Positions 1 through 64,000 of a stretch of DNA of 64,000 bases are shown one piece after another. The DNA comes from Ceratodon purpureus (lineage: Eukaryota; Streptophyta; Bryopsida; Pseudoditrichales; Ditrichaceae): NCBI GenBank assembly GCA_014871385.1, contig CM026426.1, positions 33,695,020 to 33,759,019 on the forward strand, in the 5' to 3' direction. Within the stretch, counting starts at the first letter, position 1, and each line of letters opens with the position of its first letter. The notes under the pieces are model-generated. The model had not been told where the DNA came from and searched no databases. It saw nothing but the letters and a program-made list of their open reading frames with translations. Position numbers and translations under genes: made by a program.

Positions 1-1124
1 TTCACCCTTAAAAAGCTATTCCTCTGTTCAGATCTAAGGAGAAACTCTCGAAATTTTAGTACCCACCTAACTAATCCTGCCCCACACCATTCTGCTCCTT
101 ACAGTACCAGAAAACCCACAATCTGCCCCTTCTACTACCATCAATGCAGTATCTCCAACACCCATAAACTCTAGCAATCAATACCCAACAATGCAAATGA
201 GCAAAAAGGATCTACTTCTTGTCATTAATGACTGCAATACACATTCAGTCCTGTATCTAGCAGATTCTGATCTGCTCTAACACACCATCCTCCTCATCCT
301 AACCTCTAAATCTCTCTCCTAACCTCCATAGCTACAACAAACTCTGCAAGAGAGTGAGAGAGAGAGTGAGAGCCGCCACCCTCACTCCTCACTAACCCCC
401 CCAAACCCTAGCCGCCCCTCAATCTGTCCATTTTTCATCCAAGTCGATTTTTCATCTGACTGTCAAAACTTCATCCAAAACGCAGTAACTAAGAAATCCG
501 CAGTAACTAACTGTTTTACTGCTCCTAACTGTTTTTACTGCTCCTAGCAGTTTACTGTTCCTGCTCCTATTTTACTGCTCCTAGGTAAAAAGGCAGAAAA
601 TCCCTGTAACATTATCCCCCTTTTAGTCTGCATCTGCCCTCAGATGCTCCGGCTTTAAGTTTTATGTAGTTAGCCAAAAATAAAAAAGGAAATAAAAATT
701 AAAAAGAGCCTACTACTGGTCCTACCAATATACCCCGTAATCCTACTCTAGCCACTTGTGGGTATAGCCTCGGTAACTTTCTCCTCTGGTCCTCCAGGTG
801 TCGCCACTGGTCCTGGTGGTGTCGCCACTGGTCCTCCTACTACCGAGACTGGTCCTGCCTCCGAGGCTAATCCTGATGTCGTGGCTGGTCCTGCTGCCGT
901 GGCTGGTCCTACACTAGTGTCTAAAGAAGACACCACTAGCCCTATGGTACGCTCCACCTCCTCGAAGCCAGTAGTTGGTTCGGGTGCTCCCTGCTCCTCA
1001 TCTACCCAGTAGGCAAATGTAGGAAAAGCCTCCACAAACCGAACTAAGTACCTGTTCAACCGATCCTGGTCCTCGCCATAAGCTTTCAGCTCGTCACACA
1101 CCTGTTTCTTGGAGGTAGTTAGCA
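1..1124 (-). repeat. 3' LTR, lacking its last 19 bp
   Basis: Bases 1-1124 match 12802-13926 with about seven substitutions and one C-tract length change. The last 19 bp of the LTR (equivalent to 12783-12801) lie outside the window. The third ORF runs into this LTR and terminates at 748. No clear polypurine tract is visible just upstream of the LTR (on the plus strand, just after 1124). Confidence 0.9.
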
Positions 1125-4100
1125 AATGCCGAGCTAGTCCTCGGGCTGCTGGAGTTGAATTGGCTTCGGCCACATCCAGTTGGCGTCTCAACTACTGGTT
1201 TTCGAGTGCCAATCGGTCGAAGTCGTTCAATCAGGCATTTGTCTTAAGTTCCAGCTCCAATCTCCGCCTGCGGGCTTCTTCCACCATCCCTCCTTGTGCT
1301 GCCCATCTGGCTCGCTCTTGTTGCTGCTCCTCGGTGAAGGCTGTCAGTTTCCTCCTAGTTTCGGCCCAGGTAATCTTCAATTCCTTCATCTCCTTCCCTG
1401 CCTGACCTAGCTGCACTGTAAGCTCCTGGTTTCTAGCCTCCAGTTCGTGATTGTGCTCTACTTACTCTGCATACGAGGGTTTCCGCTGATCCAAGCGTGT
1501 CTGCAGGTTCTTGATCCTCCTGGTCTCGTCTAGCCAAGTGGTCATTTGCTCCATCAAGCTCTCCAGCCCTACGACCACCTCGGACTTTCCTCCATCTACT
1601 GACATGAAGGCCCCGCCCAGATTCCGTGGTGACAGTGTCTCGGTCGTCTTGGTCGTCTTGGCTCCTTCAGCTGTCTGCCCCTCTTCTCCTGGTGGCTGTT
1701 GCGAAGTCTGGCCCTTCTCTACTACTGGAGCCACTGGCTGAGACTGTTGCAGAGATAGCAGCGTATGGGAGGCCTCCACTGGTGTCCCCGCTGATGGCCC
1801 CTCTGCGACAATCCTGGCCCTCTCCATGCTCCTGGTGGTTGGGGTTCGCCTGGTGTCGGAGGTGATAGCGCCTCTTTCCACCTCCTCTGCCTCCTTGGAG
1901 TCTAGAGACCCCGTAGTGCTCTCCTTGTACCTTGGTCTGGTGTCGTTCCTCCTGAGCCTTTTGAAAGTTAGACCCTGGTCCTTAGTCGTAGAGGGGGTCG
2001 CTGGCAACTTCCTCTTCCCCTTCCTGGTAACCTTCTCCTGCCCTGTTAATGACGACGACTGGTACTCCCCCTTCCTTTTCTGCTCTGTTGATCCTGGCTT
2101 CAGCTGTTTCCCTTTGCATTTTCTGGTCCCTTCCCCGCTAACCACATCAGGTGGAAGTTCTCCTTCTGCTCTTACAGGTGTCAGGTCGGGTGGGACCTCA
2201 CTGCCATCATCCACGTCCTCAGACTCCTGGTTCGGCTCCGGGTCAGTGTAAGTCTCCTGGTCAGGGAACCAGTTCTTCAAAAGAGCATCAATTAGCTCAG
2301 CTCCTTTAATCTCCCGGGTTGGACTCGTATGGACCCTGATGAGCATCCTGCGTAGACTAGATAAAATCAAGGGGGCCCAGTTGTGCTCACCCTTCTTCAC
2401 TGCCTGGTACATGTTCTCGAGCAGCTCATTACTGGCATAGAGGGATTTTTTCTTCACACACATTACCTCCACCAAGGCCCTGACTCTGTCCTGGTACGGT
2501 TCATCAAACCCGTTGATCTTGGTCCCATCCGAAGTATGATCTGCCCTAGTCAATCCGAACATCCTCATGTACCTCGGGTCCATGTCATTCCTGCTCTTCG
2601 GAATGGCTAAGACCCTGGTCCCCTCGATGCCCAAGGCCTGCTGAATGGTCCAAGCCGTGATCTCTACTGGTATCCCTCTCACCGAGGCTCTGATCGGTGT
2701 GGTGTACTTAGTCTTCTCCCCCTTCGTGTATTGAAACCCCTCCACGAAATCGGCCACCAACTTTGTCCTCGGTTTTGGCCAGGTGTACTCGTAGAAAGAG
2801 CCCAGACTCACCTTCTCAGCCCAGTGGTCATCCTTCAGGTCCCTCCACGCCTTCCAATACTCCAAGGGTATGAAAGTGAGCTTAATGGTCCTGTTTCTCC
2901 TTCTGGCGATGATGACCTGTTTTGGAGCTCTGGCCAATGTTTCCGTCTGCTTCCTCCTAGTACCTGTCCCGGTCCGCTGTAGCTCTGCCCCCTGTTCTGG
3001 TCCCCTCACCTGGTCCCTTTCCGATGCTTCTTGGGTCTGCTGTGGTGGCGCCCCTCCTTCTTCCTGTATTTCCATCTGGTCCATCTCCCCCTTGACTTCT
3101 GCCCTTGTTATGTACTCGTGTAGAGTACCCTTCACTGCCCTTCGGCTTGGTGGTGCCGGTTCTCTTGATCTTCTCTGATCTGCGTCCCCACTGGTTACCA
3201 TCCCCTCTATCCCAATTCGAATCACCCTAAGCCTGTCTTCCCTTTTTTCTACCGTTTTTTCTCTTCCCCAATTTCTAAGTGTAAGAGGTGATGCCTCAGC
3301 CTCTGTCCACTCTTCTATCAGTTCTAATTTTTCTGGTCCCCTACCCTCTATTGCTGGCTGGTTACTCTGTTCTGCTCCCCCGGCTAACCCTCCTTGTTCT
3401 GTTCTGCTTCTATCGGGACTTACATAGACCCCTTGAATCCCTTCACCCCCGAGCTCAGAAGCTCTCCAAAAGTCTGGTATGGGTCGGGTTACCTGATGTA
3501 TCAACTGCCGTGGTCCTCCGAGTTGATGCTGCAGCTCGCCTTCGTGCTGCAGTTGGGCTCCTGCTTCAAATCGCGCCCCACTTCTCCTGTTCAGTTCTGC
3601 GTTCGCCCGATCAGCTGGTTCGCCCCCGTCGCCCTCCTTGCTGCCTCTATCTCTGTCGTCGACACCCTCTACTCCGCTCCCTTCTAGGGTTTTACCCCGT
3701 CGCAGGTTTCGAGCTTCGCCCCAATGGTGCCGCCGCCGCTCCGCCTCTAGCTGCTGCCGCCGCTCCGCCTCTAGCTGCTGCTGCTGGTTCTCCTGGAGCT
3801 GTTGCCGCCGCTTCTCCGTTTGCAGAAGTTGCTGCTCCTCGTGAAACAATCGCCGCCGCTCTTCTTCCAGCTCCCGCAGCCGCCGCTCTTCTTCAAGTTG
3901 GAGTCGCTGCTCCACTTGCAGTAGCTGTCGTCTCTCTTCTTCTTGTTTTTGCAGCCGCCGCCACTCCTCCTCTAACTCCTGTACCCGTCGCCTCTTGTCT
4001 TGGAGCTGCTGTTCTTCTTGCCACAGCCGCCGCCCTCCTTCGAGTTGAAGTTGCTGCTCCTCTTGGAGCAGTCGCCGCCGCCCTTCTTCTAGCTGCCTTG

Positions 4101-4245
4101 CCCTGTAACTCCACTCCCTCGCTCTAGTTTCCTCCTCTCTCCATATCTCACAGTCAGCTCTATTCCCTCTATCATTCCAAAAAGTGACGTTTGGGTTTCC
4201 CTTTGGGTGGTAAGCAAACCCTAGATGTCCAACCTGGTTCGCCAT
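748..4245 (-). pseudogene. Third ORF of the retrotransposon, coiled-coil protein, interrupted
   Basis: A frame starting at ATG 4245 runs 927 codons to TAA at 1462-1464, then continues in the same frame through TGA (1231-1233) and TAG (1192-1194) to a stop at 748, inside the 3' LTR. The first 200 residues are a Gln/Glu/Arg-rich coiled coil built from repeats like LQLEEERRLRELEEERRRL. Around residues 470-700 there is a globular segment (WKAWRDLKDDHWAEKVSLGS onward) that resembles the plant-transposon domain found in Athila-type extra ORFs. A Lys/Arg-rich region and a second coiled coil follow. It overlaps the end of pol by 74 bp in another frame. The function of such ORFs is unknown; structural or envelope-like roles have been proposed for some. 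Confidence 0.75.
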
Positions 4246-6163
4246 TTTTCATCCCTGGACTACTGTCTTCATCCATCCGCCTGCCCTCTTGGGTCTGGAT
4301 GGATGGAATCGGTTGGATGGATGAATCCAGTTCTCCCTCCAACTTAATGGGCTGCAGCCTTGACTGTCCCGTCACCTTAATTGCTACTGGTACTACCTCC
4401 ATTACTCCGCAGCCTATTGTTTCCAATCTTTCCTTCTCATTTGTTTTTTCTTTTTCATTTTTTTCTTTATTTTTTTCTTTTTTCTGATTTTTCTCCTTTC
4501 CATTATTTTTTTCAATCACCTCCTTCATGTCTCCTTCCCTTAACTGCTGCCTTTCTTTTTGCTCATTATCATTTTTCTTTTGATTTTTGATTTTTCTCTC
4601 ACTGTTTTCTTCACTCCTCTGCTGGTTTACTGCTTCACTGCCTCCTTCTTCACTGCTTTTTTCACCCTCTATCTCTGTATTTTCTACCACTGACTGGACA
4701 CTATCCCCCTTTTGTTCGTTGACCAGTCCTCTGGTCAAATGTCCTGGTGTCCTTGTTTTCAGTACTCCCTTCTCATAAAATTTGTATGGTTTTAATTTAT
4801 TAATATTAACCAAGACTGGGTCTGGTTCAAAATTTTTTACCTAAAGCAACAAAGCAGTATTGTTGGGGAGCCTGTACTGGACCCTATAAGGTCCAAACCA
4901 CCGACTTTTGAATTTTCCCACATGCTCCTTGTGGCCCTTGGGATACCAGAGCACATAATCACCTACTTGAAAATCCTTTCGTTTGTAATGTTGCTGGCTC
5001 CAAAGTGCTCTGTTCCACTGCTTGGCTCCTACTGCTTCCTGGGCCTCTAGTCTTGAAGTGTCCATCTGCTCCAGGTCTGCAATCCTGGCTGCCAACACCC
5101 TTGTCGGTGTATAATCAATCTCGCTGTTGGTCTTCCTCGTCGGTACTAGGTACTCTGTTGGCATTAACGGATGTAAGCCATAGACCAGTTGAAACGGTGT
5201 GTAACCTGTAGTTACTTTGTAAGCAGTCCTGTAGGAGAGCATTACTGTATGAAGATGCTCATCCCAATCTGTTCTCCTATCATTGACTAGTTTACTCAGT
5301 AGATGACCAATCACCTTGTTTGTTGACTCTGCCTGGCCATTACCCTGGGGGTAATAGGTTGTTGATGTCCGGTGCTGGAGCAGAAAATGCTCCACCAGGT
5401 GCTCTATAGCCTCATTTATTAAATGAGAACCCTGGTCACTTACAAGTGTCAAGGGACACCCGTATCTTGAAAGGATCTGTTCATACAAAAATTTAGCAGT
5501 ATCGGCTGCTGAATTGGTTTTGAGCGCCCTTGCCTCCACCCACTTGGTAGCATAATCTGTAGCCACCAGTATGTACCTGTTCCCTGTTCTGGATGCTGTT
5601 GGTTTAATGGGCCCGATAAAGTCCAGTCCCCATTTCATAAATGGTTCTGCTGGCATACTGGCCACTAAGGTAGCTAAACCAGTATTTGCCATGCCTCCCA
5701 CTCTCTGGCATCTGTCACACGCCTTGCAGTATTCCGAAACATCCCGATGTATTGCTGGCCACCAGTAGCCGGCGTCCAGTATCTTCCTGCTGGTGATATC
5801 CTGCGAAAAATGACCACCTGCTACTCCATTGTGCATTTCCTTCATCACCACCTCTGCCTGCACTCGATCCAGTACCCTCCTGACCACCAGATCGTGTCCT
5901 TGCTTGTGCAGGATGCCTTGTTCCAGTGTATAGGGTAGCGACTTCAGAATCAGCTTCCGCTGCTCCTCCTTGGACAAGTCCTGTTGTACAACACCAGTTT
6001 TCAGGTAAGAACGTACATCCTCTAACCATTCTGGTTTAACATAAAACAAACTTGCATCCTTGGTCTGGTCCTCAACACCAGTCGCTGGTTCTCCATTGGG
6101 CAGTCTTGACATCGCGTCTGCCACTCCATGATTTTTCCCTGGCTTATACACTACTGTAAAATC
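4172..6163 (-). pseudogene. Integrase region of pol, interrupted
   Basis: Inserts element cDNA into the genome. It continues the RT/RNase H frame after a TAG at 6164-6166 that replaces the Tyr expected in FQ-E-Y-DF. The frame contains the RNase H/integrase linker ([16 protein letters not shown]), an HHCC zinc finger (H..GGHFS, CKACDRC) and the catalytic D,D,E core (LDFIGP, SDQGSH, GQAEST). A further TAG at 4841-4843 cuts off the C-terminal tail, which resumes at once with VLVNINKLKPYKF and ends at 4172. No chromodomain is visible in the tail. Both stops are single-codon changes without a frameshift. Confidence 0.9.
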
Positions 6164-7327
6164 CTACTCTTGAAACAGCAGTAGCCATCTTGCTATCCTT
6201 CCTGACACCTGCGGCTTATTGACCAGATACACCAGTGCCATATGGTCAACATAGAAAACAAACTTATTTCCCAGCAGATAATGCCTATACTTGTTCAGAG
6301 CATAAACCATTGCCAAAGCTTCCCTTTCAGTAGTACTGTAGTTTCTTTTAGCAGAATTTAGCAGTCTACTAGCATAAGAAATGGGCTGGTCACACTTCCC
6401 TGTTGGATTCTGGGCCAGCATCACTCCTACTGCTATATTCGAAGCATCTGTATGCACATGGAATTCCAGGTCCCATCTTGGTGCAATGAGAATTGGCGCA
6501 TTCTGGTACTGCTCCTTGATTTTCTTCCATGCCTGCTCACACTGGTCTGACCAGATGAACTCCTCGGCCTTCCTCATGAGCCTGGTGATTGGCTCCATGA
6601 TATGTGCGTACGACTTAATGTAGCACCTGTTAAACTGGGAAAAACCGTTAAAAACCTGAACATCTCCTGGCTTTTCTGGTCTAGGCATATTCTCCACTGC
6701 TTCAATTTTCTTAGGATCAGGAAATTTCCCTTCCTTAGACACAATGTGGCCCAGTATAATACCAGAGAAGACCAGTAGTAAACATTTCTCAGGATTTAGA
6801 CTTATCCCATACTCCCGGCATTTCTCAAAACACTTCCTCAGCTTGACCAGATGACTAATAATGTCACTGTACACACTGAAATCATCCAAAAACAATTTCA
6901 TAAAATCACCAATGAAATCACGAAAGGCTTTGTTTACTGCCCTTTGGTATGTGGGTGGTGCGTTTTTCAGCCCAAAAGGCATGACTATCCACACAAATGC
7001 TCCCCAGTCTGTTACAAAAGCAGTCTTGTGCCGGTCCTCTGGTGCTATCTGAATCTGGTGGTACCCGGAGTACCCATCCAGAAACGAATACATCTCATGT
7101 CCTGCCACAGAATCCAACACTTCCTCAGTAAATGGCAATGGATACGGGTCCTTTTTAGTGGCAGCATTCAGTTTACGAAAGTCAATACAAATTCTCAACT
7201 TCCCATTTTTCTTAGGAACAATAACAATAGGGGATAACCAGGTAGCATCTTCTACTGGTGTAATGAATCCAGCCTGAAGCAGTTTATCCAAATCCTGCTT
7301 CACAATACTGGCATAATTTGGATTCAT
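6164..7327 (-). pseudogene. Reverse transcriptase and RNase H region of pol
   Basis: The segment opens just after a TGA (7334-7336) standing where Arg is normal before MNPNYASIV. RT motifs are clear: LSPIVIVPKKNGKLRICIDF, SFLDGYSGYHQI, MPFGLKNAP and the catalytic FLDDFSVYS (residues about 30-155). The RNase H domain follows with HTDAS, STTEREALAMV and YVDHMAL. It is in the same frame as the protease upstream and the integrase downstream, so it belongs to one gag-pol polyprotein frame. The RT core itself has no internal stop. Confidence 0.93.
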
Positions 7328-7333
7328 GCAATA

Positions 7334-9214
7334 TCAGGCCTGATGGGATGGTGGGATATCCTTCTCCAACTCAATCCTGTGTTGTGCAATTGAGGGTGGG
7401 ATACCCTTTAGGTCCTTATACGTCCAGGCAAATACATCCTTGAACTCCCTGAACAGAGCCTCTGCTTCAATAGCCTGTTCTGGACTAATGGCTGCATTAA
7501 TTTTCAGATACTGGGGCTCCTCCTCTGTTCCAAGGTTAATTTTTCTCAACTGCTCCGACTCTGGTAGAGTCCAGGATGCGATCTTCAGTTTCTTCACTTT
7601 CTCCCAGGCTGGAGTCTCATCCACTTCAATGTCTCCCTCCTCAAAGTTGTAAAAATGGTCTGGGTAGGCTCGCTCTGATCCCCCCTCTTGTCCCTGGTTC
7701 TGGTCCTGGTGCTTTGCGGGGCTCTTGATGTTGTCCTCGTCCTTGTTGTTGTCCTGGTCCTTGTTCTGCTCCATTCGAGGCAGAGTGACTGTTCCAACGG
7801 CCAGTAAGTCCTGCTCACTAGCTAACCACAAGGCTTCCTCCTCATCTGTCAGTCCTTCAGTAAAATTATAGCAGACTAGGACTTCAGGTAACTTAGGCCT
7901 GGGCCCCTTCCTCTGACTGACTGAGATTGTTTTTACAGTACCATTACCTCCGATGGTAACCAGATTGTTACCCCAATCGTGATTTACCTTAGCATCAATT
8001 AACCAGGGTCTGCCTAGCAACATACTATAGGCTTCATTAACTTCTTTATTTTTAATAACAGTCAAGGTAATAAGGTAAGGAATACCGTGGATGTGAATTT
8101 TCACATTTCGAATCATCCCCACCAGGTCAACGACTGTCTGGTCCGCCATTCTTAATCTGAAAGGAGCAGGCTGTGAGTCCTTGAGGCCCAGTCTTTTACG
8201 CTCCTCCTTAGTTATCAGGTTCACACCTGATCATCCGTCCAGTAGGACATTCTCCAGAGTCCCATTGCCTATCTGCACAGTTAACACCGGCAGTTCTCTG
8301 TCAACATCAATAGCCAGACTGCCTATTAAATCAGTCTTACCTGGTTGACTGGTTGTCGGCTTCTTGCTTGGTACTGGCTCTGGTTGAGTGGACTGGCCCT
8401 CTGCCATTTCTGGGAATACATGGGCCTTCACAAATTCGGTCAAATTAGGGGCCATCTTCAGCAGCTGCCCTAGTGAGACTTTGATGGGACTGTCCAGTAT
8501 TTTTCTTCCAACCACAGTTGCATAATGTTGCTCCTGGTTGTTCTCTGTACTGATCTCCCCTTCTGCCCCCAATTCCTGCTTGACGGTCTTGGAGCTGTAG
8601 GCCAGCGTATCTGAGTCTGGGAATCCTGCCCACTCATTATCCAGCACTTCACCATCTCCTTCCTTCTCGGCTGGTTTTAAAGTCGCCCTGAGTCTCTCTG
8701 CTTCTGCCTTCTCCTGTTTTTCTTGAAGCTCAATTTCCTTCAATGTTTCTAGCATCGAATTCCTGATTTTCTCTTCCTCCTGCCAGTCCTCCTTCGTTCT
8801 GGCCTTTCTTGGTTCAGGTTCCCTTGATTCATCCTGGATAGGTAACAGTCCTGCCTTCAGCCTCTGGGCTCTGGTCATGGTAGCTACCCCCACTGACTCT
8901 TCAGGTTCTTCTATTAGCTCAATCTCCACATTAGTGACATGATGATCCTGCTTCTTGTTGGTCTTCACTTGGTCTGCCAAAAACTGGTCCCATTGTGCCT
9001 TCTTGGGGCAGCTCCAGCTTCTGTGATCTACTCCTCCACACAAGAAACAACTTGGTTGTTGATCACCATAACTCCTTTGTTGGCTGCTGCCTGCCCTGGG
9101 ATTAGGTGGTCGCTGGTATCCTTGGTTGTAACTGTAAGTTCCTGCTGGTTTAGAAGCAGAGACTTCATTGACACCAACATGTTCTTCTCCTTCCTTCTTC
9201 GCACCTGACCCCCT
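7334..9214 (-). pseudogene. Second zinc knuckle, protease and linker region of gag-pol
   Basis: After the TAG at 9215 the same frame continues through a CX2CX4HX4C knuckle (CFLCGGVDHRSWSC, about 9010-9050), a Glu/Lys-rich linker and an aspartic protease. The protease active site reads VLLDG-stop-SGVNLIT: TGA at 8231-8233 replaces a Gly codon directly beside the catalytic Asp. Downstream, SMLLGRPWL and a hydrophobic ILGR-like protease segment are recognisable. The domain ends in front of RT at TGA 7334-7336. Without stop-codon bypass neither protease nor pol could be made from this copy. Confidence 0.85.
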
Positions 9215-11527
9215 CTAGTTAGCTGGGTTGTACCAACAGTTGTTATCCTCATGGCCCAGCTTCTTACAAATACCACAGGCTTTCCTTGGAGCCTCCTGGT
9301 CTGGTTCCTTCCTGGTCACAGTGGCTGCCTTACTACTGGTCTCCACTTTCTTCACCTCGATCTTAGTGGGTTTACCACTAGAATCAGTGCAGTTCTCCTC
9401 GCATCTCAAGGCTGCATCCACCAACTCTGTCAAACTCCTGACTGGTGCCACACTGGTAGTGATCTTGATATACTCCAGCAGTCCTGCTCGAAAGTTAGTG
9501 ATTCTGAACCCTTCTCCTGGGTCAGATTGTAGACATTTAATTAATGTCATAAACCGATCATAGTAGTCCTGTACCTTCTCTCTGTCCCCCTGTTTGAAGG
9601 ACTTCAATTCCCGGTATACTGCCTCATCAGTAGTCTGGTCTCTGTACCTCCTCCTGAAAGCAGCTTTAACATCATCCCATGAGCAGTAGACATGGTTCTC
9701 CAGGAAATTCTCATACCATGCACCAACTTTGTCCAGCAAAGTGGTACCCATCAGGTTGATTATCACCTGCTCATCTGTTTCTCCGTTGTGCCATAGGGTC
9801 CTCTCAAATTGCCGTATATGGGCATCTGGATTCGTCCCTTCCTTGTACTTCGTGTAGGTCAGCGGCTTCCTTTGTGCCACAAGGACTGGTCCTGACACTG
9901 GGGGTACTCTGGGTCTAGCTGCTGGTGGGTAGGCTGGTGGACCATGCCTCACTGGATAACTGCTATCCGCTGTATCCCCTGGTACTCCTATTCCTGCAGG
10001 TGGCCTAGTATCATAAGGCATCCCTCTCATTATCTCCGCTGGTCTTCTGTATCCTGTTCCTGCATCGGGAACTCCTGCTCCGGCTTCTGCTCCTCCGCTT
10101 GGCCAGTATGCTGTTCCGTTGACTTCTGGTCTGTACTCATCACCTGTGAGGTGATCCACATAAGTAGAATGTACTCCTCCTCCTCCTGTTGGGCTCACCC
10201 GAGTCCTCGAGGTTGGGAAATGATCTGTCCCTGGCCTTCCTGGTATAGCAGATGTAGTGTAGGGTGCTCCCATCAATTCTGCTTCCCTCAGCTGACCTGG
10301 TCTGTCCCCCTGAACCACTGAATGGTCATATGCTGCCCACGGATCCGCCCTTGGTTTGGCCTGGAGTTTCTGGCTCTCTTCCCTCAGTATCTCCTGCCAT
10401 TTGTATAGGGTCGCCTGCCGGGCAGCTTCCTCCTTCTTATTCTGATCCTCCAATCTCTGTGCTTCTTGTAATAAACGCAGGGCCTCCTGTCTTAGCAAGT
10501 CCTGCTGCACTGCTTCTTTTCTCTCAGCCGCCTGCTTCATCTCCTCCCTCCTTTGAGTCTCCTGCCAGGTTCTAAGGGCTTCCTACCTCTGTCTCTCCTG
10601 GTCCTGCTCTTCCAGTTTCTTTGTTTCCTGCCATAGTTTCATGGCTTCCTTCAGTTTGATCTCCTCCCGATTCTTCTCTTCCCAAGTCTCTATGGTTTCT
10701 CTGAACCTAGCTGCCTGGCCTAGCTCCTCCATCTGCCTCCTGTACATGTCGTCCATTGCCTGCTGGTTTCTTCGTTCTCTTTCTGCCTGCCTTCTAGCCT
10801 GCTGTCGAGCCTTTAACACCTCCAGCTGTCTTCTGTCCCCCTCATCTTCCTCCAGCTCCATTCCTTGGAACTGCTCTTGTGCAAAATGTACCACTGGTCT
10901 CCTGGGATTCACCTGTGCTGGCTTACCCGTTTTATACATCTCTGACAGTGCTGCTGCTCCTGTCTGGATTCTGTCTCCAGTGTGAACTTCTTCCAATTTC
11001 TTTTTCAGCGTTTCCAATGTCTCCACCAAATCACCTGGTGTCTTCTCCCCTGGTTTTGGCGTGTCTGGTCTGCTGCCTCCTTTCTTTTCCTCCTCCTGGT
11101 AATGGTCATATGCTGATGCCATTCTGGTCTGGGGGTTCCAGCAATGCTGTGTGTCTCCTTCACCTGGCCTTGGGAATTCCCTCCTGCTGGTCCTAGGTGA
11201 TAGTGGATGTCCCTCATACTTCCGAATTTCTTCTTCATCCTCCTGCCAATTCTTGAAGCTTGGGCCAGGTTCTCCTCTTGCTGACCCTGTCCTCCTGCTT
11301 ATTCCTAGTATTGTCTCCTGGCTCGAATTTTCTCCTACCAGGTCCATGTCAATCAGGTCCCTGGTTCTCCCTTTAGCTATGCTTTCTTCTGAACTCACTT
11401 GTCCTCCCATTGGTTTTCCTACTTCTGCTGCTGCTCTTTGCTCCCTGAGTTCGTATCTTGCCAACCGTTCTGCTGCTTGTCTCCTGGCTATCTCCTCCTT
11501 GTCCCACCCTGGGTATTCTCTGTCCAT
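9215..11527 (-). pseudogene. Gag of the retrotransposon, interrupted
   Basis: Structural nucleocapsid protein. The ATG at 11527 follows a stop (TGA) in the same frame. The first part is a charged coiled coil (MEELGQAARFRETIETWEEK), broken at TAG 10583-10585 and continuing in frame as EALRTWQETQRR. The retrotransposon-gag domain follows (FERTLWHNGETDEQVI, SWDDVKAAFRRRYRDQ, FKQGDREKVQDYYDRF) and then a CX2CX4HX4C zinc knuckle (CGICKKLGHEDNNC) just before TAG 9215-9217. A second knuckle lies beyond that stop. The two stops are the only lesions seen; no frameshift is needed to join the parts. Confidence 0.88.
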
Positions 11528-12766
11528 TGCAGTACAGTTTGCTGCTCCTCCGTTGGTACTCTCTGGTCAGGTGCTCTTCTGGTTTGGCTGGTACTTCCGG
11601 TCACTGAGTCTGCTCCTTCAAAACTCATGGGTAGGTGCTGTCGGTTCCTTGTCCTCAGCCCTCCTCTGGTCCGTTGGATGCTAGTCCTCCTGTTTCCTGG
11701 TTCCTGTCCAGTCCATCCCTTTTTCCACCCTTCCACTTTGGTTCCTTTGGGACCTGTCAGTCTTTACTGTCCTACTGTAGACAGTTTTCTGCCCCTAGTT
11801 TCGCAAGTTCTAGCATAGTCTCAGTTTTTCAAGCTTCCATACATTACAGTTTTGCAAGCTTCTAACCACAGTTTGTCTCCTGGTTCTTTACTGTCCATTC
11901 GTTTTTGTTTTTAACTTTTCAATTTTCCCCATTTTTCTACTTAAGCCAGTTACTGTTCTCTTATTTCATCTTTACTGTTCGCACTTTTTTACCCTTAGTT
12001 TTCACTGTTTTTACTAACTGATAACTTTTTAACTTTTTATCGTTACTTTTTTACTGCTCGAGTATGTTTTTACTGACTGGTAAATTTTCAACTTTTTACC
12101 GCTACTTTTTTACTGGCTAGTAACTTTTTAACTTTTTACCAATACTTTTTACCGCTCGAATGTTTTTTACTGGACGGTAACTTTTTCATTTTTACTGCTA
12201 CTTTTTACTGGTCATTTTTCACGCCAACTACTGTTCCTTTCCTGACTGTCTGATTTCAACAGTGGTTTGGAACCTACCTAATATCCGTGACTATCCTCCC
12301 TCTGCTTTGGAGCTGTCCTCAGCTCCTATGCCGTTGACTGATTTGCATTGGTTCCTCTCCCACGAGATTCCGGAACTTGGCACCTTCAGTTTCGAAATGC
12401 GCTCCAAATGCAGAATTTGTGGTCCTCCTGTAACGTTGACTGCTCGAACAGTGGCTCCTCCTCACTCGATTCCGGAACCTGATCTCCTCAGCCTCGAACT
12501 GTCCTCCTGTTGCAGCATCTGTGGTACGTCTGCTGCTGGAATCCTGGGACTGTAATCCTATGACAGTAAATCTGTGACGATAATCCTGTAAATCTGTGAC
12601 TGTAAGCCTGTGACTGCGAATCCTGTGACTATAAAGCTGTAACTGTAATCCTGTGACTGTAAAGCTGTGACTGTAACTTTCTGCCTTGGCCACTGTGCCT
12701 GTCTACCTGTTCCAGACCTATCCTGGACTGTACAGATTCGCAGCAAGAGCCACCTGATCCGTTCTT
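11528..12766 (-). other. Retrotransposon 5' leader with short repeats
   Basis: Non-coding stretch of over 1 kb between gag and the primer-binding site. 11990-12220 is a T-rich series of diverged units around TTTTTACTG. 12541-12680 holds repeated units of the type CTGTGACTGTAA. No convincing long coding frame was seen. Confidence 0.6.
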
Positions 12767-12782
12767 AATGCATGGTCGCCAA
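12767..12782 (-). other. Primer-binding site
   Basis: Read on the minus strand the LTR ends in TTAACA and is followed by TTGGCGACCATGC. TGG next to the LTR end is the usual start of a site complementary to a tRNA 3' CCA end. The tRNA would end in GGTCGCCA; which tRNA this is was not established. Confidence 0.6.
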
Positions 12783-13926
12783 TGTTAAAGGGTGATTTAG
12801 CTTCACCCTTAAAAAGCTATTCCTCTGTTCAGATCTAAGGAGAAACTCTCGAAATTTTAGTACCCACCTAACTAATCCTGCCCCACACCATTCTTCTCCT
12901 TACAGTACCAGAAAACCCACAATCTGCCCCTTCTACTACCATCAATGCAGTATCTCCAACACCCATAAACTCTAGCAATCAATACCCAACAATGCAAATG
13001 AGCAAAAAGGATCTACTTCTTGTCATTAATGACTGCAATACACATTCAGTCCTGTACCTAGCAGATTCTGATCTGCTCTAACACACCATCCTCCTCATCC
13101 TAACCTCTAAATCTCTCTCCTAACCTCCATAGCTACAACAAACTCTGCAAGAGAGTGAGAGAGAGAGTGAGAGCCGCCACCCTCACTCCTCACTAACCCC
13201 CCCCAAACCCTAGCCGCCCCTCAATCTGTCCATTTTTCATCCAAGTCGATTTTTCATCTGACTGTCAAAACTTCATCCAAAACGCAGTAACTAAGAAATC
13301 CGCAGTAACTAACTGTTTTACTGCTCCTAACTGTTTTTACTGCTCCTAGCAGTTTACTGTTCCTGCTCCTATTTTACTGCTCCTAGGTAAAAAGGCAGAA
13401 AATCCCTTTAACATTATCCCCCTTTTAGTCTGCATCTGCCCTCAGATGCTCCGGCTTTAAGTTTTATGTAGTTAGCCAAAAATGAAAAAGGAAATAAAAA
13501 TTAAAAAGAGCCTACTACTGGTCCTACCAGTATACCCCGTAATCCTACTCTAGCCACTTGTGGGTATAGCCTCGGTAACTTTCTCCTCTGGTCCTCCAGG
13601 TGTCGCCACTGGTCCTGGTGGTGTCGCCACTGGTCCTCCTACTACCGAGACTGGTCCTGCCTCCGAGGCTAATCCTGATGTCGTGGCTGGTCCTGCTGCC
13701 CTGGCTGGTCCTACACTAGTGTCTAAAGAAGACACCACTAGCCCTATGGTACGCTCCACCTCCTCGAAGCCAGTAGTTGGTTCGGGTGCTCCCTGCTCCT
13801 CATCTACCCAGTAGGCAAATGTAGGAAAAGCCTCCACAAACCGAACTAAGTACCTGTTCAACCGATCCTGGTCCTTGCCATAAGCTTTCAGCTCGTCACA
13901 CACCTGTTTCTTGGAGGTAGTTAGCA
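12783..13926 (-). repeat. 5' LTR, complete
   Basis: On the plus strand it begins TGTTAA and ends TTAGCA, so the ends are near-inverted (TGCTAA...TTAACA on the minus strand), as expected of an LTR. It is 1144 bp. It contains a copy of the end of the third ORF (13550-13926). Confidence 0.9.
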
Positions 13927-15142
13927 TAAGCTACAACCTCCAACAAATTGGACATCCTCTTCAAATTTCTTTAAGTTATATTAAAGATTACTTACTTTTC
14001 ACTGAACCATGGAAGCAAAGTCATTTACTTGTAATTCCGAAATGCTTCCAAATATTTTTTGTATTAAAAAAATAATTATAATATAGATATTGAAATTCGA
14101 GTATACAGTTTTCTCAAGCTTCAAAGGTATATACCAATATAATATAAATAAGTGTTTTTAAATTTTTATTAAAACAAAGTATAAAAGTACAGTGAAGCAA
14201 CCTGCTCTGCAATTTGAGTCTCCTGAAATATAAAGAGCCAGTGCGTTTTAGTTACGAACTACAACAATTAGATTCCACAAAATAGCGCACGCAGCACACT
14301 TCCTCAAGTGCCGCTTACTGCAGTCAATGCCTCTCTCTCTCGCACAAGTCCATCGCGCTGCACTCCTGTTATTTCAATTTTCTCACTTCACTCAAATTAT
14401 CTCAGATTTCTGCGAGACTCAAATTTTGATGTCTGGTATTTTGGTTTTGAAGTCAAGCAAGTTCGATTGAGTAAAGTCACGTCTCTTTCCAAGCAGTGCG
14501 ATGGTCCATTAATGTACAAATGGAGTACTACTTGTACATTATTCACACACACTATGAACTTTGAACAGTTGTGCTCGGTTGTCGTAATTACCCCATAATT
14601 ATTGGGATTAGTCTTCCGATCTTATATTTAAGGCGTGTTTGATCGGGGTTAAGAGTCAAGGGTTTGGTAGAACACTAGAGTTCATCATGTTTCAACAGTA
14701 CATGGGAACTAATGGGCTCGTTCCATTTGGCTTCAAAAGAAGTGTTACACTTCGGAGCAATGGAGGTGTTCTCCAAACCCATTGACACCCCCACTACCTT
14801 TTCGACCCTTAAACAACAGCCTATTACATCATCAGGTATGGTCATGCAACTTTGCAAAATATTATTCCCATTTCATATCATCTCATGTGAAATGTAAAGT
14901 TGAATAGTGTACTCAATGAGTACTTAGTGTACTAATTCTATTCTCAGTGTACTAGTTTTGTTACTAATGTCTTGAGTTATAGGGGTGGCAATCCCACTGG
15001 CGAAGAACGTAGAGGTATACTGCATACTTCAGCAATGACCAGGCATACAGAAAATGCAATTTTTGAATTTTTAAATACATAAAATTATACAAGAAATGTT
15101 CTAAAATTCTATCTACAGGCTGCTTACTAAAACCACAAGAAG
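13927..15142. other. AT-rich spacer
   Basis: No supported gene. Contains short frames only and a stretch at 14900-14960 with several AGTAC/GTACT motifs. Confidence 0.5.
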
Positions 15143-15439
15143 CTAACATTCCATTGCATTATCTAGATTGTCCATCTCTTCCTCACACATCCCTTCATAG
15201 AAGTCATTCCACATAGCTTGGATCTTGACTTCTGTCCATTTAAGACTACTTCTATACTTGCACTTCTTCCTCCTATGCTCCTTCCTCTTAACTTTCACAC
15301 AATTTAAACAACAATAGAAAACATAAAATAAAAGCATAAGAATGCATCCTATGACTAGAAAACCCTCGCATGAACCTTCTTCTTCCAAGTCTGCTGAACC
15401 CAAAGTATGGTCCATTGAGTCACTAGAAAATATAGTCAC
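15143..15439 (-). CDS. Small putative membrane protein
   Basis: A 98-codon frame with one strongly hydrophobic segment (FLVIGCILMLLFYVFYCC) followed by a basic stretch (KVKRKEHRRKKCKY) and an acidic C-terminal end. This is the layout of a single-pass membrane protein, but the sequence could equally be chance in AT-rich DNA. It lies downstream of DDE transposon copy A on the same strand. No family was recognised. Confidence 0.25.
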   Translation of the reverse strand: MTIFSSDSMDHTLGSADLEEEGSCEGFLVIGCILMLLFYVFYCCLNCVKVKRKEHRRKKCKYRSSLKWTEVKIQAMWNDFYEGMCEEEMDNLDNAMEC

Positions 15440-15936
15440 TGTAAGTTAGTATTCTATACTGTTATTAGTACTGACTGTACAATTTTTACGGTTGAAGGTA
15501 CATTGTGTATAACTAAGTACATAATCTCTCTACAAAGAACTGTACGACCTGGTCGCCACAAACTTCTGTTCAATTATTTATATAATAGTATAGTACTATT
15601 TACGTAGCTCAAGTACAAATGTACCCTAGTACTACATCCACTCTCAGTGAAGTACAAACAACACTAAGTATAGTACAAACAGCACTAAGTGTAGTACAAA
15701 CAGCATCAAGTGTAGTACAAACATCCCTAGTTGCTCAACTCCTATCATACTTTATACAGTTTGTACTGAAGATACCAAAGAGTGTTACTAGAAACAATGT
15801 TCTTGCTTACCTCTTTTTCCACTTACTGCATACAAACCCATTTCTCTTAGTACATATGGTACAAACAGTACAATAAGTACAACTACTCTATAATAGCGAC
15901 TACAAAAATTCATGTTGTAGAAGGGGACCTAGCAAC
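15440..15936. repeat. GTAC-rich region with short tandem repeat
   Basis: 15640-15725 holds four imperfect copies of a roughly 20-bp unit around AGTGTAGTACAAACAGCA. The 140 bp from 15590 contain eight GTAC tetranucleotides. Similar GTAC-rich DNA lies in the introns and flanks of transposon copy B. Confidence 0.65.
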
Positions 15937-18900
15937 TTACAAAATGGTTGTACATGTAGTACTTCTTGAAAAGATCGAAGTATGAACTCTACTCCTGCCA
16001 CTGTACACAGAGTAAGCACCACCAAGACTGTTGAATACACTTGTACAAATCCAAGTACACACATCACTTTGAATAGTATCCTCACTCCAGTAAACTACTA
16101 TTGCAAGGGAATCTTGTACCAACAATATACTAGGAAGTAGCAAACACTTACAATCCTCGTCAGCTGATACATCGTCGTCCATCATTTGCTCTCGCACTCC
16201 CTCAAGATCGTGAGGTTTTAGTTTCACAAGTTCCCAGTCTTCAACATGGGACGTATTCACGCAATTTGTAGAGTCCCCGTCTAGACAGAATGCACAAAAG
16301 CATGACAATCTCCGAACAAAAAGTTGCGTTGGGTCAGCAACAGCAAATGAGTACACTGAATGTAATGTCTAGGAACCTTTCACAGTCTCACATTCATAGC
16401 TACGTTGCCTCATACAGTCCTTGGGAATTTCCTAGAAATACCGGTTGACCTCCTTGATGCCCGTCTTTTCGAACTTGATATCCACTCGACCGGCCATTCT
16501 ATCGTTCAAGAAGCACACTGCATCATGTGCATTGTGCATCCTCCTCCAGGTGTTCTATAGTTGGGACTGCCGAAGAGCACGCTTCACTACAGCGCCTGCA
16601 TCGTCCCACTCTCCTTTCCCATGTCCCGTTCCAAAAAAGTTCCAGTTCATAGTGCAACCGTTCGTGAGTCCAGGGTATCTAGCTACAAAATACAATGCTC
16701 GGGCACCCTTGAACTGGCCCGCACAGCCGTCGGACCACACTACATGGTGCTTTGGGGAAATGCGTAGAAGGAGGTGCATAATGAGTAATCTTTATAAGCC
16801 TACAATATATGAAATTGGCGTACGTAATGATGGTTTGAAGTTTGCCTTGAAGTACCGTGTGTACAGAAGGATTCCGATTTTGTAAAAAAGGGTACTAATA
16901 ATACAGACACTGAACTATCTACTGCCCAGTATACAATGTGTAATGGAGCTTTACTGGTACTATTAAATAAGATAAACAACACGTTGTTCAAACATGATAT
17001 GTACGTAGTTTAAATAAGCTATGCACTGAATATACAGATCATATTGATAATAGAATTAAAAGTACCCAACACACCTTGAGACTCTAGCCATCGCCAATGC
17101 TGCATCATGCAGTGCTGGACAAAGAGGGAATCGTGTTGTTCATCGTCAGTTATATAGAAATGGAAGTCCTTCACAAGTTCTCCATCTGGTTTAATCCGGT
17201 AAGTAATGTGCACAAGGATATTGATCTGCGTTGAGCACCAGTACATGCTCTGGATCTGGTTCTGAATCTGGTTCTGAATCTCAAAGGTATAGTTCTCCGC
17301 AAAATCAATATGTGATAGAATTACGTCTTTGCCCATACATTGCATCAACCGCCTGCAATGGTCGTCCTGCCACCTTGCAATGAAGTTATGCCTCACAAAC
17401 TGGGGCAGTTTAGACTTGAAGTCACTAAGAAAAATTTCAGCAGAGGTCTCCTTGTAAACCTCTATGATCCTCTTCCCATCCCTTGTCAAGCCAATGATTT
17501 CATTTTCGAAATACTTCCAGGTCACAGTGGTTGATGTTGAAGACTCCAAAGGGCAAATTGGCAGCTTTGAAATACCACACTCTGCGCACTTACCCATGAC
17601 GCACGATAGTGCGTGCCACTCTGCATTCTCCGGCTTTGGGCACACAATCTCCTGCCAAAGCGATGTTGTCCCGGCGTAAGTCTTAAGTTGGGCGCTGCAA
17701 TTAGATTCTTCCAATAGGAAGAGGCATACATCACACTCGCATTGGCAGTTGTCCAGGATGTGGATTCCCCTCCTCCCATCCCGAATCCTATTGAATCCTT
17801 CCCTGAGCATGTCAATCTCCACGTGGTATCTACAGCAACAGACGTTCCTCTAGCTACAAGCTCTAACAAAATATGGCTTCAGCCTCTCAAAGGCAACCAG
17901 CTTGATGGGAGTGTCTGGATGCGACTCGACAAATCTCTTATAAAAAGAGCTCTGCAAGCATGAACAGAGCTTATGAGAAGAGATAGAAGGAACTAGATTA
18001 TTTGGATTTTGTGTACGGACTTATACAAACACAGTACTCAGATGTACCAAAGTGTACCAAGGAGTATCCAGTAGTACAAACAATATGGATTTAACTACAT
18101 CCGGTCATCCAAATTTGAAATTTGGCAGCACAATCTATGCATGTGACTTATACACTACAACGATCCTATATTCAAGCACAATAGGAAAGAATTTATACCT
18201 GAGTTTCAAGCAGATAGTGGGTGCAATGTTGTTCTCTTACATTGCGACTTATCCACTTCTGAACAATTTCCTTTCTCTTGGGGCTCACGCGAGTCTCCTC
18301 TGTCCACCATTTCAGCACAAGCTCCTTCACGGCATTAGGCACATTGGGTCTCTTCTTAAGTTTTGCAAGAGCAAAAGGTGTCCCAGCCAGACGCAGAGTA
18401 CGTCGGCGGCTAATAGCTACCTTCAAATTCCTAGGATGAACCTTCAACACCCTGGACAAAGCCTTGGCGTTTGTCACCGTTGAAGATACGGCCCCATCAA
18501 GAAGAACAGTCTTCCTAGCAAGCATATCTGCTAAATGAGACCCCTTCACAATGTTCAACTCATGCTGGTAATTCTTTAGAAATTCAATCTGAACCTTCGC
18601 ATCTTCCACACAAGGATAGTACTCGGGAAGAAACGGAGAAACACATTCGTCCTGCAGAAAAAGCTCCATGATCTTCAAACGAGACTGGGCATCCGGACAA
18701 CCTTGCATCTGACTTATGAAAAAATTCACGATCTGAGACACCACACGCAGTAGTTCTCGAGAAGACAGCTCGTTGCCCTCCCCAGGTTCCTCCTCGGCAG
18801 TGGCAAGCAACCTAGCCTCCCTTTCTCTCTCCCTCTGCAACTCTCCACGTTTACGTTGTCTCTCTGCCTCCCCCTCTCTTAAACCTTCCCTCATTGCATC

Positions 18901-18975
18901 ATAATCCTCAGCCCTTGCAGAAGGCCTATTCCTCTTCACTCCTGCACGTCGCTGTGCACCTCTTGCATCCCCCAT
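15937..18975 (-). pseudogene. DDE-type transposase, copy A, decayed
   Basis: A multi-exon gene coding a DDE-like enzyme that would cut and join transposon DNA. Exon 1 (18199-18975) is open for 259 codons and ends at a GTATAA donor. Exon 2 (about 17075-17951) carries cysteine clusters (CQCECDVC, CVMGKCAECG) and the first acidic motif (SHIDFAENY). The next coding segment has WSDGCAGQFKGA and GTGHGKGEWDDAGAVVKR, matching the second and third acidic positions. The C-terminal segment has SCFCAFC and an acidic end. Four in-frame stops, all TAG, lie at 17850, 16555, 16432 and 16369. Motifs of this kind (FAENY, DG..QFK, HGKG..D) are known to me from many unannotated animal and plant proteins; I cannot name the superfamily. 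Confidence 0.75.
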
Positions 18976-19319
18976 TGCCTAAGAGAAGAACAATCTAACC
19001 CCAACAAATTCAGAAACCCTACATGCACAAACAATATGCAACAACAACAATTAAAATTCCCTCAACAGCATTGATGGGTCAGCGAGGACACCATCACGGA
19101 GGCGCGGGAATAAACAGAAGCAGGCTGCAGGCTGCCCTCTCCCCTCCGGGACACCATCAACCTTGGTAGAAGCAAAAAATGGGACTCTGCACGATAGAAA
19201 AGCGCCCCGCGATGCCGCCAGAATACACGGAGTACCGTACTTTGGACATTTTGTACTAAGTGTACACGATGTACACAATGGTACTCAAAGGCCCGAGAGC
19301 GACCCTAGCGTATTCTCAC
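18976..19319. other. Divergent intergenic region
   Basis: Lies between transposase copy A (minus) and the RING-like gene (plus). 19230-19290 contains five GTAC motifs. A possible shared promoter region; no core element can be pinned down. Confidence 0.35.
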
Positions 19320-21140
19320 CCTGGCGAAGAAAGCTAAAGATGGAGCTGCTCAGGACCAGCAACTTGCGCTCTTACTGGTGGAGTCCTACGAGGCTAACTT
19401 GGCCTCTCTTCAGAATGCGGACGTGGCACATCCGGGAAACGAAGCGAAACAGAGTTTACTAGTTGAGCTGTTGGAGGAACAGAAGGAAGGTCTAGGAAGG
19501 AGGCGGAGGCGCTACAGAGGGATTTAGCCGCATCAGAGTGTCGGAGGTTGCGAGAGCAAAAGTTGCGGATGTGTGAAGGGGTGAAGGTGGAGATCGATCG
19601 CATCAAATATGGAAGGCAATCTGATAGCCTCAACCCTGTGCCACTTGTGTACCCTGATTCCGCGTTTGGTGAAGACGAGTCTCCCGAGCGCAGGTTCTTG
19701 AAAATCACCAAGTGTGCCCTTTGCGGTTTCAACTTCCCCAAGAGTGATATAGTAATAGCGAGCCATAAGCACATGTATCACCCTTTCTGCGCAAAGGTTT
19801 CCTACGAGAATGGATACAAGTGTGCCGCAGCTAACTGTAGTGATAAACTGGTAGACCCAGATTGGCACCGTAGTTTTGGGTGGGGAGGTCCAGGTACTCT
19901 TGTCGTCAAAGATGTTGCTGCAGCAATTACCTTGTGTGACAAGGAGGTGGCGCGGTTGCTTGCTCAACGAGCTGAACGAGCTAGGCTATGATGTCCAAAC
20001 ACAGGTCAGTACTTACGGTGGTTGTTATTTCAAATGCCATCCTACCTTGTTGTTTTGAGGTATTGCCTTAAGGTTTTGATTTTCTACGGGAGGTATAGCT
20101 TATAGTACTTCTCTTCCTCCGACTCGGGGACTACAGTAAGTGGCAGCAATAGTGAGAGCAAAGAGAGCGACAATGAAGACGATGAGGGAGAAAGTGGCCA
20201 CAGTCCCCAGGTTCTGCAGGTACAAGAAGACAAACCAAGAGAAGATAATGGGCCAAGGTTGGACACCGAGAAGAAGTTCAAGGATGAGGGACTGATTCAG
20301 AGTCCACCCGTTCAGATGGTGGCAGCACAAGACAGAGAAATTGTGGAACGTCCACGTGGAGTAGACCTGAGGACTGGCGCGGGTGAAGAAGGTGTGCAAA
20401 GACGTGACAAAGGCTTAGGGTCCGGGGAGGGTAAGAGAGATATGACATGGAGTTGGACAGTGAAATAGAAGGAGGAAGGGACACAAAGGGTAAGGTAGGG
20501 GGGGGGGATGTTTAGGTACTCAAGGTGATAGGAGATGAGGGGTTAGACGAGGGGCAAGAGGAGGTGCTGGAACATGAGAGCCTAGAAATTTGGGGCAGGC
20601 CTTGGACCTCCTTGGTTCAGTCCAATATGGCAGTAGATGTGCCCACCAACCAAGCTAATGTGTCAAGAAGGAGAAAACACGATGGGCATGGAGAAAAGCA
20701 AAGAAGGAGATGAGGGGGCCCGAGGTGTTGGGAACCAGGCCAAGGAGAAACAGGTGAAGGAGAAACAGGTAAAGGGGAAGAGAAAGTCCGTAGAAGGGAG
20801 GAGGCTCGAGGAGGAGCTAGAAGAACACGGTGTGATTGGAAGATCAGGTGGCGGAGAGTAGGGGCCAGCTCAGAGAACGCGGGCTAGTAGGAGATCCATC
20901 GACGTTGGAGATGAAGTACAAGGAGGCGAAGGTGATGAGTTGGCAACGCAACGGAAGTCTAAGGGTAGAAGGCAGAAGAAGGACTGTGCTGTGGAAAAGG
21001 GTGGGCAGAAGAAATCTAGCAAGAGAAAGTCAAAGGAGACCCCTTCTCTTCGTAGCTGCCCCGATGTTGCAAGTCCCGGAGGCAGCCCAAGCGGGAAAAA
21101 ACTGAAGCCTATGAGCAGTGTACTGGGGTCCTCTAACTAA
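19320..21140 (+). pseudogene. Coiled-coil/RING-like gene, frameshifted
   Basis: A decayed relative of the gene at 41565-43193. From 19320 a frame reads as coiled coil (LLVESYEANLASLQ, LLVELLEEQKEG), then shifts by one base near 19500 and continues as KEAEALQRDLAASECRRLRE. A cysteine/histidine module follows at 19710-19900: CALCGF, SHKHMYHPFC, CAAANC, then PDWHRSFGWGG. After a likely intron from about 20010, a Lys/Glu-rich tail continues in several frames to a stop at 21140 (ending MSSVLGSSN). The shared part with the 43-kb gene is CX2C...S(C/H)X3HPxC...C then W..S(F/W)G. It may be a zinc-binding ubiquitin-ligase-like module; this is inference. It lies directly upstream of the SET-domain gene. 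Confidence 0.55.
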
Positions 21141-21346
21141 TTGTTGTAGTAGGCTTGTGCAGGATTGTGTAGAGTTGTGTAGGCAGTTAAGTATGGGTGC
21201 GAATTTTTTTTGTACACTATGCTTTGTATCTTCAGATATACATACGTGGGCTCCTTTGGGTCTATGGTTTTTTCCTCTATACTCTAAATATTTTGTATGT
21301 ATTCCATCACGTGCCAAAACAACTCAACCAATCCTCTTATTCTAAG

Positions 21347-22846
21347 GGAATAAAATCTGCCTTGTCAAAACAGGGTAAATTACTGGTTGCGGACCTATCA
21401 CATGGCTTGGAGCGAAATCTCGTGCAATTAGTCGGTCCTATTGGAAACCCCATCCCCCTTCCTCAACTTTATTACACTAAAGAGAGCATGGTATTAGTTG
21501 AGGAGCTTAATGGTGGCAACTTGTGGAAACACGTGGGAGACACATTCAAACCCAAAGAGGGATGTTTAGGATGTAGATCTGGCTGTCTAATATCCGGAAA
21601 ATCTGGTTGCACGTGCGCCCTAAAGTCAGGGGATTTTGCATACGACACGGCTGGCCTCCTTGGGGCTGATGTCGTGAACAAGTTGGATGACAAACTAAGT
21701 ATGGAATATTGTGACAAAGGTTCCGGGTGTTATTGTTCCAGTCCCCTGAGTGAAGACAAAGACACTACTAGTGAGGAGGAGATAGTTTGTCATGGTCACC
21801 AAGCAAGGACTTTTATTATGGAATGCAACTCCATGTGCACTTGCCATTCAAAGTGTAGGAACCGGGTCATACAGCATGGCATGATGACGAAAGTCTAGAT
21901 AAGGATGAATGAACTACATTACAGAGTTACTGTTTTCATTATGAAATTTGCGTTTTTAAATATTTTGTTTTTAACAATTGCTTTGTCATTGGCAAGTTTT
22001 CAATACTTCTAGTCGAGAATGGGGTGTCCGGATAGTGGAGCACATCCAGGCAGGTAAGTTTTTGTTTGAGCTCGCGGGGGAGATTGTGACTAATAGTGAA
22101 CTGATCGAACAGAATCACCTGGTGTACAAGCTTCTTGGGTTTAGGCAAACCTATACACTTCAGCTGGATGCTTGTTGGCGATCAGAAATAATGGCCATAG
22201 ACATCAACTCTCTATGTAATGATGCAACTCACTATGGCAATGTTGCCAAATTTCTAAACCTCAGGCATGGACCGTCCTAGCTCACAATGTTCATGGTACA
22301 ATGGAATTCAGTGCTTAGTGTCTAGCAGTCCTAATTACTCATAAAAATTGTTACTTTGGTGGTTTCAGGTGCGAAGGAGCCAACGTCATTAACATGCCTG
22401 TTCGACTCTACTCAGTAGAAGACCGTATCTACTATATGGCATTCTTTGCCAGACGTGACATCTACCCAGGAGAAGAGTTGACATGGGTAAGTAGTACTAC
22501 CAAATATGAGGCCCTACCTCTACGTCGTTCAGCCTGGTTTCTATTATTATATAAATTCTAAACTAATCTTTAGAGGTTGTTTATAACCCGCGGTTGTCAT
22601 GTGTGGCAAAACTACGGCGAGGACTTTAAGTCTGATGACCGGGATATACCCAGCTTCAGATGCCGATGCGAAAGTAGCAAGTGCCGAGACAAGCAAAGGA
22701 AGATAAAACTAGAGTCAATACGGGAGAAGCCAATGCAACCGATGGAGGAGAAGCCGACCAGGTTGATCAGAAAAACAAAAATGAAAAAGAAGCATCATGG
22801 CACCTGCAAGTCGACAGTCAGGAGCCGCAAGTCAACAGTTGCATAA
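21347..22846 (+). CDS. SUVR-like SET-domain histone methyltransferase, partial model
   Basis: Related to the plant SUVR4/SUVR1/2 group, which methylate histone H3 lysine 9. Exon 21347-21890 carries the pre-SET cysteines (CLGCRSGCLISGKSGCTCAL and ECNSMCTCHSKCRNRVIQHG). Exon to 22264 starts the SET domain (EWGVRIVEHIQAGKFLFELA). Exon 22369-22486 continues (CEGANVINMPVRLYSVEDR, GEELTW). The last exon has NYGEDF and the post-SET cysteines (FRCRCESSKCR), ending at 22846. Joining 22264 to 22369 needs a GC donor but keeps phase. The NH motif of SET domains reads FLNLRC instead of FINHRC, so a key active-site His is Leu. The donor near 21890 is weak. The 5' end was not found. Could be a degenerate or catalytically dead copy. 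Confidence 0.7.
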
Positions 22847-23584
22847 GATTGAGCAACTTTTGCTAAGTTCATGGTCAGGACATTGGAGAGGTTTGCGCAT
22901 TCTAGAACTTAACTAAAATGAACACAAATTTGTAAATCAATTTTGCAGGGCTCTGGAGGACTGTTTACCTCCATTGATTTGCTCTCCAATCTTTTTTGGT
23001 ATACTCTAAGCCTAGTCCAGTAAGCCATCCCCAATGAACCCAAGTTTCCAAAAGAACTGGTTTTCACAAAAACACATCCGCATTCACTTGAGTCTAACAA
23101 ATAAAATCAGTTCATTGTAGATGAACAAGCGTAAATAAACGGTTAAGAAGACGTCAACTTCATAACATCAGTTTGCAAGAAGCATACAAACATGAAAACT
23201 TTGAAAGCAATGAACCGAAACGAGGAGAATTTAAACACGGAACAGATGGGTCAAGAAATGAGCGAGTACAAAGAGATGCGTACCTAGGTTGTGACACTGT
23301 TGCGTTTCTCAGAGACTGACAAGAAGCCAAAAAAATACGCGAGACGAGAAATACAAAGGAGTAGCTTCGACGTTGCTATATCTTCTATATTTGTTTCCAA
23401 ACGGTCACATTCAGGCGGCAATCTGATTGCTTTGGATTCCGTCCCACTCGGACTATTCTCCTGGAAAAGAATCATTTCCCTCCACTCAGAAGCCTTCTTG
23501 CTCTATCTTCTCCCGCCACATGTAGTTGTTAACACCCAAATCAGCGTCTGTGCCACCAACCCATTTAGTTCGTCAAGAAACAAG
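22847..23584. other. Spacer without supported gene
   Basis: A 100-codon open frame on the plus strand at 23291-23593 has no recognisable motifs. Nothing else supported. Confidence 0.3.
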
Positions 23585-24330
23585 AATGGGTAAGGAAAAA
23601 AATAAAAAAATAAAAGAAGAACGTGAACATTAATAAACAATAAGATATGGAAAAAAATGAAAAAATTAAAGAAAAAAAAGGACAATAATAAAGAAGAAGT
23701 TTGAAAAACATGTAATCAAATAAAAGAAGAATAAGTAAAGAAGAACAAAGAAGGTTGAAAAAAAAATTGTAAATAAATAACATATAAAGAATGGATAAGA
23801 TTGAGAAAATTAAATTAGGTGGGAAAAAAAAATACATGATTCAAATAAAGAGGAAGTTTGGAGAACATATAATCAAATAAAAGAAGAATAAGTAATAGAA
23901 GAAATATGAAGACTGAGAAAGATTAAATGAAATGAAATGAGAAAAGGACAAGAAGAACAAAAAAGGGATAATAAATAATTAACAAGAAGAAAAGAGAAGC
24001 TTCAAAAAAATAAATGAAGAATAAGAAGGATGAAAGAAAGGGGATTCAAGGGAAAAATAAAAGTAAATGAAGTATGAGGAAAGACAAGAAGAACAAAGAA
24101 GGTTGAAAAAGAAATGTAAATAAATAGAACAAAAAGAAGGAATAAGATTGAGAAAATTAATTTAGATGGAAAAAAAAAAATACATGATTCAATAAAGAAG
24201 AAAGTTGTAAAAATTTATTTATTTTTAAAAATAAAATAAAATAAAATAAAATAATAACAATAAGAAATAAGAAGGTTTTCTAGAAAGAAATAAAAGTAAA
24301 TATAAGAGAAACGTCAATAAAAAGAATGGA
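23585..24330. repeat. Purine-rich low-complexity DNA with internal duplication
   Basis: Almost pure A/G on the plus strand with AAGAAGAA and AATAAAA tracts. The block at about 23741-23851 recurs, diverged, at about 24090-24206, an offset near 350 bp. Confidence 0.6.
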
Positions 24331-24756
24331 CATTTATGTGAATCATTATTAGAAAACCACTTATAGGTAATTTTGAAATATTACCGCATATCCACTAATA
24401 CTCAAGTATTAACTAAGCTTTTAAACTTATGCCATACCTTGAAATTGTATTCCTAGATTATTTAAAATTAAAATCTTTTAAATATCTTAAATAAATGTGA
24501 ATAACACCTATGCCTATATCCGCTTTCCTGTTTTTCTTTTAAAAAATCAACAACTTATCTTTGAGTTCTAAATTAACTAAATCAAATCTTGCACTACAAA
24601 TTCTAAATTAAACCTTACCGTACATTCCATTTATGTATTCATTGTTATTTATGATTGTTTATACTCCTACAAAATAATCGTCCAATAAGGTATTATTTAA
24701 GGCCACATACATGCACATCCATATATAGTTAAATATAAAATTAGTGATAGGATTCA
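24331..24756. other. AT-rich spacer
   Basis: No gene or repeat recognised. Confidence 0.3.
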
Positions 24757-25691
24757 TTAACCCCTAAGTGCCCAAGCATGTTTTGGGTCTAGAAACCTCC
24801 AAAACAGTGATTTTTGACCGCCTTGTAGAAACGACAATTTGAACCAAACAAATTCGCTTTTTTTAGACATCTAGCCGTAAGATCTTGTACTAAACCTTCC
24901 TTAGAAGTACCATCAAAATTTTCAGCCGTTGGATGTTTACGATCTTAGAGATAATAATATTCAAAGTTACAGCAAAACTTTTTTTGGTCATTGGCTGCAA
25001 ACATAGTTTAAATGGTGCAAAGGGGAGTTGAAGATTGTTACCCCAAACATTTTGCCTATATTTCTTTCCGTGTAGGTAATCAAGTTGAGTACCTCCTTGG
25101 AAAATTCGAGAGACTCATTCCTTTTTTTGGCTCTCATAAAAATTGCTTTCTAGAAGCAGATCTGAAAACGTTGATATAGTAAAACATGCATGACGTCACG
25201 TAATTTTGATATTAGAAAAATCTGAACGGTGGTTAGGTGCCTTTATAAGTTTTTGATATTTGGGAAAATTTATTTTTGAAAAATTCCAAAATCTCAAATT
25301 TTGACGAATTTTGAAAGAATCGATTCAAAAATTACTGAAAATATTGAAGCTTGTCTTTGTAATTTTTAGAGGCTGCCCTTGTAAAATTGGTATATTTTTG
25401 GACTTGGGTCTCTTTGGAATTTGAGTGGTGGTTTGGTTATGAAAATATTTCAAGATTTTTTTATAAAAAAAAGCCTAATTTTAAGCTGCCCATTTTGGAC
25501 TTGAAACCTAAAATTTCTAGTCGAAGGTTTTAAAATTGGAATTTGGCTTTGCAAATTTTACCACATACACTTTGCAGTAGAGGGAGCATCCAGTAAAAAT
25601 CTTAGGCAAAAATATTAATTTTAACCCCTTTATCTAGACTGACCGAAATAGCAAAAAGCCATTCAGGCTTTCCTGGGCACTTAGGGGTTAA
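24757..25691. mobile_element. Non-autonomous piggyBac-type element
   Basis: Perfect 14-bp terminal inverted repeats (CCCCTAAGTGCCCA at 24761-24774 and its complement at 25674-25687) are flanked on both sides by TTAA (24757-24760, 25688-25691). TTAA duplication and C-rich ends are the hallmark of piggyBac transposons. The 927-bp interior has no long ORF, so the element would need transposase in trans. The flawless ends and target duplication suggest a fairly recent or well-preserved insertion. Confidence 0.85.
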
Positions 25692-26631
25692 TCTAATGAA
25701 GGTAATACTATACCTTCGACATTTTGCGTCTTCTTCTCAATGTTTCATTTTACCATTTGTTATTTTTTTATTTTCTTTTTTTTTATAGTTATTTTATTTT
25801 GTTGTTATTATTTCATTTTTAATTGCCTTTATCATTTTAAATCGCCGTTTTGCATTCATATTTTGATTAAAAAATTTATAAACGTGCATTTACGCAGTCA
25901 TTGAAGGCACTTAATGCAGTCTACTAGTATAAGCCTTTATTATTTTTGGTTTATGCTTCAGATTCTATGAACTGTTTGTCCAGTTGCAGTATCTGCCAAG
26001 ACCCCAAGTAAGCTGCGTACGAATAGCTGACAAACAAGTGTTTTATAACGCTGTGGTCCCTTCACAAAAGATAAAGCGATTCCATTATTGCTCCAGATCC
26101 CTGTTTATAGTGAGACTCGTCTGCGGCAGTGGATATTATGTCTTAAATTTCAGAAGGGAATGTTTTTAAGTTAAAATTAGGGGGATCATAATAATGCTAG
26201 ATGCTGCTTTTGTGAATTAAAGGTGATTTCTGTGGATATTCCTTCCGAGGAACAACTTAACCAACGGTTTTGGATTATTTTTAAATGTGAACGTCATTAC
26301 AGTCCCACCTAGGTGATCCATTGATATTGCTTCATTACTTTCGTATGAATCATACTTGTCTGATTTCTATTGCCATATTCATGTTCAACTAACACTACGA
26401 CTGGTGGATGACTCTAATTTGCTAAATGACATTGCAAAATAATGGTATGCATGTAACTCCTTGCATATTGACCCAATCAATCAACGTCATGCATGGGAGA
26501 TAGATAACAACCAGGTACGTTCTCACACATCACACATAGATTTCAATCGAATCATAGGAGGTTTGTTGATATCAGTGAAATGGTATGAATGTGACTAAGT
26601 TATTAAAAAATAGGTTTAATTGCAATAATTA
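25692..26631. other. AT-rich spacer
   Basis: Poly-T tracts near 25740-25830; a 61-codon frame at 25984 has no recognisable features. Nothing supported. Confidence 0.3.
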
Positions 26632-29600
26632 TTACTCATCGTCATTTTCCCACATCTGTGCTAAAGCGTGTCTCACAACATCGACTACTTCTGAGGAGAT
26701 CTTATATATTGGATCCCTACCTTTCAGGCGGTATACGGCGAGTTTCATTTGGAACTTGCAGGCTAGAACCAGGTGCGATGAAACATGAGCTACGACTGAT
26801 TTTTCAAGATATGTGTATGTGTATTCACTCCGGCCAGACTTTTTGTAATAAGTGCCTTCAATGACGAAATCCCCTGCTTCAAATTCGGCACCCCAAGGAC
26901 ACAAAAGAGGAGCCTTAGTTTATACTTTTGTTGTTGGCATTGCAAGATATAGAAGTCAACACCCTCTTCATTTGGTTGTTCAGCTGGAACCACAAAATTG
27001 TCACCAATGTCAACGACTTCGTCTAGCTTCTCTCCTCGGTGTACCTGAATAAATCAGTAGATGAACATCCTCAGATTATTCTTCATATGTCTAGCAAAGT
27101 TTCGAATTTAAAGAATTTGAATGGAATGTAAAAAAAAAAACCTTACAACTGTAATGCTATTACACAACAATACCTGCTTGGCTGGGTCGTCATCTAGGGT
27201 CTCCAGCTCCCCTGACAGCGCTTTGGGCTGAATTTGTACTGACCTCCACTTTAGGACATGAGCCGTTTGCTCACAATTCTTGCAGTCTTTAGCTATGCAC
27301 GATGCACAAAAACATGACAGAGTCTAACCAGCAAACATGTTTTATTGGTGGTAGAATTCCCCATAATGGAATGGAGAGATCTTGAGCCTGCAATAGTGTG
27401 ACACGCCATCGATGACTCCCTACTGATCTCGTTCTCACCTACGTGCCAAAAGGTACGGTGAATATCTCTGCTGCTGGTCCCTGCATACGAAGAGGGCGCT
27501 CTATTAGAGAAGCCCTGCAGTAAGTACTCAACACATTGGAGTGCGTTTTGCAGCTGCCTTTCAGGGTTTCGAATTTGTTTGATACGTAAAGCACGCTTCA
27601 CTACGGCTCCTACACCATCCCATTCACCTACAATTGCATCCAATAATGTTCAGTAAATCCATATTGACTGCATAGCACATCATCCTTGTCCCATAATATA
27701 GATTGAATCTGCTTCACTCATACAAGTACATTAGTACACTGTCTCCACTCCAGAAGTACATAAGTACATACGCTCCAATAACAAAAGTATAAAAGTACGG
27801 GAACTTCACTCAAAGAAGTACGAAAGTACAGAATAACAAATACCTTTCCCGTGTCCAGTTGCGAGAAAGTTCCAGATCATAGAGCAGCCTCCTGTGAGAC
27901 TGGGATATCTAGCAACAAAATACATTGCTGTAGCCCCCTTAAACTGACCTGCACAGCCATCAGAGAATACCCAATGCTCCCTCGGTTTTCCTTGTTAGCA
28001 ATTAACCACCTCCAGTGTAGCATAAGACAATGCTGAACGAACAAACTGTCATGTTTCTTGTCATCCGAAATATAGTAGTGTGTTTGTTTTATGGTAAACA
28101 AATCACCACTCACATCACGGACTCTCTGCAAAGTGATATGGAACAACAAGGACACATACTCCGACATATAGTACATGCTCTGAACTTCGTTTTGAATCTT
28201 GGATTCATAGTTCTCCGCAAAATCGATGTCGGAAACTATAACTCCCTCGGGCAAAACTACCATCATTTCCTTGCACTGCCAATCCTGCCAATTGGCAATA
28301 AAATTATGCTTGATAAAGGCTTGAACTTTGGGTTTTAGGTAAGTAACAAACTCCAAAAGACTAGTCTCTTCATATACCTCGTGCAGACTTTTCTTTGCCT
28401 TCCTTGTCTCACGGTCAATGCCAATAATAACATACAAGAAGTGTTTCCACCTTAGTTTAGGTTCCTCCAGTGAAGACATCTCCTGTGGGCAAAAACCAAT
28501 AGTATCTACGCCACATTCTTTACAATCACCCATTAGACAAGAGAGCTTGTGCCATTCATTGAACTCTGGCTTCTTGTAGAGACAAGCTTCCCACAAATGA
28601 GTGATCCTCTTGTATACTCTGTGATGATCATCATAGCCTATACCCTCCCCCGTTGCAGTCTCCACAGAAGCAGAACAAACGTCACATTCACAAGAGCAAT
28701 CTTTTTGTGCATGCAGTCCCCTCTTCTCCTCCCATAAGGTGTTCAGTCCTACCCTCATGAGATCCATTTCTACATGGTAGATACAGCAGCAGACATTACG
28801 GTCCCTCAGAGGTTTCACATACCATGGTTTCAGATTCTCAAATCTACGTTGTCCGATCTTACACTCTGGATGAGCCTCTTTGAACTGCAAAAAGAATGTC
28901 GTCTACACCCCACATACATAAGAAAGTATTATTAGCACTACAGAACCGAACAATCTGAACCTACAGGTACATTGAAAACCGAAAGTACATTCACAAAGTA
29001 CCAATGAATACATCTTTGGCATTAAAATGAATACCACAAGTACCCTGCCTTTTAAAAAGTAATAATTAAACGTACATACTCAAAACATAAAGTAGTTCAG
29101 TATACAACACCGCCCCCATTGAGTACAACCTAGATTATGAAAACTACATGCGGATTGTACCCTAAATCATAATAATATAAATTATATAAATCCATTTGTA
29201 CACAAAGTAATTTTGCAAGTACACTTAATATAAGAACTAGTACATGTGATACTAAGAGTACTCTGGTGTTTTCATTGCGGAACATATTTTTTGCACTTTG
29301 AAATAAAAAGAGTAATATAGGGGAGAATTTATGACACTGTTAGTACATCTTTGCCAGTACGTGATATACTAACGGTGTCGAAGTACATCAAGTAATAGCA
29401 ACATTGTACAGTAGGATTGCTGTGTACAAGCAATACAAGATGGTTTTCATGCAAAGTATTGAAGACATACGTGCGTGACTGTCAAATAGTGCTTTGGATG
29501 TGTCTCTCCTCCTCTCTTCAGCCCACCGCCCTTGTTCACGACGCCCTTTCTGTTTGGACTTACTCTAGTTTGACTGTGCCACCAGCTTGAACAGTAGCAA

Positions 29601-30254
29601 GACAGTACTCTGTTGATCCATCTGTGCGTTTTTGCCTGCAACGGGGTGCAAATTGGGCAGCCCCCTCCTCTTATTCTTCTCTCCTTTCCAAGGCAGCTTG
29701 TATACTATCTGTCTTGGTTCCTAAGACACGTGCAAGCGCCCTAACACCCCCAACATTCCTACTTACAGCAGCATCCAAAAGAGCACCTTTTCTAGACAAC
29801 ATGTTGTTTGAAAAGGTATGGACACGAACTGTAACTCTGCTCTATAACTTTGAATAAAATAATGAATACTCTTAGCTTCTAAATCCCGAGGATAATAGTA
29901 AGGTAACAAGGGCCAAACAAGACTGTGGCGAAGAACCTTCTCAAGCACAGTTTGACAATAGTGGAGACTAGGAAGAAGGTTTAGCTCATCACACATGCTG
30001 TGCACAATTTTTTGAGCAACCCTAGATGCATCTCGCGTAGAAATGGCATCTGAAATCTCAGGCGCTGTGTTTGTCGTACACGTCTCTCCTCCTTCCGAGT
30101 CCATGGAAATTCTCTTGCAATGGCATTCGTGGTACAACCGATTGCGCTTTGCCTTCTCTAACCGTGCAGCCTCTACAGTTTCCATTGATGACGCCGTCTT
30201 CGCAAGACCAGCACGTCGCGGCCTCAACCTTTGTCTCCGAGCTTGGTCCCCCAT
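26632..30254 (-). pseudogene. DDE-type transposase, copy B, decayed
   Basis: Homologous in layout to copy A but well diverged. The N-terminal part (30254 to about 29860) contains YYPRDLEAKSI like copy A's YYPCVEDAK; it then shifts frame and continues as MLSRKGALLDAAV (copy A: MLARKTVLLDGAV). A piece at 29500-29590 keeps TRVSP-R-K. The long exon 27960-28890 has the cysteine clusters (CSCECDVC, CLMGDCKECG) and SDIDFAENY; after another frameshift near 27990 it continues FSDGCAGQFKGATAMYF and ATGHGKG. After an intron rich in AGTAC motifs (27640-27850) comes EWDGVGAVVKRAL. Further segments have SCFCASC and CPWGAEFEAGDF, with more frameshifts. At least three frameshifts are needed to read it through. 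Confidence 0.72.
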
Positions 30255-31766
30255 GCTACAAGTGATGAGACCCGTGAACCTACAGAAGAGACTACGCGGT
30301 TAGAGAAGGTAGATCACATTCTGCAAAAATAGATGGTTGCAAGAGCGTTGTCCTGGACCTACATGCCAATATAATGGGGAACAAGTACAACATGTTGCCA
30401 TCAACGAACATTAATTTGACAGCTAAACAAGTACATAATCAAAACTCAAAAGTTGTGCATAAACTTGAAGAGAAACTCACCGAACGTACAGGGGGAAGCA
30501 CTTTTTGACATCCGAGGTAGCACCTGAGTTCCTGCCGAGGGAGACCGCCCTCAACGGTGAAGGATCCAAACAAGGTTTTGGGCGACTAGACCAGGCGCTC
30601 ACGGGACTGCAGCGCTTGGTTTGAAAGATGCATGTACCAGCTAATATCTCCAACCTTTGAAGTTGGAGTTTGGATACGTGGGTACTGCTAGGCACATCAT
30701 CTGAGGGACTATCACATGAATAGGTGGTGAAATGCTGACCTACACTCTCAGTCCCTTCGTTGACAACGTCGCAGACAAGGTAGTAATGTGTAATTCTCTG
30801 TTGCACAAGCTGCGGGGGATCTCGCACTACGTAGTAGGATGTTATGAGGGACTGAACTAGTGTGCAGTTCGGAAGATGCCCTTCCCCAGACATTTGTGTG
30901 GCAAACCCTGGCGATGGCTGCGCCGCAGCTTAGAGTCCTTGCAACTCCAAAAAACAACTTCAGTCGACGTTCAGAACCCTTGCATGCACTCTAGGTGCAT
31001 GCAAGAGAAACCAATTGTAGATGGACAGATTCTAGTGAAATCCATCCATCCCTTAAACTAACAGAAGATCCACCTGCATTCGAAACCGGCTAGATCCACT
31101 TATATCGGACCTTATCAACAACGCGTACAGCTAAGATGTGAGCCCATTGTAATCCGATGGTCCAGAATTTTGCAGTAAAGTACTCTAAGTACTTCTCATT
31201 TTAGAAGTACATTTTCAACTAGTCTTAATGGCGGCCGCATCAATTCTTAATGTCTAATAAAACAACTGATAAGAATGAATCGACCGTTAGCCAACACGGA
31301 GCACACGTCTAGAAAGCCTTCTACGTAGGAAAATCACGAAAGATACTTCTATTTTCGGAATTCTAGGCCGCGAAAAAAAGGCAAAAGGCAAGGAATATTT
31401 CCATGGATCTTCAGCTTCTCCTAGTTTTTTCAAGTGGGGATTGTAGCCTTTTATGAGTCCTATACCATGTTACAATATTACAGCAAAAAAGAACATCTAA
31501 ATAAGCAAAAATAAGTACTTTGTAGAATTTTGGACAATCTGACATACTTTTAAATTTGGAAAAAGTACTACTCTTGTTACTCCATACGACTTCTTTTGTG
31601 ATCTTGGGATTTCAATAAAAATGCTAAGCAATGTTCCAATCATATTCTGTAATGGGAAATGCATTTGCCTAGTTTTTATTTGGAAAAACAGAGTACTTTA
31701 TACCGAGTATTTCCAGAAAAGTACTTTTCTGACATAGTTTTTAGGGGGGCGTAGTGTGCTTACACC
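30255..31766. other. Flank of transposon copy B
   Basis: Contains scattered AGTAC/AAGTACTT motifs (31180-31210, 31500-31730), as in copy A's flank. A 138-codon minus-strand frame at 30477-30893 shows no recognisable motif. The transposon end and terminal repeats could not be located. Confidence 0.35.
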
Positions 31767-32058
31767 TGTAAGAAAGTTTATGAGGAGTGTCACCTTCAGA
31801 ACGCTCTCGTAAAGAGACAAGGAGATGGGCTGCCATTAGCTTTCGAGTTCTGCAGCATTCGTAAACTCAATTTAGATTCTATGATTGAGAGGGAAGAAGA
31901 GCTTACTGAGAATCCCGTTGTTGAGCGTCAACAGCACGAGCTAGTTTGCAGTGACAGAACACGTGAAGTGATGACAAAAGGTTTAGCGTTGAAGTATGAT
32001 CAAGCTCTGGAGTCACCGCAGCCTTCTTTTGGTAAAAGGATTCTTGTTCAAGGGAGAT
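31767..32058 (+). pseudogene. Fragment related to the gene at 59366-60364
   Basis: An open frame reads CKKVYEEC..., then GDGLPLAFEFCSIRKLNLDS and EREEELTENPVVERQ before a TAA at 32056. The intact minus-strand gene has GSGLPVALKFCSIRKLILDS followed by EEEEEFIGNTVVENQ. The shared block is about 45 residues. It lacks the upstream basic region and any downstream exon, so it looks like a detached gene piece. Function unknown. Confidence 0.6.
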
Positions 32059-32758
32059 AAATTCTCAATCCAGTGGGGATTGTCACTCGGAAGAAGTAAG
32101 TCCACCACCTTCAGTATGCAAAACCGTAATGGAAATGTGTAATCTAAATTAGTTGATTTTTTAGTAGTACTAGGTGTAGGTAGCTGAGATTTAGTGTTAA
32201 TCAGTTCTAAGGATTGACAGTCTGAGATCTCTTTATTGATTCTAAGGATCGGGATGCACGGCCATTTTTTGGTTCGTGGAGTGATTTGTCTAGTCAATTC
32301 CGTTAACGAACGAGACCGCAGCCTAGTAACTTGTTACGCAAAGGATTCACTACTTTGACGTAGTATTGGGGTCTAGCCGATAAAAGTTTCAGACAATAAA
32401 AGATTTGTGATGCCCTCAAACGTTCTAGTCCCCACGAGCGCTACACTGATGTATTTAACAAGTCTATAATATAGGCCGATTGGCCTCGGTATTATTATTA
32501 AAAAATTCAAGATGTGGATAATCAGTAATCTTCAACTACGAATTCCTAGTAAGTGCAAGTCATCACCTCGTGTTGACTTCGCCCCTGCCCTTTGTTCACA
32601 GCTCCCGTCCTTTCTACCGATTGAATGATCCGGAGAATTTTTAGATCCACTCTTCTGATCTATCTTAGATCTAGGGTTATCTTCTTTCTCCATTCCTCGC
32701 AGAATTCTAGGGGAGGAGGTTTAGTATCGAGGGAGTAGAAGGGGAGGTGTTGCGCAGC
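32059..32758. other. Spacer without supported gene
   Basis: Nothing recognised. Confidence 0.3.
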
Positions 32759-33046
32759 CTAGCTAGGAAGGCGAGAGTAGGCATCATCGAGGCGAGAGAT
32801 GTTGCTGCAGGCGAGGTGGAGAGAGGCGGAGCAAGGGCGGCTAGGCGAGGACGTGAAGGAAAAGAGCATGCGCGGGAGGGGGTAGACGGAGCTGGAGAGG
32901 AGTTCGAGGGAGGCGGGGGAGAGGTCCCGGGAGTCGACGGTGGAGAAGAGGTCAATGACAGTGAGGGCAATGGCGGAGCAGGAGTAGACGGAGTTGGAGA
33001 TGACGGCGTTGGTGGCGAATCTGAAAACGTTGAAGATGACGATCAT
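32759..33046 (-). CDS. Hypothetical small protein, GC-rich frame
   Basis: A 95-codon frame beginning at ATG 33046, preceded on the minus strand by an A/C-rich stretch resembling a plant 5' leader. The first 40 residues are fairly hydrophobic (MIVIFNVFRFATNAVISNSV), the rest Ser/Pro/Leu-rich. Codon third positions are strongly C-rich, unlike the AT-rich surroundings. The opposite strand is also open here, so the coding strand is uncertain. No family recognised. Confidence 0.3.
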   Translation of the reverse strand: MIVIFNVFRFATNAVISNSVYSCSAIALTVIDLFSTVDSRDLSPASLELLSSSVYPLPRMLFSFTSSPSRPCSASLHLACSNISRLDDAYSRLPS

Positions 33047-33299
33047 GTTACCTTTCTTTTGATTTTGGGGTCGAATTTGATGCTTGGGGAGTTGGGTTTT
33101 GCGGGTTTGATTTGGCGAATGCTGCTATTTTGATTCTACAGTTGATTCGGGTTTTGGAGAGTGTTGTGTTGCGGATTAGGGGGGGATTGTGCTTGCTGCG
33201 CGACTTGCGTGGGTTCCCTTCTCTGCTGATGCTTGCCTGCTCGCTTTGCTTTTGGCAATACTATGGGTGGGATTTCCTAATCCCACCGCCCCCCTTCTA

Positions 33300-33740
33300 C
33301 AAGGAAAGCTCCCCGGCCGAGGAGGCTCGTGCCTCCGATGAAGCTGGATGTTGTGTGATTTTTTTTTTTTAGATTGTGAGAAGGTGAGAAGCTGTCTGCT
33401 TTTGGAGCAGACAACACATTTTGCAGAGCAATTCTCCCCGGCCGAGGAGGCTCATGCCTCTGATGAAGCTGGATGTTGTGTGTTTTATATTTTTTTAATT
33501 TGTGAGAAGGTGAGGTCGCTACAAGCTTTTGAAGTAGAGAGCACATTTATGCAAGCATATCTCCCCGGCCGAGGAGGCTCATGCCTCCGATCCAGCTGGA
33601 TCATGTTGATTATTATTTTTTTAATTAACCAAAGGTGAGGTCGATGTCTGCTTTCGGAGAAGATAGCACATTTATGCATGCATATCTTCCCCGGCCGAGG
33701 AGGCTCATGTCTCCAATGAAGCTAGATCATGTGATTATTT
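33300..33740. repeat. Four tandem units of about 126 bp with GC-rich palindrome
   Basis: The core CCCCGGCCGAGGAGGCT begins at 33311, 33436, 33563 and 33689. It is followed by CRTGCCTCCGATG, so each unit contains GAGGC/GCCTC inverted arms. The AT-rich remainder varies more. The array sits just upstream of the decayed CTD-like gene. Confidence 0.8.
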
Positions 33741-33854
33741 ATTTGTTTAATGTGATGAAGGTGTTGGTTTATTATGAATGTTTTTTATTCTTATTCATAG
33801 AGTGTTTCAAATGATATTAAATTATTTTATTTTTTTATTTTTTTTTGTTACAGG

Positions 33855-34441
33855 AGTCATCTCAGCAAAACATGGAGACCGAAGATGAAGGCAAGATTCC
33901 CAAAGAGACTGAGGTAAGTTAAATGATTATAATCCAATTTTTTGTAGAACTTCATTTCTGATGTTAAAGTATTTTAATTTTGCCTAAGTTTTGTGTCTCT
34001 AATTCTTTGAAGACTCTTACTAAAATTTCATTTCTCAGATTATAGGTTTGTTCGGACGCTCCCAAGATGTCTATAAATTCTCTTATCTTAGTGATCAATA
34101 TTTCGGACCTCTCAAACTCATACAATGAGCCATATTGTATGTGTGATTTTTTGAACTGTATAGGTTTAGGTACTGGATCTTTTGAGGTCCATTCTCTCTA
34201 GTACATGCCTACCTCCCCGGTGTATGAGCCAACGTCTCCAGGGTACATGCCTACGTCTCCAGGTCTGGGTACACCAACATTGTCTCCAAATCCTCCTGCT
34301 TCACCTTTGGTGATGAGGAGCCCAACTCATGTGGTATTTGCCTTCCCAGCAATACCACGACGGACTGCCCCAATCACAAGGCATATTTGGAGGGAGCACC
34401 GTCTGTGGACTAGTAGAGAGTCTAGAGATTACTATAGATGA
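33855..34441 (+). pseudogene. Decayed copy of the CTD-heptad gene
   Basis: Exon 33855-33913 ends KETE followed by GTAAGT, matching the intact gene's AETE exon. The second exon region from about 34060 reads VINISDLSNSY.EPYCMCD, then TAG (34199-34201) where the intact copy has Gln, then three heptads YMPTSPV, YEPTSPG and YMPTSPG, and the basic tail ending DYYR with TGA at 34439. The intact copy has two more heptads. It is followed by a decayed ParB/methyltransferase gene, the same order as at 48465-53210. Confidence 0.75.
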
Positions 34442-34605
34442 GCTCCCCGTAGATTGGCACGGAAATGATACTTAGTGCCTCGAATGAAATTTGAGCTGTG
34501 GTCTACTCTTTTATTCATGAGAAGATTTCTATGTAATTGACTAATAATTATATTTAGTTTCTTCAACGTTGAGTTTGATTATTAAATTGCATGGCTTTTG
34601 GCAGG

Positions 34606-34851
34606 CAGGGTTGTCATAACGGACGGACATGGGCAAAATTTCCGGACACGGACGGACGGACGGACGGACGGACCGGTCCGTCCGGGGTGAAAATCGGACA
34701 TATTCTATGAATATTCCTAATTTTTTCTCAAAAATGCTCGAATATGCTCGAATATGCTCGAATATTCTCTTATGGACCGGACATGACCCCTAACGGACGG
34801 ACAAGCGGACCGGACGGACGGTCCGGTCCTTATGTCCCATGAACAACCTTG
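34606..34851. mobile_element. hAT-type MITE 1
   Basis: Ends are CAGGGTTGTCATA and the complement of CAAGGTTGTTCAT. Flanking 8-mers TTGGCAGG (34598-34605) and TTGGTAGG (34852-34859) match at seven of eight bases, as expected of an aged 8-bp hAT duplication. The interior has a CGGA tetranucleotide run. It sits exactly at the splice acceptor of the decayed ParB-domain exon. Confidence 0.8.
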
Positions 34852-34898
34852 TTGGTAGGTAACTCAAACACAAGATGTGTTGCCAACATCGTCTTGTC

Positions 34899-35207
34899 CA
34901 TGGTTGTTCATAGGACCTCCCCGTCCAAAAGACCGTCCGGTCCGCTCGTCCGGTCCGCTCGTCCGGTCCGCTTGTCCGGTCCGCTTGTCCGTCCGTTAGG
35001 GGTCATGTCCGGTCCATAAGAGAATATTCGAGCATATTCAAGCATATTCGAGCATATTCGAGCATATTCGAGCATATTTGAGAAAAAATTAGGAATATTC
35101 ATAGAATATGTCCGATTTTCATCCGGGACCGACTAGTCTGTCCGTCCGTTCGTCCGTCCGACCGTGTCCGGAAATTTTGCCCATGTCCGTCCGTTATGAC
35201 AACCCTG
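34899..35207. mobile_element. hAT-type MITE 2
   Basis: Starts CATGGTTGTTCATAGG and ends with the complement of CAGGGTTGTCATAACGG. The flanks are a perfect 8-bp duplication, GTCTTGTC (34891-34898 and 35208-35215). Same family as MITE 1 but opposite orientation and only 47 bp away, so 34606-35207 can fold into a roughly 600-nt hairpin. Confidence 0.85.
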
Positions 35208-36949
35208 GTCTTGTCCTGCAGACTTGAAAAATGCTGTAGAAGGCGAATTGCTACATTGAACACAACATAAGGTTGACTCTAACTACGTTATGAACAGTGT
35301 TCGAATTCAACCCTTGAAGAAGTCTTGTTTGCTTGTCCCATTTTGAAGGATGATCTCAATGGCAAAAGTGAGACCAGTTGGCGAAATAAGCGTACAACAT
35401 CTAGAGAGGGAGTTCGTGAAGGGATATAGAGATGGGGATCGCATCATATACATTTCCATGTTCAACAACGAGGAGTTGTCATCGGATGTGAAGGCCGAGT
35501 AGAGCCCATGCTCGGAAAGGGCGAATCAAGCCTTTTGAAGACAAGCCCCAAGCAGACCCTGATCTAAAGAGATAATCTGGCAAGATGTTCTTTGTCTGGG
35601 AAGGTAACCATCAGCTATCCGCTTGGTTAAGACATATTAGCAATCATCATGCAGAGGATTCTGCATGGCACATCTCCGTGCATTGCATCATTTTAGACCC
35701 AGGCGGCCAAGTGGGCAATCTTCTTCATGCCATGGACAATATCTACTGGTAAGTATCTTTGTAGTTCTATTTCTCTAATCTTTTTTCGGGCATCCTTTTG
35801 TTTATCACATATTTTCTAAACATCTACTTATTGATCTTAGTCTACTGAAAATGACCACGTGAAGAGTAATCTTCTAGCCACACTGTTCCGCATCCGCTCT
35901 TTCGGTGTAATGAAGTTGGAAGAATTCAAAGATCTCCTAAGTCCAGAGGAGTACGATACCGGTATGAAGAACAAACACGCCAAAGACCGATGGTTTACCT
36001 TGACAACAAAGGTTTTCATTGCGTTCCTATACTGAGTGAGAATTACTTCCATGAATTCATTGATAACTTTGTTAAATGCCTTTTTTTAACTTATGAAGTT
36101 CAAATAGTTTGCAAATTGTATTGAATATATTCTCTTTCTATAGCGGGAGATTGTGGTCGCTTCGGATTAAGCCGCTAGGGCCTACATTAAGAATACTCCA
36201 AAAGAGGAACCATCTGGATCTGGAGTTTGGGATGCGATGACTTCGGCATCAAATAACATGGTCGCTGCCATTAAAAGGAAGGACTTGACCAAATATTTGG
36301 CTATTGCAAATCCAAAAAATGGTGAAGACTTTCTCGCGGAGGTGAGACCGTAACCACTTGTACTTAAGATACAATGATTTCATTTCATCATCATTCCAAG
36401 TATATAATTCTAACTACATTGTTCTCCTCGCAGATCAATTGGCATTTCAGTGAAATCTCCAAAACCTGAGATGACGTTGAATAAGCTACAGAAGATAGTT
36501 CCAGCGGGTGTGGATGCCAAATACAAAGCCCGTTGGTTGAGGCGGTGGAACTCTTCCCTGAATTTGAGGTTGTCTTATAGATTTCTACCACCAGAATTCA
36601 AAGAAGCCGACCTCAACCCTTAGTTGAACAAGGCTGCATTTTGGGTAGGGGTATAGTGCCCTCAAACTCCTTTGTGAATAATTGAAGTATTTTTCCTTTC
36701 ACTCAAATCATACTCGACTCTAATTGTTTCATTTGTTTCTTCTAGTTGGAGGAAGCCGTCATCAACGAGTTAGAGGATATATGCAAGGCAAAGAAGTTGA
36801 CCATCAACTGGAAGGCATCCCCAGATGTTCAGCGACCGGGCGCATATGTAGAGACCTGGCGTATTCTGTTATGGGAGAAGGAATTTCCTACGTTTCTCGG
36901 TAATAAGACTAAATTTTTTTTTGATAAGAAGTCCAACTTCACCAAATTC

Positions 36950-37685
36950 CTAAGTACACTGAGAAGCACAAGGTCCTGGCGCGCACAAAAAGACAAAAAG
37001 GAGGATCAGGGCTGCCCTTCTTCTTTTTATACCCTGCCCCAGCTCCAGCCGTTTGTAGCTCTTCATGATGGACGGTCGTAGCCTTTCATCAGTGGACGGT
37101 CACGACCCGCGGCGCTTTAATTGTCGCTGCCGCCTCTCCCGTGCAAATTATGGCTACCGGCTGTTGTCTTAAGTCTGATCGTGAATTGAATCGGTCTCGA
37201 TGCCTACCAAAGTCCAACCGGTTCTACTGGCTCGGATCAGTCACAGTAGCCCATCTGGTTCTTCATTTATTGAACCAACCGTCTTAGCCGGTTGTTATCT
37301 AGATCTAGTTAAGACATACATACTCCTACAATGTAATTTCTAATTTATTTTCATTTTTTTCACAGGAATCAGCCTTCCGGTGGGCCAACCGTAGAAATTG
37401 CTTTCCTCATGCTTCCAAGTGCGGAGCTTTGTACCCCTTCAAATGTTGAGGAGAATAGATACACTGGTCTGAGCCTTTCTGAATCCATGCAGCAAAGTAC
37501 TTCGGGAGATCCTGGACATGGATGGCACCTTTTGAAACAAGTTCCCTCTTGAAATACCTAATGGATGACAAATACAACATGTATTAGACTGGAAAAAATA
37601 AGGAGCATGGTTGAAAATGCAAAGGTTGTTGAGTTTTTAAACATACTGGTATGTAACCGGCTTGACAACCTCTGCCGGTCCCAGG
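36950..37685. other. Local inversion inside the pseudogene
   Basis: Plus-strand similarity ends in the codons for KKSNFTKF at 36950, and the directly following part of the same exon begins on the minus strand at 37685. Turning this 736-bp block round restores the intact gene's order. 37080-37330 inside the block is unrelated to the gene. Confidence 0.7.
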
Positions 37686-38572
37686 CCGATAGGAGACAGA
37701 CGGTGAGATGGAAGTGTTTCCGTTAGTTGAGGGACTGTGTGAGAAATCGTGCATGCAAGGGTTACCGGAGTGACTGTGATGACGATTAGCAGTATGGCTA
37801 GGAAGGAGAAGGAACCGAAGGAAAGTCCTTTGCTGAAGGTACAACGGATTATGCCGTTGATACCAACGGATGATCGCCGGAAGCGTCTCTGGGAGTGATT
37901 GGGCATTATGGTTTGTCCGATGCTCCTCAAGAAGGCATGAGCTTGGCCGGAGGCACTTCCAGCACAAGAGATCCTCGTCAAGAACCCTAACAACCGAGGG
38001 ACTATCCGAGAGGATCCGGAGTAGTGGACGGCGCAGCTTTGCATTAGAGAAAAATTGAGGTCCTGAGATGCCCAAATCCGAAATTGGAATATCCGGATTT
38101 TGTCAAAATAAAAATTGCCAAGAAATTCCACATGCAGATTGCCATGGTGGAGTATAAGGCGGTGACATCAGATTTTGAATGGGTGGGAGCCAATCGCGGA
38201 TGGTGGTCCTGGATAATGCTGGATAGTAAAAAGATAATCGAGTAACCTTGTTGGGAGTGGGGTGTACCTCGGTTTTGGGGCCTTGGCTGTCCTTGGTGGC
38301 AACACCCACACACGTGTTGGGGCCGCGTAGTGGATGTCCTTGTTGGGAACACCATCACACGTGCTGGAGAGTCGGGACAGGTAGTGGCGCCGGAATTCGA
38401 TGAACCTTGATGTGACCATAGATGGTCAACGGTGATTTTGGGTGGGAAATGTGGGATGATTGGTTGTTTGAGTTTAGGAAGAATCAGCTTGCAACTGTTG
38501 CTGTGATGTTGTTGCTAGTGAGGAACAGTGTCGAAATTCTTTGAATCGAAAGTTCTTGAGGTAGTTGGAAGT
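37686..38572. other. Spacer without supported gene
   Basis: Overlapping minus-strand frames of up to 164 codons (37584-38131) have no recognisable motifs. Confidence 0.3.
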
Positions 38573-40043
38573 ATGGAGAACCGCCGACCAACTTCGCAGG
38601 TTGCTGCAGTTGTTCTTCACAGCACTCACAACGCCGATGGGGAATGGATTCCAACGAGGTATGAGCGGATGTCATGGGTGAGGCTGAATCCTGGGAGTAT
38701 TGGGGCTTGGGCTAGAGATGCGCGACGCCATGGCGGCGATGACATGAGGGGAACCTACAAGGCTCAGATAAGGGATTTTAAATTCAAGGTAGATCATCGC
38801 AAGGTTGTCACCAACAAGCCGGAAGTGCAGTCCGTGTTGGTGAGGCATGCCTACCACAGGCATCAGGTGCTACTGGATCCACAGATTACTCGGGATCGGG
38901 TTCCATGCAATTGTGAGTCACGACTAACTCTGAGCTAACCATCAATTTTCTCATGTGGCCATCCCTTTATGACGAGGAGTCGTTAATTTTGTGGTTTGCT
39001 TTGGGTGTTGGGAACAGTTTTATACCAGTCGTATTTTGAAGATTGGGTCGACCCTGATTCCATACTGGGAGTGATCATGGTTGTGCACAGCGATGTTGGT
39101 GAAGCAACTCGCAATGGGCGGTCGTATAAGGAGCTGCTTGATGTTGGCATCTTTTTTTCTAATCTTGTCTATGTTCCACCTACGCCAGGGCTTTTGTATG
39201 GATCAGTCGAGCCATTGCTATTGCCACCATTCAGTGATCCGGAGTGGCCTCTCCCAGATATGCATACTAGTGAGGCATTTAGAGCTAAACTGTATGCAGA
39301 CTTTCAGTCTGTAACAAAGTCCACCACTGGGAGCCGTATGGGCCACCTCCAGTGGTTTCTTCCTCTACATGTCTTCGTAGACCTTTTTGCTGCAGCTGAA
39401 GACACTATGAGACGAACATCCACGTTGTATATCGTGGAGAATCCCTCGGAAGAAGTGTTCACATCTCTGATGGATCCAGGTTGGCAAACCAAAGTGGTGT
39501 TTGGTAAGGATATTGTGCGGTGCACAATATCCTTACCTTCTGTAACTTTCAGGTGTGTTGCCACTGTTGTCATCGTTTGATGCTTGTTGCCGTTGTTGCC
39601 GCTGTTGCCATTGTAATGCCATTTCTGCATGCTATGACCGAAGCTCTCTTGTGTGAAGCTCTCGTATGTGTTTATTGCACAGGTACCACGTTGGAAGATC
39701 AGTGTTGTACTCGAACTTTAAATACGGGAGGGAGCGTCTGGCGCAAGATGGTGTAACTTGGGAACTAATTGACCAAGTGCGGGAAGAAGACATGGTGGTG
39801 CTTCCATGTTTTTTTCAAGGACTGCCAGTGGCACGGTTTGAAGTTGGTCGAGGGTGGCCGTTGTCACATATTCGTCGAGAGGTTGCTATCACCTTAGGCG
39901 ACGTGGCTCCAGAGGAATTCCGCTTTGTGCTCAAGCGAGTTGGGTATCCAGACGTCAAGGTGAACCGCAGACACGAAGGTTCCAACACTGTATCACAAGT
40001 TCTACCACCGTGGACTTTTGAGATAGTAGCACTTACCAGCTAG
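38573..40043 (+). CDS. Three-exon gene of unknown function, 411 aa
   Basis: Exons 38573-38912, 39018-39552 and 39683-40043 join at GT-AG introns with matching phases (1, then 2) and give 411 residues from ATG 38573 to TAG 40041. Motif-like stretches are ERMSWVRLNPGSIGAWARDA, YFEDWVDPDSILGVIMVV, MGHLQWFLPLHVFVDLFAAA, and near the C terminus FFQGLPVARFEVGRGWPLSH followed by LGDVAPEEFRFVLKRVGYPD. The last 90 residues could be a ubiquitin-like fold, which is a guess from its hydrophobic pattern and position. No transmembrane segment or signal peptide is evident. No stops or frameshifts. It converges on the RING-like gene downstream. I do not recognise a family. Confidence 0.65.
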
Positions 40044-41160
40044 TTTTGAGCTTAGAGTGGCTAGTGCCGCAGGTGTATTTTTAAGTAGACACGTTGTAAA
40101 CACGCGAGGCAGTTAAACGGATGTAGACCTGGAAAGGTAGTTTTGTATACATCTCAAGCTGAATAGGAACTATGGCTCAGCCATGGTTGAATTCTAGCTA
40201 AATGGTGGAGGTTTCATAAATACACGTTTGTTTTCTACCCAATTATCCATGTTTCAATTTGTATATTCTTTATTAGCTTATTTGTACCATTCTCAGTGTT
40301 CACGAAAATGTGCGATCAGTGTTCACACGAATTCAGAAAAACCAGATCACCCCAACACAGTTAACCAAACCTCAATATTTTCTTCATTGGTGGCATAAAT
40401 TACGATGTAATGTGCCTCGCTTTGAATCAGGTGTTCAAGAAATCAGAACAAACTGCAAATACAACACACAGAATATAATTCAGTCTGCCTTTGTTGCCAC
40501 CGCCTTTAAAATAATCTGCCTTTGTTGCCGCCACCTGCAAATACAACACAAAGAATATAAACTACTAGCAACATCTAGACGACGTCAATGCGAGTTGCAT
40601 GCATGTCAACGGTGATTAGAATCGGTCCTTTGGTCGCTTATCTTGTCCAATTAGAGTTCACCTATCCTCGGAAAAAAGGCTGATTAAAGCAGTGAAGCAA
40701 CAACTCCAAAGTATCATTCTTGAGCTGCAAACTCATTCAACAGAAACTAGGCTGTGCCTCATTGGGTAACATAAAAGAACACAATCATACAAGCCAGGCA
40801 CATATGAACACCGCAAATCCCTCATTGAAAGATTCTCCAATGCATAGTATCGAGACTGAACTAAATGAATTCGTCAGTAAGCTCGGGAAGAGGAAACAGA
40901 GTGTAGAATTGTAACGCGTGAAGTGGAAACAAGCGAAGTGGAAACAGAGTGAAGTGGAAAGACCATGGAGTGGAAACAAAGGGGAAGTGGAAACGTCCAT
41001 GAAGTCATGAAGTTGTGAAAAAATGCCAACTTTTTTTTCATCAAAATGTTCAGCACAAGGCAAGGAAGTGAATGGAGTACAGGCTTAGCTATTATAAACA
41101 CTACAACCACTTTGGTACTAACGCCATGATAATAAAACTCGGCCGCTAACATCTTTGAAC
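40044..41160. other. Spacer between convergent genes
   Basis: 40476-40545 resembles the GTTTCCACCGCC repeats at 43600 and 44948. 40917-41004 is a short tandem repeat of GAAGTGGAAACA-type units, about five copies. Confidence 0.5.
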
Positions 41161-41564
41161 TAAACACTAGGTCGATATGCTCTGCTCAACGGTCGATATG
41201 CTCTGCTCAACCAACAAATCCAGTGACACTGGGGAGGAATGTGGCGCTGGTGGCAACTTGCCAGTACTTGGCTTGTTGGAAGAACGGCTTGGCTCGTCCT
41301 CTGCAGCTGTTGGGCATGGTTCAACGTCCCGAACAAGGCTTGTACCTTCCTGGAGCCCCCTCTTGAACTCTTCTAGCTTTTGTTTTGTTGTTTAGAGGGC
41401 AACACATCTAGCATTAGTACTTATTTCTTTAGAGAGACAACGCTGTTCCAAACGAGCACATGGACAATTCCGGAACATTAAATCATAACTGAAATTGTAA
41501 GCATGATACTAAACTAAAAAGAACCTTGGCTAAAATTCTGAAAAATGCAGGGAGCAAAAAAACA

Positions 41565-43193
41565 CTAAAACTTACTGTGATGCGCCAAGGTTGCAACGGC
41601 CACATTGACAACTTCACTGTGTATGCTGCCAGCGGGTCGGCTAGCAAGTGGTTTGGGACGTGGGAACGCTGGAATAAATGGAGAAATTGGTGGTTGAGGC
41701 GATGGACCCTTTACCTTGACCTTCGTTTTGGCCACCTTTGAAGCTGGTCGACCTTGAGCATCGCCAGCACCTTCTCTCATTCGCTTCACAAAGCCAGAGT
41801 CTCGTGGACTCGATAGACATTTGCCTTTGCTGTCACGAGAGACTGGACCAGAGCGCTCCAGCCCATCAAACCCCCATGATTCCAACCAACTTGCATCACC
41901 GAGTTTGCCGCAGAGAGGGCAATTGCCACGTCCCGAAATCAGCGCTGGAAACAAGCACCAAGGGTGAAACAAACAACCACATGAATATGGCACTGCACAG
42001 TTTGAAACAAAGAGGTAGTTGCAGCATCTACACGCTGAGTCAAGATTAATTTTTAGAGGGACGCCTGCTTCAGACATATTCTTCCCAACAGGGCGTTTCG
42101 GCTTGATAGAATGCTGCGCAATTCTCTCAGATGCACAATTCTTCTCGAGTTGGCGCAGCTGCTCTTGGGAACTCCGGTAAGCTGAACTGTCGCGCTCTAA
42201 GGTTGATGCTAGCGTTGCTACTTCCTCTTGGGCGGCCTCCAATGCATTGTTGTTTGCAGCAATTGCTTTGCTGATCTCCCGTTGCTCCTTGTCTACATCC
42301 GCCTTCTCTTGGAGCTCTCTGGCTGTAGCATGCTTCTTGCTTCTTCTCCGCAGATCTTCCTTCTTAGAGTTCAACCGCTCATCCTCGGTTTCCAACGCCA
42401 ATATCTGGGCATGCAAACCGAGGTGAGCTAACTTATTCTTGTCTAGCGCAGATGCAGACTGCTGGAGTTTTGAAGTCTGCAACTGCAACTCCTTAAGCAA
42501 TGCATCCACTTTCCTAGCACCGGTGCCAACACCATTGTGATGATAATACGTTGCCACCGCCGAGATGATGCCCGCCATCTGTTGCTTCAACGCCGGAGGA
42601 CTCAGCTTCTGTGGGTTGTTGGCAGCATGGGCTCGGCGTTCTTGATTCACCTTTGCAGCTGCAGCAGCCCAGTTGACGTTGCTGTCTCGCCCACCACTGT
42701 AGTAATACACACATGCGCGTAGAAAAGTTTGGCTAAATGCTTTGTTGTCGGGAGCATCGCCATATACTCGTTGGTACATCCTCAGATACAAGTCCCTTGC
42801 TTTGGAGTCTTTACACCGGTCCAGCAAGTAGCGCGTCTTGTTTGCACCCTCCCCATGCGGCCAAGTCTCCTCATATGTGTTTGCTGGAACCATCTTCTCC
42901 GTGACTTCTTTGGGCGTACAACCTTCCTTGCAAAGTCTTACCACTCTATGGAAGAAATCTTGGTCGTGGACAGCAGCTGATCGACCCAGCAAGCATGGTG
43001 CAGCCAGGACAAGCTTCTCTCTCAACTCTGTTGGAATCCCCTCTAAGTCAAATGGCGCTTCCCAGGTAGACTCTGTATGACACTGTGATGGCACCTCGGA
43101 CTTGACAACTATTGCCTCACGATCAGTTGCTTCAATTCGCAAAACCGCTTTTCCTCTGTTGGGACGTTGGGTTCTCTTGCCCAAGGGAGGCAT
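41565..43193 (-). CDS. Coiled-coil/RING-like zinc-binding protein
   Basis: ATG at 43193 opens a 542-codon frame. After a basic start and an N-terminal domain (VVRLCKEGCTPKEVTEKMVP, YLLDRCKDSKARDLYLRMYQ), residues about 225-350 form a long coiled coil (LQLQTSKLQQSASALDKNKL, LREL-rich). A cysteine module follows at about residues 385-440: CRCC, CGCLFHPWC, CPLCGK, then SWLESWGFDG. The tail is Lys/Pro-rich. The frame meets a consensus donor (GTAAGT) just before its stop, so the gene probably continues. A minus-strand frame ending at 41169, with the doubled VEQSIST, may be the last exon, but I could not join it in phase. A pseudogene at 19320-21140 shares the module. Ubiquitin-ligase function is only a possibility. 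Confidence 0.65.
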   Translation of the reverse strand: MPPLGKRTQRPNRGKAVLRIEATDREAIVVKSEVPSQCHTESTWEAPFDLEGIPTELREKLVLAAPCLLGRSAAVHDQDFFHRVVRLCKEGCTPKEVTEKMVPANTYEETWPHGEGANKTRYLLDRCKDSKARDLYLRMYQRVYGDAPDNKAFSQTFLRACVYYYSGGRDSNVNWAAAAAKVNQERRAHAANNPQKLSPPALKQQMAGIISAVATYYHHNGVGTGARKVDALLKELQLQTSKLQQSASALDKNKLAHLGLHAQILALETEDERLNSKKEDLRRRSKKHATARELQEKADVDKEQREISKAIAANNNALEAAQEEVATLASTLERDSSAYRSSQEQLRQLEKNCASERIAQHSIKPKRPVGKNMSEAGVPLKINLDSACRCCNYLFVSNCAVPYSCGCLFHPWCLFPALISGRGNCPLCGKLGDASWLESWGFDGLERSGPVSRDSKGKCLSSPRDSGFVKRMREGAGDAQGRPASKVAKTKVKVKGPSPQPPISPFIPAFPRPKPLASRPAGSIHSEVVNVAVATLAHHSKF

Positions 43194-43603
43194 GGTGGAA
43201 ACTATTTACCTCGATTACAACAAAGCTACAGCAACCAGATCGACAACAAGGAGCGGCAGCAAGCTAGAAGTCTAAAGCAGAGCGGGTGATTGAAACAACT
43301 GTGGAAACAATGGTGGACACAGTTCAGAGCAAAGCAACACTAAATCTGGCGGGAATGGTTGATGTACCACAAAGAGGCCATGTTTTGAACCTTAAAAAAT
43401 TGGGGTTGGTACATTTAGATGATGGAAGCGCACAACGCAGCCGCCAACGAGATGGACTCGGCTTGAGACAGTCCTATGACCCCCGTAGACTTAGTGGGGC
43501 AGTCGTTGTCAATTAGGTGAATAGTACTGGGAGTAGCCTGTTGACTTTCATCCCCTTTCTTACGGCTTGTATAGAACAGTATTATACTTTGGTGTAAGCC
43601 TTT

Positions 43604-43973
43604 GTTTCCACCGCCTTTAAATCAGTCTGCCTTTATTTCCAGCGCCTTGAATTAGTCTGCCTTTGTTTCCATCGACCTTAATCAGTCTTGAATCAGTCTA
43701 TTATGTTTTTTCTGGTCATTGATCCACCCCCTTGATCCAATATATCATCAACAATGATTACCCAAGTATTCTGATGAAGCATAAAGTATTTTGGCATTGA
43801 GATCTTTTAGAGAGATATTTTAGAATTAGTACTGTTGGGAACTCCGGTAAGTTGAACTGTCGAGGGACTCTTGGATTTAGTGACATTTCTAAGGGGCAAA
43901 ACAATTTATTTAGATTAATTACTGCGTAGGAGGTTGTTGTGAAATTCATGTTTGACTTGAAATTTAAAGTGAT
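43604..43973. repeat. Left member of a direct-repeat pair
   Basis: Contains GTTTCCACCGCCTTTAAATC units (43602-43672) and a 118-bp block 43856-43973. Both recur in the same order at 44948-45019 and 45043-45160. A partly matching inverted copy lies near 45970-46045. Confidence 0.75.
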
Positions 43974-44836
43974 TACCTAAACAAATTAAAGAATTACCTA
44001 ATCATGAAAGATACATTCCTCCACTCATATCTGATCATTACAAATCAAATAAATTTTTATTCAACCAATCAATGGTTCCAAGTTCTTCTAATTTCTGGAC
44101 ATGGAATGAGAAAATTCAAAGTCCTATTTTAAATAAGTCCATTGAAATTTTTGCAAAAATTGGAAACTTTAATATAACTTCCTATGCTCTTTCAAATGAT
44201 TCTTTATTTGTTTTTGATACACCACGCCAAGGAGTTAATGGAGGGCATTGGTCCAAGAATGATTATACTTTATTTGGAACAAATTTCAAAAGATGGACTT
44301 CTTCAATTTCACGTTGGAATGTAATTCTCTTATTGCCAATAGACACCTCTGCACATGAGATACTTTCTTATCTTGAAATAAATGATGAACATATTATAAT
44401 GCAAGGCAATTGGGGGTATCCTAAACAACATGAAGGCGAAATTTTACAAGATAATAATCAACAAAACTCAATATGTTTTCAACAAAAATCCGAAATTATT
44501 TTTATTTTTTCTTACCAAAGTCAAAGTGCTCCATCTTTAAATTTTCCATTAAAGTTTTTAAGTGAACCGTTGCCACTCATATTTACTAAAGATGAAGTTC
44601 AATGCGTTTCTAGTGAGAGAAGAATATTAAATTTTAATTACTTAATAGAGTGTTATTTACCACAAGATTGAAATTTAATCTTGATTGGAAATACTTTTAA
44701 TGTAGAAGGTTTAATAAAATCCCCTCTTTTTGTAGGAACTAAAATTTACGTGTTAGATCCCTCTGTAGAAAAAATAGAGAATTTGAAAAACCAAATTTTA
44801 AACATTGATTGAAATGACTTAGTTATCATTTGATAA
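43974..44836 (+). CDS. AT-rich ORF open through three TGA codons, origin unknown
   Basis: From ATG 44072 the frame is open for 199 codons to TGA 44669, but it stays coherent beyond: TGA 44669-44671, TGA 44810-44812 and TGA 44831-44833 are the only interruptions before TAA 44834-44836. If TGA is read as Trp, the contexts become QDWNLILIGN and NIDWNDLVII. The frame is also open upstream to about 43974 (ELPNHERYIPPLISDHYKSN). Codons are very AT-rich, unlike nearby genes. Visible stretches include DTPRQGVNGGHWSKNDYTLF and ISRWNVILLLPIDTSAHEIL. No family recognised. It is bracketed by direct repeats. Either a decayed insertion or DNA from a source where UGA means Trp (many mitochondria, Mollicutes). 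Confidence 0.4.
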
Positions 44837-44947
44837 AATCATTTCAATAAAATATTGTATTATTTTTAAGTTGAATTTAATTTCATTTAAAAAATATATA
44901 TATAAACTATCATTATTGGGGACAGAGCCTCACGGTTCCACCGTTCT

Positions 44948-45160
44948 TGTTTCCACCGCCTTTAAATCAGTCTGCCTTTGTTTCCAGCGCCTTGAATTAG
45001 TCTGCCTTTGTTTCCAACGATGACAGTCTGCCTTTCTTTCCAACTGTCGAGGGACTCTTGGATTTAGTGACATCTCTAAGGGGCAAAACAATTTATTTAG
45101 ATTAATTACTGCGTAGGAGGTTGTTGTGAAATTCATGTTTGACTTGAAATTTAAAGTGAT
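44948..45160. repeat. Right member of a direct-repeat pair
   Basis: Matches 43602-43672 and 43856-43973 nearly base for base; between its two blocks it lacks about 160 bp present on the left. Confidence 0.75.
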
Positions 45161-45213
45161 GAGTATCGTAAAAACTGATTCTGTATTTTTACTGACTCGT
45201 CTGACTTCAAAAT

Positions 45214-45403
45214 TTTCTAATTTTCTTCGAATAGTTTCAAACATTTATTTTGTGCCTTAGCATGCTAATGTACATAAATTCTGCATCAACATCCTCTACG
45301 ATTTATCAGAACTGTATTCAATATATACTTTCTCATGAGTCCATTACTACAATTCATCCACGTTTAGATTAAACCTCCAAAATTTACACATAGTAATTTC
45401 AAA
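45214..45403. repeat. 190-bp direct repeat, copy 1
   Basis: Nearly identical to 46345-46535. The two copies flank the SINE pair. Confidence 0.85.
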
Positions 45404-45455
45404 CATCTTATGTGGCAGGTGAATTTTGGCATTGAGATCTTTTAGAGAGATATTT

Positions 45456-45628
45456 TAGAATTAGTAAAACAAAAAAATTAAAAAAAAGAAAATTTGCACC
45501 ATCAACTACGCATCGGAAAGCGTGGTGGGGTGGGTGTCGGAGGGTGGATTCGAACCCGGCACTAGCACCCTGGGGTTGCCACGACAGTTTGAACCCGAAG
45601 CCTCGGATCACCAAGCCACCAAGGCTTT
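45456..45628 (-). mobile_element. tRNA-derived SINE, copy 2
   Basis: On the minus strand: an A-box-like TGGCTTGGTGATCCGAGG, a B box GGGTTCGAATCC about 60 bp later, an unrelated body (CACCCACCCCACCACGC) and an AT-rich tail. Such bipartite RNA polymerase III promoters mark SINEs. The B box is intact here. Confidence 0.75.
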
Positions 45629-45664
45629 GACTGAAGATGTAAACGTTCTCAACAAACTTATACC

Positions 45665-45857
45665 AAAATCCAGTCAGTAAAAATACAGAAAAAAAATAAA
45701 AAATAAAAAATAAAATAAAAAATTCCACCATCAACTGCGCATTGGGAAGCGTGGTGGGGTGGGTGTCGGAGGGTGGATTAGAACCCGGCACTAGCACCAT
45801 GGAGTTGCCACGACAGTTCGAACCCGAAGCCTCGGATCACCAAGCCACCAAGGCTTT
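45665..45857 (-). mobile_element. tRNA-derived SINE, copy 1
   Basis: Same layout as copy 2 and almost identical through the body, followed by a T-rich ATTTTTTATTTT tail on the minus strand. Its B box has one change (GGGTTCTAATCC). The two lie head-to-tail. Confidence 0.75.
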
Positions 45858-46344
45858 CATCGATGATTCAGAATTTGTGATTATACTTATATCCAAATTG
45901 AGTCGATAAAAATACAGAAAAAATTTTAAAAAATAAAAAAATTCAAATTTGTTGCCACCGCCTGCCTTCAGTAAATTGTTTTGCCCCTTGACATTTCACT
46001 ATATCTAAGAGTCCTTGGACAGTTCAACTTCCCAGAGTTCCCAACAGTACTAATTCTGAAATATCTTTCTAAAAGATCTCAATGCCAAAATTCACCAAAA
46101 GTATAATGTTTCTTGATTAATGATTAATTCCAAGTAAAATGTTGCTTGATTAATTAGTAATTGTGCATTAGCTTTAGACTCCAATGTAAATCCTCAAGAG
46201 GCCAATTTCCACTCATACTTGGAATTTGATTTGCAAATAAACTTTTACTTTTACTTTTCCACTTTTACTTATTATTGGCAAATTTTAAGTTCTAGAAAGT
46301 AAAAAGTCCCAGCTTTAGGGGTTTAGAAAGTAAAAAGTCCTAGC

Positions 46345-46535
46345 TTTCTAATTTTCTTCGAATAGTTTCAAACATTTATTTTGTGCCTTAGCATGCTAAT
46401 GTACATAAATTCTGCATCAACATCCTCTACGATTTATCAGAACTGTATTCAATATATACTTTCTCATAAGTCCATTATTACAATTCATCCACGTTTAGAT
46501 TAAACCTCCAAAATTCTACACATAGTAATTTCAAA
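46345..46535. repeat. 190-bp direct repeat, copy 2
   Basis: Copy of 45214-45403 with a few base differences. Confidence 0.85.
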
Positions 46536-47639
46536 TTCAAGATAACATGAAGAACTATTGAATTCTCAACAGTATGAGCACTTCGAAACAAAAATGACAA
46601 CTAGGTGATAAAGCCGATGACTGAAAAGAATGATCAGGAGGTGAATTCAAACCGTGCTTGCTTTTTCAATTGCAAGATTGCTTCAGAAACCAACATGAAG
46701 TTCAAGCAAGACATCTACGTTCAAAGTAAAATGTGACCATGATATGTACCAAATCCGAGAATGGTGCTAAAATACTGAAGAGTCTCTGAAAACCCTACAT
46801 CAGTCAGAGGTAAAGAAACACCCGAGGGCCAAGATCATAGCAAAACTATTGAAACACTGGTAGACTGTCGGGGAAAGTTCGTACGTGAGCGGAGAGCGTA
46901 GAGCGGAGAGCGGTGAGCGCAGAATGGAGAGCACAGAATTCACAATTACGAAAATTTTCAAAAGCAAAGTAGACCCTATAACCGTGGAAAATTACTAAAT
47001 TAAGGCTTAATTGTGACACTTTTTTTAGAAAAAGAGTATATTACCGTGGAAATTAGGATTATCTCTGGTAAGAATTTTTTACGTTTGTTCTCAAAGATAC
47101 AAATTAGGGCTGATGTCATGCTGACGTCATGCATACATTCCTTTAGATTTGTCATCGGTTTAGGCAAGATACAATGATCAGGCGTTGAGTTTTAGATCAA
47201 ACAAATAATTCTTTCATAGGATTATGTAAATGCACAAGGGAAAAAACAAATTTGAAAGAACGTAAAGGAGGCAAGGTTTGAAAACTTCCTGGAATATTTC
47301 TAAATTCGTGTATATTATCTTAACTGCTGAAACCAAGATATACCTTGTCAGAGTCCTTGTCTTCATCGAAGATTACTCTCTCTTCCTAGGCAGCAAAGCA
47401 TCTTCATTTGAGTGATACAAGTAGGAGATTTTCATCATGAAACAACACTTGGTAAGCTGGGTTCTAGAGAAGGAGGTCACTCTTGGTTTCTTGAGCTTGT
47501 CTCTAGGAGGCGTATTAGGATAGTGACACAGACCTTGGCATTCTGTGCTGTATGCGAAGGTAGCGTAGGAGTTCGGGGATGTCAATCTGCAAGCTAGAGT
47601 GTAACGTTTGAAGACTACAAGAATTCAGTGTGTTGCGCG
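46536..47639. other. Spacer without supported gene
   Basis: 46880-46935 has GAGCGGAGAGCG-type short repeats. Nothing else recognised. Confidence 0.35.
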
Positions 47640-48011
47640 ATGCCGAAGGTGTGTAATGCGAGATCCAGGAGGACGAGAGCGGCTGTAGGTTTGCCCCCAA
47701 AGGCACCGGCGAGTTATGAGGAGCTGCGGCCGTGGCTGCTGGAGGTGGAGCGCGCCAGGGAACAAGGCATGGACCTGCCACCGTTTAGGCACATCGGAAG
47801 CCTCCATGTTGGTGAAGGTGAATGGCGTTGGACAGTGCTTTGTACCAATGAGCTTCTCCGTATTATGGAGTTGTCCCTAATCCCGTATCCCTTGCTATCG
47901 AACGTCGATGAGAATCCAGTTGTTCAGCTGCCCGAAGTGATCATATCGGATGGCGAAACTTGCTGGTTTGATATGGACAAGAGTTGGACTGTATATCCTC
48001 CGAAGGATTAG
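47640..48011 (+). CDS. Small hypothetical protein, 123 aa
   Basis: ATG 47640 to TAG 48009, one exon. Basic start (MPKVCNARSRRTRAAVG), a probable helix (YEELRPWLLEVERAREQG), then a mixed alpha/beta pattern (GEGEWRWTVLCTNELLRIME, ending FDMDKSWTVYPPKD). Composition is balanced and coding-like and there is no signal peptide. It converges on the ParB/methyltransferase-like gene, whose stop lies 450 bp away. No family recognised. Confidence 0.5.
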   Translation: MPKVCNARSRRTRAAVGLPPKAPASYEELRPWLLEVERAREQGMDLPPFRHIGSLHVGEGEWRWTVLCTNELLRIMELSLIPYPLLSNVDENPVVQLPEVIISDGETCWFDMDKSWTVYPPKD

Positions 48012-48464
48012 TACTGTGAAGTATAGCGGGGTGTTCGAATACAATCCTTAAGATTTAGGAATAAGACAACTAGAAACCAACTAAAAGAGATGGTCTTAAA
48101 AGTTCGTGGAATATTTCAGAGTTCGTGTAGAATAATGGAGTAGCAGAAACCAAGATGTACACCAAGTCAATAATAGGTAACATGGTTAGGAAATGTGGGA
48201 TTTTGAATGGTTAAAATATAAGTTACAGCGCAATTTAAATTTTGAGCATTTCTTTTGTAACATTTCATTCTTCATATTATATTCTGAGCATTACGGTTGT
48301 GACATTTCATCCTCTACATAGGAGGAGACGATTTGGAAATGAGAATCGTAACAAGTATAGATTCAGGGTAGTAGAGTAGACGAAGGATTACGCAATGAAC
48401 TCCAATTAAATCAAATCAAATCAAATCCAATGAAAACAATGAAAGACCGAAGCCTCCTTCAAAC
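48012..48464. other. Spacer between convergent genes
   Basis: AT-rich, with no coding features; presumably the 3' ends of both genes. Confidence 0.4.
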
Positions 48465-51400
48465 TCAGAACATGCTACCATCGCTACTTCCACTCTCAGA
48501 ACTAGATGACTCTGAATCTCCTTCTACCGCCTCGTCATCGACGAATAGAAAGGCCCTGGGATCAAAAGTACTTGGCCGACTAGGAACATATGTTAGGGCT
48601 CCAGATTGAAACGCCTGTGCTAAGTCCTCTGCGTAGTCCGGAAGTATGAAAGGCTGAATCGGGCTGGAATGAAGACGCCACGATGGAGTGGACACTGCTC
48701 TTGGCCCACGTGGCGGTGTTGCTGAAACTACTCTGCAATAGAGAACCGATTGTGGTTAGATAGAGTACGTAGAGCTGGAAAGAGAAGTAAGGATTCGATA
48801 ATTTGAACAAAGAATAGAAGACTTACACCACTTGTCAGGTCTTGCTCTCTTTGGAGGCGCTTCGCCTGCTGCTGCCGGCCTTGGATGTTTAGGAGGGCCC
48901 ATGGCGGATGGTTTGAGAAGGGCGTTGAATATGGCTTCGTCATCCTCAAAAGCGAGAATGTGACGACCAACAGCCTGAGCGGCCTTGATGGAGGCCCCTG
49001 AAACTCGGAAAGAAACAAAGAAATAAGAAACTGTGGGAAAAACGAGAGCAATAATTAAGCAGAGATATGTAAGAAGAGTTACCTGTCCCAGCATTCCAAT
49101 CAAGAACTATGTCGCCGGGCTTTGACAGCTCCTCAATTATGCCCTGCATCATCTCAGGGGATTTCTCCCTTGGGCCTCTCCACGGCACCTCCCCATTCAT
49201 GAGCTGCGAGTCCAGATCGGTGAGGTTGAAAATGGCATCACTCTCGGTAATGTTGAGGAACCCATGTATCAGATCTTCCTTCTTCGTCTGGAAGGAGAAA
49301 GTACTGCCACTACGAACGTAGACGCGAATCCAGAACCGCATAGTCTGCAGTCAAGCAAAAGTAGTGAATAGAATTAAGCGGAAGGGTTAACAGTAAGTAA
49401 AGAGTAGGGTATGTTTAGGAAAAGTACCAAGTTCTCGGGGTTCGTAGGAGAAGTGAGGCCGAGAACATTGACGCCCCACCAGTCCTTGAAGAGCACGTAG
49501 TCACCACCAGCAGCTTCTTCGTCGATATCCTTAGCCAGCTTCTGATCAGTGTTGTAGATGAGGCAGATGGCACCATCTTTCTGCAGGAAATCATCTGCAA
49601 AACGGAAGATGTCGTACAAATAATCCTTGTAGCGAGAGTTCCAAGGCGGAATACTCGTGGGGGGAACGGAAACGGATGGGACGGGAAGATTCTCAGGGAT
49701 GTCGGCAATGATCAAGTCGACTCCCAGATGGTTCTCTTGTTTGGAGCGGTCCGGAACTTCGTTTTCGCGGCCTGCTCCAAACTTGAGCAAACAAGAAAGC
49801 AGAGTTAGTAACTACATAGCGAGTAGAGGTGGCAGAATCCATTAAATGTCAAAATATAGGAACAAACCTTGCGAATGAAGTCTTGAGTCTTGATCCAATC
49901 CGGGTCGCCACCTTTTCTCTCCTGTCTCCTATTTCGCCGTAACATGGAATCCACAGATGAGTTGAAGACGGAAACATGTGTGGAAATCGAAGCTCCAGCG
50001 GAAGAAGTTGTTTGAGGATATATTTTGGCCTTCCTCTGCTGAAGGAGACCTCTGGTGATCTCCGAAGCACTGATCGATGAAGGAGCCGGCGAAGAAGCTG
50101 GAGAAGGGTTGGTAACAACAACACCCGGAGACGGCTCTGGTGCCTTCTCAGCTGGCGCGGAAGACTCCGCACCAGTTTGCTGTGATGCCTCTGACCGAGA
50201 ACGCAGAGATTTCAGCCGCCTTCCTCTCCCTCTCTTCGGTGGTGGAGCAGAAGACTGATCCTGCTCTCCTTCACGACCTTCTGCATCATCCACGGAGTCC
50301 TCCACCACAACCGTACCCCCATCGTGCAGCATCTTGACTTCCGCCTCGGAGTCAATAGTGAAACCACCAATACAATCAAGATACCAGCATCCAGCATCCA
50401 GATGAGCAGGTTTGTACCTTTTTATCTGCTGAGGAGAGTACATACACTCGTCCGAGGATGTCTGCGTCCAAAGCTTGAAGTACTTGGGGAGGTGCTGAAC
50501 GCTGATGGCCCCCTTCAGAACAAGCTCTCGCTTGAAGTACCTATGGGAAGACAAGAAGGAGGTAAGTATAAGAAACAATTACAATGAAAACTATGAAATG
50601 GAAATGAGATTAAGTAAGGTAATGTACCGGTAAGTAACTCGCTTGACAACTTGAGCGGTTCCCGGGAATTTAGCGAAGTTGGACTTCTTGTCGAAGTGCT
50701 TCTCAGCTTTTTTTCCAATGAACGTAGGGAAGGCCTTGTCCCACAAGAGAATACGTGAACTTTCGACAAAATCGCCCGGCTGTTGGACATCAGGAAATGC
50801 CATCCAATTGATATCGAGGTTCTCAGACTTGAATACGTCCTCGACTTCGTGGATGACGGCTTCCTCCAACTGTAATACAAAATTCATATGAGTAGCATCG
50901 AAGAATGAATATGGTATAAATTTAAAGGAACAAGGAATTGGAATGGATTATTTATGAAAATTACCCCAGCCCAGAACGAAGCTTTGTTCAACCATGGGTC
51001 GAATTCGGTGTCCTTGAATTCAGATGGCAGAAATCTGTAAGACGTTCGAGCACTCGGGGATGAGTTCCACCACTTCAACCAACGAGCCTTGTATTTGGCC
51101 TCAACGGCCGCAGGAACAATCTTCTGAAGCTTATCCACTGACATCTCAGGCTTATTGTTGAGACTGAAATGGCGATTAATCTGCAAGAAGCACCGAAGTT
51201 TGAAAAAGATAAATACAGAAATTATGGAAGTCATGGGAAACAGTGAATTGAACCATGATCAGTGAGTCACCTCGTTGAGGAAGTCGTCACCATTCTTGGG
51301 ATTTGCAATGGCCAAGTACTTGGTGAAGTCCTTCTTCTTGATGGCTTCGACCATTCTCTCTGATGCCTCATTCATGACATCCCAAACTGCACTTGCAGAC

Positions 51401-52418
51401 TGCTCATCCTCGGGTTTCTTCATGCGGTAGGCATTGGCTGCTTCATCGGAGGCCGCAGCGAGTTCCCGCTGTAGAAAGAGAATTCAGACTTAGGAAATTT
51501 CATGAGTATTGAATAATAAGAAGCAAATAGAGAGAGGAGGTAGGACTTACTCGGTACAAAAATGCGATGAAAATTTTAGTTGTCAAGGGAAACCAGGAGG
51601 GATTAGGTGGCTTGTTCTTCAAACATGCGTCATACTCTTCAGGACTGAGGAGGTCTTTGAATTCCTCCAGCTTCATAATTCCGAAAGAGCGGATTCGAAA
51701 TAGTTTTGCAGGGAGATTGCTCTTGACGTGGTCATTCTCAGTCGACCTGAAAATGAACCAAAATCCGTATGATGAATAAAAGAGATGAGATAAAGTAACA
51801 AAAGGAAAACAGGAAAAAAGAAACAAGTACTTACCAGTTGATGTCATGCATTGCGTGAAGAAGATTGCCAACATGGCCACGGGGATCGAGTACTATGCAA
51901 TTCACAGATATGTGCCATGACGGGTCGTCTGCATGATGCTTGTTGATATGACGAAGCCATGCTGAGAGGCGATGGTTACCTTCCCAGACAAAAAACATCT
52001 TCCCCGAGAATTGCGACCAGTCCTCGTCACTTAGAAGCTCAGATTCAAATGCATCATTCGCGTCCCTCCACAATGGGCTCCATTTAGCCATGACCTCATC
52101 CGTAACATCTCGTGTCTGCTCTTTGTTGTTGTACATGGAGACGTACATGACGCGGTCGCCATCTCTATACCCCTTGACGAACTCCCGCTCCAAATGCTGC
52201 ACACCCACTTCGCCCACTGGTCTGACCTTTGCCATTGGGATCATCCTGCACAGGGGCACCGACATTCGGGACTTCTGCGATGGCTTGATCCTGAGCTTGT
52301 TGATGACGGCGTTGGTGTCCACCTTGTATTTGGTTTGATGTTCCAATTCCCCTTCTGTGGCAGTCTTCAAGTTTAACGGACAAGATGGTTTCACCAACAC
52401 ATCTTGTGTTTGCGTAAC
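48465..52418 (-). CDS. ParB/Srx-like domain plus DNA-methyltransferase-like protein, ten exons
   Basis: Exons, all with GT-AG borders and agreeing phases: 52418-51835, 51746-51551, 51468-51271, 51180-50965, 50869-50628, 50540-49868, 49781-49428, 49344-49083, 48997-48827 and 48730-48465, giving 1053 residues without a stop. Near the N terminus, MAKVRPVGEVGVQHLEREFV and VWEGNHRLSAWLRHI match the ParB N-terminal fold (sulfiredoxin-like), whose signature is dG-HR-xA. The middle is unfamiliar, with a Ser/Pro/Arg-rich linker (exon 6). The C-terminal 350 residues look like an amino-methyltransferase in permuted order: LIIADIPENLPVPS (motif IV-like), then PREKSPEMMQGIIEELSKPG, VLDWNAGTGASIKAA (motif I) and GRHILAFEDDEAIFNALL. 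The motif IV position reads DIPE, not DPPY, so catalysis is uncertain. The acidic tail ends SSESGSSDGSMF. The true start may be in exon 1 or upstream. Confidence 0.75.
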
Positions 52419-52563
52419 CTGCCAGAAGGTACGCAAATTAGGAGAACAAGCACAATCGAAGAAAGTCATGCAAAGTTGACAAGTATGTAAAAGAAAGTAA
52501 CGATATATCTTCATACTGTCATCTCTCTTTTAACAACTCAATCATCATCTGTGATTGATAAAA

Positions 52564-53210
52564 CTATCTACGTGAGGATCGACTATAGTACTCCTTAGAC
52601 TGTCTACAGTTCCAGTGACGGCGCCTCCTCCAAAATCGCCTGGTCTGTTGGACAGGGCACGGCAAAATAGCCGGCAGAGCAAAGACGACATGGGCTGGCC
52701 TCCTGACTCTAATCGGCGAGGAAGGAGAGGGTGGAGACATCGGCGGGGAGCCCTGTGGAGGAGACGTGGGCATATAGCCCGGGGAGGTTGGCTCATAAAC
52801 TGGGGATGTAGGCATGTACACTGGAGAGGTAGGCATGTACACTGGCGAGGTAGGCATGTACTGAGGAGAGTGGACCTCGAGAGGTCCACTTTCCACACCT
52901 ACAGGGTTGGCTACATCACAGGTACAATAAGGCTGATCAAATGAATCCGATAGATCGGAAACGTTGATCACAGAAATGGGAGAGGTGGCGGACATCTCAG
53001 GAGCATCGGATGATACCTAGAGTAGGAGAAATGAAGAGAGGATTAACTTCCATAATTAAAAGAGTAGGAAACGAAGATGTGTATGAGTCGAATAGAAATC
53101 AAATTCATAAACATAAGAAAACAATAGAAATTGAAAATTGAATGAAATACCTCAGTTTCTGCTGGCGTCGGGTCTTGACGTTCGCTCCCCAGATGATCTC
53201 CATCAGAGTC
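52564..53210 (-). CDS. Protein with RNA polymerase II CTD-like heptads
   Basis: Exon 53210-53151 (ends DPTPAETE) joins exon 53016-52564 in phase. After an acidic stretch (SDLSDSFDQPYCTCD) come five contiguous heptads: YMPTSPV three times, YEPTSPG, YMPTSPP, then a Pro/Ser-rich segment and a basic Arg/Trp-rich tail (FWRRRRHW) ending at TAG 52564. The RNA polymerase II CTD consensus is YSPTSPS; here Tyr1, Pro3, Thr4, Ser5 and Pro6 are kept while positions 2 and 7 are not Ser. This suggests Ser5-Pro phosphorylation mimicry, an inference. Its stop codon lies about 145 bp upstream of the first ParB-gene exon on the same strand; no donor in proper phase lies before it, so the two seem to be separate proteins. 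The 5' end was not located. Confidence 0.7.
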
Positions 53211-53934
53211 CTTAATCATAAACAATGTTATAAATATTAGAAAAAACAGGAACTATGAAGAAACAAACCAGAACCTCGACAAGGCTCCCAAAAAAACCTT
53301 AAGAACTCATCAGAACTCATCAAGACTTTTACCATTTAATTAAAATTATTTTATCAACCAAGCATTCACTTTACACGTTATGGAACCAAAAACAAAAGCA
53401 AAATAAAAATCAGAATCAACAAATCCCCTGATGTGTCGGAACTACAATTTAGAGTGAGCCTGCCGTGCATCATGCATCTCAAATGCTTGCCGCCGTCTTG
53501 GATTCCTGGACTACTCTGCCAGCACATATTCGTAATTTTACGCCTGGAAAGTTTGTTTCTCTTGAGCAGGGTTCCATTTCAATCATGTCATGCCCGAAAT
53601 ATAATACACAGGAACCAAATGCGGCACCAATTCACTTGAATAATGTTCAGCAGACATATCCATCAAAATTGCAGTAAATGAACTGGGTCACCAAGCACCG
53701 TAAGCATTCACGAAAAGAAGAGGATAAGCATCAGACAGAACCGCAGGCATCTCCTAGAAACAATCTTCAGTAAAACACTCCATCTCAATTCAACACTGGC
53801 CATGTGAATGTCTTGAGCATGCATGTCTTCATCGGAGGTACAAGAAGCAACACGATCAATCTCCCTAAATCCTACTCACAAGTCATGGAAAGCTTCATAA
53901 ACTAACTTAATCTAGATTCGGCTTAAATGGAAAA
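53211..53934. other. Spacer upstream of the CTD-heptad gene
   Basis: May hold missing 5' exons or the promoter; none could be identified. Confidence 0.3.
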
Positions 53935-56900
53935 TCAAAGAATTAAAATTAAAAAAAAAAAAAAAACGCTAAAATCCCCAAAGCCTTCCCCACCCTCCCA
54001 GCCTACTGTCGTTGACGACAGTAGGTTTGGGTATTTTTTAAATGTTCAAAAATTATAAAAAAGCCATTGAAAATTGAATAATGTTTAAAACAAATTCAGA
54101 TTTTGTGAGCAAAACGCAATTCACATAACACCAAAAATCAAAGAATTGAAATAAAAAAAAAAAAACGCTCAAATCCCCAAAGCCTTCCCCACCCTCCCAG
54201 CCTACTGTCGTTGACGACAGTAGGTTTGGGTATTTTTTAAATGTTCAAAAATTATAAAAAAGCCATTGAAAATTGAATAATGTATAAAACAAATTCAGAT
54301 TTTGTGAGCAAAACGCAATTCACATAACACCAAAAATCAAAGAATTGAAATAAAAAAAAAAAAAAACGCTCAAATCCCCAAAGCCTTCCCCACCCTCCCA
54401 GCCTACTGTCGTTGACGACAGTAGGTTTGGGTATTTTTTAAATGTTCAAAAATTATAAAAAAGCCATTGAAAATTGAATAATGTATAAAACAAATTCAGA
54501 TTTTGTGAGCAAAACTCAATTCACATAACACCAAAAATCAAAGAATTGAAATAAAAAAAAAAAAAAAACGCTCAAATCTCCAAAGCCTTCCCCACCCTCC
54601 CAGCCTACTGTCGTTGACGACAGTAGGTTTGGGTATTTTTTAAATGTTCAAAAATTATAAAAAAGCCATTGAAAATTGAATAATGTATAAAACAAATTCA
54701 GATTTTGTGAGCAAAACTCAATTCACATAACACCAAAAATCAAAGAATTGAAATAAAAAAAAAAAAAAAACGCTCAAATCTCCAAAGCCTTCCCCACCCT
54801 CCCAGCCTACTGTCGTTGACGACAGTAGGTTTGGGTATTTTTTAAATGTTCAAAAATTATAAAAAAGCCATTGAAAATTGAATAATGTTTAAAACAAATT
54901 CAGATTTTGTGAGCAAAACGCAATTCACATAACACCAAAAATCAAAGAATTGAAATAAAAAAAAAAAAAACGCTCAAATCCCCAAAGCCTTCCCCACCCT
55001 CCCAGCCTACTGTCGTTGACGACAGTAGGTTTGGGTATTTTTTAAATGTTCAAAAATTATAAAAAAGCCATTGAAAATTGAATAATGTATAAAACAAATT
55101 CAGATTTTGTGAGCAAAACTCAATTCACATAACACCAAAAATCAAAGAATTGAAATAAAAAAAAAAAAAAACGCTCAAATCTCCAAAGCCTTCCCCACCC
55201 TCCCAGCCTACTGTCGTTGACGACAGTAGGTTTGGGTATTTTTTAAATGTTCAAAAATTATAAAAAAGCCATTGAAAATTGAATAATGTTTAAAACAAAT
55301 TCAGATTTTGTGAGCAAAACGCAATTCACATAACACCAAAAATCAAAGAATTGAAATAAAAAAAAAAAAACGCTCAAATCCCCAAAGCCTTCCCCACCCT
55401 CCCAGCCTACTGTCGTTGACGACAGTAGGTTTGGGTATTTTTTAAATGTTCAAAAATTATAAAAAAGCCATTGAAAATTGAATAATGTATAAAACAAATT
55501 CAGATTTTGTGAGCAAAACGCAATTCACATAACACCAAAAATCAAAGAATTGAAATAAAAAAAAAAAAAAAACGCTCAAATCCCCAAAGCCTTCCCCACC
55601 CTCCCAGCCTACTGTCGTTGACGACAGTAGGTTTGGGTATTTTTTAAATGTTCAAAAATTATAAAAAAGCCATTGAAAATTGAATAATGTATAAAACAAA
55701 TTCAGATTTTGTGAGCAAAACTCAATTCACATAACACCAAAAATCAAAGAATTGAAATAAAAAAAAAAAAAACGCTCAAATCTCCAAAGCCTTCCCCACC
55801 CTCCCAGCCTACTGTCGTTGACGACAGTAGGTTTGGGTATTTTTTAAATGTTCAAAAATTATAAAAAAGCCATTGAAAATTGAATAATGTATAAAACAAA
55901 TTCAGATTTTGTGAGCAAAACTCAATTCACATAACACCAAAAATCAAAGAATTGAAATAAATAAAAAAAAAAACGCTCAAATCTCCAAAGCCTTCCCCAC
56001 CCTCCCAGCCTACTGTCGTTGACGACAGTAGGTTTGGGTATTTTTTAAATGTTCAAAAATTATAAAAAAGCCATTGAAAATTGAATAATGTTTAAAACAA
56101 ATTCAGATTTTGTGAGCAAAACGCAATTCACATAACACCAAAAATCAAAGAATTGAAATAAAAAAAAAAAAAAACGCTCAAATCCCCAAAGCCTTCCCCA
56201 CCCTCCCAGCCTACTGTCGTTGACGACAGTAGGTTTGGGTATTTTTTAAATGTTCAAAAATTATAAAAAAGCCATTGAAAATTGAATAATGTATAAAACA
56301 AATTCAGATTTTGTGAGCAAAACTCAATTCACATAACACCAAAAATCAAAGAATTGAAATAAAAAAAAAAAAACGCTCAAATCTCCAAAGCCTTCCCCAC
56401 CCTCCCAGCCTACTGTCGTTGACGACAGTAGGTTTGGGTATTTTTTAAATGTTCAAAAATTATAAAAAAGCCATTGAAAATTGAATAATGTTTAAAACAA
56501 ATTCAGATTTTGTGAGCAAAACGCAATTCACATAACACCAAAAATCAAAGAATTGAAATAAAAAAAAAAAAAACGCTCAAATCCCCAAAGCCTTCCCCAC
56601 CCTCCCAGCCTACTGTCGTTGACGACAGTAGGTTTGGGTATTTTTTAAATGTTCAAAAATTATAAAAAAGCCATTGAAAATTGAATAATGTTTAAAACAA
56701 ATTCAGATTTTGTGAGCAAAACGCAATTCACATAACACCAAAAATCAAAGAATTGAAATAAAAAAAAAAAAAACGCTCAAATCCCCAAAGCCTTCCCCAC
56801 CCTCCCAGCCTACTGTCGTTGACGACAGTAGGTTTGGGTATTTTTTAAATGTTCAAAAATTATAAAAAAGCCATTGAAAATTGAATAATGTATAAAACAA

Positions 56901-58300
56901 ATTCAGATTTTGTGAGCAAAACTCAATTCACATAACACCAAAAATCAAAGAATTGAAATAAATAAAAAAAAAACGCTCAAATCTCCAAAGCCTTCCCCAC
57001 CCTCCCAGCCTACTGTCGTTGACGACAGTAGGTTTGGGTATTTTTTAAATGTTCAAAAATTATAAAAAAGCCATTGAAAATTGAATAATGTTTAAAACAA
57101 ATTCAGATTTTGTGAGCAAAACGCAATTCACATAACACCAAAAATCAAAGAATTGAAATAAAAAAAAAAAAAAAACGCTCAAATCCCCAAAGCCTTCCCC
57201 ACCCTCCCAGCCTACTGTCGTTGACGACAGTAGGTTTGGGTATTTTTTAAATGTTCAAAAATTATAAAAAAGCCATTGAAAATTGAATAATGTATAAAAC
57301 AAATTCAGATTTTGTGAGCAAAACTCAATTCACATAACACCAAAAATCAAAGAATTGAAATAAAAAAAAAAAAACGCTCAAATCTCCAAAGCCTTCCCCA
57401 CCCTCCCAGCCTACTGTCGTTGACGACAGTAGGTTTGGGTATTTTTTAAATGTTCAAAAATTATAAAAAAGCCATTGAAAATTGAATAATGTTTAAAACA
57501 AATTCAGATTTTGTGAGCAAAACGCAAGTCACATAACACCAAAAATCAAAGAATTGAAATAAAGAAAAAAAAAAACGCTCAAATCCCCAAAGCCTTCCCC
57601 ACCTCCCAGCCTACTGTCGTTGACGACAGTAGGTTTGGGTATTTTTTAAATGTTCAAAAATTATAAAAAAGCCATTGAAAATTGAATAATGTTTAAAACA
57701 AATTCAGATTTTGTGAGCAAAACGCAATTCACATAACACCAAAAATCAAAGAATTGAAATAAAAAAAAAAAAAAACGCTCAAATCTCCAAAGCCTTCCCC
57801 ACCCTCCCAGCCTACTGTCGTTGACGACAGTAGGTTTGGGTATTTTTTAAATGTTCAAAAATTATAAAAAAGCCATTGAAAATTGAATAATGTTTAAAAC
57901 AAATTCAGATTTTGTGAGCAAAACGCAATTCACATAACACCAAAAATCAAAGAATTGAAATAAAAAAAAAAAAAAACGCTCAAATCCCCAAAGCCTTCCC
58001 CACCCTCCCAGCCTACTGTCGTTGACGACAGTAGGTTTGGGTATTTTTTAAATGTTCAAAAATTTTAAAAAAGCCATTGAAAATTGAATAATGTATAAAA
58101 CAAATTCAGATTTTGTGAGCAAAACTCAATTCACATAACACCAAAAATCAAAGAATTGAAATAAAAAAAAAAAAACGCTCTAATCTCCTAAGCCTTCCTC
58201 ACCCTCCCAGCCTACTGTCGTTGACGACAGTAGGTTTGGGTATTTTTTAAATGTTCAAAAATTATAAAAAAGCCATTGAAAATTGAATAATGTATAAAAT
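53935..58300. repeat. Satellite of 22 units of about 200 bp with a hairpin
   Basis: Units begin their hairpin core at 54002, 54201, 54402, 54604, 54806, 55006, 55207 and so on to 58211. Each carries perfect 10-bp inverted arms CCTACTGTCG/CGACAGTAGG around a TTGA loop, the block CCTTCCCCACCCTCCCAG, and an A tract of varying length that accounts for most period differences. Units are otherwise almost identical, with three variable positions (TGTTTA/TGTATA, ACGC/ACTC, CCCC/CTCC). The last unit is more diverged, as expected at an array edge. Confidence 0.95.
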
Positions 58301-59365
58301 ATATATGTGCTCCGGAGTAACTTGAATCTCTCGCTGTTTGAACTAAAGCTTCATGTCTGAGAATTTGAATTTAAAGCGCTTCTGATAGTAGTCACGGTAG
58401 TGCAAGAGTTTAGTTCAGCTACCCCCAAAGAGCCGGCCGGTGAAGCTTCAAACAACCGTGGACAGCTAGCAGAGAATACGGAGTCAGTTCGCTATGAAAT
58501 TGTTGCAACAGAACTAGAACCCAAACCCAAACTCGCAGCTGTATGCTGGGAGTTGTACTCACACAGCTATTCTCAGCTCTCAAGTCCCGCCTTATCAGCT
58601 CTAAGTAACCTTAACCTTATCGTTATCTTCCGGCAGCTGGAGCGGAAGGGATGGTTGGAGCACGCTAGGTCAATCTGGAGGCCGAGTGTCTTATCTTCCA
58701 ACTCCATCTTCCTTGAGAATCGACCCACTCAACTATATATTAGCTTCTTTCGTGGATAAGTTTTTCGCAGCAACGAGACCAACGACGTCGTGGTTCGTGG
58801 AAATCTACAACGAGAGAACCGAGCGTAGGTAGATCCAAGATGCTGTCAAAGTTGAGAGCAATCATCGAAAGTGACGATTCAGTCTAGCAGCACTCTCACC
58901 AATACAAACATACTCCCACGCGCACGACAACAAGTTATAGTCGACATACTCTGCATAATATCTCACTGCAAGGACCTGGACCGACGACGCGCCGGTCACT
59001 GCAGCTGCAGCTACCCTGCCTACGACAAAAATGACCACGACACACTCAAATCCTATAAGAAATTTTCTCCAAAGTCCAGCCCAAGGCAGTGCCTCGCAAT
59101 CCAAAGAGCAAGCGATCAGTTAATCCAAGCATGACTGGCAGCTTAAAAGGAGCGACATCCAACTCCGATAATGCAATCAACCCACAACCAACCCACAAAC
59201 CAGAACCCGCAAACCACAACCCAGAAACCCACAACCCACAAACCAAAAGACCACAACCCATTTCCCCAGATCGTACGAACACAATTCATTTCTCCAAATA
59301 TTCTATGCCGTACTGTTGACTAAACCCCAAGTTCCGTACAACACCCCATTCAAAAACCACATCAT
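58301..59365. other. Region after the satellite
   Basis: A 119-codon plus frame (58400-58759) has no recognisable motif. 59170-59250 holds ACCCACAACC-type short repeats. No supported gene. Confidence 0.35.
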
Positions 59366-60364
59366 TCAAACACGTGGTACTGTCAACCTCCTCTGGAGCT
59401 CATGATTCCGTACCTGGTCTCCATCTTCGGGGTCTTCGTCTCCATCGTCCCCGTCCGTCCTCTCCTGATCCTCACTCGCATCCCCAACCAGCTCGGGCTG
59501 GTCCTGTCCACCTCCCCCCACGTCCGCCTCCATCTCGACAGGCGCCTGCCCCGCGGCCTCTGCGTCGACTTGCTCCTCCTCTCCTCCCCTCATCTGATCA
59601 AACCTTGCTGCCATTGCCTCCCCCCCTTCCCCTGCACTTAGAATTCCACTTCTTGCTCTCCTCGCAATGAGTCGCAGCTGCTCGATGTCGCACCCCTCCT
59701 GAGCAACTGAAACCCTTCTTCGAACATCGACTTCCCCTATCCTTTCAATACCCTACCCACACCATTTAACATAAACTGCGTGATAATTGAGGGACCTCAC
59801 GGAGTTGCCTAATTTAAATTGAGTTGACACTGAATTGAGTTGAAACTAAATTATTGAATTAATATTAAGAACTCCCAACATTTAAGATGGTTTAGTAAAA
59901 CTAACCTCGTCGGAGATGAAACGTAGATCTGATTGAGAATTTGACTCCCCCGTCAAAGAGTCATTAAATCTGATAGACGGATGCGGTGACTCTACTCTTT
60001 GACTACAATTAAAAACTAATTCTTCCGTCATGGCCTCACCTTGAACTCCACTTAAGAGTGTCTGTTGTCCCTCCTCCTGATTCTCGACGACGGTATTCCC
60101 TATAAACTCCTCTTCCTCCTCCACAATAGAGTCTAGAATGAGTTTACGAATGCTACAGAACTTTAAAGCTACAGGCAAACCTGATCCTCTCGTTTTCACA
60201 GGTGCACTCACATGGTCACGTTGAAATTCTACCTTCTTACGTGACTCTCTCCTCTTCCTCGCTCTTCTATCCGTAAAATCTGTAACACCTCGTTTTCGTC
60301 TAGGTTTAGGAGTGACATAGGTGGAGGGAGATGGCCCTTCACTCTGCTTCATGTGTCTTACCAA
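59366..60364 (-). CDS. Two-exon gene of unknown function
   Basis: Exon 60364-59906 (153 codons) ends FISDE before GTTAGT; exon 59698-59366 resumes in phase with EGCDIEQLRLIARRARSG and ends at a stop at 59366. The N-terminal part is strongly basic (KPRRKRG, RRARKRRESRKK), suggesting a nuclear protein. The block GSGLPVALKFCSIRKLILDS followed by EEEEEF is shared with the fragment at 31767-32058. Exon 2 is very acidic (DGDDGDEDPEDGDQ). It is divergent from the transposase-like gene at 60894, about 530 bp away, and may be its partner. The acceptor choice rests on phase only. No family recognised. Confidence 0.55.
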
Positions 60365-60893
60365 AGGACTGACTCTCTCACAAAAAGACTCTCTGAAGAA
60401 CTTCCTGCCCGCTTAAATACCTATAACGAACAACTATTTGGATACAACCCTAAATTGATATAGCATCTTAACACCATACACATTTTATACACTCTTTATA
60501 TTAAGAGTTTCCATAACAGTTCTATTCTAAAGTGTAGTTTAAAATATTATTCTTTAAATATAAAGAATAAATTCAAGCACACAAAAAATTAGAAGATTAG
60601 AATCAAGCACTTGAAAGCATGCTCCTTTTTATATTCATTGTTTTAAATGTAGAATTTAAAAGACGGCTCAATCCAATCTTACCAAACTTCATAACTAATA
60701 GACTCTGCGCCACGATTGAAATTATTAAAGCAGATTTATTAATATCTTACCTGCTATTCTTCGGCCAGCAAAAAGTCACATTCCAAATAGTTAGCGCCGT
60801 CCCTCTTAAATCATACATTCGTTACGTAACAGAATGAATCATTCTCCACCTGTTCACATGGACATTCCGACCTGAATATAATGATCAACAGCG
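60365..60893. other. Divergent intergenic region
   Basis: AT-rich; could hold promoters for both flanking genes. No defined element seen. Confidence 0.35.
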
Positions 60894-63800
60894 ATGCATC
60901 ATTCCTCTCACTTTGCTCTTGCAATATTGCTTCGCCAGTACAGTCACACTTCTCTCTTCTTGCCTGAGTTACCTGCGATCATGGGGATGGTCTGTCTGTA
61001 TGCCCAAGGCATGGGCATCCCTTTTAGGTTTCGCGTAGATGACGATGGTCTAGGTACAGTCTCCTCACTTCGCCTGAGTCTCAGATTCCACTTCCGTGAG
61101 GATACCATCAGTATAGAGGAGGAGATCTTTGATGACGTTACTGCCGAGGTTATCCACACCCTCGGGCAACCTTCAGTGAGAGATGAGAACAACATGTTGC
61201 AGTGGAGACTCCTCCCTGGATCCTATAGAGTCTATGGTCTTACTGATTCTCTTATGGCTGCATCCACTGAGATCCTCACCCCCCGTCGCTCTTCTACTTG
61301 CACAATTCAGACTCCCTTACCTCGTGATGTCAAAGTCAAAGTCGAGCCTGGTATCGAAACTTCAGATGTAGAGAAACCTCCTCCGACCGTCATATCTCTC
61401 TCTTCTGATGACGAAGTCAGTCCCGTCAAGTTGGTGCCTAAGGTCCACGCAGATGCTCCTCCTTCCAATGTGTCTCCTCCATTGTCCCAGGTCACAGTTA
61501 GCATTGTCCCCCTCCTTCAACAGCTTGCTAAGACGCGTGGGTCAAAAAACATTTTGAAAAAGATAGACTATTCCACTATTACACACGAGAGAGTTGAGTA
61601 CTTGCCTGCAAAGTTTGATGGTCCGGTTCTTTTTGAGTTCCCACCAGCTGCTGCAGGATCCTCTAAGCTCGCCGCCAAGTCTATGCAGGGAATGGACAAA
61701 CGATACGACGGACACTTGTGGACCAAGACCATCACAACAAACATCAAAAACGACTTCGGACTCTCTTTTCGAAGTTCCAACTGCGTCGGATGGCTGCGTT
61801 GCACCAACGAGGAGTGTGACTTCCTGAAGCGTGTTCCCAAGATCTTCGAGGTTAACGAGACTGAGTTCGAAGGCTGTACCCTGCAAGCTTTTGTCATGGA
61901 CCAGCCTCCTCCATCTGAGTCCACGCTAGTGTGCAAGGTATGTAAAGAACCTCCATCATGTGTAGCTACATGCGAGGCTAAGATTTATTATGTTGTGGGC
62001 AAACCGACTCAGACTAGAGCTTGTATTCACATAGGAACACATGATCATCCAGTGAAAGTTGGAGACTACAGAGACTCTAAAGCAGAGATTAGTAGCTTAA
62101 TAGAAGAGCAGGTAGAGATGAACAACAAAGCCACAAAGAGCGCCGTTGTCCTGGAGGCGAGCAAACTCCTCATTGGGAGCTACCTTCTACAGCCCGAGGA
62201 TGCTCCACCGAGGAAGCTGACGATGGAGGAGCAGGTTCCTGTTCTGGATCGATGCAAAGACATGGCGTCGCCCAACATCCGCAACAAAGTCGCCACCTTC
62301 AAAAAATTCAAAAGGTACGGAATCATGGACGGTATCACCAAGCTACGTGGTAATAGTCTCTGGGCGTATGTCCAGGAGAATAGGTTTCCTGGACAGGGAT
62401 CTATGCGTGACAAAGTCTTCGTCTTCAAGATGTCGGAGGTCGCGCCCGGCAGTGGTGTCGACTTGGTCAGCCGTATGCAAGCTGGTGGCGACTTGGAGAA
62501 CGCATGGATCATGTTCGACCATGTCAAACGCGTCAAAGACTGGTCGACGATGGCGTGCCATGTGTACGACGCCACCTACTGCCGCGTGATGACAATCGCC
62601 ACTTGCGACATGCAGTCCGAGGACACGGACGCCCAGCTCGTCTTCTGGAAAAACTTGAACCTGGTCATGGAGATCAATGGCGTTGCAGCGCCGAACTTCA
62701 AGGGGTTCATGGCGGATAACGCACAGGCGAATTGGAATGCAGTGCGAATCCTTTACGGCAATGGCAACAAAGAGGACCCAATGGAGGACCGGGAGAGGTC
62801 GTGCTTGTTCCACTGGACTCAGAACATGGTGGCGTATACGCAGAAGCACTTCCCCGAAGAACTCTGGGAACAGCACAAGAAGATGTGCACTCAGTACAAG
62901 AATGCGACCACCATGGCAGATGCGGAAACTCTGTACCACGCGTTGCGAGCCTCGTGGGCATCCACCGGGGTCGTTGGCGAAAGCGGGCTCATCAAACTCG
63001 ATCAGTGGCTATCATTCTGGCACCACCGCTTCCGCCAGTGGGGGGATTCATGACCGAGGTATTATCTCTGCACTCTGTTTTCATGTTTTTGATTCTAGTT
63101 TCCTAGCCCTAACCTACAAAATTGTAATCGGTGAATCTAACTTCACCTACTGCCAAATCTGCAGAAATTCACAAAAGAAGAACTCACAGAGATGCCCACC
63201 TGTAACCTCGCCGAAACAGTTCACAACAAGTGGTTCCAAGCTTCAGGAAACAACGGGAACGACCTCTACGTTGCTACCGTGGACGATTTCGTTCGGGCTT
63301 TTCTACAGGTTGTCAACTACTACCAGTTCCTCAAAGGTGACGTCGGCGGAACAGGACCATCCAAGAAGGAACTCAGGCTCCGGATGGCTGAACGCAACGC
63401 GAAGAAATGGGGAAATCCTACACTGCTCGACAAGCCCATGCTCGATATGCCAGGCGCCGATGAGTTCTGCACCCGTCAGCCTATCATGCCTGGAGCGGAA
63501 GTCTTCGGTTCACAGAAGCGAAAAGCCGACGTTCTTATCGGAGCTGACGAGGAGTCTCATCGCCCGGACAAAACAAACTTCTCACGCCCAAGAGGCCCAA
63601 GACGTGCCGTTAGGGCTCGCCCTATGCAGATGCCTGTCATTGTGGAAGACGACTCCGAACACGACCCCGAGGTAGAAGGTACCCAATCTCCTGCCCAGGT
63701 AGTTGATTCCCCTTTACCTTCACCAGTGAACAAGGGCGGCATTCGCCATGTCAACGCGGTTGAAGAAACTAAGGTGGACGTGAAGGAGTGGCACATTTCG

Positions 63801-64000
63801 AGACTTCACAAACTTTCTGCGAAGTGCTGCTGGGCCCAAAGAGCTGAAACGAAGAAGAAGTGCACTGAGAGAATTGTCAGGGGGCCCCATTGCACAGCTG
63901 CCCCGACCTACACTGGACTGTGGACTAACTATCGCAGGAACCTAGTCGAGAAGACAGAGTTCTTCTTCTGCTCTGATGATATTGAGCGCTGCGTGAAAGG
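60894..64000 (+). CDS. DDE/MULE-like transposase-related protein, cut by window end
   Basis: Exon 1 from ATG 60894 (or 60981) reads 719 codons. The N-terminal third includes an acidic SLSSDDE motif. The middle has a zinc-binding-like segment (CTNEECDFLKR, CKVCKEPPSC) and ACIHIGTHDHPVKVGDYRD. The C-terminal half resembles MULE-type transposase cores common in plant genomes: MTIATCDMQSED, GFMADNAQANWNAV and SCLFHWTQN as candidate catalytic stretches, then LIKLDQWLSFWHHRFRQW. Just after, at a run of six G (63040-63045), the frame runs into TGA. One more G would lead to donor GAG|GTATT and, in phase, to the exon at 63165 (KFTKEELTEMPTCNLAETVH), which is open to the window end and has further cysteines (KCCWAQRAETKKKC). 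Host gene or transposon gene cannot be settled. Confidence 0.65.

Follow-up and report, generated by a model that had tools for sequence, protein, structure and literature searches.

A spliced gene joining a ParB-like motif to a methyltransferase-type domain is cargo of a large, many-copy DNA transposon in a moss

The window analysed here, a 64-kb stretch of the Ceratodon purpureus genome, contains a real spliced gene with a ParB-like motif in its N-terminal half and a methyltransferase-type C-terminal half, and this gene is carried as cargo by a large, many-copy DNA transposon. As the gene belongs to a transposon, with terminal repeats, a target-site duplication, and hundreds of related motif sites, the "plant gene" label given in the first-pass annotation is unsupported. 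The explanation that we favour, with somewhat better than even confidence, is that the host is a MULE-like element whose cargo gene encodes a self-recognition protein; the protein would bind a palindrome in the adjacent tandem array and alter the state of the element.

The element spans positions 46870 to 66341 (19,472 bp in total, the final 2341 bp lying past the window), its limits being the points where homology with other genomic copies abruptly begins or ends. MULE target-site duplications are 8-11 bp long; here, a 10-bp duplication is present in all three copies with both ends compared (the window copy, c01, and c08) and is accompanied by terminal inverted repeats. As part of the joint explanation, a large MULE-like DNA transposon is on balance the probable host. 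The ParB-like motif pattern occurs at 597 sites in the 362-Mb genome, against 5 for the reversed pattern used as a control. The features are as follows.

34027..36973, plus strand: decayed relative of the gene, with stops, in the same window (inverted extra exon piece at 37410-37559)
46860..46869, no strand: target-site duplication GACAGTCTAC, 10 bp, perfect (second copy just past 66341)
46870..46929, no strand: terminal inverted repeat, about 60 bp (both ends aligned; partner at 66341 downwards)
46870..64000, on to 66341, minus strand, oriented along the ParB-motif/methyltransferase gene: DNA transposon copy (homology limits, inverted ends, 10-bp duplication)
47598..48011, plus strand: small ORF near the element end, 137 codons stop to stop (open in copy c02 too)
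48465..48721, minus strand: last exon and stop (splice model)
48827..48997, minus strand: exon finishing the SAM-binding region, GASIKAAQAVGRHILAFEDDEAIF (splice model, Pfam, copies, hhalign)
49083..49344, minus strand: exon carrying KSPEMM and the first part of the SAM-binding motif DWNAGTG (splice model, Pfam, copies, hhalign)
49428..49781, minus strand: exon with the methyltransferase motif IV position, DIPE (splice model, copies, hhalign)
49868..50540, minus strand: exon, basic low-complexity linker (splice model)
50628..50869, minus strand: exon (splice model)
50965..51180, minus strand: exon (splice model)
51271..51468, minus strand: exon (splice model)
51551..51746, minus strand: exon (splice model)
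51835..52418, minus strand: exon with the ParB-like motif VWEGNHRLSAW (splice model; kept in copies; dN/dS 0.09-0.15 between types)
52567..53016, minus strand: conserved upstream exon with YMPTSP heptads (same in-frame terminal stop in 10/10 aligned copies)
53151..53210, minus strand: probable further coding exon upstream, preceded by an acceptor of its own (ten-copy alignment; limits judged by eye)
53931..58299, no strand: tandem array of 21.8 units of 200 bp with 22 exact CCTACTGTCGTCAACGACAGTAGG, a candidate binding site (repeat finder, copies)
60885..64000 within the window, plus strand: element gene on the opposite strand, candidate transposase (open frames)

The candidate transposase gene comprises open frames at 60885-63050, 63141-64295 (crossing the window end), and 64299-64655 (past the window). 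The last frame contains a weak SWIM-like zinc motif, the zinc finger match falling short of the cut-off (E 0.2), and the 690-aa frame has no Pfam match at E <= 10. Sola-like transposases in the ORFs at 17019-17849 and 27877-28902 were discarded, as both lie outside the element.

Ten minus-strand exons with gt..ag sites join in phase into 1050 residues and a stop. The in-phase ten-exon gene of about 1053 residues described in the first-pass annotation stands, except for its completeness: the model contains no start codon, and a further 5' coding exon is seen in the alignment of ten copies. The simplest last junction leads to a TGA; with donor 48827 and acceptor 48721 the frame stays open. Within the product, VWEGNH is located at residue 144, DIPE at 730, KSPEMM at 882, DWNAGTG at 903, and FEDDEA at 925. 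The exon structure is beyond chance, because the same exons are found again in other genomic copies and the dN/dS of the ParB-motif exon is low (0.09-0.15 in 13 of the 14 between-type pairs computed, the remaining pair being saturated). Constraint on the methyltransferase exon 7 is looser (0.30-0.62 in 15 of 18 pairs, extremes 0.12 and 1.06). The YMPTSP exon is perhaps an alternative terminal exon; in two of the ten aligned copies (c00 and c06) it contains an internal stop as well. Its joining to the ParB-motif exon was rejected, as no frame-fitting canonical junction was seen by eye and the terminal stop recurs in every aligned copy.

The decayed relative (34.0-37.6 kb), in which no methyltransferase part was found, had been overlooked in the first-pass annotation, as had the transposon location. 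Another relative, with 27-40% identity, lies beside copy c02 and indicates that the family is old.

Judged by its sequence, the C-terminal half represents a genuine amino-methyltransferase domain of the permuted beta class (N4C/N6A; PF01555). The Pfam profile matches with an E-value of 3e-8 (34.3 bits, curated cut-off 26.7), and an hhalign comparison with six phage methyltransferases covers the whole domain (prob 97.4, E 1.1e-11, 185 columns), with DIPE aligned on DPPY; sequence searches of the PDB with the C-terminal part also matched methyltransferases. Motif IV precedes motif I, and the permuted beta-type order proposed earlier (DIPE, KSPEMM, then the SAM motif) agrees with both PF01555 and hhalign. 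The earlier caution over DIPE at the DPPY position was well placed. The catalytic consensus of motif IV is (D/N/S)PP(Y/F/W); it is unmatched by the D(I/V)PE present in 12/12 copies, so that catalysis is doubtful. The SAM-binding GTG is retained in all 12. Phage enzymes found by tblastn are distant (about 23-45% identity among the matches listed), and the six phage methyltransferases inspected are separate CDSs of 666-843 bp. A phage origin by close similarity was rejected: the methyltransferase part matches distant phage enzymes only, and the ParB-motif exon matches none at E <= 10. Two scans of viral contigs, one per protein half, confirmed no relative.

A ParB fold in the N-terminal half is possible, the label deriving from the motif. 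The ParB/Srx signature is of the G-x-H-R type in a strand-helix context. The aligned copies read VWEGNHR or VWDGNHR, an agreement that is largely circular, since the motif itself served to retrieve every copy except the one beside c02. Pointers to ParB are confined to this GNHR signature, the palindromic array next to the gene, and the order of strands and helices in the poor models. The ParB assignment of the first-pass annotation gains nothing from profiles: no family named ParB matched in Pfam, PHROGs, or NCBIfam searches, and hhalign against seven phage partition ParBs gave 2%, that is, no homology. In the genome, the PF02195 profile finds nothing at E <= 0.001 (10 of 14 control genomes are positive); the ParB-motif exon has no match in phages at E <= 10, plasmids lying outside this search, and PDB sequence searches with the N-terminal exon gave nothing ParB-like. 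An NCBIfam SatS match of this exon is ascribed to chance (best E 0.0024, in 3 of 7 members; 13.5 bits for member 1 against a cut-off of 700). Single-sequence structure models reach pLDDT values of 37 and 42, too poor to judge the fold, and a fold search with the first of these poor models gave no match at E <= 0.001.

All 12 copies have a tandem array upstream of the gene, an arrangement that is new here. In five arrays, the 24-bp palindrome CCTACTGTCGTCAACGACAGTAGG recurs in nearly every unit; it is identical across the five consensuses (240/240 comparisons) against 55% identity in the rest of the unit, in an alignment anchored on the palindrome core, a palindrome that the repeat finder had yielded independently. 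Across all eight array consensuses, its identity drops to 90%, compared with 54% elsewhere. Genome-wide, there are 1706 exact sites and none for the reversed control. The 100 sites listed first of the 1706 fall into 12 clusters, all located upstream of a ParB-motif site, and among these listed matches 11 of the 12 clusters lie 1.47-1.62 kb from that site. Outside the array, no palindrome site was found in the window copy, c08, or c02, with up to 6 mismatches allowed.

Among the 12 copies, the palindrome is exact in five, imperfect in two, and absent in five. Seven copies constitute type A, two of them (c00 and c05) without the exact palindrome; the other five carry a second type of array with 171-bp GC-rich units, which contain no palindrome and share only the core GCCATGGC. 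A coding role of the 171-bp arrays was dropped, as their open frames vary among copies and c06 is without any. Array type tracks ParB-exon type in all 12 copies, and methyltransferase type departs in 3/12. The agreement may reflect linkage alone, because array and exon are neighbours.

An enzyme that still puts N4-methylcytosine or N6-methyladenine on the DNA of its own element, as suggested by the Ectocarpus authors in the text available, would accord with the conserved GTG, the coding constraint, the alignability with phage enzymes of active type, and the activity in a eukaryote of the bdelloid PF01555 enzyme N4CMT, as described in the available text of PMC8885841. It is nevertheless unlikely, given the replacement of the first proline and the aromatic residue of DPPY by I/V and E in every copy. 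Alternatively, the protein could bind the internal repeats and aid the transposase, the methyltransferase fold being a mere DNA clamp. The position of the gene opposite a candidate transposase in a large element with arrays inside it would suit such a helper, but the array of the window copy is about 8.0 and 7.1 kb away from the two ends, and no palindrome is found near these ends; we regard this role as distinctly improbable.

The array might also have been simply amplified beside the gene, its palindrome having nothing to do with the protein. Physical linkage and the different units of the second type, c00, and c05 are compatible with this; a palindrome identical in five arrays while the remaining unit is 55% identical, 22 exact sites in 21.8 units, and an array in each of the 12 copies make it a poor prospect. 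The previously implied reading as a domesticated or single-copy plant gene could account for the intact spliced frame and the old family seen beside c02, but it is already contradicted by the terminal repeats, the target-site duplication, and the 597 motif sites, and is scarcely credible.

For the favoured self-recognition protein, the N-terminal ParB-like domain would bind the array palindrome just upstream of its own gene, both in cis and in other copies. Held at the array, the permuted methyltransferase domain at the C-terminus, with its SAM-binding region kept and D(I/V)PE in place of DPPY, would there alter the element in its epigenetic or protein state; a role as a SAM- or DNA-binding module or as an obstacle to silencing by the host is likelier than that of a classical DNA methylase. 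The protein most likely binds its own element via the array, as VANC binds VANDAL repeats. A bolder proposal, to which we give slightly less than an even chance, is that a plant transposon has assembled a ParB-parS-like self-recognition system of its own. The array inside the element would supply parS-like palindromes, read by a matching ParB-like protein that has a degenerate methyltransferase as its fusion partner; array and ParB exon would be exchanged together as a single module, and the genome would hold several specificities distinct from one another.

Should such self-recognition hold, mosses would possess a counterpart of VANC, serving against silencing or for self-marking and assembled from bacterial parts for partition and modification. 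In this high-copy family the candidate site is defined, and naturally occurring variants of site and protein as well as a recombinant are at hand, which allows a simple binding test of function; the candidate array beside the gene offers a concrete test of possible DNA self-marking by a mobile element.

In the SopB-sopC system, sopC is a tandem array with one palindrome per unit, located beside the gene of a ParB-like protein. The moss gene resembles SopB-sopC and ParB-parS in this neighbourhood of a ParB-like protein gene and a palindromic tandem array (N15 sopB was seen in the annotation), but it is eukaryotic and spliced, carries a methyltransferase domain, and shows no homology by hhalign; no ParA-like gene was noticed with it. 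As far as the available text of PMC5512222 goes, Bacillus cereus Bce_0392 joins a ParB-like domain to an adenine methylase, and ParB-like DNases with reported nicking activity occur in phage polyvalent proteins; the likeness to Bce_0392 lies in the fusion, the one protein being prokaryotic and the other eukaryotic. The bdelloid N4CMT (PMC8885841, available text) is likewise a transposon-linked permuted PF01555 methyltransferase in a eukaryote, but it is a gene of the host whose chromodomain-bearing product marks transposons, whereas the moss gene is transposon cargo.

VANC of the Arabidopsis VANDAL elements is also a transposon-encoded protein with short motifs in tandem repeats of the same element and distinct motifs among families (PMC5735166, available text). 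It is comparable by function and layout: binding and hypomethylation are established for VANC and only presumed for the moss protein, which has a methyltransferase domain of a kind that this text does not mention for VANC. As to the earlier remark that none was known from plants, no land-plant case was noticed in literature searches, but ParB-methyltransferase proteins in algal transposons have already been published (PMC12477816). According to the text available, such transposon-borne proteins have been suggested to bind the element that encodes them and to mark it. Like the moss protein, the algal one has about 1100 residues, combines a ParB-like part with an N4C/N6A-type methyltransferase, and resides in a DNA transposon of ~20 kb, its gene lying opposite the transposase as the moss gene lies opposite a candidate transposase (PMC12477816, available text). 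The algal element is assigned to Sola1, in contrast to the 10-bp target duplication and MULE-like features in moss, and, by comparison of descriptions, D(I/V)PE and the palindromic array beside the gene set the moss element apart, no array being mentioned in the available text of PMC12477816. The MULE-like moss element and its palindromic array extend these published algal ParB-methyltransferase transposons.

The gene carrying the ParB-like motif, which the first-pass annotation had taken for a plant gene, is cargo of a DNA transposon. The 17-base pattern of its VWEGNH motif is found at 295 + 302 = 597 sites in 362,488,568 bases; the reversed control has 1 + 4. Ten VWEGNH sites with 10 kb on each side, and then four further stretches, were compared. 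They share a unit with sharp boundaries, which delimits the element in the window (win; the other copies are c00 to c09, with two at c04):

46870-66341: the element, 19,472 bp, reaching 2341 bp past the window end; boundaries from copy comparison

The ends of the element are inverted repeats of ~60 bp, and GACAGTCTAC is present on both of its flanks. Perfect 10-bp duplications likewise occur at c01 (15,889 bp) and c08 (16,283 bp), the other two copies with both ends compared. Together with the inverted ends, the 10-bp duplication, a long opposite-strand frame and a SWIM-like zinc motif suggest, as sequence features, a MULE. The SWIM match is weak (E 0.2), and a Pfam search of the 690-aa frame gave no transposase domain, even at E <= 10.

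A decayed relative of the gene lies at 34.0-37.6 kb of the window, with a 600-bp self-complementary fold-back (34606-35207, 75.6%) inserted at the start of its ParB-motif exon. Another adjoins copy c02 (L014:5883-9130, minus strand), with 27-40% identity and unchanged exon order; its methyltransferase part was not found within the stretch examined there. In copy c04 (contig G000:C1, ~12,146,000-12,163,000; stretches L017, L018 and L032), the end of an element with a type-A ParB exon abuts the interior of a type-B one, ~1.2 kb inside, probably a nested insertion.

The window also contains a Ty3/gypsy-like LTR retrotransposon (family named by eye) at 1-13926, with end repeats 1-1124 and 12802-13926 that are 99.3% identical and minus-strand gag-pol-like frames between them (4841-10582). 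A Pre-SET domain at 21191-21898 (PF05033, E 2.3e-11) probably belongs to a SUVH-like histone methyltransferase gene. Two frames, 17019-17849 and 27877-28902, appear related on visual inspection, with FAENY and HDSLFVQHC motifs, and have no Pfam match; they are possibly another transposase. A 546-codon frame at 41565-43205 has a RING-like cysteine cluster close to its end, matching PF13639 only at E 10.

The coordinates and motif order first given for the ten-exon gene proved correct: minus-strand exons from 52418 down to 48465, spliced at gt..ag sites, encode 1050 residues and a stop. The claim that they join in phase holds with donor 48827 and acceptor 48721, which keep the frame open, whereas the simplest last junction makes a stop. 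That model is incomplete at its 5' end. The ten-copy alignment, read by eye, contains an additional exon at ~53210-53151 with its own upstream acceptor; the start codon would therefore lie farther 5', perhaps past the tandem array. Between this exon and the gene model lies:

53016-52567, minus strand: exon of YMPTSP heptads; PF05001 at E 8.7e-4, 19.9 bits, below the cut-off of 20.3

The YMPTSP/YMPTSPV heptads resemble the C-terminal repeats (tail) of RNA polymerase II, and their number varies among copies. An identical terminal stop ends the exon in all ten aligned copies, two of which have an internal stop too; possibly it serves as an alternative terminal exon.

The two halves of the protein differ in how far the first-pass annotation is borne out. 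The methyltransferase half matches PF01555 (full-protein E 3e-8, domain E 1.6e-9), PHROG methyltransferases (best E 3.3e-10) and solved structures (DpnA-like and CcrM, E 0.002-0.007). Alignment of three moss types with six phage enzymes by hhalign gave a probability of 97.4 (E 1.1e-11, 185 columns), placing the phage DPPY on the moss DIPE; an unrelated pairing, the ParB-motif exon with the same six enzymes, gave 0.6%. Support for the ParB identity of the N-terminal half is thin, and the label was not upheld. No family named ParB matched the ParB-motif exon in Pfam, PHROGs or NCBIfam, a genome search with PF02195 gave nothing at E <= 0.001, while the profile matches in 10 of 14 control genomes, and hhalign between seven phage partition ParBs and a set of seven moss exons gave 2%, aligned to another region of the ParBs. 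Strands and helices in two low-confidence, single-sequence models of this part follow the order expected of ParB/Srx. A fold search with the first model gave no match at E <= 0.001; as mean pLDDT is only 37 and 42, neither models nor search decide on a ParB fold.

Whatever its fold, the ParB-motif exon is strongly constrained. Among the 21 of 45 pairs computed, dN/dS is 0.09-0.15 in 13 of 14 between-type pairs (dS 1.37-2.28; one saturated) and 0.08-0.34 in seven within-type pairs. Methyltransferase exon 7 is less constrained, with 0.30-0.62 in 15 of 18 computed pairs and extremes of 0.12 and 1.06.

All 12 copies have a tandem array on the 5' side of their ParB-motif exon. Its units measure 200-213 bp in the seven copies with type-A ParB exons, and in five of these nearly all units contain CCTACTGTCGTCAACGACAGTAGG, a palindrome with 11-bp arms flanking CA. 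Exact palindromes number 22 in 21.8 units (win), 12 in 11.7 (c08, two arrays), 20 in 21.7 (c02), 8 in 10.5 (c03) and 8 in 8.9 (c04-first). In consensuses aligned on the palindrome core (a repeat finder gave the same palindrome independently), its 24 positions are identical among win, the two of c08, c02 and c04-first (240/240 comparisons), and the rest of the unit is 55% identical (1829 comparisons). Adding c03, c00 and c05 gives 90% versus 54%. The exact palindrome is absent from c00 and c05; the c00 array has versions with 4-6 mismatches, and five with 5 mismatches lie just past its called limits, in step with it. With up to 6 mismatches, none was found outside the array in win, c08 and c02 (the last without its far end). 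Genome-wide, the 24-mer has 758 + 948 = 1706 sites (reversed control, 0). The first 100 listed form 12 clusters, each lying upstream, with respect to the coding strand, of one of the listed ParB-motif sites; the distance is 1.47-1.62 kb for 11 clusters and 5.4 kb for one. The chance of such placement is ~1% per cluster.

Type-B ParB exons (c01, c04-second, c06, c07 and c09) are accompanied by 171-bp GC-rich units with a common GCCATGGC core, replacing type-A units. Across types, the transposase-side upstream stretch is mostly 92-95% identical (82% for c06 versus win), and the ParB-methyltransferase side ~70%. Modules also occur in mixed combinations: c09 combines a type-B array and ParB exon with type-A methyltransferase exons, and in c00 and c04-first the array and ParB exon are both type A, with methyltransferase exons of a third type. 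Array type matches ParB type in 12/12 copies and methyltransferase type in 9/12, counting c05 (84-85% in exons 7-9) as type A. The former agreement is a suggestive sign of array-protein pairing; it could be linkage alone, since array and exon are neighbours.

Most likely, the protein would recognise its own element's palindromic array, and recognition would bring a SAM-binding, probably non-methylating domain to it. Alternatively, the protein possibly methylates the element actively, as suggested for Ectocarpus. The SAM-binding GTG and the next helix and strand are retained in 12/12 copies; at the motif IV position all 12 exon-7 rows have D(I/V)PE, which bears out the initial caution over DIPE in place of DPPY. 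Stops occur in exon 7 of c06 and exon 9 of c05, one row each.

In the open-access literature surveyed, neither a land-plant example of a transposon-borne ParB-methyltransferase protein nor a palindromic array as its target was noticed. The sopB-sopC region of the F plasmid has a layout like that of the moss gene and array. VANC of Arabidopsis VANDAL elements binds short tandem-repeat motifs of its own family, causing loss of DNA methylation (PMC5735166). VANC is the best-studied parallel, an element-encoded protein with tandem-repeat targets in its own family, as would be the moss protein if it binds its array.
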